Of a DNA stretch of 53,101 nucleotides, positions 1-53,101 are shown in pieces. Source of the DNA: Thermoplasmatota archaeon (lineage in GTDB: Archaea > Thermoplasmatota > Thermoplasmata > Thermoplasmatales > Thermoplasmataceae); assembly GCA_023484105.1 (NCBI GenBank), contig JAMDBD010000006.1:1-53101 (forward strand), written 5' to 3'. The position numbers and the translations under genes are program-made. The notes under the pieces are model-generated. The model searched no databases. It was given only the letters and a program-made list of their open reading frames with translations, and was not told the origin of the DNA. Position 1 is the first letter of the stretch. Every line of letters begins with the position of its first letter.

Positions 1-13
1 TATAATTAGATGC

Positions 14-40
14 TCACCTCCTGGCTTGGGGCATTTAAAT
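14..40 (-). promoter_or_regulatory. TATA-like box and SD-like motif for a gene off the left edge
   Basis: Read on the minus strand, ATTTAAAT (40-33) is followed by AGGAGGTGA (22-14), a full complement of the 16S 3' end. No start codon followed by an open frame is visible before the window ends, so any gene lies to the left. The SD-like motif falls about where a TSS for this TATA box would be, so the two may not belong together. Positions 41-211 lie 3' of pyruvate kinase and show no convincing gene. Confidence 0.25.
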
Positions 41-211
41 CACTTCTGCACATAAGATGTGTGTGAATGGCAATTGGAACAAAATGAAGGAATCTGAGCA
101 TCCATCGTTTGATATACTTCAATCATGGATGATCGTAATATGCAGAAAATGTCCCATGACACTTGCGGAAAAAATGCTGCATCAATTATTTGAAATTCAT
201 AAATTCATACC

Positions 212-1891
212 TCATAATTTCCTTATATCCTTCTTTCTTTGTTTGGAGACAACAACTCCGGTTCCAGAATCAATCATCAGCTCTTCACCGGCAGAAGGCA
301 TCCTGTAAATCTTTGTTGAGAGAAGTATGGTCTTTCCTTTCACAGCCTGTACTAATGCAGATGGAATATAGCTTTCCTCTGTCAGAATGGCTGATATTTC
401 ATCAGATCGCAATTGATCCATTGACAGTTTCTGAGTGAATATTATTCCCTTCAAGCCCGAGGGATCAAATCTTCCAGATCTTGATTTTCCAATTGCGTAA
501 CCCCTTCCTATGTAGGAACCTATTGTAAGTACCCTCAGATCGGTAGTACCGCCGAACAGAAAATATGGCGTTCCAGAGGTGACTACAACTCTGGATCCAA
601 ATTTGAGTTTTCCAGTTTCCCACAGAAAATCGGCCAGGTCACCCAAACTTCTCAAAGAGGAATATCTGGAAGGAATCATCAGCGGTGTGACGTTTCTCAT
701 TAGATTGAGTTTTCTTGCCATTCCGCGGTCCACAACAGCGGCGATTATCCTGGATTCCGGCCTTGCTGCACTTATCATTCTAACTGTTGAACCGGTCCTG
801 GTGAATGACAGGATGGCATCCGCCTTAACATCCGATGCAACCTTCTTCGCGGCAAGTGCAATGGAAAAGGCAATATGGTTTCCATTGAAACTGTCAGCTT
901 CTGCAAAGTTCCTGTATCTGGATTCAACGAAGTTGGCGATCCTTGAGAGATAACGGACGGATTCCAGCGGATATTTTCCCACAGCCGTCTCTTCGGATAG
1001 CATTAGGGAATCAGCGTTGTCCATCATTGCGTTGGTTATGTCTGAGACTTCTGCTCTCGTGGGCGTTGCATTTTCAACCATCGATTCAAGCACCTGGGTC
1101 GCAACTATTGTTGGCACGCCTAGCCTGTGTGACTCCCTTATTATGGTTTTCTGTGCCATTACAACATCTTCCAGCGGAATCTCCACACCAAGATCTCCTC
1201 TCGCCACCATGATCCAGTCTGATACTGCGGCAATTTTGGAGATCTGGGAAAGGCCGGATCTGGTTTCTATCTTGGCAACTATGTGAGATCTGTTACCCAT
1301 GCCGGAGAGTCTCTCCCTTAGATCAAGCACATTCTGAGGCTTCTGAACGAACGAGAGGGCAAAGAAATCTATATCATGCTGTACGGCCTCCTCAACGAAG
1401 GAGATATCACGCTCTGTGAGCACTCCCAGGTTCAGTATACGCCCTGGGATGTTCACTCTGCTCCTGCTTCTGCACTCTGCGGTGTCCAGGGCTTTTACCC
1501 TCAGTCTGCCTGTACCGGCAGAGATAACCTTCAGGGAGATTCTACCGTCACTCAGGAGAATTTTGTCTCCCTCTTTGATATCAGAAACAATTTCCGGCAT
1601 GTTCAGAGGTATATCTGAGGACTGATCCCCAATGGAATATTCCTTCCCTCTGACGACGGACATTTTCCCGTCAGGAAACTCGGCGGTTCTCAGTTCGGGC
1701 CCCTTAAGGTCAACCAGCACAGAGAGGAACATGTCGTTTCTTGAGTTGATGGAGCTGACCATTCTTGCAATCCTTCCTATGTAACCATGCTCTATGTGCG
1801 CTGAATTTATACGCACCGTGGAGAGGCCATGTCTGGTCATTTTCTCTATTATCCTTTCATTGTCTGAAGCCGGGCCTACGGTGGCTATCAC
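212..1891 (-). CDS. pyk: Pyruvate kinase with extra C-terminal domain
   Basis: Transfers phosphate from phosphoenolpyruvate to ADP, giving ATP and pyruvate in the cytosol. Visible family motifs are VDLKGPELRT (60-69), AKIET with catalytic Lys207, the ARGDLGVEIPLE segment (230-241), and the LESM...PTRAEVSD...NADSLMLSEETAVGKYP block (268-308). At 559 residues it is about 90 longer than a minimal pyruvate kinase. Residues from about 450 to 559 resemble the extra PEP-utiliser-like domain of some bacterial enzymes (ending DSGTGVV), but no phospho-acceptor His is evident. The start is GTG at 1891, two bases after the glycerate kinase stop. The upstream in-frame codons still read like the family N-terminus (SIKVIATVGP), yet no ATG, GTG or TTG lies there. 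It is the last gene of the sugar-acid operon. The usual RxNFSHG motif reads RINSAHI (27-33). Confidence 0.95.
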   Translation of the reverse strand: MIATVGPASDNERIIEKMTRHGLSTVRINSAHIEHGYIGRIARMVSSINSRNDMFLSVLVDLKGPELRTAEFPDGKMSVVRGKEYSIGDQSSDIPLNMPEIVSDIKEGDKILLSDGRISLKVISAGTGRLRVKALDTAECRSRSRVNIPGRILNLGVLTERDISFVEEAVQHDIDFFALSFVQKPQNVLDLRERLSGMGNRSHIVAKIETRSGLSQISKIAAVSDWIMVARGDLGVEIPLEDVVMAQKTIIRESHRLGVPTIVATQVLESMVENATPTRAEVSDITNAMMDNADSLMLSEETAVGKYPLESVRYLSRIANFVESRYRNFAEADSFNGNHIAFSIALAAKKVASDVKADAILSFTRTGSTVRMISAARPESRIIAAVVDRGMARKLNLMRNVTPLMIPSRYSSLRSLGDLADFLWETGKLKFGSRVVVTSGTPYFLFGGTTDLRVLTIGSYIGRGYAIGKSRSGRFDPSGLKGIIFTQKLSMDQLRSDEISAILTEESYIPSALVQAVKGKTILLSTKIYRMPSAGEELMIDSGTGVVVSKQRKKDIRKL

Positions 1892-1893
1892 CT

Positions 1894-3174
1894 TTATGCT
1901 TCCCGTTTTTTCCCACCCCTGACGAAGGCTGTGAACACATCTGAAACATTGTTTCCAGTGGGCCCGGTATCTATCACCATTCCATGTCTTTCAAGAAAAC
2001 TGGAGGAATCGCTGTTCTTCAGAGCTTTTTCCACATCATCTGGGTCTATCTTTTTAAACTCTGCAGCGGTGGCTATTCCACCGGCGTAGCTTGAGTTGCC
2101 GTCAATTCCGTCTGTGCCCGCTGACATGAATGTGTCAATATGGCATTTCCCCATTCTGAAAACCCTGATAACGAGTTCCTGATTTCTCCCACCCTTTCCG
2201 TTTCCCTGAACGGTGGATGTGGTTTCACCACCGCCGACTATGAAAAAATCGTTATTGTACATTTTACTAATTGACAATGCAAGTGAATTCAGGCTCTTAG
2301 CAACTTCAGAGACATCGCCTGCAATTCCAGAACCGATTGAAATCACCCTATATCCCATATTTCTGATCATAGAGGAAATATGCCTTACGAAGTGATCATT
2401 TTTGAGCACGATTCTGGATGTCACCATGGAAAATTCATTCCTTTGCGGGAAATCAAAATTTGCCAGCTTCATGAGATTCTCAGCTGTGAGATCACTTTCC
2501 TTTAGAAATTTTCTTAGGATATGCCAAACCTCATTCCTTGTAGTATTAGATGGAGAAAGCGGTCCAGACGCTATTATATCCTGCCTGTCCTCAGGCACAT
2601 CTGAAATCATGAAGGAATATATCCTGCGCCCACGAAGGAATCTTACCAACTTGCCCCCCTTGACAAGAGACAGCGCCTGCCTTACCGCGTTGAGCTGATA
2701 AATGTTGGCACCGTTGTTCATTATCTGCTTTGTGATCGATGCAAGATCCTCAATTGAAATTCCATCTACCGGGATTTCGAACAGAGAGGACGCACCTCCA
2801 GAGATCAGGAAAATAACCGGAATATCCTTTGTGTTGTTAATTATATCTAATATTCTCCTTGATGAGTTAAGAGATATCTGTGTCGGGTAGGGATGGCTCC
2901 CTCTGAGTATCTCAAGGCCATCAGGGGGATCTCTCACTTTCTGGTCATCCGGTATTATGATCGCGGCCTGTTCTACGGTTCCTGAATACCCCTTCTTAAA
3001 TCCCTCGAACATCCTGTAGGAAGCCTTTCCGAATCCGATGACTGCAACCTTTTCCTCATCATTCAGAGGACTCAGTCTCCTGGAATGTTTCTCCATCACA
3101 GTTGCAGGATCGAGACTGTTCAGTGCAGAGATGAAAGAATCAAAAATCAGCTTCCTTGGATCCAGGTTCGGCAT
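1894..3174 (-). CDS. gck: Glycerate 2-kinase (MOFRL/GckA family)
   Basis: Phosphorylates D-glycerate, most likely to 2-phosphoglycerate as in the characterised Thermoplasma and Picrophilus enzymes; enolase and the adjacent pyruvate kinase would then complete the route to pyruvate. Family signatures are ISGGASSLFEIP, LNAVRQALSLVKGGKL, SDVPEDRQDIIASGP, and the C-terminal MOFRL stretch GGGETT...GKGGRNQELV and SAGTDGIDG...GGI. Its 426 residues are normal for the family. The start abuts the stop of the dehydratase, and its own stop sits two bases before the pyruvate kinase start, so the three genes are probably translated from one message. The 2-phosphate specificity is taken from family knowledge, not read from the sequence. 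Confidence 0.93.
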   Translation of the reverse strand: MPNLDPRKLIFDSFISALNSLDPATVMEKHSRRLSPLNDEEKVAVIGFGKASYRMFEGFKKGYSGTVEQAAIIIPDDQKVRDPPDGLEILRGSHPYPTQISLNSSRRILDIINNTKDIPVIFLISGGASSLFEIPVDGISIEDLASITKQIMNNGANIYQLNAVRQALSLVKGGKLVRFLRGRRIYSFMISDVPEDRQDIIASGPLSPSNTTRNEVWHILRKFLKESDLTAENLMKLANFDFPQRNEFSMVTSRIVLKNDHFVRHISSMIRNMGYRVISIGSGIAGDVSEVAKSLNSLALSISKMYNNDFFIVGGGETTSTVQGNGKGGRNQELVIRVFRMGKCHIDTFMSAGTDGIDGNSSYAGGIATAAEFKKIDPDDVEKALKNSDSSSFLERHGMVIDTGPTGNNVSDVFTAFVRGGKKREA

Positions 3175-4377
3175 TCACTTATCCTTCTTCTTCATACTGA
3201 AGGTGTTGGAAACCACCCAGGGGGGCTCTGAGGGATCATATGGTTCCATTCCATCAACTTTGCTGGATTCCAGAACCTTTTCATTCACCTTGATTCCGAG
3301 CCCAGGCTTTCCCTTGAGCTTGAAATACCCTCTCTCAAGGGTGTATCCTTCTGATAGCAGCTTTGCTTTCCAGTCCGGCCAGAAAGCCTCAAAACTTTCC
3401 TGAATGAGGAAATTTCTGATACCTGTGTCTATGTTCAGGGTCGCTGCAGTCTGAATGGGGCCAAATGCGTTGTGAAATGCCACGGGAACACCGAACGAAT
3501 CGGCAATGGCCGCTATTTTCTTGCCCTCCAGAATGCCAAGAGAGTTGGTAACATCCGGCTGGATAATGTCAACAAGGTTCTGGCTTATTACACGTGCGAA
3601 ATCAGCCTTGTTGAGCAATCGTTCTCCCAGTGCTATAGGTATTCCGGACTTCTTCCTCAATACCCTGAGGGAATGCTCCATTTCTGGATGCAGAGGTTCC
3701 TCTATGAAAAAAACATTGTATTTTTCCATCGCCTTTGCGACCATCTCGGCAGCATGAAGGGAAAACCTTCCGTGGCACTCGATCAGCAGGTCGACTGAAT
3801 CACCAAGCTGGTTTCTCATCTCCGCAACTATTGCTTCGGATCGCGCCAGCTGTTCACCTGTTATTCCATCAAAAGCGTCTCCAAATGGGTCGAACTTCAT
3901 GGCGGTGAATCCCATTTTTACCACTTTCTTTGCCTTTGCGACAAAATCTGCAGGAGTGATGCAGTCCGAATACCATCCGTTGGCGTATGCCCTCATCTTC
4001 CGGTTCATCTCACCCCCGAGAAGCCTGTAAACAGGGGTTCCCAGCTCCTTCCCGATGAGATCCCATGAGGCGATCTCAAATGCACTTAAAGCTGCAGTAT
4101 GCTGCATAGACTTCGGGAGATAGAAAGAATCCCTGTAGAACCCATTGAGATTCTCCTCAACATTGAAGAAATCCTTTCCTGAGAATGTTCTAGCAACCTC
4201 ATTCATTGATTCCCTGACTGACATTGTCATGAACGTGGTGGGAGCCTCACCGTAGCCAATCTGACCATCTGCACTGGTCAGCCTCACCAGAAGAATGGTC
4301 GAACTCCATGGGGACGAACTTTCCTTCCCCTTCGAACCAAGCTCGAATATCTCTATGTTTCTAATAGTTGAATTCAT
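3175..4377 (-). CDS. Enolase-superfamily sugar-acid dehydratase (gluconate/galactonate type)
   Basis: Mandelate racemase/enolase superfamily protein, probably dehydrating gluconate or galactonate to the 2-keto-3-deoxy acid. Counting from the upstream in-frame Met at 4419, the metal-ligand set is E214 (LIECHG), E240 (FIEEPL) and E266 (ALGERL), with H216, D289 (QPDV) and H316 (AFHNAFGP) as likely catalytic residues. The first ligand is Glu rather than the more usual Asp. I place the start at Met15 (4377): an AAAAATAATATA box lies about 25 bases before it but inside the coding sequence of the longer form, and homologues start near this Met. Its place before glycerate kinase and pyruvate kinase supports a role in a non-phosphorylative Entner-Doudoroff pathway. 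Exact substrate cannot be read from the sequence; xylonate or another aldonate is possible. Confidence 0.88.
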   Translation of the reverse strand: MNSTIRNIEIFELGSKGKESSSPWSSTILLVRLTSADGQIGYGEAPTTFMTMSVRESMNEVARTFSGKDFFNVEENLNGFYRDSFYLPKSMQHTAALSAFEIASWDLIGKELGTPVYRLLGGEMNRKMRAYANGWYSDCITPADFVAKAKKVVKMGFTAMKFDPFGDAFDGITGEQLARSEAIVAEMRNQLGDSVDLLIECHGRFSLHAAEMVAKAMEKYNVFFIEEPLHPEMEHSLRVLRKKSGIPIALGERLLNKADFARVISQNLVDIIQPDVTNSLGILEGKKIAAIADSFGVPVAFHNAFGPIQTAATLNIDTGIRNFLIQESFEAFWPDWKAKLLSEGYTLERGYFKLKGKPGLGIKVNEKVLESSKVDGMEPYDPSEPPWVVSNTFSMKKKDK

Positions 4378-4397
4378 AAATACTTCAGACAATGATC

Positions 4398-4411
4398 CTA
4401 TATTATTTTTG
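4398..4411 (-). promoter_or_regulatory. TATA-like box of the sugar-acid operon
   Basis: Minus-strand AAAAATAATATAGG lies with its centre about 27 bases before the ATG at 4377, as expected for a leaderless transcript. Confidence 0.45.
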
Positions 4412-4442
4412 ACAGGCATTACGATATACAGAGAATCCAGGA

Positions 4443-4703
4443 TCAGCTTCTATCTATTTTTGGAACCTTCCTGTAAGTAACGGAGATTTCCCCACTGCTG
4501 GCCAGATACGAGAGAAGCATGAGATTGTAAACTTCACCAACGCTTTCAAACAGCCTCTTTTCGTATGGAAATTTATCCTGCATGAGGAGTATCTGAGCCT
4601 CCTGGCCATCTTCCAGAGAAAACTGCAATCCTTTCAAGACGCTTTTCAGATAATTGAAAGGATCCCCGCCGCAGGAGATGTTCCTGTGGTCTTCCACAAT
4701 CAT
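4443..4703 (-). CDS. Small hypothetical protein
   Basis: An 86-residue reading frame from ATG 4703, beginning MIVEDHRNISCGGDPF and ending VPKIDRS. I do not recognise a family; it has no membrane segment and only one Cys. The open frame continues 24 codons further upstream but would then run across the divergent promoter and into the DUF1059 gene, so the inner ATG is preferred. A TATAAAAG box lies about 27 bases before it. Its stop is about 65 bases before the dehydratase start, so it could be the first gene of that operon. Composition looks coding, but it is short and unsupported by homology here. Confidence 0.5.
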   Translation of the reverse strand: MIVEDHRNISCGGDPFNYLKSVLKGLQFSLEDGQEAQILLMQDKFPYEKRLFESVGEVYNLMLLSYLASSGEISVTYRKVPKIDRS

Positions 4704-4722
4704 TTTCTTCCCCAAGACTATT

Positions 4723-4740
4723 CCTTTTATACTTTTATAC
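4723..4740. promoter_or_regulatory. Shared bidirectional TATA region
   Basis: The plus strand reads TTTTATACTTTTATAC and the minus strand GTATAAAAGTATAAAAGG. The repeat lies about 25 bases before the plus ATG at 4761 and 20-27 bases before the minus ATG at 4703, so one 18-base element could position TBP for both divergent genes. Confidence 0.5.
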
Positions 4741-4760
4741 TTTGTCAGACTGGATTTATC

Positions 4761-4952
4761 ATGGTTAGGTACCACTTTAAATGCAGGGATGTGGGATATT
4801 CGTGCAGTTACGAGCTTGATCAGGGGCAGCTGAAGGATATGATGCCCTCAATTAAGATACACATGAAATATGCTCATCAGATCTGGGAGATGACCAAGGA
4901 TCTTGAGGATAAGATCAACAGCGCAATCACAAAAACAGAGGAGAAGCAGTAA
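4761..4952 (+). CDS. DUF1059 family small protein
   Basis: A 63-residue protein starting MVRYHFKCRDVGYSCSYEL. The two Cys (KCRDVGYSC) and the IKIHMKYAHQIWEM segment, with its HxxxxH spacing, resemble DUF1059, a small family of unknown function. The start at 4761 is preferred over an upstream in-frame ATG at 4686 because of the TATA box at 4725-4740. Five bases separate it from the NOG1-like gene, so the two and GluRS are likely co-transcribed. A zinc- or DNA-related role is only a guess from the Cys/His pattern. Confidence 0.7.
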   Translation: MVRYHFKCRDVGYSCSYELDQGQLKDMMPSIKIHMKYAHQIWEMTKDLEDKINSAITKTEEKQ

Positions 4953-4957
4953 AATTT

Positions 4958-5932
4958 ATGTTCAATAAGATACCGACAATACTGAATCCTCAGGAAATAA
5001 TAGACAAGTGTTTCTCAAGGGCTTCGAAGGTTGATGTGCCTTATGAGTTGACACTGGAAAGAAGGATCAGGAATGAGGTTATTGCCAGAATAGGGGTTAT
5101 TGAATCAATATCCTGCACCTTCCTTGACAAGATAGTGAAGAGATTTCCGTCTTCCGAGAAACTTCATCCCTTCTTCTATGCAATCCTTGATCTTCTTTTT
5201 GACGTGGACAGGTACAAGATATCGCTAAGCAAAGTGGATCGGACATCCAGAAAGATAAGAGAAATCGCGTCAAGAGAAATCAACAGAGTTAAGGGAATTG
5301 ACGGAAAGAGAATCAATGAAGTCATGCGGGACTTCTATGGGCGTTTTTCCTCCCTCATATATGATCTTGGTCCGGATCTCGCCTTTCTCTCTGCCTGTCG
5401 TGACAAAATGAAACTGGTCCCGGACATAAATCCTGAACTACCAACCTTCATAATCGCCGGAATGCCAAATTCAGGAAAAAGCTCCCTCATATCAGCCTTA
5501 ACCAGTGCAAAGCCAAAGGTAGCGTCTTATCCATTTACAACACAGAATATTCATGTGGGCTACATGAATATCGGTTACAGAAAAGTACAGATGATAGACA
5601 CTCCAGGAATTCTTGACCGGCCTATGAAGAAGAGGAATGACATGGAGATCAAAGCAATGCTGGCACTTGAGAAAATCGAGGGCGTTGTCTTATTCCTCTT
5701 TGATTACAGTACCCAGGCGCTGTATACAAGAGAGCAGCAGGAATCTCTGTTCAGTGAGATATCAGCCATGGTGAAAAAGCCTGTCATCAGGGTTCAGAGT
5801 AAGATAGATATAACCAACGTCAGGGAAGAGAAGATTGCCGTTTCATCTGTAACCGGCGAAGGGATAGAAGACCTTCATGAGGCGATAGAAGCAAGTATCG
5901 GTGAGATAAATGCTGTCAAGAGAGTCCATTAG
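4958..5932 (+). CDS. NOG1-like GTPase (Obg-related)
   Basis: Archaeal GTPase of the NOG1/Obg group, thought to act in large-subunit ribosome assembly. The N-terminal 160 residues are helical and basic as in NOG1. The G domain follows with G1 GMPNSGKSS (168-176), G2 in YPFTTQ (191-196), G3 DTPG (214-217) and a G4 that reads QSKID instead of NKxD. The short C-terminus ends soon after the G5-like SSVTGEG. The last 23 bases overlap the GluRS start, suggesting translational coupling. At 324 residues it lacks the long C-terminal extension of eukaryotic NOG1. Confidence 0.92.
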   Translation: MFNKIPTILNPQEIIDKCFSRASKVDVPYELTLERRIRNEVIARIGVIESISCTFLDKIVKRFPSSEKLHPFFYAILDLLFDVDRYKISLSKVDRTSRKIREIASREINRVKGIDGKRINEVMRDFYGRFSSLIYDLGPDLAFLSACRDKMKLVPDINPELPTFIIAGMPNSGKSSLISALTSAKPKVASYPFTTQNIHVGYMNIGYRKVQMIDTPGILDRPMKKRNDMEIKAMLALEKIEGVVLFLFDYSTQALYTREQQESLFSEISAMVKKPVIRVQSKIDITNVREEKIAVSSVTGEGIEDLHEAIEASIGEINAVKRVH

Positions 5933-7568
5933 GGACATTGCACTTAAGAATGCATACGATCATGGCGGACGTGCTGATGAAAAGGCTGTTCTTTCAAAAT
6001 GCCTCGCAGCATTTCCGGAGGAGAGAAAGAACGCCAGATCATTACTTGATCTTGTGCACTCAGTCGTTGAGGATCTGAATTCCAGGGACAGGGAGGAAAT
6101 CATCAGGGAGGCAGAAACCAGATTCCCTGAAATTTTACATAAGATGAAGAAGGAACAGGAACACACACTTCCGGATCTCCCTGGCGATCACAGGGATGTG
6201 GTCATGAGGCTGGCGCCATCACCATCTGGGCCTCTACACCTTGGACATACGAGAATGGCAATTCTCAACGATGAGTATGTCAGGCGGTATAGTGGGACGC
6301 TGATCCTCAGAATAGAAGACACAAACCCGGGAAACATCGATCCCGAAGCCTACAGGATGATACCGGAAGACCTTGAGTCCCTCGGGGTAAAAGTACACAA
6401 GATTGTTATTCAGAGTTCAAGACTCGACCTGTATTACAGCGAGGCAAGATCGCTTATAGAAAAGGGGTTTGTATACATATGCACATGTGAGCGTGAGACG
6501 GCGAAAAGGTACAAGGCTGAAATGAAGGCATGTCCACACCGTAACACCGGGGTGGAGGAAAACATGGAAATGTTTGAAAAAATGGTATCAGGTGAGATAA
6601 AAGCAGGTGAAGCTTCCGCCGTGGTCAAAACCTCACTTGATGATCCAAATCCGTCTCTCAGGGACTGGATAGCATTCAGAATATCCCCGCACAGGCATCC
6701 TCTCGTTGGTGATAGATACGTTCTTTTCCCGACCATGAATTTCAGTGTTGCAGTTGATGACCACCATCTCAAACTCACACACGTTGTCCGGGGAAGGGAT
6801 CAGCTCAACAACACCTACAGGCAGCGTTTCATATTCAGATACAACAACTGGAAGGAGCCGTACTACTTTCATTACGGCATGATCTCATATCCTGGAACGC
6901 TTCTTAAAACATCTCTGATGAAAAAGGGGATAAGGGAGGGGAAGTACAAAGGCTGGGACGATGTTCGGCTTCTCACAGTTCGATCATTGATCAGGAGAGG
7001 ATACAGGCCGGAAACATTCAGGAAGTACTGGGTGGATTCAGGCCTTAGAGATGTGGATGCCACGTTCTCCTGGGAGATCTTTGACTCCATAAATCGCGGA
7101 TTTGTTGATCAGACCGCAATGCGGCTTTTCTTTGTAAGAGATCCAGTGAAAATAAGAATTGAGGGTGCGCCGGAAATGGAGGCGAAGATACCGTTCCATC
7201 CTTCGAGACCGGATCTCGGAAAGAGGGAGTACAGGATAGGAGTCAATCAGCACGTATATATTCAGCAGAGCGACATGAACGGGATGTCAGAAGGCGATAC
7301 GGTAAGGCTCAAGGATCTCTGCAATGTCACATTCCACAATGGCCTTTTCCATTATTCAGAAGGGCAGGAGCTTCTCAGGCGCGGCAGTATCATACACTGG
7401 TGCCCGGAAAACTCATCATCTTACAGGGTTGAAAAGCCGGACGGGACAGTGGATTCAGGGCTGATAGAGCCACTTGGAAAGGACATCACGGGAGTGGTGC
7501 AGATGGAAAGATACGGCTACGTTAACAGCTTCCCGGAAAAAGGCATTGGGTATTACACCCACCGGTAG
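5910..7568 (+). CDS. gltX: Glutamyl-tRNA synthetase (archaeal type)
   Basis: Class I aminoacyl-tRNA synthetase that charges tRNA(Glu), and in archaea without GlnRS also tRNA(Gln), with glutamate. The roughly 90-residue helical N-terminal extension is typical of archaeal GluRS. The HIGH signature appears as PSPSGPLHLGH (103-113), followed by LRIEDTNPGNID. The KMSKS loop is degenerate, reading LLKTSLMKKGI, before the conserved GWDDVRLLTVRSLIRRG. The C-terminal half is a beta-barrel anticodon-binding region of the GlnRS type. Length 552 fits. The start overlaps the NOG1-like gene. Its product also feeds the HemA-catalysed step encoded later in this window. Confidence 0.96.
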   Translation: MLSRESIRDIALKNAYDHGGRADEKAVLSKCLAAFPEERKNARSLLDLVHSVVEDLNSRDREEIIREAETRFPEILHKMKKEQEHTLPDLPGDHRDVVMRLAPSPSGPLHLGHTRMAILNDEYVRRYSGTLILRIEDTNPGNIDPEAYRMIPEDLESLGVKVHKIVIQSSRLDLYYSEARSLIEKGFVYICTCERETAKRYKAEMKACPHRNTGVEENMEMFEKMVSGEIKAGEASAVVKTSLDDPNPSLRDWIAFRISPHRHPLVGDRYVLFPTMNFSVAVDDHHLKLTHVVRGRDQLNNTYRQRFIFRYNNWKEPYYFHYGMISYPGTLLKTSLMKKGIREGKYKGWDDVRLLTVRSLIRRGYRPETFRKYWVDSGLRDVDATFSWEIFDSINRGFVDQTAMRLFFVRDPVKIRIEGAPEMEAKIPFHPSRPDLGKREYRIGVNQHVYIQQSDMNGMSEGDTVRLKDLCNVTFHNGLFHYSEGQELLRRGSIIHWCPENSSSYRVEKPDGTVDSGLIEPLGKDITGVVQMERYGYVNSFPEKGIGYYTHR

Positions 7569-7570
7569 CC

Positions 7571-7831
7571 TTACTGTATTTCTTCCAGTTTTACCTTTAT
7601 ATGTTCGGGAAACGCCTTCAGTATTATTATGTTGTAAAGTGCCTTAATGAGCCTGTAGGGGACGGAAACAGGAACGCCTCCGTCGACCAATTCAGGATTT
7701 GTCTCCTGAATATAGAGTCCATAGATTGAGTTTGTATTGAAATCAAGAATCAAGTCAGTGACTTCCCCGACGCTGACAGCTGAATTTGTATAGACAGATA
7801 GACCAATTATCGTGGTGGCCTCGATCTTCAT
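7571..7831 (-). CDS. PRC-barrel domain protein
   Basis: An 86-residue protein that is a single PRC-barrel: IIGLSVYTNSAVSVGEVTDLILDFNTNSIYGLYIQ is the typical first half. Archaeal stand-alone PRC-barrels have been linked to RNA processing and, in some lineages, to cell division; the sequence does not decide between these. It is convergent with GluRS, two bases after that stop. A CTTAAATATC box about 25 bases before the ATG (near 7850-7860) suggests a leaderless transcript. Confidence 0.85.
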   Translation of the reverse strand: MKIEATTIIGLSVYTNSAVSVGEVTDLILDFNTNSIYGLYIQETNPELVDGGVPVSVPYRLIKALYNIIILKAFPEHIKVKLEEIQ

Positions 7832-8044
7832 GCAGGGGCATCCCTTTAACGATATTTAAGTGATTCTATTTGATGCAGATGCGCAACTTTTTTTTATTTC
7901 CGTTTGAGCTGGGTATTACCGATCCGGGTGAAAAAATCTTCGCCGGAAATCCTGATAACACTTTACCGCGAACTTTCAGGAGTAAGATGAATCTGCTGAA
8001 ACCATAACCGCTCTTTTACAGAGAGCCTGAATCATGTGAATATG
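7832..8044. other. Intergenic region with hairpin and T-run
   Basis: Next to the PRC-barrel gene lies its TATA-like box (7850-7860). A run of eight T on the plus strand (7889-7896) could stop plus-strand transcripts. Nearer the guaA end, GCTCT-TTTACAG-AGAGC (about 8009-8025) can form a short hairpin downstream of the glutaminase gene, possibly a processing or termination structure. I see no tRNA or clear C/D-box RNA. Confidence 0.3.
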
Positions 8045-8617
8045 TCAGGGACCGCCTCTGCAAACGGAGAGAAAATTAGCAAATATTTCCGTTCCCTTTT
8101 CAGTGTCATTAACCTCAGGATGGAACTGTAGCCCGAACACGGGTCTTTTGGAATGCCTGAAAGCCTGAATCCTGCAGTTTGCCGAAGATGCCTGAAGAAT
8201 GAGTTCAGGAGGAAGATCCTTGATTTCATCGTTATGACTTTCCCATACCGTGATAGAATCAGGTATACCGGAAAGGATCCCGTCCTTCAAGGTTACATGA
8301 ACCTCAGTTTTTCCATATTCCGGAACTTTACCCGGACCAACCCTGCCTCCAAGGCTTAGGGCTATGAACTGTGCCCCAACGCATATTCCTAGGATGGGAA
8401 TGGTCAGATCTCTGACGTATTCACTTATAACACCAAGCTTGCCAAGTTCGTTAACGATACTTGGTGCACCACCAGATAGAACCACACCGTCTGCATCCTT
8501 CAGTTTCTGAGATGGAGTTGTGTTGGGAATTACAGCACTCTCCACACCCAGATCCCGTATGACACGCCACTCTCTATGTGTCCACTGGCCTCCGTTATCT
8601 ATTACGTAAACCTTCAT
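8045..8617 (-). CDS. guaAA: GMP synthase glutaminase subunit
   Basis: Class I glutamine amidotransferase that supplies ammonia to the separate ATP-pyrophosphatase subunit making GMP from XMP. The catalytic triad is visible as Cys in GICVGAQ and His/Glu in LQFHPEVND. DNGGQWTHREWRVIRDLGV at the N-terminus and 190 residues in all are characteristic of the stand-alone archaeal subunit. The oxyanion segment is LSGGAPS. It starts at the base after the TFB stop, so the two are co-transcribed. The synthetase subunit is not in this window. Confidence 0.94.
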   Translation of the reverse strand: MKVYVIDNGGQWTHREWRVIRDLGVESAVIPNTTPSQKLKDADGVVLSGGAPSIVNELGKLGVISEYVRDLTIPILGICVGAQFIALSLGGRVGPGKVPEYGKTEVHVTLKDGILSGIPDSITVWESHNDEIKDLPPELILQASSANCRIQAFRHSKRPVFGLQFHPEVNDTEKGTEIFANFLSVCRGGP

Positions 8618-9556
8618 CTAAGCTTGCTCTTCAAGCTCCTTAATGCCCAGTATCTTGCTTATCTCCTTGTAGCGGTTTCTTATGGTGACTTCGGTAACGC
8701 CAGAAACCCTTGCAACCTCTTTCTGGGTTTTTGGTTTCTTCAATATAACAGAGGCTATGTATATTGACGCAGCGGCAACCCCTGTTGGACCTTTTCCAGA
8801 CGATATTCCGGTTTCTATGGACTTCCTCACTATGTCCTCACTAAGAACTATGGCCTGTTTGTCCAGATCCAGCTTGTTGCAGAACTGGGCTACATAAGAA
8901 TATGGCGTTGTTGGCTTCAGGTTCAATTCCAGCTCCTTTGCCAGATGCCTGTACGCCTTTCCGATCTTTTTTTTGTTCACGTCAGAAGCCTTTGATATCT
9001 CATCTAAGGTTCTGGGAAGGTTGATCTTTCTGCATGCTGCGTAAACTGCAGCGCATACAATACTCTCAATGCTCCTTCCTCTGATGAGATTCTTTTCAAC
9101 TGCTTTCCTGTATATCAGCGCAGCTGTTTCTTTTATATCTTTGGCTATACCGAGTTTCACTCCGACATCGTTGAGCAGTTGCAATGCAAGGGAAAGATTC
9201 CTCTCTGCAGCATTGCTCACTCTTATCCTCTGGTGCCATTTTCTAACCCTGTAGATCTGTGCCCTATTTTTGTGCGGAATCCTTTTTCCGTAGTAGTCTT
9301 TGTTGGACCATGAGATCTCAGTTGCAAGCCCTTTGTCATGGCTGAGAAAAGTCATTGGCGATCCAGTCCTGGCCCTCCTCTCGTCCTGATCAGAGTCAAA
9401 GGACCTCCATTCTGGCCCCTGGTCAATAAAGGAATCTTCAAGCACAATTCCGCAGTCGTTGCATATTAATTCTCCTCTTTCATAATCCCGAACAATGTGC
9501 GATGAGCCGCATTCCTGGCATTTTTTGCCGTTAGGGTCCTGATTAGAGTTAAGCAT
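8618..9556 (-). CDS. tfb: Transcription initiation factor TFB
   Basis: Archaeal TFIIB homologue that joins TBP at the promoter and recruits RNA polymerase. The N-terminal zinc ribbon has C13, C16, C32 and C35 (CQEC...CNDC), followed by a B-reader/linker segment with GPEWRSFD and the RRARTGSPMT stretch. Two cyclin repeats (roughly 105-195 and 200-305) carry the core, with the second ending in a helix-turn-helix (TQKEVARVSGVTEVTIRNRYKEI) that contacts BRE. Length 312 is standard. A TTTAATATATTC box lies about 35 bases upstream, and the leader contains an AGGTG Shine-Dalgarno-like motif before the ATG, so unlike many neighbours this message probably has a short 5' leader. Confidence 0.97.
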   Translation of the reverse strand: MLNSNQDPNGKKCQECGSSHIVRDYERGELICNDCGIVLEDSFIDQGPEWRSFDSDQDERRARTGSPMTFLSHDKGLATEISWSNKDYYGKRIPHKNRAQIYRVRKWHQRIRVSNAAERNLSLALQLLNDVGVKLGIAKDIKETAALIYRKAVEKNLIRGRSIESIVCAAVYAACRKINLPRTLDEISKASDVNKKKIGKAYRHLAKELELNLKPTTPYSYVAQFCNKLDLDKQAIVLSEDIVRKSIETGISSGKGPTGVAAASIYIASVILKKPKTQKEVARVSGVTEVTIRNRYKEISKILGIKELEEQA

Positions 9557-9584
9557 CTGTACACCTGATACACCCCCATTCTAG

Positions 9585-9597
9585 AATATATTAAACC
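9585..9597 (-). promoter_or_regulatory. tfb: TATA box of the tfb-guaAA operon
   Basis: Minus-strand GTTTAATATATTC sits about 30-40 bases before the tfb ATG. A second A/T-rich box (ATTTATATC, near 9620) lies further upstream. The leader between box and ATG holds GGGGGTG and AGGTG motifs. Confidence 0.45.
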
Positions 9598-9689
9598 CTT
9601 TTGATCTAATTTAGAGCCGATATAAATCCGACGAATTGCACACTACACAAAATATGTAAGCATGTTAGATAATGAAATGCAATTCGTTC

Positions 9690-10160
9690 TCAGGTGCTAC
9701 CCGATTCTTTCTCCTCTGCAATTTTTTTAACAGACTCAAGAGCCTCTTCAACATGATTCTTTGGATTCAGCTGGGAATTGTATATATGCCTGATTCTGCC
9801 GGACCGGTCGATAACAAAAGTTACCCTTGGCGGGATAAGCATCCCCTTCACATCGTAAAGTTTCCTTATTGCGGCACCGGGATCTGATAGAAGAGTGAAT
9901 GGAAGGGAATGATGCTCCCTGAATTTCCTGTGCTTGTCAACAGAATCTGAACTTATGCCGAAAACCTCAGTCCCGAACTGTTGTAGCCTCTCCCAGTTAT
10001 CCCTGAATGCACATGCTTCCGCGGTGCAGCCGGGTGTCTCATCCTTTGGATAGAAGTAGAGCACGACGGGGTTTCTCTTAAAATGATCGCTGAGTTTGAA
10101 TTTTTTGCCGTCCTGATCGTATGCCTCGAAATCAGGTGCCGGTTCTCCTACCTTCAACAT
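9690..10160 (-). CDS. bcp: Peroxiredoxin, Bcp/PrxQ type
   Basis: Thiol peroxidase that reduces hydrogen peroxide and organic hydroperoxides. The peroxidatic Cys45 and resolving Cys50 appear in ETPGCTAEACAFRD, the PrxQ arrangement with both Cys on one helix. VLYFYPKD precedes them and PRVTFVIDRSGRI follows. Length 156 is normal. It is a single gene, divergent from the methyltransferase at 10278, with a GTTATATTCATAG box about 25-30 bases before its ATG. The electron donor is not encoded here. Confidence 0.95.
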   Translation of the reverse strand: MLKVGEPAPDFEAYDQDGKKFKLSDHFKRNPVVLYFYPKDETPGCTAEACAFRDNWERLQQFGTEVFGISSDSVDKHRKFREHHSLPFTLLSDPGAAIRKLYDVKGMLIPPRVTFVIDRSGRIRHIYNSQLNPKNHVEEALESVKKIAEEKESGST

Positions 10161-10277
10161 GGAACATCAATTTTTTCTATGAATATAACCGTGATGTTCT
10201 GACTAACTGAAAATTGGGTTCTTACGTGTTCTTATGAAACGTTCTCAACATATTTATCCTGGCTGCAATCATGAATC

Positions 10278-10820
10278 ATGGAAAATCACCATTTTCATCA
10301 CATGGCTTCCCAGATTAGGGAACGGTATATCCCTGTTTCCAGAATAATGGAAATAGTATCCCCGAAAGTCGGAGATACCATACTGGATATAGGCGCCGGT
10401 GATGGTTTTTATTCACTTCAGTTCGCTAAGGCCGGTTCAAAAGTTATAGCAATGGATGTTAGCAAAGAGTCAGCAGAAACGATAAGAAAGATTGCGAAAT
10501 CGGAACATGTGCCAATTGAAGTCATGAACTTGGATGTCTGCCGTTCGTTCGATTTACCACCATTTAACAAGGCATTCTTTTCAACCAGTTTTCATGACAT
10601 TGAGTGCAGGGTCGATCTTGTGGGCAGGATCACAAGGGCTGCTTTAAAGCCCACAGAGATCACACTTATTGAATTCAAGAAAATAGAGAGTCCGGGGCCG
10701 CCGATGTCTATAAGGATGAGCAAAGAGGATCTTGACCGGATTTTCTTCTGGGCAGGATACAAACTGGCAGAGACCATTGATCTGGAGATACATTACGTGA
10801 ACAGATACATTCACGAGTGA
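10278..10820 (+). CDS. Class I SAM-dependent methyltransferase
   Basis: A 180-residue Methyltransf_11/25-like protein. The SAM-binding motif I is ILDIGAGDG (35-43), motif II IAMDVS, and the region around STSFHDIE corresponds to motif IV/post-I. The His-rich N-terminus (MENHHFHHM) is unusual and could bind metal. A CATATTTATC box lies about 25 bases before the ATG at 10278, which supports this start over Met9. The substrate cannot be inferred; similar small archaeal proteins are annotated only as methyltransferases, some with arsenite or small-molecule substrates. Confidence 0.85.
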   Translation: MENHHFHHMASQIRERYIPVSRIMEIVSPKVGDTILDIGAGDGFYSLQFAKAGSKVIAMDVSKESAETIRKIAKSEHVPIEVMNLDVCRSFDLPPFNKAFFSTSFHDIECRVDLVGRITRAALKPTEITLIEFKKIESPGPPMSIRMSKEDLDRIFFWAGYKLAETIDLEIHYVNRYIHE

Positions 10821-10824
10821 TTTT

Positions 10825-11262
10825 TCAGATTGTGCCACTGCCTTTTAAAGCGCCTATTGCAGAGTTAGTTATGCGGAACGTCAGCCCCCATATTCTGTGG
10901 CCTTCGTAAATATAGCAATCATCCCTGTAAGTCAGCTGCAATACTGGCGCTATGAGCAGGGAGCTGACCTCCTGTGAGTTAACCTTTGCCTTAACTATGT
11001 CACCGCCTGCAAGAAATGCCTCTACGGAAGTATTATTTATATTGGAAGCGAAAACTCCAAGCGAAGCAGTAATTTCCGGGAAAATACCAACTTCCTCATA
11101 GCATTCTCTGGCCGCTGCTTCTCTTGAGGATTCATGCGGCTTTATAAAACCTCCAGGAAAGGCTATGTTGCCTGACCATGGGTCCCCTTCTCTCCGTGCC
11201 CTTACTATAAAAAGAAAGGATCCATTCTGGTAGATAGCGACAACCGCAGCCTGTGGATACAT
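10825..11262 (-). CDS. Nudix hydrolase
   Basis: Hydrolyses a nucleoside diphosphate linked to another group. The Nudix box is perfect: G38 FIKPH E44 SSREAAA R52 E C Y E E V G I60. WSGNIAFPGG before it resembles the CoA pyrophosphatase group (NudL-like), so a CoA- or acyl-CoA-related substrate is possible, though the diagnostic CoA motif is not clear. Length 145. Its stop lies five bases from the convergent methyltransferase stop, and it is divergent from hemA with an A/T-rich promoter between them. Confidence 0.9.
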   Translation of the reverse strand: MYPQAAVVAIYQNGSFLFIVRARREGDPWSGNIAFPGGFIKPHESSREAAARECYEEVGIFPEITASLGVFASNINNTSVEAFLAGGDIVKAKVNSQEVSSLLIAPVLQLTYRDDCYIYEGHRIWGLTFRITNSAIGALKGSGTI

Positions 11263-11323
11263 TCCGTTCAGACTGAAAATAAATACTGTTTAAATAACAT
11301 TCAGCCATACCATTCTGTCTTCG

Positions 11324-11334
11324 TGGTATAAATT
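11324..11334 (+). promoter_or_regulatory. hemA: TATA box of hemA
   Basis: GGTATAAATTG lies with its centre 19-22 bases before the double ATG at 11348/11351. On the other strand a TTTAAACAG/TATTTATTTTC stretch (11280-11298) probably serves the Nudix gene. Confidence 0.4.
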
Positions 11335-11347
11335 GGGAACACTCTGC

Positions 11348-12541
11348 ATGATGGGTTGGACCTACAGGATGGGGGCAGCAACTCTTGAGGAATTTCTTAA
11401 GGTGCCTGAGCCGGAATGGGTGTCATCATTCGGAGATGCCAGCGAAGAACCGTTTGTGTTTCTTTCCACCTGCAACAGGATAGAATTTTACTTTGTGTGC
11501 AAAGGTAGCGATGACAGCCGTTTTTCATTTCTGGACGGAAAGCTGAGGAAACTCACCGGCATGGAGGCAATAGACCATCTTTTCAGGGTAGCATGCGGTC
11601 TCGACTCACTTTCTGTAGGCGAGGGAGAGGTCCTTGGACAGGTGAAGAGGGCCTTTGGAGACTATCTTAAGCGCGGTGTTAAGGATCACATCCTGAATGA
11701 GATTTTCAATGCTGCGATCAGGACAGGAAAGGCTGTCAGGGAGAGAACCCGGATATCCGCCGGCAAGGTTTCTGTACCATCAGTTTTCACCGAGATGCTC
11801 AAGAGCCATATTGATATGGCTGATGCAAAGGTTCTTGTTATAGGCAGTGGAAGGATGGGCATGGGCTTCGTAAGGCAGATGTCACAGGCCGGGGCCAGTG
11901 ACATAGCTATCGTTTATAGAAGCACCAGACCGACAGGATCCGTGATAAACGTTGAGGAGCATCACATTTCAGAACTCCCCTCCATTCTGAAAGATTATAA
12001 TGTCATAATCGCGGCAACCACATCAAAGGATCCAATAATATTTCCGGAAATGTTCGATGGATCGAAGAGAACCTATGTTGTGGATGTTTCAAACCCTGCA
12101 AATGTTCACCAGTCAGTAAAATCTTTGAAAAACGTAGTTTACATGGATCTTTCAGACCTGGAGGCATATGTTTCCGATCATCTGGGAGAAAGGAGCAAAT
12201 CGATAAAGGCTGCAGAACGGATTATGATCTCTGAAGAAAACAAGTTGAGTCGCAGACTGCAAAATATGGAAGTTGAGGAATTCCTGAGGGAATTCTACAC
12301 CGCTGCAAGGGAACTGGCAGACAGGGAACGTGAAAAATTCAAGAAAGAGATTGGGAAGAAATCGGACATGGACACTCTCATTTCCAGGATGCTGGACTCA
12401 TACACGAAAAAGCTGATGCATCCTGTAACAAGGGCAATAAGAGAGATCGTGAGCAGCGAACCCGGTTTCATTGAAAAACTGAAGGATTTGAGGCCTAGGA
12501 CTTTCTCGGATTTGGAGAAATCTAGTTCCCAAGATCGTTAA
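11348..12541 (+). CDS. hemA: Glutamyl-tRNA reductase
   Basis: Reduces glutamyl-tRNA(Glu) to glutamate-1-semialdehyde, the first step of C5 heme/tetrapyrrole synthesis. The catalytic Cys lies in FLSTCNRIEFY, followed by GLDSLSVGEGEVLGQVKRAF. The NADPH domain has VLVIGSGRMG, and a long helical dimerisation tail closes the protein. I start at ATG 11348 (ATGATG) rather than the in-frame TTG at 11333, because a TATAAATT box at 11327-11334 covers the TTG. The 3' end overlaps the convergent phosphoesterase by 20 bases. It links to the GluRS at 5910 through the shared Glu-tRNA. No other heme gene is in the window. Confidence 0.95.
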   Translation: MMGWTYRMGAATLEEFLKVPEPEWVSSFGDASEEPFVFLSTCNRIEFYFVCKGSDDSRFSFLDGKLRKLTGMEAIDHLFRVACGLDSLSVGEGEVLGQVKRAFGDYLKRGVKDHILNEIFNAAIRTGKAVRERTRISAGKVSVPSVFTEMLKSHIDMADAKVLVIGSGRMGMGFVRQMSQAGASDIAIVYRSTRPTGSVINVEEHHISELPSILKDYNVIIAATTSKDPIIFPEMFDGSKRTYVVDVSNPANVHQSVKSLKNVVYMDLSDLEAYVSDHLGERSKSIKAAERIMISEENKLSRRLQNMEVEEFLREFYTAARELADREREKFKKEIGKKSDMDTLISRMLDSYTKKLMHPVTRAIREIVSSEPGFIEKLKDLRPRTFSDLEKSSSQDR

Positions 12542-13235
12542 GATAGCCAAAGTCTACGAGACCAAAGTCATCTGTAAGCCCATAGATCCTGAACTTTCCC
12601 GGATCAACTTTTTTGAGTACCGGGGTGAAATGTTCTTCGCTTATGAGTGACTGCGAGACGTCTGTTCCGGTTGAATAGAAGCTCAGGGAAGGAGTTATGG
12701 CCACGTGTTCAGACTCGCTGTAGGCGAAACAGTTCATCCTGACAATGCCTCCTATGCTGTCTCTCAGTACCAGGGATGGATGTTCATGGCCAAGCATTGT
12801 AATTTTCTTAAGTCCAAGATCTCTGTCCCCATGATATATGTAATATCGATCAGATTCATAGTATTCGTAAAGGTCTATGCCTTTCCTCTCCAGTATTGTA
12901 ATGAGATAGTTATCGTGATTTCCGCGGATGAATTTCAGGTTGGCAAGGCTGGAATACTTCTCAATAAAATAGAGGATGTCATCCCATTCCTGAGACAGAT
13001 TCCTGGAGAATTCCTGTTTGAAGTCACCATTGATTATGATGGTCTCAGGGCTGTACCTTTCCATCATTTTATCAATTTTCTCCTCTACATGCTTCAGCTG
13101 CATTTTAGGCAGGAAGAGTCCGTGAAGGTTCATCTCCTCCTCAAATCCCAGATGCAGATCAGAAACAACAACTGCGCTGATATCCCTTAAGTATATACAT
13201 CCAAGATCCGAAAGGTAAACATCCCTTTCCACCAT
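12522..13235 (-). CDS. Calcineurin-like metallophosphoesterase (COG1407 type)
   Basis: Two-metal phosphoesterase of unknown substrate. The blocks are in order: VVVSDLHLG (D26, H28), INGDFKQ, RGNHDN, YHGD and LGHEHP, which is the full ligand set. Length 237. In many archaea members of this family sit beside DNA-repair or Lhr-type helicase genes; here the Lhr gene is 8 kb away and the direct neighbours are hemA (convergent, overlapping by 20 bases) and the aminotransferase upstream. Some versions of this family are annotated ICC-like phosphoesterase. Confidence 0.88.
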   Translation of the reverse strand: MVERDVYLSDLGCIYLRDISAVVVSDLHLGFEEEMNLHGLFLPKMQLKHVEEKIDKMMERYSPETIIINGDFKQEFSRNLSQEWDDILYFIEKYSSLANLKFIRGNHDNYLITILERKGIDLYEYYESDRYYIYHGDRDLGLKKITMLGHEHPSLVLRDSIGGIVRMNCFAYSESEHVAITPSLSFYSTGTDVSQSLISEEHFTPVLKKVDPGKFRIYGLTDDFGLVDFGYLNDLGN

Positions 13236-13249
13236 TATGTCCTGCAGAA

Positions 13250-14407
13250 CTACATCCTCTTTCTATTTCTTATAAATCCGGATAATGCACTTATTCCATT
13301 TTCTATGTCCTCATCAGACGTTGCAAAGGAAAGCCTGAAATGTCTTTCACCAGACTCACCGAATGCTGTACCAGGGGTGACAGCAACATTGGACTCTTTA
13401 AGAAGAGAAGAGGCGAAATCTACTGAATCCATATTAAGATCATATTTCGGAAACGCATAGAATGTCCCCTCAGGTTCAATAACGTTTATTCCGTCTATCT
13501 CTCTGAGGAGCTTTACAACCTTATGCATCCTCTCCCTGAACTTTTCCGTAAACCTGACTGGCGATTCCGTATCCCTCAGGGCTTCGATAGCAGCAGTTTG
13601 AGAAACAGATGGTGCACATGTGATGGTCTGCTGCTGGATCAGATCGCATGCCTTTGCTATCTCTCTTGGAGCATGGAGATATCCAATCCGCCAGCCGGTC
13701 ATGGCGTGAGATTTGCTGAAACCTGACACCGTTATTGTCCTGTCTCTGATCTCATCGAAGGAAGCTGGAGAAATATGCTTTCCACGGAAGATTATGTTCT
13801 CGTAGATTTCATCGGAGATAAGATAAAGGTCATTCTTCACAACAAAATCAACCAGTCCCTTAACTTCCTTTTCAGTGAACACCTTCCCTGTGGGGTTAAC
13901 CGGGCTGTTGTAGATGAAAACCCTGGTTCTCGGTGAGACCAGTTTCTCAGCCTCTGACAGATCCAGAGAGAAGTCGTCAGGTGTGCGGAATGGCACTGGT
14001 TTTCCGCCTGAAAGCCTTACTATATCCGGGTATGAAAGATAATACGGTTCCGGTATCAGCACCTCTTCGCCTGGATTCAGAAGGGCCAGCAGGGTGGCAT
14101 AAATGGTGAACTTCGTAGGTGAGACAACGATTTCATCCGCTGACGCGCCATCTATGTTATTGAATTTTCTCAACTTTTGAGCTATGGCATCTCGCAGTTC
14201 CGGCAATCCTGATGATGGTGTGTAGTGGGTCATCCCGGATCTTGAACATTCATATGAATAGTCTATTATCCCTTCGGGGGTTGTGAAATCCGGTTCACCT
14301 ATCCCGAAATTGTAAATATGGATGTTCTTTGCTTTCATTTCGGCAACTGTTTTGGTGATGGACAGTGAGGCCGATGGTCTGATGCTGCTGAGTCTTTCAG
14401 AAATCAT
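13250..14407 (-). CDS. PLP-dependent aminotransferase, class I (probable tyrosine/aspartate aminotransferase)
   Basis: Fold-type I aminotransferase. PLP Lys232 is in SGFSKSHAMTGWRIGY, with NSPVNPTGK (167-175) and SDEIYE (198-203) as cofactor-binding blocks and GIGEPDF near the N-terminus. The family includes aspartate and aromatic aminotransferases. Because it follows the homogentisate genes on the same strand, it probably makes 4-hydroxyphenylpyruvate from tyrosine, the substrate of the dioxygenase at 16453. The 55-base gap to the homogentisate dioxygenase holds an ACAATATG box (14430-14440), so it may also have its own promoter. Specificity is inferred from context. Confidence 0.9.
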   Translation of the reverse strand: MISERLSSIRPSASLSITKTVAEMKAKNIHIYNFGIGEPDFTTPEGIIDYSYECSRSGMTHYTPSSGLPELRDAIAQKLRKFNNIDGASADEIVVSPTKFTIYATLLALLNPGEEVLIPEPYYLSYPDIVRLSGGKPVPFRTPDDFSLDLSEAEKLVSPRTRVFIYNSPVNPTGKVFTEKEVKGLVDFVVKNDLYLISDEIYENIIFRGKHISPASFDEIRDRTITVSGFSKSHAMTGWRIGYLHAPREIAKACDLIQQQTITCAPSVSQTAAIEALRDTESPVRFTEKFRERMHKVVKLLREIDGINVIEPEGTFYAFPKYDLNMDSVDFASSLLKESNVAVTPGTAFGESGERHFRLSFATSDEDIENGISALSGFIRNRKRM

Positions 14408-14462
14408 ATGATCACATACAATTCTATCACATATTGTTATCTGTGGCAGAACTGGAAATCAA

Positions 14463-15599
14463 TCATTTCTTCCACGACATCATGTAGCCTGTGTCCTCGA
14501 CTCCTTCGGATATTTCAGTAAAATTCAGGGGATCGTACGCCTCAATCATGACTGCAACCTCGTCGGTTGATTTTTTACCGATTGCTCCTTCGACAGCTCC
14601 AGGCTGTGGCCCGTGTATTATCCCTCTCACATGCACTGTAATGGATCCCGGAGCTATTCCTTTTCGGCTCATGAAATTTCCAGTGGAGTAGAACAGTACC
14701 TCGTCCACATCTATGTTGTTGTGGTAATACGATATAGGAACTGATTTTGGATGAAAATCGAAAAGTCTCGGAAGAAAAGTCCCAAGCATGAATGATTTTC
14801 CGCAGAAGTGTTCATGCACCGGAGGGGGCATATGCAATTTTCCCACAATGGGAGAAAATCTCTCAACGTTTACTGCAAAGGGGTAAAGATAACCATCCCA
14901 ACCTACAACATCAAAGATTGAATTTTTTCTATCTTCAACAATGAATCGATCGCCATAGTCCACGAAGACTTTCCCGTTTCCAGGATGTGCCGGCTTTTCA
15001 AGTAGCGGGTACCTGAAATCCCTGGTGTAATAAGGTGAACCTTCCTTGAGCTGACCATAAATGTTCAGGTATCGCTGTGGAATACCTATTCTGTCGGCGC
15101 TTTCCATATAGAATATGGATAGGTCTTTACTGTACTCAATGAAGAATGTGAGACCCTTTGGAATGTATAGATAGTCTCCAACTCCAAACCTGAGATTCCC
15201 AAATGGTGATACCAGTGTACCGCTACCAGAGTGAATGTACCCTATAAATTCGCTAAGGGCGTTCCTCTGCATACCTTCCATGGGCAGTTCTGGCTGTATT
15301 ACACCGATGGATAGTCTGTTGTTGTACATCAGTACTTTCCTTCCAGTAATAAAACTTCCTTCCCTGCCAAGTTCAAGAGAACGGAAATGCTTGTGTGATA
15401 TGGCTTTCCCTGAAGGCTTAACTGTCGCTTTCCTTTTTTCCATTATGGAATGTACCTCTGTAGGCTCATTCTTGTGGTAAAGCAACGAATATGGTCCCTC
15501 AAAGGATTCCTCTCCGAACAGTTCCTCTCTCAGGAGGTTTTTTCTATCGTCGAATGTGTGCCTTAGATCCGGCATCTTTCCCTGTTTAACGTAGAACAT
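14463..15599 (-). CDS. hmgA: Homogentisate 1,2-dioxygenase
   Basis: Opens the ring of homogentisate to maleylacetoacetate using O2 and Fe(II). The C-terminal cupin carries the family hallmark: PPPVHEHF (about 258-265), YYHNNIDVDEVLFY with ligands H293 and E300, FMSRKGI, and IIHGPQPGAVEGAIG with H329. At 378 residues it is shorter than the roughly 440-residue bacterial and human enzymes, with the N-terminal region reduced. It lies between the FAH-type hydrolase and the aminotransferase, in pathway context. The requirement for O2 marks the organism as aerobic or microaerobic. Confidence 0.93.
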   Translation of the reverse strand: MFYVKQGKMPDLRHTFDDRKNLLREELFGEESFEGPYSLLYHKNEPTEVHSIMEKRKATVKPSGKAISHKHFRSLELGREGSFITGRKVLMYNNRLSIGVIQPELPMEGMQRNALSEFIGYIHSGSGTLVSPFGNLRFGVGDYLYIPKGLTFFIEYSKDLSIFYMESADRIGIPQRYLNIYGQLKEGSPYYTRDFRYPLLEKPAHPGNGKVFVDYGDRFIVEDRKNSIFDVVGWDGYLYPFAVNVERFSPIVGKLHMPPPVHEHFCGKSFMLGTFLPRLFDFHPKSVPISYYHNNIDVDEVLFYSTGNFMSRKGIAPGSITVHVRGIIHGPQPGAVEGAIGKKSTDEVAVMIEAYDPLNFTEISEGVEDTGYMMSWKK

Positions 15600-15602
15600 T
15601 GG

Positions 15603-16448
15603 TCAAATCACCCTGTTTGTTAAATCCCCCAAAATATTTGAATGCAGCGTAACGGTATCACCTGGCTCAAGCCAACTGCAGTTCTCCTCGCCAATCTCAC
15701 TTATACAGCCATTTTCAATCGTTCCGGACATTATTATGTCGCCTGGATAGAGAAAGCAGTCTTCAGAAGCCCTTTTTATCATGTCGGCATATGTCCAGTA
15801 AATTCTGTCAAGATTACCTTCAGATAACTTTTTTCCGTTAACGAATACCGAAAGATCTGCATGAATTTCGTCCCCGTCAATGATGTCATGGAGATCCTCA
15901 CCGGTGATCAGAAGCGGTCCCAGGCTTGTGGCGAAGTCCTTTCCCTTTGCCGGGCCAAGACCGACCTTAACTTCCTCGAACTGTATATCTCTGGCACTCC
16001 AGTCGTTAGCCAGTGACAATCCAGCTATGTAATCCATTGCCGACGATCTTGGAATATCAATCCCCTTCTTTCCAATAATTATAAAAAACTCAGCTTCGAA
16101 GTCCATCTTTTTTGTGTTTTTAGGCTTTTTTACGTCATATCCTGATCCTATCAGATTATTTGGATTGGTAAAATAAAATACAGGATATCTGTACCATTCA
16201 TCTGGAACCTGAAGGCCTCTTCTCCTCCTCGAATTGAGAACATGCCCCTCAAATGAAAAGAAATCTCTTATGGCGCATGGCCTGGAAACTGGGGGAAGCA
16301 GGAAACCAGGCTTTGGGACTTCGCTGCCAAAATCATCTTCACCGAATCCCCATGGATATCTATGCTTAACCTTGGAAATGTAATACTTACCGTCCAGCTC
16401 ACATACCCACATTATGGAACCATTATGTGAGATTTTCCCAATTCTCAT
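15603..16448 (-). CDS. Fumarylacetoacetate hydrolase family protein
   Basis: Final step of tyrosine breakdown, cleaving fumarylacetoacetate to fumarate and acetoacetate. Metal ligands are E118 and E120 in DFEAEFF and D149 in NDWSARDIQ; the catalytic Lys is in AKGKDFATSLGP (167-178), followed by the MSGTIENGC turn. Length 281 is nearer to the small FAH-like hydrolases than to the 420-residue animal FAH. No maleylacetoacetate isomerase is seen in the cluster, so this enzyme may act on the maleyl form directly or the isomerase lies elsewhere. It is three bases from hmgA. Confidence 0.91.
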   Translation of the reverse strand: MRIGKISHNGSIMWVCELDGKYYISKVKHRYPWGFGEDDFGSEVPKPGFLLPPVSRPCAIRDFFSFEGHVLNSRRRRGLQVPDEWYRYPVFYFTNPNNLIGSGYDVKKPKNTKKMDFEAEFFIIIGKKGIDIPRSSAMDYIAGLSLANDWSARDIQFEEVKVGLGPAKGKDFATSLGPLLITGEDLHDIIDGDEIHADLSVFVNGKKLSEGNLDRIYWTYADMIKRASEDCFLYPGDIIMSGTIENGCISEIGEENCSWLEPGDTVTLHSNILGDLTNRVI

Positions 16449-16452
16449 AGTC

Positions 16453-17547
16453 TTACAGATTTCCTCTCCTGGCTTGTTCTCTTTCTATTGCCTCAAAGAG
16501 CGCCTTGAAATTTCCTTTACCAAATGAGGTACCCCCCTTTCTCTGAATAATCTCGTAGAAGAATGTAGGCCTGTCCCCAATAGGTTTTGTGAATATCTGA
16601 AGCATGTATCCTGTGTCATCCCTGTCTACCAGTATGTTATGCTTTTTAAGACTCTCAATGTCTTCATCTATCTTCCCAACCCTGTCAGCGAGAGTTGTGT
16701 AATAGCTGGACGGCGTTTCGAGGAACTCAACCCCTCTTTTTTTCAAATCAGAAACTGTTTTAATTATGTTGTCCGTTGTTATTGCAATGTGTTGTACACC
16801 AGGTGATTTGTAGTAGTCTATGTATTCCTGAATCTGAGATTTCTTCAGCCCCAATGCAGGCTCGTTTATGGGAAAAACGATACTTCTGTTGTTGTACTCA
16901 ACAACCTTTGACCTGAGAGCGGAATACTCTGTACTGATGTCTTTGTCATCGAAACTTACGAACTGTTTAAAATTCAGCCCCTTAATGTAATAGTCAACCC
17001 ATGGATCCATTCTATTTTCCTCAACGTTGCCGACAATATGATCAATACCTGTGAGACCCGTTCCACTTTCCTTCATCTTGACACCATCTATTTCCTGAAA
17101 TCCTGGAGGGAGGTCAGAATCATACGAACTGTAGTCCACAAGAGAGTGAACAGTATCGCCATATGTGCTTATGACTGAACTTCTCAAAATACCATATTCG
17201 CTTCTCGTCTCCCTGATCTTTGACGGCTTAATGAGCCCGCGCTTCTCAATTTCCTTCACAGCAAGTTCTATGTCTTGAACCTTCAGCGAAACATCGTGCA
17301 CACCGTCTCCGTGAGTCTTTATATGCTGGGCGATGTATGAGTCAGGATCAAGAAAGCTTGTCAGAATAAGGTTAAACTTCCCCTGTTTCATTAAATACGA
17401 AACTCTATCTCTGACTCCAGTTTCAGGGCCAGCATAGCCCACTGGAGTGAACCCCATAGCCTTTTCATGGAAAAATGCCCATTGCCTGGCAGAACCCACG
17501 TAAAATTCAACCGCATTTACCGAATCCAGAAATACATTTTCACTCAT
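16453..17547 (-). CDS. hpd: 4-Hydroxyphenylpyruvate dioxygenase
   Basis: Converts 4-hydroxyphenylpyruvate to homogentisate with loss of CO2, using Fe(II) and O2. The facial triad is H170 (GIDHIVG), H253 (VQHIAI) and E332 (FFYEIIQRKG). The C-terminal gate helix GKGNFKALFEAIEREQ is diagnostic for HppD as against hydroxymandelate synthase. Two vicinal-oxygen-chelate halves make up 364 residues, a normal length. It is the first gene of the operon hpd-fah-hmgA-aminotransferase, with a GCTATAATAT box about 26 bases before the ATG. Confidence 0.95.
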   Translation of the reverse strand: MSENVFLDSVNAVEFYVGSARQWAFFHEKAMGFTPVGYAGPETGVRDRVSYLMKQGKFNLILTSFLDPDSYIAQHIKTHGDGVHDVSLKVQDIELAVKEIEKRGLIKPSKIRETRSEYGILRSSVISTYGDTVHSLVDYSSYDSDLPPGFQEIDGVKMKESGTGLTGIDHIVGNVEENRMDPWVDYYIKGLNFKQFVSFDDKDISTEYSALRSKVVEYNNRSIVFPINEPALGLKKSQIQEYIDYYKSPGVQHIAITTDNIIKTVSDLKKRGVEFLETPSSYYTTLADRVGKIDEDIESLKKHNILVDRDDTGYMLQIFTKPIGDRPTFFYEIIQRKGGTSFGKGNFKALFEAIEREQARRGNL

Positions 17548-17568
17548 AGTACATAATATTGTATTCAG

Positions 17569-17578
17569 ATATTATAGC
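17569..17578 (-). promoter_or_regulatory. hpd: TATA box of the tyrosine-degradation operon
   Basis: Minus-strand GCTATAATAT has its centre 26 bases before the hpd ATG at 17547, fitting a leaderless message. No operator repeat is evident. Confidence 0.5.
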
Positions 17579-17761
17579 ATTGTTGTTTTTCCGGGAGTCA
17601 GAAATGAAACAGCGTCAATTTTCACATATATGCCTGTTATTGTAGTCAGAAGACTGTTCATTAAAACTGTATGCAATTCTCATGAACCAGAATATTTTCA
17701 TTGCCCATGATCGGTTCTCTTTCAGAGCGATTATCAATTACTCATTTTCTAATCTCAAAGA

Positions 17762-17782
17762 AATATTTTAATACATATATAG
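17762..17782 (+). promoter_or_regulatory. TATA-like stretch before the DUF973-like gene
   Basis: AATATTTTAATACATATATAG precedes the ATG at 17797 by 15-35 bases; either the TTTTAATAC or the CATATATAG part could be the TBP site. Confidence 0.45.
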
Positions 17783-17796
17783 TTTAACTGATAACC

Positions 17797-18816
17797 ATGG
17801 AAAATAACAACTCGGCTGAACAGGATACATTTGACACCGTTAAACTACTCAAGGCAGGTAAGATAGGAGGAATATTTTTCGGCGTAGCCCTTCTATTCCT
17901 CTCTATTGGTGCCATAATAATGACGGTAGGCGCACTTGTGATTTCAAACTCTTCTGGAATTAGCGTATCTGGATACATTTACGCAGATGAGATTACATTT
18001 GATATAGGGGCAATAGTTCTACTTCTTCTTTCAATGATGATAATACGTACATCTAGATCAGACAAACTGCCGGAAGGCTATACCGTTTACGGCATCACGG
18101 TATTTCTGTTCTTTCTTTTCCTCGCAATATCAGAAATTATATACTATGCCTATGTTCTCCATTTTGGGGGAAGTCTTCCTTCAGGATTCATTTATGCACC
18201 AATTGAACTGATAGTGGGAGCTGTCTTAATCTTCATCGCATCCACTGTCACAAAGTCGAAGACTCTTGAAGGCAAGCTTACTGGAGTAATTCTTGGGATT
18301 GTCGGCATAATACTTGTATTTATTTCATATCTCTTCAATCCTGTAAGTGCAGTTCAGATCGCCTATGCTACAACCGCAGAGGCAAATTTCGCTGGATTCA
18401 TTTATTATCCTGCCTTCCTGATTTATTTCTTCGGTATCTTCGGTTCATATTCGGCGCTGGCATTTGTTGCATTTCTTGTGCTAGCAGCAGGGATAATTGT
18501 GACATTTTTCATAAAGAAAGGAAAGGGCAGCATAATGTTACTGTTTGAAGTCATAGCGGCAATGGTATTTGCCGTTGGTCTTCTTGTCACTGGAATTATA
18601 ACATCTACTGGCAAATATTTCACAGACTTCAATCTCCCTAAGTATGTCTTTCCCTATAGCTCGTCATATTACGGTATAGTAAATGCATCCCAGGTTCTTC
18701 TTCTAATCTCAGGGGTTCTGCTACTGATTTCTGGAATACTACTGATAATATACACAATTGTAAAACTGGTGGAAACATCCAAGCAGATAGGGAAGGAATT
18801 CAATCTTAAAATGTAA
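17797..18816 (+). CDS. Polytopic membrane protein, DUF973-like
   Basis: A 339-residue integral membrane protein with about seven to eight hydrophobic segments (first at about 25-55, then 70-90, 100-125, 140-160, 170-190, 205-245, 255-275 and 300-330). The start, FDTVKLLKAGKIGGIFFGVALLF, resembles the archaeal DUF973 family, which has no known function. The A/T-rich stretch TATTTTAATACATATATAG lies 15-35 bases before the ATG. It stands alone between the tyrosine operon (divergent) and tRNA-His. DUF973 membership is by eye only. Confidence 0.75.
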   Translation: MENNNSAEQDTFDTVKLLKAGKIGGIFFGVALLFLSIGAIIMTVGALVISNSSGISVSGYIYADEITFDIGAIVLLLLSMMIIRTSRSDKLPEGYTVYGITVFLFFLFLAISEIIYYAYVLHFGGSLPSGFIYAPIELIVGAVLIFIASTVTKSKTLEGKLTGVILGIVGIILVFISYLFNPVSAVQIAYATTAEANFAGFIYYPAFLIYFFGIFGSYSALAFVAFLVLAAGIIVTFFIKKGKGSIMLLFEVIAAMVFAVGLLVTGIITSTGKYFTDFNLPKYVFPYSSSYYGIVNASQVLLLISGVLLLISGILLIIYTIVKLVETSKQIGKEFNLKM

Positions 18817-18835
18817 ACAATTCTTTCAATCACTG

Positions 18836-18845
18836 ATTTTTTAAT
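18836..18845 (+). terminator. T-run after the DUF973-like gene
   Basis: GATTTTTTAATC 20-30 bases after the stop is a plausible archaeal intrinsic terminator (six T); no strong stem precedes it. Confidence 0.35.
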
Positions 18846-19167
18846 CCCATAAATTTAAATCTCTTTAAATTAATAATTCTGGGTCTCCGGGAATAGCGCT
18901 ATCCACATGGATCCATCTGTTTCATTTTGCCGTTGTAATCTGTTGCTACTTCACCTTTCCCCCAAATGCTATTTTGCTCAAAGGTATAGTCTGGTGTGTC
19001 TTTTTCTACTGAAAGTTTTACATATTTAGGGCAGCAGTCCAGCGAATACTGGAAAGATACTGGATGAACAATGATACAGACGAAATTATTTCTAATGAGT
19101 TATGGGTCGATATCAATAAAATGGTGGCTTAGACATATTGAGCTTATTATACAATATTACGGTGGAA
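18846..19167. pseudogene. Gene remnants in a 350-base gap
   Basis: No intact gene is present. On the plus strand, after a stop at 19010-19012, an open frame without an early start codon reads KFYIFRAAVQRILERYW and continues MNNDTDEIISNELWVD to a TAG at 19130-19132. On the minus strand an open frame of about 63 codons without ATG ends at 18899-18901 and includes KLSVEKDTPDYTFEQNSIW. Both look protein-like but overlap, so at most one is real. I cannot assign a family. A position next to a tRNA gene fits a decayed integrated element, but no transposase or att repeat can be named. Confidence 0.25.
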
Positions 19168-19240
19168 GGCCGGGTCCGGGAATTGAACCCGGGTCCGGGG
19201 ATCCACAGTCCCCAAGGATATCCACTACCCCACCCCGGCC
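19168..19240 (-). tRNA. tRNA-His (anticodon GTG)
   Basis: Minus-strand 73-base cloverleaf: acceptor GGCCGGG paired with CCCGGCC, D arm with TAGTGG, anticodon arm GGGGA-CTGTGGA-TCCCC giving GTG, and T arm CCGGG-TTCAATT-CCCGG. The extra 5' G pairs with C73, the identity mark of tRNA-His. The acceptor pairing implies a G-A mismatch at the base of the stem (7:66). No intron and no encoded CCA. An A/T-rich TTAATATG box lies about 25-30 bases upstream. Confidence 0.95.
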
Positions 19241-19261
19241 ATAGGCACTGGAAATCGAAGT

Positions 19262-19273
19262 CACATATTAATG
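19262..19273 (-). promoter_or_regulatory. TATA-like box of tRNA-His
   Basis: Minus-strand ATTAATATGTG is centred about 27 bases before the 5' end of the tRNA; it overlaps the 3' end of the upstream methylase gene. Confidence 0.4.
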
Positions 19274-19873
19274 ATTTTGCGGAACGCTTGTGACCAGAAT
19301 AACTGCTTCCACAGTATCCTTTTCATTTTCGTGATGTGGGTAAATTTTCCTTATTGTTATTTCAGTTTTAAGCTTCCGAACAACCTTCCCATGCCTTGCA
19401 AAGAACTTCTCGACATATTCTATCCCCTTAATGTTGTGTATGGAATAGATCTTTCTGCAACTCCTCACAGAAAAATCAAGGAAAGGAAGATCTGATCCGC
19501 GCTGCACCGATCCCCACGGAGGATTCATGAGGCATGTGTCAAAAGATCCGTCAACCATTCTGATGTCCCGGTTGATGAATTCGACCTGAAGCCCTTTACA
19601 ATTTTGGCTTGCTACTTCAATCGCATTCCGATCCAGGTCAACGGCAACCACTCTCTCTGCTCCAAGCACAGCAGCAGCGTACGCAAACGCACCATTCCCT
19701 GTTCCAGGATCCACAACGCTCTTTCCCTCAACATCTCCGTTCAGCCTTGCCATGTAAGAAATGGCAGCAACAACCGATGGATCCGTGTCGTACTGTTCCA
19801 GACTGTTGTTATAAAAATTCCGACCTTTCAATCCCTGTATGAGAATCTCAAGTTTCTTCTGGTCAATGATCAT
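19268..19873 (-). CDS. METTL5-like nucleic-acid methylase (COG2263)
   Basis: SAM-dependent N6-adenine-type methylase. From ATG 19873 it begins MIIDQKKLEILIQGLKG and carries LEQYDTDPSVVAA, motif I VVDPGTGNGAFAYAA, acidic motif II AVDLD, and the catalytic NPPWG; this set matches METTL5 and its archaeal relatives, which modify 16S/18S rRNA. An 18-codon longer reading frame exists, but it overlaps the upstream gene, and the inner ATG is one base after that gene's stop. The rRNA target is inferred from the family. It forms a two-gene operon with the small basic protein. Confidence 0.88.
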   Translation of the reverse strand: MIIDQKKLEILIQGLKGRNFYNNSLEQYDTDPSVVAAISYMARLNGDVEGKSVVDPGTGNGAFAYAAAVLGAERVVAVDLDRNAIEVASQNCKGLQVEFINRDIRMVDGSFDTCLMNPPWGSVQRGSDLPFLDFSVRSCRKIYSIHNIKGIEYVEKFFARHGKVVRKLKTEITIRKIYPHHENEKDTVEAVILVTSVPQNH

Positions 19874-19874
19874 A

Positions 19875-20192
19875 TCACTGCATATTCCCCACAGCAAGGG
19901 CAACGATCTCCTCAGCAATTCTGGCACTGACCTTAGGATCCTCTCCCCTTGATATGAGAAGTTTTTCTATCCTCTTTATAGCCCTGTGTTTCTTCCAGGT
20001 ACCACTTTCGTGGGCGGCTAGCACAACATAAGTTGCAATCTCCCTGTCGACGTTGATTCCGAATCTTTCTCTCAGCTTTATCTGCCAGAGTGGGATGAGA
20101 ACGTTGGGGATACTCTTAAGGCTATTCCCGCTTCTGATTTCTCTAATTATTTTGTTTGGGTTGTCACTGGGCTTTCTTCTCAGGGCGGGCAT
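19875..20192 (-). CDS. Small basic hypothetical protein
   Basis: A 105-residue, Arg/Lys-rich protein without membrane segments. It starts MPALRRKPSDNPNKIIREIR and contains LPxW-like PLWQIKLRERFGI and a helical C-terminus (RIAEEIVALAVGNM). I do not recognise a family; the basic charge and tight coupling with the METTL5-like methylase hint at an RNA-related role. A CCTTTTATCTC box about 25 bases before the ATG supports the start and an operon promoter. Confidence 0.7.
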   Translation of the reverse strand: MPALRRKPSDNPNKIIREIRSGNSLKSIPNVLIPLWQIKLRERFGINVDREIATYVVLAAHESGTWKKHRAIKRIEKLLISRGEDPKVSARIAEEIVALAVGNMQ

Positions 20193-20431
20193 AATCTACT
20201 ATCCTGTTCAGAGATAAAAGGATTGTTCTTTCCATGCTGGATAGTAATATAAATGCCTTTTATAAAATTGAGACTGTGTATCTGAGTTTTACACCTAGAA
20301 ATGTAACGCTTCCATAAACTAAAACCATATGCATAAATCTCCTACGAAGCCACACTGCCCATTTTCAAGTCCATAAATCCGATCAACATTATATCAGCGA
20401 AGGCTATGACGCTTTCTGATGGTGAAGAGCT

Positions 20432-21652
20432 ATGCATTACATTGGGGGAAACTACAACTCCCTCCTGCGGAATAGATATGTGATCTCAGTTGCAGGTGCA
20501 CAGCTCATCCGAATATTCGGAAGGAGTCAGGCATGGATATTCCTTCCAATATTCCTGCATGATTATCGAGGAGTCCAGTTCTTTATAATAGGTTTCCTGT
20601 TCACTCTTACCGCCCTTATTTCCATTCCGGTCAGCCTTTACGGTGGTAACCTCTGTGACAGGCTCGGTAGAAGAAAGGTATCTCTGATATTCATGCCAGT
20701 AGGTATAGGAATATTTGCCATACTTTTCCTGGCAGTTTATCTTTCGCTTTCCACAATAATACTTTATGTGGTCCTTATACTTTCAGAGCCTATATTCTCA
20801 ATTCAGTGGATCGTTGACAACGCAATAATCAGCGATACCGTCCCGGAAGCCATGAGAACAGATGCCTTTTCCATAACCAGAATAGCAGGGAACCTTGGAT
20901 TTTCAATTGGTCCTGCAGTTGGTGGAATACTTTCTGAATTCAACATCTCATATGTATTCCTTTCTACGGTTGTATCAGGATTCATAGAACTTTTCATATA
21001 TGCACGGCTCAGGGAAACGAACAGACATCTCTCGGTTGGCAAGCAGTCATTTTCATTTCCAGCAGGAGACAGAAAATTCATCTTTCTGAGCCTTTTACTG
21101 GCATCCATCTGGTTTGTAGCCGGGCAGTGGGGAACAACCCTTACGCTGTTCTGGACTTCAATCGATCACGTTTCTCAGGCTAACATAGGGTTCCTCTATT
21201 CAGTCAACGGTCTTTTCGTTGTTCTCCTGCAGCTTCCAACAAACAGGCTGTTCACAGGAATAAAGGATCACGTCAGGATATTCATTGGATCGATGACGTA
21301 TGTGATCAGCTTTTTTGCACTGGCTTTATTTTCAGGGATTATTTTCCTTGTTATAGATGTGTTTTTCCTTACCTTTGGCGAGAACACCATCTCACCTGTG
21401 ACGAACACTGTCATATCAAAGATATCTCCTGAAGATAGACGTGGGGAATACTTCGGTGCTTTTTATCTCATATCTGGTTTCATGGTACCCATGGCACCGC
21501 TAATGGGAACTTATCTCATGCAAAACTTTGCATATTCTCCTGTTATTTTCTGGGGTATCATCGCCATAATTGGCACTCTCATATCACTCTTCATGCTTCG
21601 GTTTGGTGCAGATCTGATAGAATCAAAGGCATCTGAGATCAGAGGGGGTTAG
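20432..21652 (+). CDS. MFS transporter
   Basis: Twelve-helix major facilitator of 406 residues. The loop 2-3 signature appears as GGNLCDRLGRRKVSL and a second-half counterpart as ISPEDRRGEYFGAFYLISG; GNLGFSIGPAVGGILSE is the helix 5 antiporter-like motif. The substrate is unknown; drug/H+ or sugar efflux are both possible. A GGTGA Shine-Dalgarno-like motif six bases before the ATG suggests a leadered message. The next gene starts 46 bases after its stop on the same strand. Confidence 0.9.
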   Translation: MHYIGGNYNSLLRNRYVISVAGAQLIRIFGRSQAWIFLPIFLHDYRGVQFFIIGFLFTLTALISIPVSLYGGNLCDRLGRRKVSLIFMPVGIGIFAILFLAVYLSLSTIILYVVLILSEPIFSIQWIVDNAIISDTVPEAMRTDAFSITRIAGNLGFSIGPAVGGILSEFNISYVFLSTVVSGFIELFIYARLRETNRHLSVGKQSFSFPAGDRKFIFLSLLLASIWFVAGQWGTTLTLFWTSIDHVSQANIGFLYSVNGLFVVLLQLPTNRLFTGIKDHVRIFIGSMTYVISFFALALFSGIIFLVIDVFFLTFGENTISPVTNTVISKISPEDRRGEYFGAFYLISGFMVPMAPLMGTYLMQNFAYSPVIFWGIIAIIGTLISLFMLRFGADLIESKASEIRGG

Positions 21653-21698
21653 TCTGGAAAGCGAAAAATTTCCTGCATTTGATGACAGAATACAGGAT

Positions 21699-24359
21699 AT
21701 GCTCAAACGGAAGAAGTTCACCAGATTCACTGAGCCTCAGATAAGATTTTTTCCAGTGGTGCTGAAAAAAGATAACTGCATTCTAATCGCGCCAACCGGA
21801 AGCGGGAAGACGGAGGCTGCTATGTTTCCTGTGTTTCACATGCTACTGTCAGGCAATTACAGCCCCATATCCGTACTATATGTGACACCTCTCAGAGCAC
21901 TGAACAGAGATATGAGAGAAAGGCTTCTGGAATACTCAAAGTCAACAGGGATTTCAATTCAGATAAAGCACAGTGACATGACCCAGACTGAAAGAAATGC
22001 AGTTATCAAGAGGCCTCCACAGATCCTCATAACCACGCCGGAGTCCCTGCAGATAATGCTGAAGGGAAAGAACCTCAGGCAGCTTCTTAAAAATGTACGT
22101 GTTGTTGTTGCTGACGAACTTCATGAACTCTCCCAGGGTGAACGGGGATCACAGTTCTCAGTGGCATTGGAAAGGCTGCGTGATCTTTCTGGAGACTTTC
22201 AGCGCATAGGTCTTTCCGCAACCGTAGGAAATCCGGAAAGTCTTGCAGAGTTCCTTTCACCCCAAAATCCAGCAAGGATTGTTGATGTATCGATGATCAG
22301 ATCCAGGAAGATCACGGCATACATGCCTGAGAAGGCTGATCAGAACGTGGCTGAAAGAATGGGCTGTGATACGCAGTATGGCGGGTCAGTGGTGGAGATA
22401 ATAAGAGAGATAGAAAAGACTCCAGGCACAATCGTTTTTGTCAATACCAGGACGGCCGCAGAGGATCTTGCCTTTCGAATGAAGATGATTGATGAGAATC
22501 TCTCCATAGAGGTACATCACGGCTCACTGTCCAGGGAGAGCCGGGAAACCGCTGAAAGGAATTTCAGGGAAGGGATTACGAAAGCGCTCATCAGCACCTC
22601 CTCACTGGAACTTGGAATAGATGTTGGTTCTGCACAGAAGGTCGTTCAGTTCAATTCTCCTAGGCAGGTCAGCAAGTTGCTGCAGCGTATCGGCAGGGCA
22701 GGACACAGCCTAGAAAAAACATCTGTCGGGCGGGTCATCTGCAATGACATAATAGAACTCGAGGAAGCCACTGCAATAATCGATCTTGCTCTGGAGAACA
22801 GACCGGAAAAAGTTGTGCTGGCAGAAGGCTCACTGTCAACTCTGGCGAACCAGATAATATCAGAGGTAAACGCCTCTGGATCAATACTTATAGATTCACT
22901 TTATGCCACCATCGGGAGGTCATACTGCTTCAGGAATATGGAATATGACCGGTTCATGTCAGTGGTTGACTTTCTTGCGGAGATCAGGAAAATCTACAGA
23001 GACGGAGAAAGAATCGGCCCAAGACGTGCAAGCCTCAGATACTTCATAGATAACATATCAATGATTCCTAGCGAGAAGATATACAGGGTTATTGACATCA
23101 GCGCAAAGAAGTTCATTGGTACCCTTGATGAGAGATATGTTGTCAATGAGATAGAGCCTGGTAGCAATTTTATCATGAAGGGGTCCACATGGAGATGCTC
23201 CCGCATAGATGAGGACAGGATACTGGTGGAGCCCATGTTTACCCCATCAATAGCACCAAAATGGTCTGGGGAGGATATACCAGTGCCTCTGGAAGTTGTC
23301 AGGCGGGTTGGATATAACCGCAGGCTCAGAGAGTTCAGACACGCTGAGGGTTCTTCAGAAAGCCTTCTTATGGAGTGGACTTCCGGAAATCTATCAACTG
23401 ACGAAAAGCTGGTTATAGAGTCGGAAGGGCAGGAGGCAGTGATTCAGACAATGCTTGGAACGAAGGGAAACTATACACTGGCAAGCATTCTCTCTCTTCT
23501 TCTGAGCTCTGCTACAGGTGAGAGCGTGGAAATGGACTATTCCCCTTACCACATCTTTCTCAGGAGCGGGAGACGGTTACCGGCTTCAGCCTACGTGGAA
23601 ATAATTAGAAAACTTCCTGAAAGGGATCTGGCTGCACTGGCAAGGGCTGCATGCAGGAGATCAACGTTCTTCAATTCAGTGTTTCTGTATGAGGCAAGGA
23701 AATTCGGCATAATTTCCGGAGACACGGAAATCGGGAAAACGAGAATGGAGAAGATTATACAGTCCTACATGGACACGCCTGTTTACGAAGATTCTGTCAT
23801 TAAGCTGCAAAGAGACTACATGGATATTCCGGTTCTGCAGGAATTCCTGAGCAAGATAGGCTCACTTGCCATAGTTACCGGAGACAGAATGAGTGAGTCA
23901 TCCAGGCACTACATAAGACATTTTTCAGAAAGAATTATGCCGCTTGCACCCACGAAGACAATAATCGACAGCGTGCGCAGGAGAATAATGAACGAAACCG
24001 TATCCCTTTACTGCACCTCATGTGGAAACTACCGCACAATGAAGATATCTCAGATCAACAGTATCAGATGCCCGGTCTGTGGAAGTCACATGGTCGCAAG
24101 TATTTCTGCAAGGGATAGAGAAAGGCTGACTGAAAAAGGGATGATGAAGGATAACGAATCGAGGCGGTGGCTTCTCAGGAACGCGCATCTTGTGAAGGAA
24201 AAGGGGATACAGGCTGTAATAGCCATGGCGGCCCATGGCGTTGGTGTTGAAACAGCCTCACGTATACTGAGCACACCGTACTTTGATGATGACGAGTTCA
24301 TACGTTCGATTCTTGAGGCTGAGATAGAATATGCCAGGAACAGGAGATTCTGGAACTAG
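21699..24359 (+). CDS. Lhr-like superfamily 2 helicase with zinc ribbon
   Basis: ATP-dependent DNA/RNA helicase of the large-helicase-related family. Motif Q-like FTEPQIRFF, Walker A APTGSGKTE (31-39), Walker B ADELHEL, motif III SATVGNP, then the second RecA domain with HHGSLSRE, STSSLELGIDVG and motif VI LQRIGRAGH. Winged-helix and Lhr-specific domains follow. Near residues 768-790 a CTSC...CPVC zinc ribbon precedes a short helical tail. Length 886. The start ATG at 21699 is used because upstream in-frame codons include no start. The stop overlaps the convergent purL stop within a shared CTAG. Probably acts in DNA repair. Confidence 0.93.
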   Translation: MLKRKKFTRFTEPQIRFFPVVLKKDNCILIAPTGSGKTEAAMFPVFHMLLSGNYSPISVLYVTPLRALNRDMRERLLEYSKSTGISIQIKHSDMTQTERNAVIKRPPQILITTPESLQIMLKGKNLRQLLKNVRVVVADELHELSQGERGSQFSVALERLRDLSGDFQRIGLSATVGNPESLAEFLSPQNPARIVDVSMIRSRKITAYMPEKADQNVAERMGCDTQYGGSVVEIIREIEKTPGTIVFVNTRTAAEDLAFRMKMIDENLSIEVHHGSLSRESRETAERNFREGITKALISTSSLELGIDVGSAQKVVQFNSPRQVSKLLQRIGRAGHSLEKTSVGRVICNDIIELEEATAIIDLALENRPEKVVLAEGSLSTLANQIISEVNASGSILIDSLYATIGRSYCFRNMEYDRFMSVVDFLAEIRKIYRDGERIGPRRASLRYFIDNISMIPSEKIYRVIDISAKKFIGTLDERYVVNEIEPGSNFIMKGSTWRCSRIDEDRILVEPMFTPSIAPKWSGEDIPVPLEVVRRVGYNRRLREFRHAEGSSESLLMEWTSGNLSTDEKLVIESEGQEAVIQTMLGTKGNYTLASILSLLLSSATGESVEMDYSPYHIFLRSGRRLPASAYVEIIRKLPERDLAALARAACRRSTFFNSVFLYEARKFGIISGDTEIGKTRMEKIIQSYMDTPVYEDSVIKLQRDYMDIPVLQEFLSKIGSLAIVTGDRMSESSRHYIRHFSERIMPLAPTKTIIDSVRRRIMNETVSLYCTSCGNYRTMKISQINSIRCPVCGSHMVASISARDRERLTEKGMMKDNESRRWLLRNAHLVKEKGIQAVIAMAAHGVGVETASRILSTPYFDDDEFIRSILEAEIEYARNRRFWN

Positions 24360-26644
24360 ATGATCCTGGACAGACCCTGAGAATACTTTTCCCTTATCTC
24401 ACTTATCGGAACATTGGCAATAATAACTCCGTTGTTTCTGATAATGAGAGATTCACCTCCGGTCATGCCTATCCTTGCCAGCCTGACTCCGGAGAATAAC
24501 TTTCTGAAGCGGTCCTCGTTCTCTGGCGAAACTGTAACAACAACCCTGTTTCCAAGTTCAGAGAAAAGTTTCTGAGACGGAAATCCAAAACCAGTGCTTC
24601 CTATCTCCAGATCAGCCCCGATTCCGGAGCCAAGAGTCATCTCAGACAGGGTCACAGCAAGGCCGCCATCCGATACGTCATGCATGCCCTCTATAATTCC
24701 CTCCATGCCTGCAGATGGAATAACGCGTATCATTTCGTTCAGCTCCGAATAGTCGAATTGGTCGATCTTCCCTGATTCAATCCCTTTTTTCTTAAGGTAA
24801 GTGCTTCCTGCCAGATTTGTAATCATCTTTCCGCATACGTATACTGCAAGTCCAGATCTGTGAAAATACTGTCTCGCAGGTTCTGATCGGCTATCAAGAA
24901 GACCCACCATCATGATCACTGGTGTTGGTTTGATGTGGTTGATCCCATAGCTATTGTAAAGGCTGACATTGCCGGAAACAACCGGAATGGAAAACATCCT
25001 GCATGCATGTGAAATTCCACGAATGGATTCAATCAGATCGTCCATAACAGAAGGATCTGTGGGCGATCCAAAATTCAGGCAGTCAACAACAGAATGAGGA
25101 ACACCTCCCGAAGCCATTATGTTCATTGCAGCCTCTGCTACACAGTACTGTGACCCGATAAAGGGATCGGCAGCAACAAGATCAGGACGGCTTCCGGATG
25201 TCACCACTATTTTCTTTCCGGATGGTATTCCCAGATCGAGGACACTCGAGTCCGCTGGCCCCTCAATATTAATCCGCCCATTGAAGGGTCCCTTGATTGT
25301 ATTTCCCCGAACAGTGTGATCATACTGCCTGACTATGGCCTCCCTGGAACATATGTTGGGATCAGATAAAAGATCAAGTATCACGCCTGTAAAATCTGAA
25401 GGTTCTGCAGGAATGTCTGTACTTTTCACCCTTATTTCTGAATTATGATCACGCTGATATTCCAGACCTGATGTCATGAAGTCAAGATCAAGATCAAGCA
25501 CTTTTTCCTCTCCGTAATAAATCCGTATCCTGTTCCCGTCCACTGTTTCTCCGACAACGGAATACTCGATTCCCCACTTCTCAAATATCTCCCTCATCGC
25601 GGGAATCAGGGAAGGCTTGATCGCAAGCAGCATTCTCTCCTGGCTTTCACTTACCCATATCTCCCACGGGAGCATTCCCTCCTCCTTGAGAAGTACTTTC
25701 TCCAGGTGTATTACGGCACCAACCCCTCCGCTGTGGACCAGTTCTCCTATAGCACTGGACATACCGCCACCGCCAAGGTCCTTCATCCCCTCAATAATGT
25801 GCATTTCCACCATTTCAAGGATGGCGTGAATGAGTGGTTCCTCTACAATGGGATTTCCTAGCTGAACGGATCTGGCGTCACCCTTCCTTCCGGAGATCTT
25901 CCGCGAGGCGAAATTCACACCATGAATTCCGTCTCTCCCGGTTCTGCCTCCCGCAATAACAAGGCTGTATCCCGGCTTGTCTATCCTGCTCCTGACAACA
26001 GAATCGGTCTTTATAAGACCTATACATCCCGCATTCACCAGCGGATTATGATTATATGAGGAATCGAAAAAAACCGATCCTGAAACTGTGGGTATGCCAA
26101 CACGGTTACCATAATCTCTGATACCGCCAACTATTCCAGAAACTAGTGCACGTGTGGACAGTTCTTTTTTCCCGGAATAATCAGGTTCTCCGAAGAACAG
26201 GGAATCGACAAGTGCTATCGGCTGTGCCCCCATACAGAGCACATCCCTGATTATTCCACCAACACCGGTTGCTGCACCTCCATATGGTTCAATTGCGCTT
26301 GGATGATTGTGGCTTTCCATTTTTACCACGTAGGAGTACTCATCATCAATCCTGACCACTGCTGCATCATCCTCCATGGCCAGAAAAACGTAGTCCCTGG
26401 AAAGATCTCTGAAATATTTTTTCAGGTAGTACTTGGAAGATTTATAGCAGCAGTGTTCGCTCCAGGCCTGGGCCATTGCATTGAGCTCCACGTCAGTGGG
26501 GTCCCTGTTCTCTGCGGTAAAATATTTCTGAAGCAGCATCATCTCATCACTGCTGAGGGAAAGACCCATATTCTCGCTAAGTTTAAGCAGAGAATCAGCA
26601 CTCTTTCCGTTAATTTTTATGCTTTTTGACAGGCTTTTCTGCAA
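24356..26644 (-). CDS. purL: Phosphoribosylformylglycinamidine synthase subunit PurL
   Basis: ATP-dependent synthetase subunit that converts FGAR to FGAM in purine synthesis, working with PurS and the glutaminase PurQ. Visible blocks are AQAWSEHCCYKSSK, MESHNHPSAIEPYGGAATGVGGIIRD, GGRTGRDGIHGVNFAS, GMKDLGGGGMSSA and a second AIRS-like half with HDVSDGGLAV. The reading frame is open back to 26737, inside purS. The likely start is TTG 26644, just after the purS stop and behind a GATGATC stretch that resembles a Shine-Dalgarno site, or ATG 26569, nearer where many homologues begin. PurQ is not in this window. Confidence 0.94.
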   Translation of the reverse strand: MQKSLSKSIKINGKSADSLLKLSENMGLSLSSDEMMLLQKYFTAENRDPTDVELNAMAQAWSEHCCYKSSKYYLKKYFRDLSRDYVFLAMEDDAAVVRIDDEYSYVVKMESHNHPSAIEPYGGAATGVGGIIRDVLCMGAQPIALVDSLFFGEPDYSGKKELSTRALVSGIVGGIRDYGNRVGIPTVSGSVFFDSSYNHNPLVNAGCIGLIKTDSVVRSRIDKPGYSLVIAGGRTGRDGIHGVNFASRKISGRKGDARSVQLGNPIVEEPLIHAILEMVEMHIIEGMKDLGGGGMSSAIGELVHSGGVGAVIHLEKVLLKEEGMLPWEIWVSESQERMLLAIKPSLIPAMREIFEKWGIEYSVVGETVDGNRIRIYYGEEKVLDLDLDFMTSGLEYQRDHNSEIRVKSTDIPAEPSDFTGVILDLLSDPNICSREAIVRQYDHTVRGNTIKGPFNGRINIEGPADSSVLDLGIPSGKKIVVTSGSRPDLVAADPFIGSQYCVAEAAMNIMASGGVPHSVVDCLNFGSPTDPSVMDDLIESIRGISHACRMFSIPVVSGNVSLYNSYGINHIKPTPVIMMVGLLDSRSEPARQYFHRSGLAVYVCGKMITNLAGSTYLKKKGIESGKIDQFDYSELNEMIRVIPSAGMEGIIEGMHDVSDGGLAVTLSEMTLGSGIGADLEIGSTGFGFPSQKLFSELGNRVVVTVSPENEDRFRKLFSGVRLARIGMTGGESLIIRNNGVIIANVPISEIREKYSQGLSRII

Positions 26645-26651
26645 CTGATCA

Positions 26652-26888
26652 TCATCCCAGAATCCTGTATTCCTGAATGACCGGATTGGACAAAATCCTT
26701 TCAGATATCTCTCTGGCCGTTTTTTCAGCCACTTCACGGGATCCCTTTATGTCCAGCTCAAAAATCCTGCTGACATGCACGTCTGTCACGTCTTCGAATC
26801 CGAGGATCTTAAGATTCCTGAGTACGGTTACTGCCTCCGGGTTTTCAACCCCCTTTCTGTAGTTTACCTCAATCCTGAATCTGGCCAT
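26652..26888 (-). CDS. purS: Phosphoribosylformylglycinamidine synthase subunit PurS
   Basis: A 78-residue PurS dimer-forming subunit that bridges PurL and PurQ. Typical features are RFRIEVNYRKGVENPEAVTVLRNLKILGF, then VTDVHVSRIFELDI and the C-terminal helix that ends NPVIQEYRI. It is immediately upstream of purL on the same strand. An A/T-rich stretch AGTATATTAAGAG lies between it and the GGGP synthase gene, so a promoter of its own is likely. Confidence 0.94.
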   Translation of the reverse strand: MARFRIEVNYRKGVENPEAVTVLRNLKILGFEDVTDVHVSRIFELDIKGSREVAEKTAREISERILSNPVIQEYRILG

Positions 26889-26920
26889 AGTTCCGTATAT
26901 ACAGCCTCTTAATATACTGT

Positions 26921-27664
26921 CTATATGTCGCCCTTAACGGCTTTGATTATGGGCTTCAGCGCCTTCGAGACATCCCCTGATCTCTCCGCTACAGTCCCAG
27001 TTACAACAATATCAGCTCCGGCCGCAACAACCTCTCTGGCAGCACCCTCTGATCTTATTCCACCACCCACTATAAGAGGGATACGCAGTTCTCTCTTCAC
27101 AGCTGTTATCATTCGATCCGGAACGTGTTCGGGAGCTCCACTGCCTGCCTCCAGATATACCATATTCATTCCGAAGAACTGAGCCACAAGAGCGTAGGAA
27201 ACCGCAGATTGAGGATCATCCCTTTTAATAAGATCAGCGAGACCTGTTTTTCCAACAGTCATTCCCGGCTCCACAATTATGTATCCTACAGGTATGGGTT
27301 CTATGCCGAAACGCTTAACATAAGGTGCAGCCCTTGCCTGATGTCCCACCACAAACTCAATGCTTCTCGAGTTGAGCAGAGACATGAAATAGAGCGCATC
27401 TGCCTTTTCAGAAACCATGGAATCGGACCCTGGAAATATGATTACCCTTCTGTCCGTTACCGACTTTATTGAATCAATGCATTCATCCATCAGTTTTTTT
27501 GTAATACCTGTGGAGCCTCCAACCATTATGAAATCGGTTCCAGCTTCATCTGCAGCCCTGGCAATTTCTGCTGTTTTACTGAGACTCTGAGAGGCCGGAT
27601 CTATCAGCGTCATGTGTATTTTTTCACGGGAAAGCCTGTCAAGTATTTCTGACATCACAGTCAT
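26921..27664 (-). CDS. Geranylgeranylglyceryl phosphate synthase
   Basis: Makes the first ether bond of archaeal lipids by joining geranylgeranyl-PP to sn-glycerol-1-phosphate. TIM-barrel with the family blocks LIDPASQS, FIMVGGSTGIT, IFPGS, GYIIVEPGMTVGKTG, VYLEAGSGAP, and the phosphate-binding VGGGIRS and VTGTVAE. Length 247. Its start overlaps the end of the UbiA gene by four bases (ATGA-type), so the two successive lipid enzymes are translationally coupled. Confidence 0.95.
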   Translation of the reverse strand: MTVMSEILDRLSREKIHMTLIDPASQSLSKTAEIARAADEAGTDFIMVGGSTGITKKLMDECIDSIKSVTDRRVIIFPGSDSMVSEKADALYFMSLLNSRSIEFVVGHQARAAPYVKRFGIEPIPVGYIIVEPGMTVGKTGLADLIKRDDPQSAVSYALVAQFFGMNMVYLEAGSGAPEHVPDRMITAVKRELRIPLIVGGGIRSEGAAREVVAAGADIVVTGTVAERSGDVSKALKPIIKAVKGDI

Positions 27665-28479
27665 AGCACTTCACCCATGGCAAATGCAAGTAGACCAACT
27701 ATCATTGCCGTTTTTGAGATCTGCTGGCTCACTCCAGGAGAATGTTTCGCCCCCAGTGCAGAATATATGAATAGAGCATCGGATACTATAACGAAGACAA
27801 GGTAATAATAGGAAAATATTGAAAAATAATAGGGCAGATAGGAGATACTGACTGCAACAATTATCATTGCAAGTGAAAGGTAGAATGCTGCATCTATGCC
27901 ATGGGTCTTCGGGAATGTTTTCCGATCAACGTCCCCATGAATGTCCTGTATGTCCTTTATGATCTCTCGGGAAAGATTCGCCAGGGTGGCCATCACAAAG
28001 AGTATGATCATTTTTAAGACAGCATTCACCGCAAGACCACCGAATATGAATATCAGGCCTACAAGTATGCTTATTATTGTATTGCCGGCTAAACCCATTC
28101 CCTTTGCCCGGAATTCATAGAGTACGAGCAATCCTTCAGCAATGATCACAACCATGAAAGAATAAAATGAGAGCACAAGGCCAGAGATGGCAACCGCAAG
28201 CGAGAACAGTAGGAAGAAATAGTAGGAAGCAGCTTTCAAGCCGATCCTGCCGGAGGCGATAGGTCTCTCAGGATGGTTAACTTTATCAGTCTGGAAATCA
28301 ACAATATCGTTCAGGATGTTTCCTCCACCTATTACGAGCATAACAACAATTCCTGCAGCAATAACAGCAAGAAGATGATGTCTGAAGAAAAGATCATATC
28401 CAATAAACGCGGAAATGATTGTTGCGACAAAACCCATAACAGCGTTAACAGGGCGCAATATGGACAGATAAGGATTCAT
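27661..28479 (-). CDS. Digeranylgeranylglyceryl phosphate synthase (UbiA family)
   Basis: Membrane prenyltransferase adding the second geranylgeranyl chain in archaeol synthesis. The first Asp-rich motif is GGNILNDIVDFQTDKVNHPERPIASGRI and the second, in REIIKDIQDIHGDVDRKTFPKTHG, is DxxDxxxD-like. About eight to nine membrane helices in 272 residues. It pairs with GGGP synthase directly downstream. A TAATATTT-type box near 28505-28514 lies about 30 bases before the ATG at 28479. Confidence 0.93.
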   Translation of the reverse strand: MNPYLSILRPVNAVMGFVATIISAFIGYDLFFRHHLLAVIAAGIVVMLVIGGGNILNDIVDFQTDKVNHPERPIASGRIGLKAASYYFFLLFSLAVAISGLVLSFYSFMVVIIAEGLLVLYEFRAKGMGLAGNTIISILVGLIFIFGGLAVNAVLKMIILFVMATLANLSREIIKDIQDIHGDVDRKTFPKTHGIDAAFYLSLAMIIVAVSISYLPYYFSIFSYYYLVFVIVSDALFIYSALGAKHSPGVSQQISKTAMIVGLLAFAMGEVL

Positions 28480-28644
28480 CTGATCAGGGCAATGTCGGTC
28501 TTAATATTTATTTTTGCAGATCAAAGACTGCTATCTGCATGGCTGGATGTGCCAGAAATACGGGGACTCCAAATTAAAGCTTAATGTGTATATCTATGAA
28601 ATTCACAAACAGTGGAATCAGAATGCTTAACCGTCGCTAATCAA

Positions 28645-28655
28645 TCTATATACTG
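28645..28655 (+). promoter_or_regulatory. folC: TATA box that decides the folC start
   Basis: TCTATATACTG is centred about 29 bases before ATG 28678 and lies inside the longer reading frame that opens at GTG 28612, so the inner ATG is the better start. Confidence 0.5.
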
Positions 28656-28677
28656 GCTAGCGATCAAGTCCCCTGAA

Positions 28678-29958
28678 ATGACACTTCAGGATCTAGAGTT
28701 TCTGTATGATCTCAAGAGGGAGGGGATAAAACTTGGTCTTGAAGTAATGAGGGAATTTTCCAGTAAACTTGGGGACAGGCATAGAGAGTTTGGATCATTT
28801 CATGTGGCGGGAACCAATGGTAAAGGATCAGTCTCCTGCTTTATCTACAACATTCTCTCACAGAAGTACAATTCTGGGCTATACACTTCACCGCACCTTG
28901 TGGATTTTAATGAACGTATACTATCAGGACGGTCTTTCATACCTGACAGTTACATTGAAAATTTCATTTCAAGCAACAGGAATATGATAGAAACTTTGCG
29001 CGAAAAGAGCAGAAATCCTACTTTTTTTGAGACAACCACGCTTATGGCCTTTTCATATTTCGCCGACACAGGTGCGAAATATGCTGCAATAGAGGTGGGC
29101 CTTGGAGGCAGGCTTGATTCCACAAACATCATAACGCCGATAGTATCTGTCATAACCAGCATAGGTTACGAACATGCTGACAAGTTGGGCACAAGTCTTA
29201 CAGATATAGCCACTGAGAAGGCTGGCATAATCAAACCGGGTGTTCCGGTAGTCGTATCCGAGGGAAATGCTGAGTCAGTTAGTGCGATCAAAAAAATTGC
29301 CATTAGAAATGGATCCAGAATGATCCAGACTGACAAAAGCTATAAGGTTAGCAATGCCAAGATATCGCTGGATGGGACATCCTTTGATCTTGAAAGCCCC
29401 TTAGACAGATATCATATATCAACAGATCTGGTTGGAGACTTTCAAATAAGGAATGCTGTATCTGCAGTTGCCGCTATGGAATCCGCCGGGCTGGATAAAA
29501 TAACCAGCCTGGACATTGAGAATGGCATATTCAACTCGAGATGGCCTGCGAGAATGGAAATTCTCAGGAAGGAACCAACAGTGATGGTGGACTGTGCACA
29601 CAATCCTCCTGCGATGACAACCCTTGTTGGCAATTACAGGAAACTGACAAAAGAAAAACCGTTACTTGTTGTTGGAATAATGAAGGACAAGGATATTTAC
29701 GGGATACTGTCCAGGCTTTCAGAACTATCGGACAGCATAATATTCACCACTCCAGACGAACCGGAGAGGGCGGCTGATCCCTCATATCTGAAGCGAATCT
29801 CTGATGGGATGTTTACAGAAACACGTGTGATAGCCGATCCTGTAGAGGCATACAGTAAGTCTCTGGATCAGTCGCGTCCTGTTCTGGTGACGGGTTCCAT
29901 GTATCTTGTGGGAATTATAAAAAAAATGGAGAAGTCAGACATGCGCCCTTTTAAATAG
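28678..29958 (+). CDS. folC: Folylpolyglutamate synthase / dihydrofolate synthase (Mur ligase family)
   Basis: ATP-dependent ligase that adds glutamate to a pterin cofactor precursor. The P-loop is VAGTNGKGSVS, followed by YTSPHLVDFNERI, the FFETTTLMAFSYFA and AIEVGLGGRLDSTN blocks, SIGYEHADKLG, and the Mur C-terminal DCAHNPPAM. The start at ATG 28678 gives MTLQDLEFLYDLKREGIKLGLE, as in homologues; 22 further codons upstream are open but cover the promoter. Length about 426. The cofactor (folate or a modified archaeal pterin) cannot be told. It is divergent from the archaeol genes. Confidence 0.93.
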   Translation: MTLQDLEFLYDLKREGIKLGLEVMREFSSKLGDRHREFGSFHVAGTNGKGSVSCFIYNILSQKYNSGLYTSPHLVDFNERILSGRSFIPDSYIENFISSNRNMIETLREKSRNPTFFETTTLMAFSYFADTGAKYAAIEVGLGGRLDSTNIITPIVSVITSIGYEHADKLGTSLTDIATEKAGIIKPGVPVVVSEGNAESVSAIKKIAIRNGSRMIQTDKSYKVSNAKISLDGTSFDLESPLDRYHISTDLVGDFQIRNAVSAVAAMESAGLDKITSLDIENGIFNSRWPARMEILRKEPTVMVDCAHNPPAMTTLVGNYRKLTKEKPLLVVGIMKDKDIYGILSRLSELSDSIIFTTPDEPERAADPSYLKRISDGMFTETRVIADPVEAYSKSLDQSRPVLVTGSMYLVGIIKKMEKSDMRPFK

Positions 29959-29999
29959 CGTGTATTTAGAAGGCATGGATCAGCAATCTGATCTCAAAT

Positions 30000-30014
30000 A
30001 AGTTTTTAAACAAA
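30000..30014 (+). promoter_or_regulatory. TATA-like box of orc1/cdc6
   Basis: AAGTTTTTAAACAAA is centred about 25 bases before the ATG at 30033. No origin-recognition repeats could be picked out in the 74-base gap. Confidence 0.45.
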
Positions 30015-30032
30015 TGCAACTCTTCCCCTGTT

Positions 30033-31361
30033 ATGCCCAATCCTTTTTTGCAGGACCTAGATGGTCGACAGAATCCTATTCTTGAAGGGGATCTTTCTCT
30101 GCTCGGAAGAAATTATGTTCCAGACAGCTTTCCCCATAGGGAGGGGCAGATAGATCACCTTGTATCTCTTCTCAAGAGCGTAACCAGAAACATAAATCCG
30201 TCAAATATACTGATATATGGAAGAACTGGCTCAGGGAAGACTTCATGCGTCATTCACGTCACCTCAATGCTTGCGGAGGCCATGCCAGGAAGAGTCATCA
30301 TCAAGCATATAAACTGCCAGGTGTACGACTCCATATATTCCATTTTAGTGAGCCTTGTCAACTCGCTCTCCGATAACGAATCCCAGAACATCCCAGTTTC
30401 CGGATGGACAATCGACAGGATATATTCAGAACTTATCGGAAGACTTTCAGCAAAGCAGTCTTTCCTGCTTATAGTGCTCGATGAAATAGATAAACTGATC
30501 CAGAAGGGGGGAAGTGACTCGGTATATGTGCTCCTGAAGATAGCTGATGATCTGAAGGAAAAGGGCTCTTCGATCATAGGAATTACAAATTACATTGGAT
30601 TTCTTGACTCCCTTGATTCAAGGGTTCAGAGCCGGCTGAGTCAGGAAACGGTGATGTTTCCCCCATATAATGCAAATGAGCTCAAAGACATACTGGAGTT
30701 CAGGATCAAAGGGATACTGAAGCCAGATGCAATCAATGAAGGGACTATTGCTCTCTGTGCTGCAATAGGTGCCCAGGAACATGGGGATGCAAGAAAGGCC
30801 CTTGATCTGCTGAAGCTTGCAGTCGAGATTGCAATCAGAAATGGCAGGAGCAAAGTGGGCGAAGAGGAGATAATCCAGGCCAAGGAAACACTGGAGGTAA
30901 ACGTGCTGAAGGAGACCATCAGGGGCCTTCCCCTGCATTCCAAGTTTGTTTTACTTTCAGCCATACTGTCAGAGGAATTGACAAAGCGTCCATCATTCAC
31001 TGGAGAAATTTATTCAAACTACTGTCGCATTGCATCGGAGGTTGGATATTCGCCCCTGACTCCCAGAAGGGTTGGAGATATCATATCGGATCTGGATGAA
31101 TATGGCCTCATAACCACAAAGATCGCCAGCATGGGAAGGCATGGACGAACCAGATATATTGAGGCGAATGAAAAGAGGGAGGAGATGAAGAACTACATCC
31201 TGGAGGAAGAGATATTCTCAGGCTTCAGGGGTAAAAACATCGGAAAGCAGACCAGGTTTGAGGAAGATTGGCTTGGCGGGGAAAAGGACCGCTTGCAGAA
31301 TGTTATGGAAACTACCATGGATCCTGATTCAATTCAAGAAAGGGAAGATAAGAGGGAATAA
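30033..31361 (+). CDS. Orc1/Cdc6 replication initiator
   Basis: Archaeal origin-binding AAA+ ATPase that loads MCM. Walker A YGRTGSGKTS (62-71), Walker B VLDEIDKL (about 148-155), sensor 1 GITNY, and sensor 2 in HGDARKALDLLKLA. A winged-helix domain follows (about 310-390) with GEIYSNYCRIASEVGYSPLTPRRVGD for DNA binding. Beyond it is an unusual acidic/charged tail of some 50 residues (from about 392), rich in Glu and Lys, with no recognisable fold. In many archaea orc1/cdc6 genes lie next to an origin; I cannot see repeats here that would prove one. Confidence 0.95.
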   Translation: MPNPFLQDLDGRQNPILEGDLSLLGRNYVPDSFPHREGQIDHLVSLLKSVTRNINPSNILIYGRTGSGKTSCVIHVTSMLAEAMPGRVIIKHINCQVYDSIYSILVSLVNSLSDNESQNIPVSGWTIDRIYSELIGRLSAKQSFLLIVLDEIDKLIQKGGSDSVYVLLKIADDLKEKGSSIIGITNYIGFLDSLDSRVQSRLSQETVMFPPYNANELKDILEFRIKGILKPDAINEGTIALCAAIGAQEHGDARKALDLLKLAVEIAIRNGRSKVGEEEIIQAKETLEVNVLKETIRGLPLHSKFVLLSAILSEELTKRPSFTGEIYSNYCRIASEVGYSPLTPRRVGDIISDLDEYGLITTKIASMGRHGRTRYIEANEKREEMKNYILEEEIFSGFRGKNIGKQTRFEEDWLGGEKDRLQNVMETTMDPDSIQEREDKRE

Positions 31362-31447
31362 CTGGATTAACCGGATTGTCTGACCCTGATTCAGATCGGG
31401 CTGCAGAGATACAAAATATAATTTACGGGATTAATGGAGAGCCGATA

Positions 31448-32074
31448 TTACCTGAATCCCGATATTATGCACATGTCATCATGGGTTTTCAGCAGATTAA
31501 GCCCATGGTTTTCAGCAAAATCTTTCGGGGCGTCAGTCCAGTCATAATTGTCTATAACGATGAAAGATCCAGTTCTCATGTGAGGTAGTACGGTGTTCAG
31601 CTCAAACATCACATTCTCGTAAGTGTGCTCTGAATCATGAAAGAACAGATCTAAGCCATTCAGCTCTCCGCATAAAGCCGGAAGAAGATTTCTGCTGGAT
31701 CCGATGTTAAGGCTCCATAGACTTCTGAGAGTATCCGGCACAACGAAACCCACCGGTCTTTCATCGGCCTCTCCGTACTTTTTCCCCAGATCAATGCTGT
31801 AGAGTCTGCCGGAATTCATTCGCATCGCACTTAATATGGAAAAGCTGGAAGTTCCTGGGCCGACACCTGTTTCAACAACCTTCCTGGCACCGGAAAGCCT
31901 TGCTATGCAGTAAAGGTCAAACAGTTCATTTTCAGAAACCTGCCAATAATCTCTATTTCCAACAGCAGCCCTGACATGCTGAAGTATCGGCTGAAACTCA
32001 TCCCATATCATTACGCGGTCGTATCTCAGGGAAAGATATGAGGAAAATTTAAGCCAGTCTTCTGCCGCTTTCAT
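31448..32074 (-). CDS. Class I SAM-dependent methyltransferase (Methyltransf_24-like)
   Basis: A 208-residue methyltransferase. SAM-binding motif I is VVETGVGPGTSSFSIL, motif II YSIDLG, and LDLFFHDSEHTYENVMFELNTVLPHMRTGSFIVIDN matches the class I O-methyltransferase/Methyltransf_24 layout with its conserved DxEHxY. The substrate is unknown; sugar or glycan targets are common for this group. Its first 26 bases overlap the end of the upstream UPF0173 gene, so the two are coupled. Confidence 0.85.
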   Translation of the reverse strand: MKAAEDWLKFSSYLSLRYDRVMIWDEFQPILQHVRAAVGNRDYWQVSENELFDLYCIARLSGARKVVETGVGPGTSSFSILSAMRMNSGRLYSIDLGKKYGEADERPVGFVVPDTLRSLWSLNIGSSRNLLPALCGELNGLDLFFHDSEHTYENVMFELNTVLPHMRTGSFIVIDNYDWTDAPKDFAENHGLNLLKTHDDMCIISGFR

Positions 32075-32756
32075 CGAATCTTATCTCCTTCCCTACCTGA
32101 GCAACTATAACCTCAGAATAACCGTTCTTTTCAACTTCAGCTTTAAAAAGATCCGGATCACTTTTGATCAGATCAAAGGTGTTGTAATGCATCGGTATGG
32201 TGTATTTTGATCTTAGCATGGAAGTTGCATATACCGCTTCCCTTACATGCATGGTGAAGTATCCTCCAATCGGAAGCATGGACAGATCTGGGTTATAAAG
32301 ATCCCTGATGAGTTCCATATCCTTAAAAACGCCGGTGTCTCCAGCGTGATATATTTTGAATTTTTCACCTATAATTACCCCCATAGGATTGCCTGCGTAA
32401 TTACCGTCCAGGCTGGATGTGTGAGTCGCAAGAACTGAAGAGATATGAACACCATCAACTGTCACTGAGCCGCTGTAGTTGATTGTATGGACTTTCAGAC
32501 CTTCGTTCTTTTCCTGCAATGCCCAACCAAGTTCAACCATGGTGACAAGGGTGGCATCGTTCTTCAGGCAAAGTTCCACAGCATCCCCAAGGTGATCCGA
32601 ATGCCCATGTGTTACAATCACGACGTCTGGTCTGATATCCTCTTTTTTTATGTCAGATTTCGGGTTTCCCGTGATAAATGGATCCACAAGCACCTTCTTT
32701 CCCATGTCTATTTCAAAGCATGCATGCCCATGCCATTTCACTGATATGTTACTCAT
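32049..32756 (-). CDS. UPF0173 metal-dependent hydrolase (beta-lactamase fold)
   Basis: Metallo-beta-lactamase fold protein. WHGHACFEI at the N-terminus and the metal motif VVIVTHGHSDHLGD are typical, followed by HAGDTG, SMLPIGGYFTM and PMHYNTF carrying the remaining His/Asp ligands. Length 235 fits UPF0173, whose substrate is not established. An AATAATTTACC box lies about 29 bases before the ATG. It is divergent from the microprotein gene at 32884. Confidence 0.93.
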   Translation of the reverse strand: MSNISVKWHGHACFEIDMGKKVLVDPFITGNPKSDIKKEDIRPDVVIVTHGHSDHLGDAVELCLKNDATLVTMVELGWALQEKNEGLKVHTINYSGSVTVDGVHISSVLATHTSSLDGNYAGNPMGVIIGEKFKIYHAGDTGVFKDMELIRDLYNPDLSMLPIGGYFTMHVREAVYATSMLRSKYTIPMHYNTFDLIKSDPDLFKAEVEKNGYSEVIVAQVGKEIRFDESGRRLA

Positions 32757-32846
32757 GAAAGATTATTACGCGATTGGTAAATTATTTTTGCTAATTTCCA
32801 GCGACATGATCGTTTAGTCAATTCAACAGGCATTTCTGAACGAATG

Positions 32847-32857
32847 TATTATATAGA
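32847..32857 (+). promoter_or_regulatory. TATA box of the acidic microprotein
   Basis: TATTATATAGA lies 27-37 bases before the ATG at 32884, which would leave a 5-10 base leader carrying GCGGGAT just before the ATG. Confidence 0.45.
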
Positions 32858-32883
32858 AGTCATCGTTAATATTGCGGGATAAT

Positions 32884-32952
32884 ATGGTAAATGCAAGGAG
32901 AAGAGACTTCGATGATGATGAGGATATCGACGACGATGACGACGACTTCTGA
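32884..32952 (+). CDS. Acidic 22-residue microprotein
   Basis: ATG at 32884 opens a 22-codon frame ending in TGA. It begins MVNARRRDF and then runs into an almost pure Asp tail (DDDEDI followed by six Asp and a final Phe). So it has a basic head and a strongly acidic tail. The Asp codons mix GAT and GAC rather than repeating one triplet. A good TATA box lies upstream, and an inverted repeat with a T-run lies downstream, so it sits as an isolated transcription unit between divergent UPF0173 and convergent DUF2079 genes. I know no family for it. It could be a real small protein, such as a nucleic-acid mimic or chaperone-like tail, or chance. Confidence 0.5.
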   Translation: MVNARRRDFDDDEDIDDDDDDF

Positions 32953-32953
32953 A

Positions 32954-33018
32954 GAAAGACCTTAATCTCGATATCCTTTATTTTGATGGGCACTACTGAT
33001 GAGTGAAAGTCTTTTTTA
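32954..33018 (+). terminator. Inverted repeat and T-run after the microprotein
   Basis: GAAAGAC (32954-32960) is matched by GTCTTTT (33009-33015) within GTCTTTTTTATC. The long loop makes the stem weak, but the six-T run is a plausible archaeal terminator. Confidence 0.3.
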
Positions 33019-33068
33019 TCATTGAATAATTTATTGTAAAACCAGAATATTGGGAAATATGCATCTCT

Positions 33069-34811
33069 TTACTCATATATTGTGGGAGCGGAGTATCCTA
33101 ACTCATAGAGGTATATGTTTCCGGGGTACCCAGTTCCATTGATCAGAAGCACAAGCCCGTAATGATTAAGGGACGGGATTACCCATGAAGGCATATAGAC
33201 AGACTGATAAGAATCATAGAGAATGAATCTTGGAAGTACGCTTCCATTGAACGGGAAGTATCTCGCATTAGACTCCGTCATGTAGGTATTGTAGAATTCA
33301 TAAGCTTTGTCGTGGTTGGCAACTATAGGAAAGAGGTTATCAGATGCCACGATCGTTGATCCTGGCGTAATAAAGGACTGGATCAGAGGAATGTAGGCCG
33401 ACTGTGGATTCACACTATAGGATATCTCATATCCAGGCAAGTTGTATCTGTTGTCATTTACAGTATTGAATGGTGAAAGAATCAGGCTCATGGAAAGTGT
33501 TGCCACGAAGAGAGTTACAATGGCTTTTTTCGCATTGAATTTCCTGATAAGTGAACGCACCATTCTGATTTTTCTGATGCCAAAAACAAAGAGAGCATAG
33601 CTCGCCTCGGCCGCCAGAATTAGGACCAGATTCACTTTATCGATAGGATTCATTCCGAAACCATCAGCCACAAGTGCAACGATAACACCTCCTGAAATCA
33701 GTAGCAGGATCCTCAGGTAGCGTTTTATCTTCAATGCATCCATGCCACGCATAAGGGACAATGATACCACAACCGCCGGAATCAGAACGCTAAGCGTGAC
33801 AAATGAATACTGATTCCCGAGAGTGCCCATGGCGGGATCGACAACAATGGTTTCATACATCCATGGCAACATCAGAAGAATATTTTTTGTTTTTAACAGC
33901 GGAAGAAAAAGAAGCAGGAGAAATGATAGCATCCAGTAAGAGAGAGATTTCAGAGAAGCCAGGGGAGAGAGAGCTGAAGGTATAAATCTAGCAGATGAAT
34001 TTGCACCGATTTCCGCGGAGATCGATGTGTTGTTCAGCAGTACCGGAATAAAATGCTCCTGAACCAACGACAAAACAATGTACATTGACAACGAAAAAAT
34101 GGCGGCAATCATGAAGAAATCTCCATCATGGGAAAAAAACCATTCTCTGGATGGAAACTCCTTGCGCCTTGTGTCAATGAAGTAATAAAGCAGAAAGCTC
34201 AGTGCTATGAATGGAAATATTTCCTGCGTTAGCGACCCTACAGCAATTGTTATTATTGAAACGAGTTTCCATCTGGAAAAGAGCGCATAGAATAGAACAA
34301 AGCTTTCAAGCGGTATAAAGGAGAGCCAGTGAAAGTCATAAAAGACAGCACCTAGTAAGGTGGCATTCACGGAATAGGACACTGCCACCATGAATGAAAT
34401 TCTGTAATCACCTGTCACCTTTCCGCACAGCATATAAAGAATTATTACAGAAAGGGAAATGGCAGAATCCTGAAGCAGAAACAGAAAGGATGGGCCTGGA
34501 AAAAGAAGGTAAGGATAGGCAAACAGGACTGCAATAAATGATGTGTGAACCTCAAGGTGAGAAACCATGCCGTATATTTCGAAGTCGCTTGAATCGAACA
34601 TTAACATTCCATGGGTTGTTGTCCAGAGACCCTGCATATTGATTCCAAGATCTGCGTCCGCTGTGTAGAAATTCAGATATCTGAGAAGTGATATGACAAA
34701 AATGAGTGCAAAGTAAAACGGAAGATAGACAGTCAGTATTTTCAGATATTTTTTCCTATCATCTTCACCTGATCGGTAATGCTGGCTCTGGTTCAATATT
34801 GAGTCTTCCAT
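33069..34811 (-). CDS. DUF2079 polytopic membrane protein
   Basis: A 580-residue integral membrane protein with about 11-13 hydrophobic helices and a large extracytoplasmic C-terminal part (about 440-580). The first outer loop has DLGINMQGLWTTTHG and the next SHLEVHTSFIAVLFAYPYLLFPGPSFLFLLQD, the DUF2079 signature, a group with the layout of GT-C glycosyltransferases. The C-terminal domain has SDNLFPIVANHDKAYEFYN and resembles that of the gene at 39926. The TGA of the upstream small gene overlaps its ATG. A sugar-transfer role at the membrane is inferred from the fold class. Confidence 0.87.
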   Translation of the reverse strand: MEDSILNQSQHYRSGEDDRKKYLKILTVYLPFYFALIFVISLLRYLNFYTADADLGINMQGLWTTTHGMLMFDSSDFEIYGMVSHLEVHTSFIAVLFAYPYLLFPGPSFLFLLQDSAISLSVIILYMLCGKVTGDYRISFMVAVSYSVNATLLGAVFYDFHWLSFIPLESFVLFYALFSRWKLVSIITIAVGSLTQEIFPFIALSFLLYYFIDTRRKEFPSREWFFSHDGDFFMIAAIFSLSMYIVLSLVQEHFIPVLLNNTSISAEIGANSSARFIPSALSPLASLKSLSYWMLSFLLLLFLPLLKTKNILLMLPWMYETIVVDPAMGTLGNQYSFVTLSVLIPAVVVSLSLMRGMDALKIKRYLRILLLISGGVIVALVADGFGMNPIDKVNLVLILAAEASYALFVFGIRKIRMVRSLIRKFNAKKAIVTLFVATLSMSLILSPFNTVNDNRYNLPGYEISYSVNPQSAYIPLIQSFITPGSTIVASDNLFPIVANHDKAYEFYNTYMTESNARYFPFNGSVLPRFILYDSYQSVYMPSWVIPSLNHYGLVLLINGTGYPGNIYLYELGYSAPTIYE

Positions 34812-35167
34812 CAGAAATACCTGAATGTTGATCTTTCAAGAACATCTATGAAATCATTCAAAAGTTCAGTATTCACAGAACCTCGAGATATGACGGCATC
34901 ATTTTGTATCTTTACCTCCTCCCATTCCCTTCCGTTCAGGCCAAGTACCCGAAGTTTTATTGCTACTACATCTTCTCCGGCAAGAGGAAGATCGCTGGAA
35001 ACGGTCCGGGAATTTCCAGTTATGACCTCCTTGTCTATGAATTCGATTGGAAAGCCATTGAAGTCAAATGCCCTCATATTTTTCTTTCCAAACAGGTTTG
35101 AAAGGTAAATTAGAGTTTCAGAAAAATCCTGGTCAATTCTTTTCATATTATTATTTTCATTAACCAT
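34811..35167 (-). CDS. Small hypothetical protein coupled to DUF2079
   Basis: A 118-residue soluble protein (or 111 from Met8, MKRIDQDFSE). Contents include TLIYLSNLFGKKNMRAFDFNG and a Glu/Asp-rich C-terminal helix NTELLNDFIDVLERSTF. I do not recognise a family. It overlaps the start of the DUF2079 gene (TGATG), so it is almost certainly in the same operon. No signal peptide or membrane helix is seen. Confidence 0.7.
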   Translation of the reverse strand: MVNENNNMKRIDQDFSETLIYLSNLFGKKNMRAFDFNGFPIEFIDKEVITGNSRTVSSDLPLAGEDVVAIKLRVLGLNGREWEEVKIQNDAVISRGSVNTELLNDFIDVLERSTFRYF

Positions 35168-35538
35168 GTTGACCGATACCTTCAGAGTTTATCGTCTTTT
35201 TGATGCTTAAACTTCCCGAATATAACCTAACATCTTCCATTACGTTTGCAAAGGTTCATGATCCCTTCTGCTCTCGCATCTGATAAGGTATTCAACAGCA
35301 ATGAATGATTTTCTATCTGATCTATTTTAATGATATGATTGCCCTGGCACATTTGCTTATTAAAACTGAAATAACGAACATTATCATACCGCAGTACGGA
35401 GTCAAAATCGACTGATGCCTGCAATAAAAAATCAAACAAAACCATCTGACTCAATGATAGTCCCTTTTTTAATTTCTTGAGAATCCGGTTATTATGGACA
35501 AAGCCTATAAGAATGAATAAAATTCCCCATAGATATAT
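35168..35538. other. 370-base region between the DUF2079 operon and citrate synthase
   Basis: Apart from the possible 72-codon minus gene at 35227-35445, it holds promoters for both flanks: minus-strand ACGATAAACTC near 35195 for the small DUF2079 partner, and AATGAATAAAATT (35511-35523) for citrate synthase. No RNA gene is apparent. Confidence 0.35.
35227..35445 (-). CDS. Possible small hypothetical protein
   Basis: A 72-codon frame from ATG 35445 (MVLFDFLLQASVDFDSVLRY...), ending in CKRNGRC. The frame is open upstream to within citrate synthase, but a minus-strand AAATTAAAAAAGG box about 27 bases before the inner ATG argues for this start. It has no recognisable family; the three Cys are not in a zinc-like spacing. 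It could be non-coding. Confidence 0.35.
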   Translation of the reverse strand: MVLFDFLLQASVDFDSVLRYDNVRYFSFNKQMCQGNHIIKIDQIENHSLLLNTLSDARAEGIMNLCKRNGRC

Positions 35539-36684
35539 ATGCCTGAAGAAAACATTGTACATAAAGGGCTGGAAGGTGTTACTGTTTCAGAGACCAAAGT
35601 AGGCTTCGTTGATGGAGAGGCAGGCAGACTCGTATACAGAGGCTATAACATCGAAGATCTGGTTGAAAATGCAACGTATGAGGAAGTTTCCTTTCTTCTG
35701 ATAAACGGCTATCTACCGAACAAAAAGGAACTTGACGGTTACTGCAGTGCTCTGAACAGGGCTGGCAGGCTGCCGGCTGAGATCGTCGATTTTATAGCAG
35801 CATCGGCAGAAGCATACCCAACATCAGTGCTCCGTACAGCGATCTCGTATCTAGGGCAGATGGATGACGCATCAGTTAAGCCGGATTTCTCTCAGCAGAG
35901 AGAGATAGCAATTGGTCTCATTGGAAAAATTCCCTCACTGGTGGCCACCATACAGAGGGCCAGGAACGGCGAAAAATACATTGAACCCTCACCGGATCTG
36001 TCAGTGGCCGGGAACATTCTTTATCAATCATCCGGAAAAAAGCCTGATAAAAAGATAGGTAGAGTCATGGATGTGTGCCTAATGCTTCATGCCGACCACG
36101 GAAGCAATGCCTCAACTTTTTCATCCATGGTTACAATATCAACACTTTCGGATATGTATTCTGCAGTCACGGCAGCAGTATCAACGCTCAAAGGGCCGCT
36201 TCATGGCGGAGCCAATGAAATGGCTCTTAAGATGATAAAAGATGCTCAGAGATCCGGCGACGCTGCAGCGTTCATCTCAGATAAGCTCAGTAAAAAGGAG
36301 AAAATAATGGGATTTGGGCACAGAGTTTATAAGGTCTATGACCCGAGGGCCAGAATTCTTAAGAACTATGCCAGGGAAGCCACAGCCAGCGAGGGGCGCG
36401 AAATTTTGTTCAAGACAGCTCAAATTATAGAGGATACAATGATTTCGAAGCTTGGAAGCAAAGGAATATTTCCAAACGTTGATTTCTACTCTGGAATGGT
36501 ATATGAATCTCTGGGATTCAGACCGGAAATGTTCACCTCACTATTTGCCGCTTCAAGAATCACTGGCTGGTCTGCCAGAAGCCTTGAATATCTCGCTGAC
36601 AATAAGCTTTTCAGGCCCAGAAGCAGCTACGTCGGTGAACGTGGTCCGCTTACTTTCGTCCCTCTGGCAAAGAGAACCGGATGA
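35539..36684 (+). CDS. gltA: Citrate synthase
   Basis: Condenses oxaloacetate and acetyl-CoA to citrate at the entry to the TCA cycle; archaeal enzymes often also take propionyl-CoA. The three catalytic blocks are present: MLHADHGSNAST (His), GPLHGGANEMAL and MGFGHRVYKVYDPRA (His), and FPNVDFYSGMVYE (Asp). Length 381 matches the Thermoplasma-type enzyme. A TATA-like TGAATAAAATT lies about 25 bases before the ATG, so the transcript is probably leaderless. Tyrosine breakdown, encoded at 13250-17547, would supply fumarate and acetoacetate to the same cycle. Confidence 0.96.
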   Translation: MPEENIVHKGLEGVTVSETKVGFVDGEAGRLVYRGYNIEDLVENATYEEVSFLLINGYLPNKKELDGYCSALNRAGRLPAEIVDFIAASAEAYPTSVLRTAISYLGQMDDASVKPDFSQQREIAIGLIGKIPSLVATIQRARNGEKYIEPSPDLSVAGNILYQSSGKKPDKKIGRVMDVCLMLHADHGSNASTFSSMVTISTLSDMYSAVTAAVSTLKGPLHGGANEMALKMIKDAQRSGDAAAFISDKLSKKEKIMGFGHRVYKVYDPRARILKNYAREATASEGREILFKTAQIIEDTMISKLGSKGIFPNVDFYSGMVYESLGFRPEMFTSLFAASRITGWSARSLEYLADNKLFRPRSSYVGERGPLTFVPLAKRTG

Positions 36685-36690
36685 TCTGGT

Positions 36691-38562
36691 TTGTTCAGGT
36701 ACAGGCCCTCATTCAGCGGGACGGATAAGGAAAGAAGCGGCATAAGTGTAGGAAAGAATACGGACGGATCCAGTTATATCTTTCCATTTAGCGAAATAGA
36801 TTCCCATACGCTCGTAGTAGGCAGAACCGGCAGTGGAAAGAGCAGTCTTCTCCATGAGTGTGTCACCGGTCTTTTAAGGAACGGAAAGAATGTAGTGCTC
36901 CTGGACCCTCACGGGCAGTTGAGTTCACAGGTTATCAGTCACGCGCCATATGCTGATCTGATATACTTTTCCACAGGAGATTCCAGGTCAGGAAACAGGG
37001 TGAAAATCAATCCGCTTTCAGTCAGCATGATGGAGGATGCGATGGTAGTAGCAGGTTCCCTAAGGGATCTGTTACAGAATGACAGGGATCTTTCAATGGA
37101 TACATGGGGTCCAAGGCTGCAGGTGATAATTGGAGGGCTACTCCCTGCTCTGCTTTACGAGCGGAAAGTTTCGTCTCTTAACGAATTCTGTATGCTGCTG
37201 ATGGACAGAAAGGCCATGCAAAATGCACTCACTGGAATTCACAACGTTGAGATCGCCAGCTTTGTAAACTCTGCCATGGCGGATCAGAGAGTCTGGAGAG
37301 AATACGTGTCAAGCACCATTAACAAGCTCATAGGGATCATATCTGATATTTCTCTATCAAGGGTCTTTGGAGAATCTGATTCTTTTCATATCGATAGTGT
37401 GCTCTCCGGGAATTCAGAGCTAATGGTACTTGACTTTTCAAAGGATCAGGTATCTAAGTCCTCAATGAGGGCAGCCTTTACTTTAATACTCGCAAGAATA
37501 TGGATAGCTGCGCTTAGATCACGTATCAACGAAACCTGGATAGTGATCGATGAAGCTCAGGAGCTCTCAGGTAGCCTGATGGATAATTTCCTGAACGAAG
37601 GGAGAAAATTTGGAATAAGGCTTGTGTTATCATCGCAATCACTGAATTTCTTTGATGAAAGAATGTCAAATTCTATATTATCAAACGCAGGCAACTTTTT
37701 TTCGTTCCAGACTTCCAGATATGATGCCCAAATGCTTTCCGGAATGTTTCCCCAGTCCATGAGAAAACGGATCGAAGATACTCTAATATCCCTTCCACCA
37801 CACGAATGCGTGCACATTAACAGAGACAGGATACTTGAACCCATTCCCGGGTTCACAACATCAATGGTTGATCCGGTCAACAAAGATCGCTTGCTGTGTG
37901 AAACGACAAGATCTCAGGAGAAATATGGTGCTCCTGAAAAGCCCAGGGAAATATTCATCACCAGAGGACTGGATACACACCAGACTCTCACAGACAGAGT
38001 CAGGAATTTTCTCAGCAGGCTCGGCCTGTTGGAGATGCAGGTTTTTACCATTGATGGGAGCAGACCGGACTGCATATTTACGGATTCAGTAACCGTATTT
38101 CTCGGTGAGATTGAAGTGAGTGATCTCATCCATCCCGAGAGAGTGCTGAAAAAGTTGATTTCATACAATGGACGTAAGAAATTATTTTTCACAGAAAATG
38201 GAGACTGCTCCATTCTCTATGAAATGATGCTTTCCCTTTTCGAGAGGCGTAAATTCAATGTTGACTTTGAAAATATAAGTATCGTTGAGAGAAGGAACTC
38301 GAGATTTTATGTATATGATGGCTCCAAACTTAGGATTCCGACCCCAGATTCCTTCAAAAGAGGCAGCTTCATACTGAGATATGGCAGTGAGACAGCACAA
38401 AATGTCTTGAAGGCACTTTCACTGCTGTGGAATTCCGGGAAGGATGAGATATTTCAGGAGGATATCCCTGCCAAGGAAAGGGAGCAGATGTCGGGATTAA
38501 CTTCAATGATGGAGGAACATGGGGGCTCTCTCACCATAAGGAAGCTATTTGGAACAGGCTGA
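36691..38562 (+). CDS. HerA/VirD4-like ATPase with nuclease-like C-terminal domain
   Basis: A 623-residue protein. VGKNTDGSSYIFPFSEIDSH leads to Walker A GRTGSGKSS (44-52), LDPHGQ (71-76), Walker B WIVIDEAQEL (283-292) and SSQSLN (314-319), the layout of FtsK/HerA and type IV coupling ATPases. From about 430 a second region holds RPD (458-460) and LGEIEVSD (471-478) before ERVLKKLISYNGR, which resembles a PD-(D/E)xK-type nuclease fold lacking the standard Lys. The start is TTG 36691, in the same frame as citrate synthase and two codons after its stop. No membrane segment is seen, unlike VirD4. A role in DNA transfer, packaging or processing is inferred. Confidence 0.8.
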   Translation: MFRYRPSFSGTDKERSGISVGKNTDGSSYIFPFSEIDSHTLVVGRTGSGKSSLLHECVTGLLRNGKNVVLLDPHGQLSSQVISHAPYADLIYFSTGDSRSGNRVKINPLSVSMMEDAMVVAGSLRDLLQNDRDLSMDTWGPRLQVIIGGLLPALLYERKVSSLNEFCMLLMDRKAMQNALTGIHNVEIASFVNSAMADQRVWREYVSSTINKLIGIISDISLSRVFGESDSFHIDSVLSGNSELMVLDFSKDQVSKSSMRAAFTLILARIWIAALRSRINETWIVIDEAQELSGSLMDNFLNEGRKFGIRLVLSSQSLNFFDERMSNSILSNAGNFFSFQTSRYDAQMLSGMFPQSMRKRIEDTLISLPPHECVHINRDRILEPIPGFTTSMVDPVNKDRLLCETTRSQEKYGAPEKPREIFITRGLDTHQTLTDRVRNFLSRLGLLEMQVFTIDGSRPDCIFTDSVTVFLGEIEVSDLIHPERVLKKLISYNGRKKLFFTENGDCSILYEMMLSLFERRKFNVDFENISIVERRNSRFYVYDGSKLRIPTPDSFKRGSFILRYGSETAQNVLKALSLLWNSGKDEIFQEDIPAKEREQMSGLTSMMEEHGGSLTIRKLFGTG

Positions 38563-38637
38563 ATTTTTATCTGACGTAACGCAAAAATGATAATCGATAA
38601 AACTTAATATTTGTTTAACAATTATACAGTGATAATA

Positions 38638-39327
38638 ATGCAGAATGAACAGGCTGACGATTTTTATGGGCAGGTATATGGTTTCGTGAAGAGGCATCCA
38701 GCGACGAACAACAGTTTCATTGACAGATTTGCCAAAGGTGACATCTCCGAGGAGGAATTCATAAGGTTTTCTATAGAATTTTTCCATTTCACAAGGGAGT
38801 GGCCTTCAATCCTTTCCACGCTACTTGTGAATACGCCGGATGAGAATGATGCAGAGAATCTCACAACGATTCTCGTGTCTGAACTTGGTGATACAGATCC
38901 AAAGAAGAGGCATGAACTCCTTTACAGGAAGTATCTTAGGAGCATAGGAATCGATCCTGGTGAGATGGTGAAGAGGAAGCAGCTTCCCACCACAAAGGCA
39001 TGGCTTGACGGCATGAGAAATTACTTTGCCGGAGATCACTTCGAAGCTCTGGGTGCTGAATTCGGGCTTGAAAACATGGCTATTCCAATGTGGGACAAGC
39101 TGATTCCAGGTCTTGAAGCCTACAGAAAAAAGAATCCCAAATACAGAAACATGGATATTGAGTATTTCACCTTTCACAGGGAACTGGAGATACACCATGA
39201 AGAGGCCATGGCGGATGTTCTTGGGGCTCACAAAAATGACCCGGTTGCAAGGGAAAGATTCAGATCCGGTGCAGACGGGATTTTGAACCTCGAGGAAAAG
39301 TTCTGGCTTGGGCTATCTAGCAGATAG
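38638..39327 (+). CDS. Heme-oxygenase-fold iron enzyme (TenA/CADD-like)
   Basis: All-helical protein of about 229 residues. EFFHFTREW, SELGDTDPKKRHELLYRKYL, GLENMAIPMWDKLIPGLE and FHRELEIHHEEAMADVL give the Glu/His pattern of heme-oxygenase-like di-metal oxidases, a fold that includes PqqC, TenA and the CADD-type 4-aminobenzoate synthase. ATG 38638 is preferred over TTG 38611, because an AACTTAATATTTG box (38601-38613) covers the TTG. The substrate is unknown; a role in pterin or thiamin metabolism is possible but not shown. It stands alone between the ATPase and gmhA. Confidence 0.78.
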   Translation: MQNEQADDFYGQVYGFVKRHPATNNSFIDRFAKGDISEEEFIRFSIEFFHFTREWPSILSTLLVNTPDENDAENLTTILVSELGDTDPKKRHELLYRKYLRSIGIDPGEMVKRKQLPTTKAWLDGMRNYFAGDHFEALGAEFGLENMAIPMWDKLIPGLEAYRKKNPKYRNMDIEYFTFHRELEIHHEEAMADVLGAHKNDPVARERFRSGADGILNLEEKFWLGLSSR

Positions 39328-39370
39328 GAAAAAAAGAATAGTCTGCTGTTAGATTACCTGCCGGTGATTC

Positions 39371-39925
39371 ATGTTGGATATGTTGGACTATATACGGCAG
39401 GGTTCGGAAGCCAGGCTGAAGATCAGTGTTGAAGATATAGAGTTTGTAGCGTCAGCTCTAAGGGACTCAATCCTGAAAGGGGGAAAGTTAGTTGTTTTTG
39501 GAAATGGCGGGTCAGCTGCGGATGCCCAGCATTTTGCCGCAGAGCTAACTGGCAGATTCATGAAGGAGAGGAAATCTCTTCCCGCCATTGCGCTTTCAAC
39601 AAATACATCCGCTCTGACGGCCATAGGGAATGATTATTCATTTGAGGATGTCTTTTCAAGGCAGGTTTCCGGACTGGTGACCAGCTCAGATACTGTTGTG
39701 GGGATATCCACTTCAGGTAATTCATCAAACGTTGTTTATGGCTTGGAGGTTGCCTCCAGAATCGGGGCATTTACAGTAGCAATGACAGGTTCGTCAGGCG
39801 GAAAGATATCAGGAATTGCTAAAAAGACCCTTAGGGCGGAAAGTTCAGTCACACCGATCATCCAGGAGATTCATATATGCATGATTCACATGATATGCAT
39901 GAGGCTTGACGAGCTTCTGGGATAG
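39371..39925 (+). CDS. gmhA: Sedoheptulose 7-phosphate isomerase
   Basis: SIS-domain isomerase that makes D-glycero-D-manno-heptose 7-phosphate, first step of activated heptose synthesis. FGNGGSAADAQHFAAELTGRF (43-63) and STSGNSSN (113-120) bind the sugar phosphate; H54, E58, Q165 and H173 match the zinc/active-site set of bacterial GmhA in spacing. Length 184 is typical. A CCGGTGATTC Shine-Dalgarno-like motif lies just before the ATG. It is followed with no gap by the membrane glycosyltransferase-like gene, and an HddA-type kinase lies 11 kb downstream, so heptose in a surface glycan is likely. Confidence 0.93.
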   Translation: MLDMLDYIRQGSEARLKISVEDIEFVASALRDSILKGGKLVVFGNGGSAADAQHFAAELTGRFMKERKSLPAIALSTNTSALTAIGNDYSFEDVFSRQVSGLVTSSDTVVGISTSGNSSNVVYGLEVASRIGAFTVAMTGSSGGKISGIAKKTLRAESSVTPIIQEIHICMIHMICMRLDELLG

Positions 39926-41833
39926 ATGCGGCTTATCGGTAAAGGATCTGATCGCGAGTGGGGACTGATCCCGGTTCTAATTGTTACGACTGCAATTGGA
40001 ACACTCTATGGCATACTGTCCGTATTGAGGTTTGAAGCTTACAATTCAGGAATCTACGATCTTGGAGTGACATTCTATGAAATTTATATAATATCGCATG
40101 GACACTTCTCTATTACAGGCATCACTGCCTACCAGGCATCCAGATCTATCATGTTCATTCTGGCTCCTATGTTTGGATACTACGGAAAGATGCCTGCTCT
40201 ACTGGTATTTCAGTCCTTCATTCTTGCCGCTGGAGGAATACCTCTCTATTTCATCTCTAGAAATATGGGGAGTGATCAGCTGAGTTCATCCCTCATTTCC
40301 ATTTCCTATGTGATTTTCTATCCGCTTGCTGGCGTCGCATGGTTTGACTTCCATTTCATGGCCACATTTCCGACCGTTTATCTGATCTTCCTGGCCCTTA
40401 TGCTTTATGGCAGAGGAAAGGCAGGACTGGCTCTGGCTATCCTTTGTTTTTCCACGGATCCTCTGGCTCCTGCCATTGTGGGTATTACCGCTATTGTTCT
40501 GATAATGGAAAACAGAAAGAAGGAAAGATTCCCGGTGCATGAATTGGAGGCGGTTCTAGCTCTATCATTCATCTACTACGCGGTCGGGGTACTGGTTTTT
40601 TCGGATTCGTACATAAGTTCGTACTTAGGAATGAATAATGTATTTCCGGTGCAATTGCCGTATCTCCCTTTTACTTATATTCTGTATCTTCTTCTTCCAG
40701 TTTTGTTTCTCTCTCTCATCGGGATTGATTACTTTGCTGCGGCAACTCCATTTTTTCTCTTTATTTTTCTGAATAATTACCAGCCGTATTTCAACCTCAT
40801 GTTCTATCAGTATCCGGCTCTTATCGCCCCCGTTGTCTTTGTTTCTGCCTCTATGGGCCTTGCACGACTTCACAGAGCAGCCAGAAATTATGAGGAGAAA
40901 CACTCAGGGAAAAGAAAAAGAGCGCAGTCCAGAACAGTAAAATCAGTAGCTGTCTCCATTTTAATCCTTAACGTGATCCTGTTTTCATTTCTCACACCGG
41001 CTGGTAATTTGTTTACCGGCCCCAATGACAGCAATGTTTCGGGAGACTTAACCGGGCTGCCTTATTCATACAACACAGTACAGTATATTGCCTATCAACA
41101 CTATGACAGTTATCTTAGGGATGTTATCAGCATGGTACCTAAAGGCAGCAGCGTAATGATTGAGGACAACCTTCCACAGATGAGCTACGGGTATAAGTGG
41201 TATCTTCCGGAATGGATCACACCTGCAAATCTACCGAAATATGCCATAATTGATCCGTATTCTCGCTTTTACGACCAGGGGTCATATTATGGATCAAATA
41301 TTTCCAACTGCACAGTGGCAAGGGCAAACATGCTTTACAGCAAGTACGGATACGGACTTGTTGCGGAGATTGGTGGAATAGTGCTGATGGAAAGAGGTTA
41401 TACTGGGACGGTTAAATTTACCCCTCTTACAATGAATTTTTCTTACAACTCATTTAAGTATAATGCAGGTAAAACAATGAAGATCGGAAACGATGTGATT
41501 CTTGAACCGGACAACTCTGGAGGTTATGGTTTCTATGGTCCCTATACATTTTTTGTCCCTGGAAGATACATTATCCATTTGAATCTCTTGCCAATTGGTG
41601 ACAACTTGAAGAACCAGAACTTGACAATGCAGCTGGTCAACACATCAGTGACCGGAACTATTAACATCGACACGTCTCTTCTTGTCAACCTCAGTAGCCT
41701 TTATCCAGACGGTATCAATATCAGCGTCAACATTACTGGATTCCAGTCTCTCGTGGAGTTTAGAAGCTTTTACATGCATACTCTATCTCCATTGATTTTC
41801 TACGGAGCAGAAATGACGGAGGTGCAACCGTGA
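39926..41833 (+). CDS. DUF2079-like membrane protein (second copy)
   Basis: A 635-residue membrane protein with about 10-11 helices followed by a long extracytoplasmic C-terminal domain (about 370-635) rich in NxS/T sites. The first loop has YDLGVTFYEIYIISHGHFSIT, and the C-terminal part has MVPKGSSVMIEDNLPQMSYG, parallel to the SDNLFPIVANHD region of the gene at 33069. It begins at the base after the gmhA stop and overlaps the next gene by four bases (GTGA). A GT-C-like role in glycan building is inferred. Confidence 0.85.
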   Translation: MRLIGKGSDREWGLIPVLIVTTAIGTLYGILSVLRFEAYNSGIYDLGVTFYEIYIISHGHFSITGITAYQASRSIMFILAPMFGYYGKMPALLVFQSFILAAGGIPLYFISRNMGSDQLSSSLISISYVIFYPLAGVAWFDFHFMATFPTVYLIFLALMLYGRGKAGLALAILCFSTDPLAPAIVGITAIVLIMENRKKERFPVHELEAVLALSFIYYAVGVLVFSDSYISSYLGMNNVFPVQLPYLPFTYILYLLLPVLFLSLIGIDYFAAATPFFLFIFLNNYQPYFNLMFYQYPALIAPVVFVSASMGLARLHRAARNYEEKHSGKRKRAQSRTVKSVAVSILILNVILFSFLTPAGNLFTGPNDSNVSGDLTGLPYSYNTVQYIAYQHYDSYLRDVISMVPKGSSVMIEDNLPQMSYGYKWYLPEWITPANLPKYAIIDPYSRFYDQGSYYGSNISNCTVARANMLYSKYGYGLVAEIGGIVLMERGYTGTVKFTPLTMNFSYNSFKYNAGKTMKIGNDVILEPDNSGGYGFYGPYTFFVPGRYIIHLNLLPIGDNLKNQNLTMQLVNTSVTGTINIDTSLLVNLSSLYPDGINISVNITGFQSLVEFRSFYMHTLSPLIFYGAEMTEVQP

Positions 41834-43410
41834 AAATACGTTTGACGGAATCACCTATTTTAACCATACTTGTGCTTCTTCTCTCCGCTTCCACATCCTT
41901 ATTCGTCTTTCTGACCCTGCCTGCAGGAAAATTTTATGGCGATCTGCTGGGATACATCGCACTTGGAAAAGAGATATCAGCCAACTCAATGTTGATCCCA
42001 TCGGTGAATACCATACACTATCCTGGAAGCGCATGGGTATATCCGCCTGTGATACCTTACCTGGCTGCAATTTTTGTGATGGTATCCAATGGATATTCCC
42101 TTCAGATGCTTTCAGCCTTTTCTGTGCTGACTGTCTGCCTCACCTCCATTCCAGCTCTTAAGCTGATGCGCAATATTTTCGGTCCAGAGGAAGGTTCCTT
42201 AGGAGGGATTCTGTATGCGCTCTATTTCCCATCACTTTATGAGGAGACATGGGGTGGCCTCCCGCAACTTCTTGCAATTCTCCTGCTGATAACGATGCTG
42301 GCCATAATAACATCCAGAAAGGACAGAGTGAATAAATGGGATTCTTCTGCGGTTCTTCTGTTAGGATTTGCCATCCCCTTTGTCCATGATTTGACGTCGA
42401 TACTGATACTTCCCTCTCTGCTCATTGCCATTCTGTTATTCATTGTTCTCAAGTCAGGAAGATCACGAGAATCCATACTTTCCGCAATATCCTTAATAGG
42501 TCTTGTGACTGGCATTTCAATATGGTATCTGCCAAGACTGTGGTGGGTTATTGATTCCGCCTTCCCCACCAGCAATGGAGTTTTTTCATCTCTATCTTCC
42601 ATAGTCCCTTCATCCAGCAGTACTGGCATCCTTCATTCTCTCTACTCTGTTCAGCAGGTTTCTTCTGCAGCGGCTATAATCCCTTACGGATGGATACTTG
42701 TAGTTGCATTTTTCATGCTTTCTGTAGTTGTTCTGTTTAAATTTGTGGATCACAGGCAATTTCCTGTTATGGCAGCGTTCCTTTTGCTGCCTCTTGTTCT
42801 CACGTTTGCATACATTGATGACAACGTTCTTTCGGCCAGATTCTCATACTTTGCATACCTCTTTTCCTTTCTGCTTGTCGCTCCTATGTTTTACAGGATG
42901 CTTAAAGCAACTCTCAACAGTTTCGAGGGAAGGCAGAGCAAAGGTATCACATCAAAATATACAGTCCGGATAGTTTCAGCATGCCTTATTGCTGTCATGG
43001 TTTCACTCTCTGTCTCCGGAATGCTGTACGATGCTGGATCCCATGCTTATTACGCCTATTCTGATAACAGATCTGAATTTCAGTATTCGATGGATGCTGT
43101 TCATTTTCTCGGTCAGCATCACTCGTCAGGTACAGTTGTTGCTGCTGGAACCATAGGTTTCCTGATCATGGCATATGATGCCCTGCCTGTTATTGAATAT
43201 CAGCCGCTGAATTATCTCACGCAGCCAGTTGAATGGAATGAAAGTTATGCAGCCTATGAAATTTTGCATCATCCGGATAGTAATATTTCCAGGGAAATGA
43301 TCATTCGTTACAATGTTTCTTACGTTATTATGAGTCTTGGTGAGATTGATCTGCCTGAATACTATAATCCTGTTTATTCGAATCCGTATTTTGCCATCTA
43401 TGTAGTCTGA
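41830..43410 (+). CDS. GT-C-like polytopic membrane protein
   Basis: A 526-residue protein with about 11-12 helices. Just after the first helix lies KFYGDLLGYIALGKEI and then PGSAWVYPPVIPYLAAIF, the arrangement seen in lipid-sugar-dependent GT-C enzymes where an acidic residue in loop 1 is catalytic. The C-terminal part (about 400-526) holds a soluble outer domain with FQYSMDAVHFLGQHHSSGTVV, similar in design to the DUF2079 tails. The start is GTG 41830, overlapping the TGA of the previous gene. No family name could be fixed. Confidence 0.8.
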   Translation: MKIRLTESPILTILVLLLSASTSLFVFLTLPAGKFYGDLLGYIALGKEISANSMLIPSVNTIHYPGSAWVYPPVIPYLAAIFVMVSNGYSLQMLSAFSVLTVCLTSIPALKLMRNIFGPEEGSLGGILYALYFPSLYEETWGGLPQLLAILLLITMLAIITSRKDRVNKWDSSAVLLLGFAIPFVHDLTSILILPSLLIAILLFIVLKSGRSRESILSAISLIGLVTGISIWYLPRLWWVIDSAFPTSNGVFSSLSSIVPSSSSTGILHSLYSVQQVSSAAAIIPYGWILVVAFFMLSVVVLFKFVDHRQFPVMAAFLLLPLVLTFAYIDDNVLSARFSYFAYLFSFLLVAPMFYRMLKATLNSFEGRQSKGITSKYTVRIVSACLIAVMVSLSVSGMLYDAGSHAYYAYSDNRSEFQYSMDAVHFLGQHHSSGTVVAAGTIGFLIMAYDALPVIEYQPLNYLTQPVEWNESYAAYEILHHPDSNISREMIIRYNVSYVIMSLGEIDLPEYYNPVYSNPYFAIYVV

Positions 43411-43664
43411 AGGGGATGACAAACAGAGCATTGGCGGAAGACATTAACTTAAAAATAGCGCTGATACAAGGGTGAAGTACGAATTCAGAAATCCAGGTTA
43501 ATGAAAATCGTAACGTATTTCACACGGGTTAACTCAGGGCTCTATCTCCGGACACACATGAAGACTTAACGATCCGTTTTTACTGTCCAGCAATCTCTCA
43601 TCACGAAAATACGTGCATTCCGCCCCTTAAGGCTGTTCATTCCACTGCTAACTTCAAACTCCTA

Positions 43665-43680
43665 ACATCTTTATAAAACA
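43665..43680 (+). promoter_or_regulatory. TATA box of the second glycan unit
   Basis: ATCTTTATAAAACA lies about 15-28 bases before the ATG at 43694 in a 283-base gap that otherwise shows no gene; this separates the gmhA operon from the following glycan genes. Confidence 0.5.
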
Positions 43681-43693
43681 TATCACTTATGAT

Positions 43694-46000
43694 ATGAGAA
43701 TCGTGACAGGCAGGCATATTTCCGGCTTGAGGGATCTTTTTAGCAAAGTTGAATTAAGAAGAACTCTCTATCTCATCTACGGAATAATATTCGTCAGCTA
43801 TGCCTTTCTTGCATGGTACATCGTTGGATATATACTGATCTCCGATCTGGTGATGATATGGATTCTTCTGACCATGGGAGGAATTCTTGTCATATTTTCA
43901 GTATTTATCGGGGAGGAACCCATGCTTGTCAGGCTTTTGCCTTACATAGGCTTTCTTCTTGCCCTGATGATATTTGGGCAGCTCCTTGTTCAGGTAATTC
44001 CTGCATATGGAACAGACGAACTCGCCGGGAACACTTATGCAGCATATCTTTTCATCCATGGCCTTAACCCATATATCGACACAAATATGGCAGGAGTATA
44101 CGCGTTCTCCCACATTCCTCCCTATTCCATCACGCCTATGACTACCGGAGGACCCGTTGATTTCTTTGTCTATCCCGGCCTCTCAATCCTTATTTTTATA
44201 CCAACTCTGCTGCTCGGTCTAAGATCCTACGACATTATCATACTTTTCTCTGGCCTCGCAATAATACTGATTGCCTATTACTATAGAAAGAAAGGCTATG
44301 ACGTCCTTGTGCCGTTCACACTCATTGCGATGATGATTTCTGTGGAATATGTCTTCTATTCCCTCAGCGGGGACGACGACATCGTGTGGACTTTCTTTCT
44401 GGGTCTGGCGTACATATTTCGCAAAAAGCCATGGCTTTCAGGTGTCTTCTATGGGCTCTCAATCTCATTCAAGCAGATCACGGCAATACTGGCACCATTC
44501 TTTCTCTACTTCATATATATGGAGTCCGGCAGGAAACCAAGAACCGATCTGGATCTCGTTGCAGGTGCTGCTTTAAGCTTCTTTGCAACGAACATACCGT
44601 TCATCCTCATGGGGGCAGGTACCTGGTTAAAGCACATTATAGCCGTCGACACTCAGCCGATACTGGGAGCCGGGATAGGGCCGTCCATCCTTTCCTTTGC
44701 AGGTTTCGTGTATATACCATCCGTTGTGTTTCTCATCATTTCGGTTTCACTACTGTTGGTTCTGTTTGTCATATACGTTGCTTATTATGAAAACCTCAAG
44801 TATGCATTCTTTGCGTTCCCTATGATAATTTTCATATTCAATTTCAGGGTTCTTGAGAACTATATTGCCTTCTGGCCTTACATGATACTGCTTGTCCTTC
44901 CTGATTTTATTGGTGATTACAGAGAAAATGTACAGGGCAGGGTTCAGAAACATCATAATCTGCATCCATTTGCAACAGGATTTTCCGGTCACAGGAGGGT
45001 CACAGCAATATTTATCATGGCGATTATTGCCAGTGGTGCGATGGCTTCCGTTGGCTATGAATACAACGTTACAAACGCGGATACCGCAATTCACATAAAC
45101 TGGCTGGGCAATGCCTCTGATCCAGCCTGGGCTCCGGGCTACATTTCAGAGATCCACGTTAATCTCTCATACACGCCATTTTCATCCGAGCCGGCTGCGC
45201 TTCCCATCTTATTCAGGCTCCTGCCTGCAGCCACAGGAGATACCTATGATATCAATGGGCTTTTATGGCATGCTAATAAGAATATAACGCAGGGAAGCCA
45301 TACTGTGGCAATATTTCCGGATACGTATGCCGATCTTCTTAAAAATAACCTGTCATTCAGGCTTGAGGCTTATTATGGTCAGATAAATGCATACTATCCA
45401 ACCACTGTGCTGAACATCAGCGGATCGTTTGGGTTTCCCATCCCGGATCCGAACATGACCTATCCGTCCTCCCTATCTGATCCCGTCTATCCTGGATGGA
45501 AATTTTCATACAGTGTTACGAATGGAAACGGAAGTTTTAAAACTGAGCTTGGTGGTTTTAACCTGAGCCAGTATGTGAAGATTGCCGGAAACTCCTGGTC
45601 GTACTCAATGGTAACTGCATTTGCGAACTTCACTGAACTGAGCCATATGAACGCAACTCTACACTATAATGTGACTTCCTGGTCTGGAGTGAATAAATTT
45701 TCCTCTTACTACAGCCAGACCAGATCAAGGCTCGCAGGCGTAATGCTGAGATCTTTCAGTGGTTTTCAGATCCTGGTTGCATATAATTCTTCAGCCTCTG
45801 GACAGATATATCAGGTGAACAGCACTTTTGCTGTGGTAATCTCTGATTCCAACTCTCTAAGTTTCAGGAGTCTAATAAATTCCATCGAAAGTACCACAGG
45901 CTGGTCATTCACGACAGGGGAACTTTCCTATGTGGTTGCTGTTCTAAATGTTTCTGGATACACATCTGCAGTGTTTTCCGGGATACAAATGACAACATGA
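43694..46000 (+). CDS. Large GT-C (GT87/mannosyltransferase-like) membrane protein
   Basis: A 768-residue protein. Residues 1-430 form about 11-12 membrane helices, with the loop-1 motif PAYGTDELAGNTYAAYLFIHGLNPY, typical for lipid-linked sugar transferases, and SGDDDIVWTFF and PFFLYFIYMES in later loops. Residues 460-768 form a large outer domain with about fifteen potential N-glycosylation sequons (for example NVT, NIT, NLS, NMT), built of predicted beta strands. A cell-surface glycan transferase is likely; the donor cannot be told. A 25-base hairpin follows the stop. Confidence 0.83.
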   Translation: MRIVTGRHISGLRDLFSKVELRRTLYLIYGIIFVSYAFLAWYIVGYILISDLVMIWILLTMGGILVIFSVFIGEEPMLVRLLPYIGFLLALMIFGQLLVQVIPAYGTDELAGNTYAAYLFIHGLNPYIDTNMAGVYAFSHIPPYSITPMTTGGPVDFFVYPGLSILIFIPTLLLGLRSYDIIILFSGLAIILIAYYYRKKGYDVLVPFTLIAMMISVEYVFYSLSGDDDIVWTFFLGLAYIFRKKPWLSGVFYGLSISFKQITAILAPFFLYFIYMESGRKPRTDLDLVAGAALSFFATNIPFILMGAGTWLKHIIAVDTQPILGAGIGPSILSFAGFVYIPSVVFLIISVSLLLVLFVIYVAYYENLKYAFFAFPMIIFIFNFRVLENYIAFWPYMILLVLPDFIGDYRENVQGRVQKHHNLHPFATGFSGHRRVTAIFIMAIIASGAMASVGYEYNVTNADTAIHINWLGNASDPAWAPGYISEIHVNLSYTPFSSEPAALPILFRLLPAATGDTYDINGLLWHANKNITQGSHTVAIFPDTYADLLKNNLSFRLEAYYGQINAYYPTTVLNISGSFGFPIPDPNMTYPSSLSDPVYPGWKFSYSVTNGNGSFKTELGGFNLSQYVKIAGNSWSYSMVTAFANFTELSHMNATLHYNVTSWSGVNKFSSYYSQTRSRLAGVMLRSFSGFQILVAYNSSASGQIYQVNSTFAVVISDSNSLSFRSLINSIESTTGWSFTTGELSYVVAVLNVSGYTSAVFSGIQMTT

Positions 46001-46025
46001 TGCCTGCTGTTATACAGCAATGGCA
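46001..46025 (+). terminator. Hairpin after the GT-C gene
   Basis: TGCC-TGCTGT-TAT-ACAGCA-AT-GGCA is an almost perfect stem-loop starting at the base after the stop codon. It has no T-run, so processing or RNA protection is as likely as termination. Confidence 0.4.
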
Positions 46026-46092
46026 TCAGTTCAGCATTGGCAAAATTTATTTTATCAGGGATATTACCAGAATGCATCAGTGAAGGAATACA

Positions 46093-47082
46093 ATGTCAAG
46101 AATATCTCTTCAGGTTGTATTGGAGGAAGGAGCTTTTGATCCTGAAAATATAGTTGGAATAGCTAAGGAAGAGAATCTTGACATGGATCTGTTCATAATT
46201 GATCCTGGGAGCAGGACAATTAAGGGATACATGAGCGATGGAGGAATAACCGGAAATGTGAAAAGTTCCGGAAATTTCATTAAAGACATTCAAAACACTC
46301 TGAAGCGTTCGGAGGGAGATTTTTTTGCCGTTGTGAGATCGGACAAGATGTGTTCAATGCCCACACTGATGAGAATGATAACCAAGGCTGAGGAAGGATA
46401 CGATGTGGTTGTTGCGTCAAGGTTTCCAGGCAAGAGAAAGTTTGATGTTAAAACGGCAATAATAAAGCTTCTAGTAAGGGAGATGAACGGGATCTCTGAT
46501 CCGCTCTCGCCTTTTTTCATTGCCCGCCGGGACCTTATAGAAAATATTGATCTGAGCACCTCGCCTGAGACTATTCTTCCTGAAATTATCATAAGAAACA
46601 GGAAGCCCAGGGTGGCAGAGGTAAAGGCAGACTATCCGGGCAGAGGAAGAGTCTATTCAGGGAGCTTTATTCTGTACTGCCTGAGCCTCCTGAAGCTTTC
46701 AAATTACAGGGCTTTGAAATTTGCCTTGGTGGGTATTACGGGAATAGCAATAAATGAAGGGGCAGAATATGTGTTTCACAGTTATACAGGATTCATAATT
46801 CCCGTGGCACTGTTTCTTTCGATTGAACTGTCAATAATCTGGAATTTCATATTCAACAACGCCTGGACATTTTCAGACAGGAAGTCTGGAGGGTTTCTTT
46901 ACAAGCTTGGAAAGTATAATGCCGTAACAGCTCTCGGGGCAGCAATAAACTACGGGGTGGGAATCGGCCTGGCCACGATTGTTTTCTATCTCTATGCAAA
47001 TCTTCTGGGGATCTTTATTGGATTTCTGGTAAACTATCTAGGAAGTGACTACCTGGTCTGGAAGATAGAGGCGAATGAATAG
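46093..47082 (+). CDS. Degenerate GT2 domain fused to GtrA
   Basis: N-terminal 200 residues have the GT2/DPM1 framework (VVVASRFPGKRKFD...DPLSPFFIARRDLI, as in the true GT2 at 47502), but the nucleotide-sugar site is lost: the N-terminal V(I/T)xxNE block is missing and the expected DxD reads RSD (VVRSDKMC). Residues from about 208 form a GtrA domain of four helices (LKFALVGITGIAINEG, WNFIFNNAWTF, NYGVGIG...NYLGSDYLVWK). GtrA proteins flip or anchor lipid-linked sugars. It probably acts as a non-catalytic partner of a glycosyltransferase. It overlaps the next gene by eight bases. Confidence 0.83.
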   Translation: MSRISLQVVLEEGAFDPENIVGIAKEENLDMDLFIIDPGSRTIKGYMSDGGITGNVKSSGNFIKDIQNTLKRSEGDFFAVVRSDKMCSMPTLMRMITKAEEGYDVVVASRFPGKRKFDVKTAIIKLLVREMNGISDPLSPFFIARRDLIENIDLSTSPETILPEIIIRNRKPRVAEVKADYPGRGRVYSGSFILYCLSLLKLSNYRALKFALVGITGIAINEGAEYVFHSYTGFIIPVALFLSIELSIIWNFIFNNAWTFSDRKSGGFLYKLGKYNAVTALGAAINYGVGIGLATIVFYLYANLLGIFIGFLVNYLGSDYLVWKIEANE

Positions 47083-47521
47083 ATCAGGCATTTCCAGTGT
47101 TATACGTTCCAACCTGAGGCGCGGATCTAAATTCTTAATAGCCGGCGTCGGTGGTTTTCTCTTCTACCTTCTGGTACTTTACATAGGAATACGTCTTGTA
47201 ACAATATTTTACCTTCCGGAAATAGATGTTGTATCTGCATTCCTGAGCGTTGTTTTTGGATTTGCCATAAACGAACACTGGTCAACAAGCGGATCCGGTG
47301 ATCATTCAGCAGGTGCCATCAGGTGGCTCAGAAGAATGATCATATTTGAGGGGATATACGCGCTGGGAAACGTGATATCAATAGCAATACAGCTTGCCCT
47401 GTACTATTACGCGGGAATCAGCCCATTCATAGGCAGCTTCATAGGAACCGTGATTGCCTTTCCCTTCAACTATGTCCTGAGCATGCACCTTGTATGGAGA
47501 ATTAACATTTTTTCACAGTAG
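47075..47521 (+). CDS. GtrA-like membrane protein
   Basis: A 148-residue four-helix protein with the GtrA pattern: KFLIAGVGGFLFYLLVLYIGI, then FLSVVFGFAINEHWS, and a last segment FPFNYVLSMHLVWR. It follows the GT2-GtrA fusion with an eight-base overlap, so the two GtrA units may form a hetero-oligomer. Its 3' end overlaps the convergent GT2 gene by 20 bases. Lipid-linked sugar translocation is the usual role proposed for the family. Confidence 0.83.
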   Translation: MNRSGISSVIRSNLRRGSKFLIAGVGGFLFYLLVLYIGIRLVTIFYLPEIDVVSAFLSVVFGFAINEHWSTSGSGDHSAGAIRWLRRMIIFEGIYALGNVISIAIQLALYYYAGISPFIGSFIGTVIAFPFNYVLSMHLVWRINIFSQ

Positions 47522-48248
47522 ATCCTATCCGTCTGTAGATTCTGACTTCCTTGAGATATCTCCTCATGAAATGGGTTGATCTGTCTGTGACTTTGGATTT
47601 GCCATACTTTCTTTCAAGGAAATAGTAGGGGATCTCTGCAACCTTCAGGGAAGGATATGAGGCAATCACATAGAGGAGAATCTTGTATGTGCCTGGAAGC
47701 GGTCTGAGATTCCTTATCAGATGAGAATCGCAAACGAAATAACCGGAAAGTGGATCTTTCAGATTCTTTGTTCCGGGTACAAGAAAGCGTGCAATAATTT
47801 CTGCCACCTTACTTATTAAGCCTCTGGATATGGTTCTCCTGTAATCACCTCCACGAACATACCTTGATGCAACGACAACGTCATATCCTGACGCTTTTCT
47901 GTTAAGCATTTCAGGTATAGTTTCAACAGGGTGCTGCAGATCGCCGTCCATTACTATGGTCCAGTCAGCTTTAATTGTACTGGATGCCTCAACGGTTGCA
48001 GGGCATGTTCCAGGTTTCACGGTCTGGCTGACAACTCTTATGGCAATCCCAGGTATTGATTCCGCATTGGCCCTGATCATTTCCAATGTGCCGTCAGTGC
48101 TACCTCCGTCTATAAACACTATTTCATTCAGGACCCATCCATTTCCTGATCTGCTGATATTTGAAAATGACTTTATTATTGGCTCTATATTGCCAGCCTC
48201 ATTAAGCACTGTGATGGCAGCAGCCACCTTTTTAGCCGATACTTCCAT
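47502..48248 (-). CDS. GT2 glycosyltransferase, dolichol-phosphate mannosyltransferase-like
   Basis: Family 2 glycosyltransferase. ITVLNEAGNIEPIIKS, FIDGGSTDGT and the metal site VMDGDLQHP (D101, D103) are intact, followed by VVASRYVRGGDYRRTISRGLISKVAEIIARFLV and DPLSGYF, typical of DPM1-like enzymes that load a sugar from a nucleotide donor onto a lipid phosphate. There are no membrane helices after the catalytic domain (248 residues), so it may rely on the adjacent GtrA protein. It lies on the opposite strand, convergent with those genes. Confidence 0.88.
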   Translation of the reverse strand: MEVSAKKVAAAITVLNEAGNIEPIIKSFSNISRSGNGWVLNEIVFIDGGSTDGTLEMIRANAESIPGIAIRVVSQTVKPGTCPATVEASSTIKADWTIVMDGDLQHPVETIPEMLNRKASGYDVVVASRYVRGGDYRRTISRGLISKVAEIIARFLVPGTKNLKDPLSGYFVCDSHLIRNLRPLPGTYKILLYVIASYPSLKVAEIPYYFLERKYGKSKVTDRSTHFMRRYLKEVRIYRRIGSTVKKC

Positions 48249-48303
48249 CTATTCACCGCATGCAGTGCCAGGACATAATCAATTCCATCCCTTCATTGCT
48301 CTA

Positions 48304-49215
48304 TTATACTATTGCTACCGGTGAAACAGGTGATCCGGTTCCGCCTCTGATGGGAAGAGGAGCACATACGAGCAGGAATTCATATTTTCTGTCTCTGGCC
48401 AGCTCGTCAAGCTTCATGTTGTCAATGAGCCTTATGCCGTTCATGGTTATCAGATACTGATGGACAGGCAACACTGATCCGCTTATTTCAGCGGGAGAAA
48501 CTTCAGTAGACGGCGAATCGCTGCCTGAGAGTGAAACGCCATGCTTCACCATCCATTCGGCCATCTCCAGTCCAATTCCTGCGGCTTTATCGTAAAGCTT
48601 CGAGAATCTGATGTGATCATTCCAGATCCTGCTGGCACCAGTGTATAGAAATACTGCATCTCCAGGCATGACCTCAATTCCCTCAGCCTTCAGAAATTTC
48701 TCTATATCCGATCTGTTTGGAGCACCCTGTTCAGCAATGTCCACGCCAAGTATGCGGGGATAATCTATCACCACACCTCTTGTCACAACTGGCTGCACAT
48801 CGTCTATCCCAAGAGTTGACGATCCTCTCGGGCCTATAGAATCTGCCGCCCTGATCTTTCCGTGCAGAAAGCCTCCAACAGAAATGTGGTTGAGAGAATC
48901 AATGTGGGTGCCTGAATGATCAGACATCTCAAGCCTTCCTATATTGGCCCCGAATTCATTGCTGTTGTGGCCGCGGAAAGGTTCGTGATAGTCAACACTT
49001 CTCAAGGTTACAGAGTAAAAAAAAGGCCCGTGGGTTGGGCGATAGGCAATATCCTCTGACAGCGTATGAGAAAGCCTGTATATCCTTCCCAGCGAAGGGA
49101 TCCTGAGGCTTTCAATCACCTTGCTTTCTGATATTTTCTCAAGCGCGCCCTGTCTGTCATCTGAAGCAGCGCCGGAATTTTTCCATCTTTCAATCTCCTC
49201 AACGAATTTCATCAT
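48304..49215 (-). CDS. Cyclase family protein (kynurenine formamidase-like fold)
   Basis: Metal-dependent hydrolase of the cyclase family (PF04199). The signature DHSGTHIDSLNH (99-110) gives metal ligands H100, H104 and D106 plus H110. RLSHTLSEDIAYRP precedes it, and LTGAD-like SGSDSPS and PVHQYLI follow. Length 303, with an N-terminal helical extension of about 45 residues longer than the bacterial formamidases. The substrate is unknown; family members act on formyl-kynurenine, isatin and other cyclic amides. It interrupts the glycan genes and has its own AGATATATTTTAAAG promoter. Confidence 0.87.
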   Translation of the reverse strand: MMKFVEEIERWKNSGAASDDRQGALEKISESKVIESLRIPSLGRIYRLSHTLSEDIAYRPTHGPFFYSVTLRSVDYHEPFRGHNSNEFGANIGRLEMSDHSGTHIDSLNHISVGGFLHGKIRAADSIGPRGSSTLGIDDVQPVVTRGVVIDYPRILGVDIAEQGAPNRSDIEKFLKAEGIEVMPGDAVFLYTGASRIWNDHIRFSKLYDKAAGIGLEMAEWMVKHGVSLSGSDSPSTEVSPAEISGSVLPVHQYLITMNGIRLIDNMKLDELARDRKYEFLLVCAPLPIRGGTGSPVSPVAIV

Positions 49216-49299
49216 TTAAGGTATAGTGTTATCTTTAAAATATATCTGGCCCTGACAACTGATGGCAGAAAAGTGCCAGGATAAATTGTACTATAAAGA

Positions 49300-49313
49300 A
49301 GATATATTAATTT
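49300..49313 (+). promoter_or_regulatory. TATA box of the GT2-epimerase unit
   Basis: AGATATATTAATTT is centred about 27 bases before ATG 49333, opposite to the minus-strand box for the cyclase gene near 49235-49248. Confidence 0.5.
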
Positions 49314-49332
49314 CCGATTATTTCCGGCACTG

Positions 49333-50070
49333 ATGAGTATTTCGGTGGTGATTCCAGCATACAACGAAGAGAACAGAATAAGGAATATACTGGAACCGCT
49401 CACCAGATATACGGAGGTTTCGGAAATAATAGTTGTATGCGATGGTAATGACAGAACCCCGGATGTTGCATCCGCGTTCCCGCGAGTGAAGGTGCTGAAA
49501 TTTTCCAGGAAACTGGGCAAGGGAGGAGCAATAATAGAGGGGATCAGAGCTTCAACTGGTACTTCCGTTGCGTATGTCGATGCAGACGGTGCCATTCCTG
49601 CGTCTGAAGTTATGAGGCTGATAAATCTCCTCGGTTCAGACAGAAAGGTAATCGCCGCATCCCGCTGGGTAAAGGGATCAGATGTTGAAAGGCATGAAGG
49701 GTTGGGCAACATAATCGCTGGCCGTTTTTTCCATTATCTTCTATTCTATTTTCTTGGGATTAAAATAAAGGACACGCAGTGTGGGCTGAAGTGCTTTCCA
49801 GGCACTGTCAGGGATGACGTCATTCCTCACATAGGGACAACAAACAGGTTCTTTGACGTATCCTTTCTGTATAACTGCCAGTTGCGCGGATACAGCATAT
49901 GTGAAGTGGGAATAAAGTGGTCCCATAATGAGGACACCAGAATGCCGATAAGGAAGGCAGTTCCCATGATGTTTTTGTTTATCATCGGCCTTAAAATTGC
50001 AAACACAAAGGGCGGGCACAGGTTCGAGAAAATATATATTAAGTTCAAGAGCTTTTTCCGGGCTACCTGA
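49333..50070 (+). CDS. GT2 glycosyltransferase (ALG5/DPM1-like)
   Basis: Family 2 glycosyltransferase with VVIPAYNEENRI, IIVVCDGNDRTPD, and an intact DAD (83-85) in VAYVDADGAIP. KIKDTQCGLKCFP and FFDVSFLYNCQLRGYSICEVGIKWSHNEDTRM are typical of dolichyl-phosphate glucosyl/mannosyltransferases. Length 245, with a hydrophobic patch at 205-225 that could touch the membrane. One base separates it from the epimerase start, so both are on one message and may share a nucleotide-sugar pathway. Confidence 0.9.
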   Translation: MSISVVIPAYNEENRIRNILEPLTRYTEVSEIIVVCDGNDRTPDVASAFPRVKVLKFSRKLGKGGAIIEGIRASTGTSVAYVDADGAIPASEVMRLINLLGSDRKVIAASRWVKGSDVERHEGLGNIIAGRFFHYLLFYFLGIKIKDTQCGLKCFPGTVRDDVIPHIGTTNRFFDVSFLYNCQLRGYSICEVGIKWSHNEDTRMPIRKAVPMMFLFIIGLKIANTKGGHRFEKIYIKFKSFFRAT

Positions 50071-50071
50071 T

Positions 50072-50962
50072 ATGAGATTCATTGTAACCGGCGGAGAGGG
50101 CTTCATAGGTCGCAGGATCGTTGAAGTCATAAGGAAAAATGGGGATGAGGCCATATCGATGGATATTGCCGGCAGTCCCGACATCAGGACCGACCTGATG
50201 GATACCGGCCTGCTCCGGACTTCCTTTAAGGGCATAGATGGGGTGTTCCATCTCGCGGCAATAACGTCACCGCCGCAGTTTGAGGAAGACCTTTTGAAGG
50301 GATTCAACAATAACGTTACAGGCACTCTGAACGTGCTCTATGCTGCTGCAAAATCCGGTGTACGCCGTGTTGTCTTTGCATCTTCTTCATCAACATACGG
50401 AAATTCAAAGACAAAAACCACCGAAGATATGCAGACACTGCGCCATGAGAACATGTATCCGATCACCAAGATCATAGGTGAACGCCTCGGCGACTATTTT
50501 TTCATCAGGAATGAACTTGAGTTTGTGTCCCTGAGATATTTCAATACCTATGGGCCAGGGGAGAATACGAAGAGTCTCTACTCAAGCGTAATATGGCAGT
50601 TTGTAAGGTCTTCCATGAAAGGCGAGGATATCATCATTTATGGCGACGGAACCCAGTCACGGGATTTCATACATGTTGACGATGTGGCAAGAGCCACTGT
50701 AAGTGCATTTCACAGGGGAAAGAACGGATCTGCATACAACGTAGGCTCTGGTGTTTCACGATCCTTCAATGAGATCGCCTCTGCCGTGAAAGAGGCAATC
50801 AGATCCGAATCAAGGATAAAGCACGTTCCAAATCCTCTGAAGAACTATCAGATGTTTACCCAGGCTGATATAAATGCTATCCGGAAAGACACAGGTTGGT
50901 CACCAACAGTTGATCTGAATTCCGGAATTATATCTATAAGGGATGGCGAGAGGTTTGATTAG
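50072..50962 (+). CDS. NAD-dependent sugar-nucleotide epimerase/dehydratase
   Basis: Extended short-chain dehydrogenase. The NAD-binding turn is VTGGEGFIGRRI, followed by VFHLAAITSPP, the ASSSSTYG Ser/Thr block and the catalytic YPITK. Later motifs are RYFNTYGPGE and GDGTQSRDFIHVDDVA, as in UDP-glucose 4-epimerases and related enzymes. Length 296 from the true start at ATG 50072; an earlier in-frame codon lies inside the GT2 gene. The sugar cannot be determined. The 3' end overlaps the convergent kinase gene by four bases. Confidence 0.9.
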   Translation: MRFIVTGGEGFIGRRIVEVIRKNGDEAISMDIAGSPDIRTDLMDTGLLRTSFKGIDGVFHLAAITSPPQFEEDLLKGFNNNVTGTLNVLYAAAKSGVRRVVFASSSSTYGNSKTKTTEDMQTLRHENMYPITKIIGERLGDYFFIRNELEFVSLRYFNTYGPGENTKSLYSSVIWQFVRSSMKGEDIIIYGDGTQSRDFIHVDDVARATVSAFHRGKNGSAYNVGSGVSRSFNEIASAVKEAIRSESRIKHVPNPLKNYQMFTQADINAIRKDTGWSPTVDLNSGIISIRDGERFD

Positions 50963-51936
50963 TCGCCTACCATTATGATCCTGCTGCCGAGATATTCAAA
51001 GCGAAAGTTCACAGGCCTGAGATCCGGTAATGAGTCTATAACTCTCTGGCGGTTTTCAGGTTCAACGTAGAACAGCATGAAACCGCCACCACCGGCACCG
51101 ATGAGTTTGCCACCTACCGCTCCGTTTTTCATTGCTGTCTCATACCATGAATCAATGACAGGATCGGTGATCCCTTCAGACAGGGTCTTCTTAAGAAGCC
51201 AGTTTTCGTGCATGGTTCTGCCAATCATCTCTGGTTTTCTTGAGGCACATATACTCTGAATCTCTCTTGCCATTTCTGACATTTTTATGTACTTCTCTAT
51301 GTGATCTGATATGGAGGCTTTTTGCATTTCATGAATCGCTGTTGATTTGCGCTGCCTGCCGGTATACATCAACAAAAGATTGTTGCTTATCTCCTCTCTT
51401 ATCTGATCGTCCATTATGAGTGGCTTCACGTCAACGCTCTCATCGCTGTGAAACTCAAGAAGCTGCAATCCGCCAAATGCAGCCATGTACTGATCCTGTT
51501 TCCCTCCTGGTTCGCCTAGGATTTCACGCTCTATCTTCACCGCCTCTTCGGCAAGGGTTCTAGGGGATACGTAATTTCCAAGAAATGCATGAAGTGCATT
51601 CAGAAGTCCAACAAGAAATGAACTGCTGGAACCCAGGCCAGTGCCGCTCGAGGGTATGTCGGATATGCTTACAATCTCTATTCCGCCCTTAATTCCAAGC
51701 AACCTGAGAGCTTCCCTCACTGTTGGATGCTTTATCTTTTCCACGCTGTCAACTATCTCTGTAACGGAATAACTAACCCTGATCTGATCATCAAACTTCT
51801 TGTTTATCACGACATAGATGTATTTGTTTATTGCCGCAGAAACCACAGCGCCGGTTCCGTGCTTCGAATAAAATTCCCTAATGTCAGTCCCTCCACCGAC
51901 AAAGCTTATCCGCAGCGGAGTCCTTGACATTATCAT
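50959..51936 (-). CDS. GHMP kinase, heptose 7-phosphate kinase-like (HddA)
   Basis: Phosphorylates a sugar, most likely D-glycero-D-manno-heptose 7-phosphate at C1. From ATG 51936 it begins MIMSRTPLRISFVGGGTD, as bacterial HddA does. The GHMP ATP motif is SSGTGLGSSSSFLVGLLNAL, followed by EREILGEPGGKQDQYMAAFGGL and the C-terminal motif IGAGGGGFMLFYV. Length about 325. An alternative GTG at 51957 overlaps the stop of the upstream epimerase. With GmhA at 39371 this supports a heptose branch; fucokinase-like activity on L-fucose is an alternative for the family. Confidence 0.88.
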   Translation of the reverse strand: MIMSRTPLRISFVGGGTDIREFYSKHGTGAVVSAAINKYIYVVINKKFDDQIRVSYSVTEIVDSVEKIKHPTVREALRLLGIKGGIEIVSISDIPSSGTGLGSSSSFLVGLLNALHAFLGNYVSPRTLAEEAVKIEREILGEPGGKQDQYMAAFGGLQLLEFHSDESVDVKPLIMDDQIREEISNNLLLMYTGRQRKSTAIHEMQKASISDHIEKYIKMSEMAREIQSICASRKPEMIGRTMHENWLLKKTLSEGITDPVIDSWYETAMKNGAVGGKLIGAGGGGFMLFYVEPENRQRVIDSLPDLRPVNFRFEYLGSRIIMVGD

Positions 51937-51953
51937 TCTCTGGTTCAATAGAA

Positions 51954-52871
51954 TCACTTATAGTATTCGTTTATGAGCCTGAGCCCCTCCTCAAGGGTAA
52001 CCCTTGCCCTGAATCCGAGTTTCTTCTCAGATTTAGCGGTATCTGCAAGAGTCTCATGAACATAATTTTTGACCGGCATTTCTATGTACTTTGGCTTAAC
52101 ATTCTTTCCAAGCATCCTGTTAAGTAAATCAACAAGCTCGTTAAGGCTGAAATTTTTTCCTGTACCGACATTGAATGCATCATATCCTCTGTAGCCAGAT
52201 GCCTTGATCAGCGCATCCACCACGTCATCTGCATATATGAAGTCCCTGCGCTGCGTTCCATCTCCATATATAACAGGCGATTCGTTTTTCTTCATGGACC
52301 AGAGGAACTGTGTGGCAAGGTTTGCATAACCGTCTTTCGAAGCCTCATGTTTACCGTAAACCGAAAAAAATCGCATTGCTGAAACATTGATACCATACAG
52401 ATCGTTGTACAGCTGTCCCAGTCTCTCACACGCTATCCTGGCTTCCGTGTAGAAATCCGTAATCCTTGGTATGGCATCCTCCCTGTGAGGAGGAGTTATT
52501 CCATTGTATATTGAAGATGTGGAGGAAAAAACAACGCTTGAATCGTTGCGCCTGGCGCTCTCCATTATAGATATCATTCCCGAGATGACTTCCGAAACGA
52601 GCTGCGGATCCTTTCTGTACATAGGCGATGCGGAATAAAATCCCAAATGATAGATAGTTCCGTATTTCCTGTCCTTATGGTCAACGGCTTTTTTGGCGTC
52701 TTCATTGAAAATCCTTATACCTTTGTTATTTTTCAGTTCCTCAATGTTTGAGGGGCTCCCGGTGTGCATGTTGTCTATTATGTCTATTTCTGAACTTCCT
52801 GAAAGCCTGTGAACCAAGTTAGATCCTATGAAGCCGAGTCCTCCAGTGACTAAAACAGCATCGTTACTCAT
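51954..52871 (-). CDS. NAD-dependent sugar-nucleotide epimerase with YxxxR
   Basis: Extended SDR protein of 305 residues. LVTGGLGFIGSNLV binds NAD, VVFSSTSSIYN supplies the Ser/Thr, but the catalytic YxxxK reads YTEAR; the codon is AGG, so Arg is not a translation error. RFFSVYGKHE, GDGTQRRDFIYADDVV and FNVGTGKNFSLNEL are otherwise normal. The next gene, the GHMP kinase, is on the same message. UDP-galactose or UDP-N-acetylglucosamine epimerase activities are typical of the family, but the altered residue leaves the reaction open. Confidence 0.88.
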   Translation of the reverse strand: MSNDAVLVTGGLGFIGSNLVHRLSGSSEIDIIDNMHTGSPSNIEELKNNKGIRIFNEDAKKAVDHKDRKYGTIYHLGFYSASPMYRKDPQLVSEVISGMISIMESARRNDSSVVFSSTSSIYNGITPPHREDAIPRITDFYTEARIACERLGQLYNDLYGINVSAMRFFSVYGKHEASKDGYANLATQFLWSMKKNESPVIYGDGTQRRDFIYADDVVDALIKASGYRGYDAFNVGTGKNFSLNELVDLLNRMLGKNVKPKYIEMPVKNYVHETLADTAKSEKKLGFRARVTLEEGLRLINEYYK

Positions 52872-52918
52872 TGAAATGGGTTATATTGACTGTAAATAAT
52901 AACTTTCCATCAGCATCG

Positions 52919-53101
52919 TCAGATATACTGCCATATCTTGTCCTCCCAGAGATCGTATTCTTCTTTCAGTTCAGACATTCTCCCTTTGATAAATCCATTC
53001 TTTTTCCCCTCTTCGGAGTATCGGCCAAGAAGATCTTTAAGATCCATATGTGCAAAGCTATCAAATTTCTCCCGTATCACTATCTTTGTCCCTTCTATTG
53101 C
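52919..53101 (-). CDS. C-terminal part of an unidentified gene (cut by window edge)
   Basis: A minus-strand frame enters from the right edge and is open for 60 codons to a TGA at 52919-52921. It reads AIEGTKIVIREKFDSFAHMD, then LKDLLGRYSEEGKKNGF, and ends LWEDKIWQYI. It is charged and helical, with no membrane segment. It lies 47 bases before the epimerase on the same strand, so it probably belongs to the same glycan operon. I cannot name the family; a nucleotidyltransferase or phosphatase of the heptose pathway would fit the place but is not shown. Confidence 0.65.
   Translation of the reverse strand, partial: AIEGTKIVIREKFDSFAHMDLKDLLGRYSEEGKKNGFIKGRMSELKEEYDLWEDKIWQYI

What the first reader, a model, noticed from the sequence alone, without database searches (positions are those of the whole stretch)
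39371..51936. Heptose genes in an archaeal glycan locus
GmhA with a full zinc/active-site set and an HddA-like kinase flank membrane glycosyltransferases, GtrA proteins and sugar epimerases. The two steps are consecutive in GDP-D-glycero-D-manno-heptose synthesis, best known from bacterial LPS and S-layers. This predicts a heptose in the surface glycan of this archaeon. The phosphatase (GmhB) and nucleotidyltransferase (HddC) are not seen and may lie past the right edge.
Basis: partly seen in the sequence, partly recalled or inferred. Interest (0 to 1): 0.6.

Follow-up and report, generated by a model that had tools for sequence, protein, structure and literature searches.

The report
Heptose pathway for Thermoplasma-type surface glycan
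This acid-loving archaeon carries the genes for making an activated seven-carbon sugar, scattered over its genome with half of them in a glycan gene cluster; it fits a seven-carbon sugar already reported in the protein-linked glycan of its relative Thermoplasma acidophilum, so the finding is real but mostly extends something known.

Summary
The window (a complete contig of a Thermoplasmatales genome) encodes GmhA (39371-39925) with every metal and active-site residue, and a GHMP kinase (50959-51957) whose best matches are all heptose-7-phosphate kinases, well ahead of fucokinases and mevalonate kinases. A GmhB-like phosphatase and one candidate nucleotidyltransferase exist in the genome, but on other contigs, not past the right edge. 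In relatives the four genes sit together in compact cassettes, and some are fused. Transketolase and transaldolase, which supply sedoheptulose 7-phosphate, are present. Across 117 genomes of the order, GmhA, kinase and GmhB co-occur strongly. T. acidophilum, whose N-glycan is reported to contain D-glycero-D-galacto-heptose, encodes all four too. The heptose is therefore most likely an N-glycan component. The weak link is the nucleotidyltransferase: it forms its own archaeal clade and also occurs without the pathway. The least ordinary part is an epimerase-like SDR translationally coupled to the kinase; its catalytic lysine is arginine in 63 of 63 orthologues. It may set the galacto configuration. 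Heptose genes and heptose in this order were reported before, so this is a new member of a known kind.

The parts
39371..39925 (+). GmhA: D-sedoheptulose 7-phosphate isomerase, step 1; the stop codon abuts the start of the DUF2079 gene
   Evidence: TIGR00441 1.1e-53, PDB 1tk9 8e-46, Zn/active-site residues 56/56
39926..41833 (+). DUF2079 membrane protein, probable lipid-linked glycan assembly enzyme
   Evidence: PF09852 3.5e-27; a homologue is next to SDR2-HddA in G101, a T. volcanium-sized Thermoplasma genome
41830..43410 (+). PMT_2-like membrane glycosyltransferase
   Evidence: PF13231 3.7e-6
43694..46000 (+). large membrane protein, 768 aa, no Pfam family; syntenic in congener G075 (50%)
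46093..47082 (+). GT2-like plus GtrA protein (C-terminal GtrA domain)
   Evidence: PF04138 3e-17
47075..47521 (+). GtrA protein
   Evidence: PF04138 1.4e-10
47502..48248 (-). GT2 glycosyltransferase (polyprenyl-phosphate sugar synthase type)
   Evidence: PF00535 3e-18
49333..50070 (+). GT2 glycosyltransferase (dolichyl-phosphate hexose transferase type)
   Evidence: PF00535 1.9e-24; NF041391 6e-14, below cut-off
50075..50962 (+). SDR1: nucleotide-sugar epimerase/dehydratase with canonical YxxxK
   Evidence: PF01370 1.6e-52; K conserved 11/11
50959..51957 (-). [quoted passage not shown]
   Evidence: NF049969 3e-51; PDB 3k85, 4n3o, WcbL; tree
51954..52871 (-). SDR2: GalE-type fold, overlaps the kinase start by 4 bases; catalytic Lys of YxxxK replaced by Arg145 in all orthologues; candidate NDP-heptose epimerase
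   Evidence: linked to the kinase in 28 of 40 loci, median gap 6 b; R in 63/63; AlphaFold pLDDT 89.9, Foldseek best 6dnt, 4zrm

Best explanation
The window holds the first two enzymes of a nucleotide-heptose pathway inside an N-glycan assembly locus of a Thermoplasmatales archaeon. Transketolase and transaldolase supply sedoheptulose 7-phosphate. GmhA isomerises it to a heptose 7-phosphate; the HddA-like GHMP kinase adds a 1-phosphate; the GmhB-like phosphatase on contig C4 removes the 7-phosphate; a nucleotidyltransferase, most likely the one on C21, activates the 1-phosphate, probably as the GDP sugar. SDR2, translationally coupled to the kinase, then probably epimerises the activated heptose (C4, or C2 and C4 together with SDR1) towards the D-glycero-D-galacto form reported for the T. 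acidophilum N-glycan. GT2/GtrA and the DUF2079/PMT_2 membrane enzymes move it onto a lipid-linked glycan that AglB transfers to surface proteins. Shown: presence, active sites, clustering, co-occurrence and fusions. Inferred: every reaction, the nucleotide, the epimerisation and the carrier.
For: GmhA and kinase assignment with intact active sites (WcbL is a biochemically studied heptokinase, PMC4691232). GmhB-like HAD over the TIGR01656 cut-off, PRK08942 1e-43, with DxD, Zn Cys/His and RK residues 32/32. Cassettes in relatives: L040 and L047 hold NTase-GmhB-GmhA-HddA; L031/L032 NTase-GmhA-HddA; L033/L041 GmhB with GmhA-SDR2-HddA-SDR1; bacterial L066 is the textbook operon GmhA-HddC-GmhB-HddA with overlaps of 1-4 bases. 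Fusions: GmhA-GmhB in a methanogen (L054), NTase-GmhB-HddA in L063. Co-occurrence over 117 genomes: GmhA/HddA 73/8/5/31, p 7e-16; GmhA/GmhB 61/20/4/32, p 5e-11, not corrected for kinship. Transaldolase and transketolase close together on C3; STT3/AglB on C30. T. acidophilum, identified by citrate synthase identical to 2ifc, has all four genes and SDR2 next to the kinase; its N-glycan is cited as holding D-glycero-D-galacto-heptose (PMC12448462).
Against: GmhA and kinase miss the curated equivalog cut-offs (181 of 209 bits; 175 of 600). The NTase is in 16 genomes with no GmhA, kinase or GmhB and forms a clade apart from bacterial HddC and from GMPP, so it may make GDP-mannose. GmhB is missing in most f5 genomes that have GmhA and kinase. 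In this genome the four genes are not one cluster. The galacto configuration is not a direct product of the manno pathway. PMC5155288 reported no capsular heptose metabolism in T. acidophilum. HldE-type enzymes were not searched for. No sugar analysis exists for this organism.
Confidence: 0.78

Rival explanations
1. The kinase is another GHMP enzyme (fucokinase, galactokinase, or a kinase of the modified mevalonate pathway) and the isomerase is a DiaA-like or other SIS protein; the pairing is coincidental.
For: Both proteins miss curated equivalog cut-offs. GHMP and SIS families are broad. The genome has three other GHMP kinases.
Against: Fucokinase and mevalonate kinase models score 86-91 bits below the HddA model (88.6 and 84.1 against 174.8). 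A mevalonate-3-kinase-like gene with an adjacent P-loop kinase is elsewhere, on C9. GmhA lies near the kinase in 20 of 40 loci and co-occurs with it. GmhB and NTase join them in cassettes and fusions.
Confidence: 0.05
2. [quoted passage not shown]
For: TIGR02197 (heptose 6-epimerase) is the best NCBIfam model for both SDRs. PMC3750248 assigned the I-plasma cluster to this pathway. The GmhB is nearer the beta-anomer model than the alpha one (149 against 111 bits).
Against: TIGR02197 cut-off not reached (174 and 122 of 275). By fold and sequence SDR2 is closest to UDP-sugar 4-epimerases; H. pylori HldD ranks 26th. The kinase is GHMP (HddA type), not the PfkB type of HldE. The T. acidophilum heptose is cited as D-glycero-D-galacto.
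Confidence: 0.1
3. The heptose goes to the membrane lipoglycan or an extracellular polysaccharide rather than to N-glycans.
For: DUF2079, PMT_2 and GtrA proteins are not specific for N-glycans.
Against: The Thermoplasma lipoglycan is described as glucose and mannose, whereas heptose is reported in the N-glycan (PMC12448462). An STT3/AglB gene is present.
Confidence: 0.2
4. The C21 nucleotidyltransferase makes GDP-mannose only, and the heptose 1-phosphate is activated by another enzyme (for example a GlmU-like one on C34).
For: The best NCBIfam model is mannose-1-phosphate guanylyltransferase (5.7e-32 against HddC 1.6e-23). Present in 16 genomes without the pathway. It is the only NTase in this genome outside the two of about 410 residues.
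Against: Members of the same clade are embedded in the cassettes of L040, L047, L051 and f5 genomes and lie 9-10 kb from the kinase in Thermoplasma spp.. It may serve both sugars.
Confidence: 0.35

Closest known systems
[quoted passage not shown] PMC10680097)
   Same: Same four enzyme classes, including the GHMP kinase; GmhB outside the glycan cluster, as in C. jejuni; followed by SDR enzymes that remodel the heptose.
   Different: Archaeal; NTase of a separate clade; the SDR partner is GalE-like with YxxxR, not close to a known Campylobacter GDP-heptose enzyme in these searches; probably a lipid-linked N-glycan rather than a capsule.
Thermoplasma acidophilum N-linked glycan with D-glycero-D-galacto-heptose (Vinogradov 2012, cited and modelled in PMC12448462)
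   Same: Same order; T. acidophilum carries the same four genes plus SDR2.
   Different: Genes in T. acidophilum are dispersed; no glycan data for this organism; the 2012 paper itself could not be read here.
I-plasma heptose cluster (PMC3750248) and Cuniculiplasma/Ferroplasma heptose genes (PMC5155288)
   Same: Earlier annotation of heptose synthesis genes in Thermoplasmatales; in I-plasma linked to S-layer glycosylation.
   Different: Assigned to ADP-heptose (I-plasma); PMC5155288 excluded T. acidophilum, which does carry homologues of all four enzymes.
Heptose biosynthesis enzymes across kingdoms (Tang 2024, via PMC11461863)
   Same: Reports active heptose enzymes in archaea.
   Different: Concerns nucleotidyltransferases with an STT motif and beta-heptoses; not the GHMP kinase route.

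Membership tests
GmhA (D-sedoheptulose 7-phosphate isomerase) | SIS fold with the Zn ligands/catalytic residues and phosphate loop of bacterial GmhA | tested here: met
   H54, E58, Q165, H173 in 56/56 homologues; STSGNS apart from S/T at its first position; PDB 1tk9 8e-46
GmhA (D-sedoheptulose 7-phosphate isomerase) | Reaches the curated equivalog score of TIGR00441 | tested here: not met
   181.4 of 209.45 bits; still the best model
HddA / heptose 7-phosphate kinase (GHMP) | GHMP motifs and catalytic Asp; nearest to tested heptokinases rather than other GHMP kinases | tested here: met
   GLGSSS, KQDQY, GAGGGGF conserved; 3k85, 4n3o, WcbL best; tree
HddA / heptose 7-phosphate kinase (GHMP) | Reaches the curated NF049969 cut-off | tested here: not met
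   174.8 of 600 bits; the cut-off is far above what divergent homologues reach
HddA / heptose 7-phosphate kinase (GHMP) | Phosphorylates heptose 7-phosphate at O-1 | not testable with these tools
   needs enzyme assay
GDP-D-glycero-D-manno-heptose pathway | GmhB phosphatase in the genome | tested here: met
   C4:34782-35246, TIGR01656 136 bits against a cut-off of 84, DxD and Zn residues; PRK08942 equivalog cut-off not reached (149 of 178)
GDP-D-glycero-D-manno-heptose pathway | HddC guanylyltransferase in the genome | tested here: inconclusive
   one candidate, C21:18779; own clade, nearer GMPP than HddC by model score
GDP-D-glycero-D-manno-heptose pathway | Source of sedoheptulose 7-phosphate | tested here: met
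   transketolase and transaldolase close together on C3
GDP-D-glycero-D-manno-heptose pathway | Gene linkage of the four steps | tested here: met
   not in this genome, but in L040 and L047, and through fusions in L054 and L063
ADP-heptose 6-epimerase (HldD) | TIGR02197 curated score and catalytic YxxxK | tested here: not met
   SDR1 174 and SDR2 122 of 274.6 bits; SDR2 has YxxxR
ADP-heptose pathway (HldE) | PfkB-type heptose kinase / HldE nucleotidyltransferase | not tested

The most novel reading that the evidence does not exclude
SDR2 is a previously unrecognised NDP-heptose epimerase that works with arginine in place of the SDR catalytic lysine, and with GmhA, the kinase and GmhB forms the first biosynthetic route to the D-glycero-D-galacto-heptose of Thermoplasmatales N-glycans.
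Probability: 0.35. Interest if true: 0.55.

Novelty: new member of a known kind. Interest (0 to 1): 0.4.

Why it matters
If true, an unusual sugar already reported in the N-glycan of Thermoplasma acidophilum gets a candidate biosynthetic pathway that can be tested enzyme by enzyme, and a pathway best known from bacterial LPS, capsules and S-layers is shown to be ordinary equipment of a whole archaeal order. The kinase-coupled SDR with YxxxR is a distinct, testable enzyme family.

Tried and rejected
Kinase as fucokinase, galactokinase or mevalonate-pathway kinase: rejected on scores, tree and context; the genome has a separate GHMP gene next to a P-loop kinase on C9 (a candidate mevalonate 3-phosphate pathway pair, from memory of the Thermoplasma pathway). 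C8 kinase as the real HddA: it lies by UbiA/UbiD and RFC genes, its order-wide relatives are about 32% identical to the window kinase, and it falls outside the kinase clade. GmhB and HddC past the right edge: in congener G075 the region beyond SDR2 holds transporters and unrelated genes, and GmhB and NTase are on other contigs. SDRs as HldD: cut-off not met. Vinogradov 2012 and the Cj1427 structure paper are not held. No paper in the library names both Thermoplasma and phosphoheptose isomerase. The NTase tree rests on a short search with long branches.
Full report
WHAT IS THERE. The window is a complete contig (C10) of a 1.29 Mb, 34-contig Thermoplasmatales genome. GmhA is at 39371-39925 (+) and a GHMP kinase at 50959-51957 (-). 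Between and beside them lie DUF2079 and PMT_2 membrane proteins, a 768-residue membrane protein, two GtrA proteins, two GT2 glycosyltransferases, a cyclase-family gene and two SDRs. The GmhA stop codon abuts the DUF2079 start, and SDR2 and the kinase overlap by four bases. In congener G075 largely the same order runs from citrate synthase to SDR2.

IDENTITY OF THE TWO ENZYMES. GmhA: best NCBIfam model gmhA, best PDB matches phosphoheptose isomerases, DiaA much weaker; the residues at the Zn/catalytic positions do not vary in 56 sequences. Kinase: best NCBIfam HddA, best PDB the heptose kinases 3k85, 4n3o and WcbL. WcbL is a biochemically studied heptokinase whose structures are 4USK, 4USM, 4UT4 and 4UTG (PMC4691232). 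Fucokinase and mevalonate kinase are 20 or more orders of magnitude weaker in both searches. Both proteins miss their equivalog cut-offs, which is stated here as a limit. In a maximum-likelihood tree the kinase lies in an archaeal clade (98/96) next to bacterial HddA (91/72, a moderate join), among them that of the L066 operon GmhA-HddC-GmhB-HddA; the two PDB sequences and the C8 paralogue fall outside. The L066 NTase is HddC by its match to 5xhw/6jq8.

THE MISSING STEPS. A GmhB-like HAD phosphatase is on C4:34782-35246, after a large surface-like protein and before a GT2 gene; it exceeds the TIGR01656 cut-off and keeps the DxD, Zn and RK residues. Only three NTP_transferase genes exist: two of about 410 residues on C34 and a 308-residue one on C21. 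The C21 enzyme scores better with mannose-1-phosphate guanylyltransferase than with HddC. It belongs to a Thermoplasmatota clade that includes the NTases of complete cassettes but is separate from bacterial HddC and from GMPP. It also occurs in 16 genomes without GmhA, kinase or GmhB. The HddC step is thus filled by a candidate, not settled. Transketolase and transaldolase are close together on C3, and an STT3/AglB gene is on C30.

LINKAGE IN RELATIVES. The named genome scan gave 53 loci, mostly Thermoplasmata and Micrarchaeota, including Thermogymnomonas, Acidiplasma and Thermoplasma. The kinase is next to SDR2 in 28 of 40 archaeal loci (median gap 6 bases), with GmhA nearby in 20. L040 and L047 hold NTase, GmhB, GmhA and kinase together; L031/L032 hold NTase-GmhA-kinase. 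Fusions: GmhA-GmhB in a Methanomassiliicoccaceae genome (L054), NTase-GmhB-kinase in L063, and an open frame joining GT2, GtrA and GmhA in Thermogymnomonas (L034). Over 117 genomes of the order GmhA occurs in 81, the true kinase in 78, GmhB in 65, all four in 54. The Fisher p values (7e-16, 5e-11) ignore shared ancestry.

LINK TO CHEMISTRY. Genome G097 has a citrate synthase identical over 385 residues to 2ifc, the T. acidophilum enzyme, on a single 1,564,906-base contig. It carries NTase, SDR2 next to the kinase, GmhB and GmhA. PMC12448462 states, citing Vinogradov 2012, that the T. acidophilum N-glycan contains D-glycero-D-galacto-heptose and a 6-C-sulfo-sugar, and that this glycan fits density on filaments of Cuniculiplasma and Oxyplasma; it describes the lipoglycan as glucose and mannose. 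The N-glycan is therefore the likely carrier here. The 2012 paper itself could not be read.

SDR2. Its fold model (pLDDT 89.9) is nearest to UDP-sugar 4-epimerases 6dnt and 4zrm; HldD ranks lower. The SDR catalytic lysine is arginine in 63 of 63 orthologues, while all 32 other SDRs examined keep lysine. Going from manno to galacto needs inversion at C2 and C4 (general sugar chemistry). So either two SDRs act, or GmhA gives the gluco form and one C4 epimerase suffices. Both are inferences.

PRIOR WORK AND VERDICT. Heptose genes were noted in I-plasma (PMC3750248, as ADP-heptose) and in Cuniculiplasma and Ferroplasma (PMC5155288, which excluded T. acidophilum). Active heptose enzymes in archaea are reported via PMC11461863. 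What is added here: the GHMP route, the full gene set and its co-occurrence across the order, its presence in the species with a reported heptose, and the kinase-coupled YxxxR SDR. This is a new member of a known kind with one unusual partner.

Noticed in passing
window 51954-52871; orthologues such as L019:9076-9984: SDR translationally coupled to the heptose kinase has Arg instead of the catalytic Lys of YxxxK in 63/63 orthologues.
   Followed up: partly
L016:10967-11959 (contig C8): A second HddA-like GHMP kinase, with relatives in most genomes of the order, lies by UbiD/UbiA and RFC genes; function unknown.
   Followed up: partly
L034:6717-8285 (Thermogymnomonas): One open frame joins GT2, GtrA and GmhA domains, directly upstream of SDR2-HddA; could be a true fusion or a missed stop.
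   Followed up: partly
L040:3-596 and 2634-3638; L047; L051: Two HddA-like kinases in one heptose cassette; why two are needed is unexplained.
   Followed up: no
L013:6779-7705: The C21 nucleotidyltransferase has an extra C-terminal stretch of about 85 residues that looks cupin-like by eye but matches no Pfam family.
   Followed up: partly
window 48304-49215: Cyclase-family gene (weakly like arylformamidase) inside the glycan locus, also present in congener G075.
   Followed up: no
window 36691-38562: TrwB/HerA-like ATPase beside citrate synthase at the left edge of the glycan locus, conserved in the congener.
   Followed up: no
L005:928-2022 and 2033-2626 (contig C9): Mevalonate-3-kinase-like GHMP gene next to a P-loop kinase, a candidate pair of the Thermoplasma-type mevalonate pathway.
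   Followed up: no
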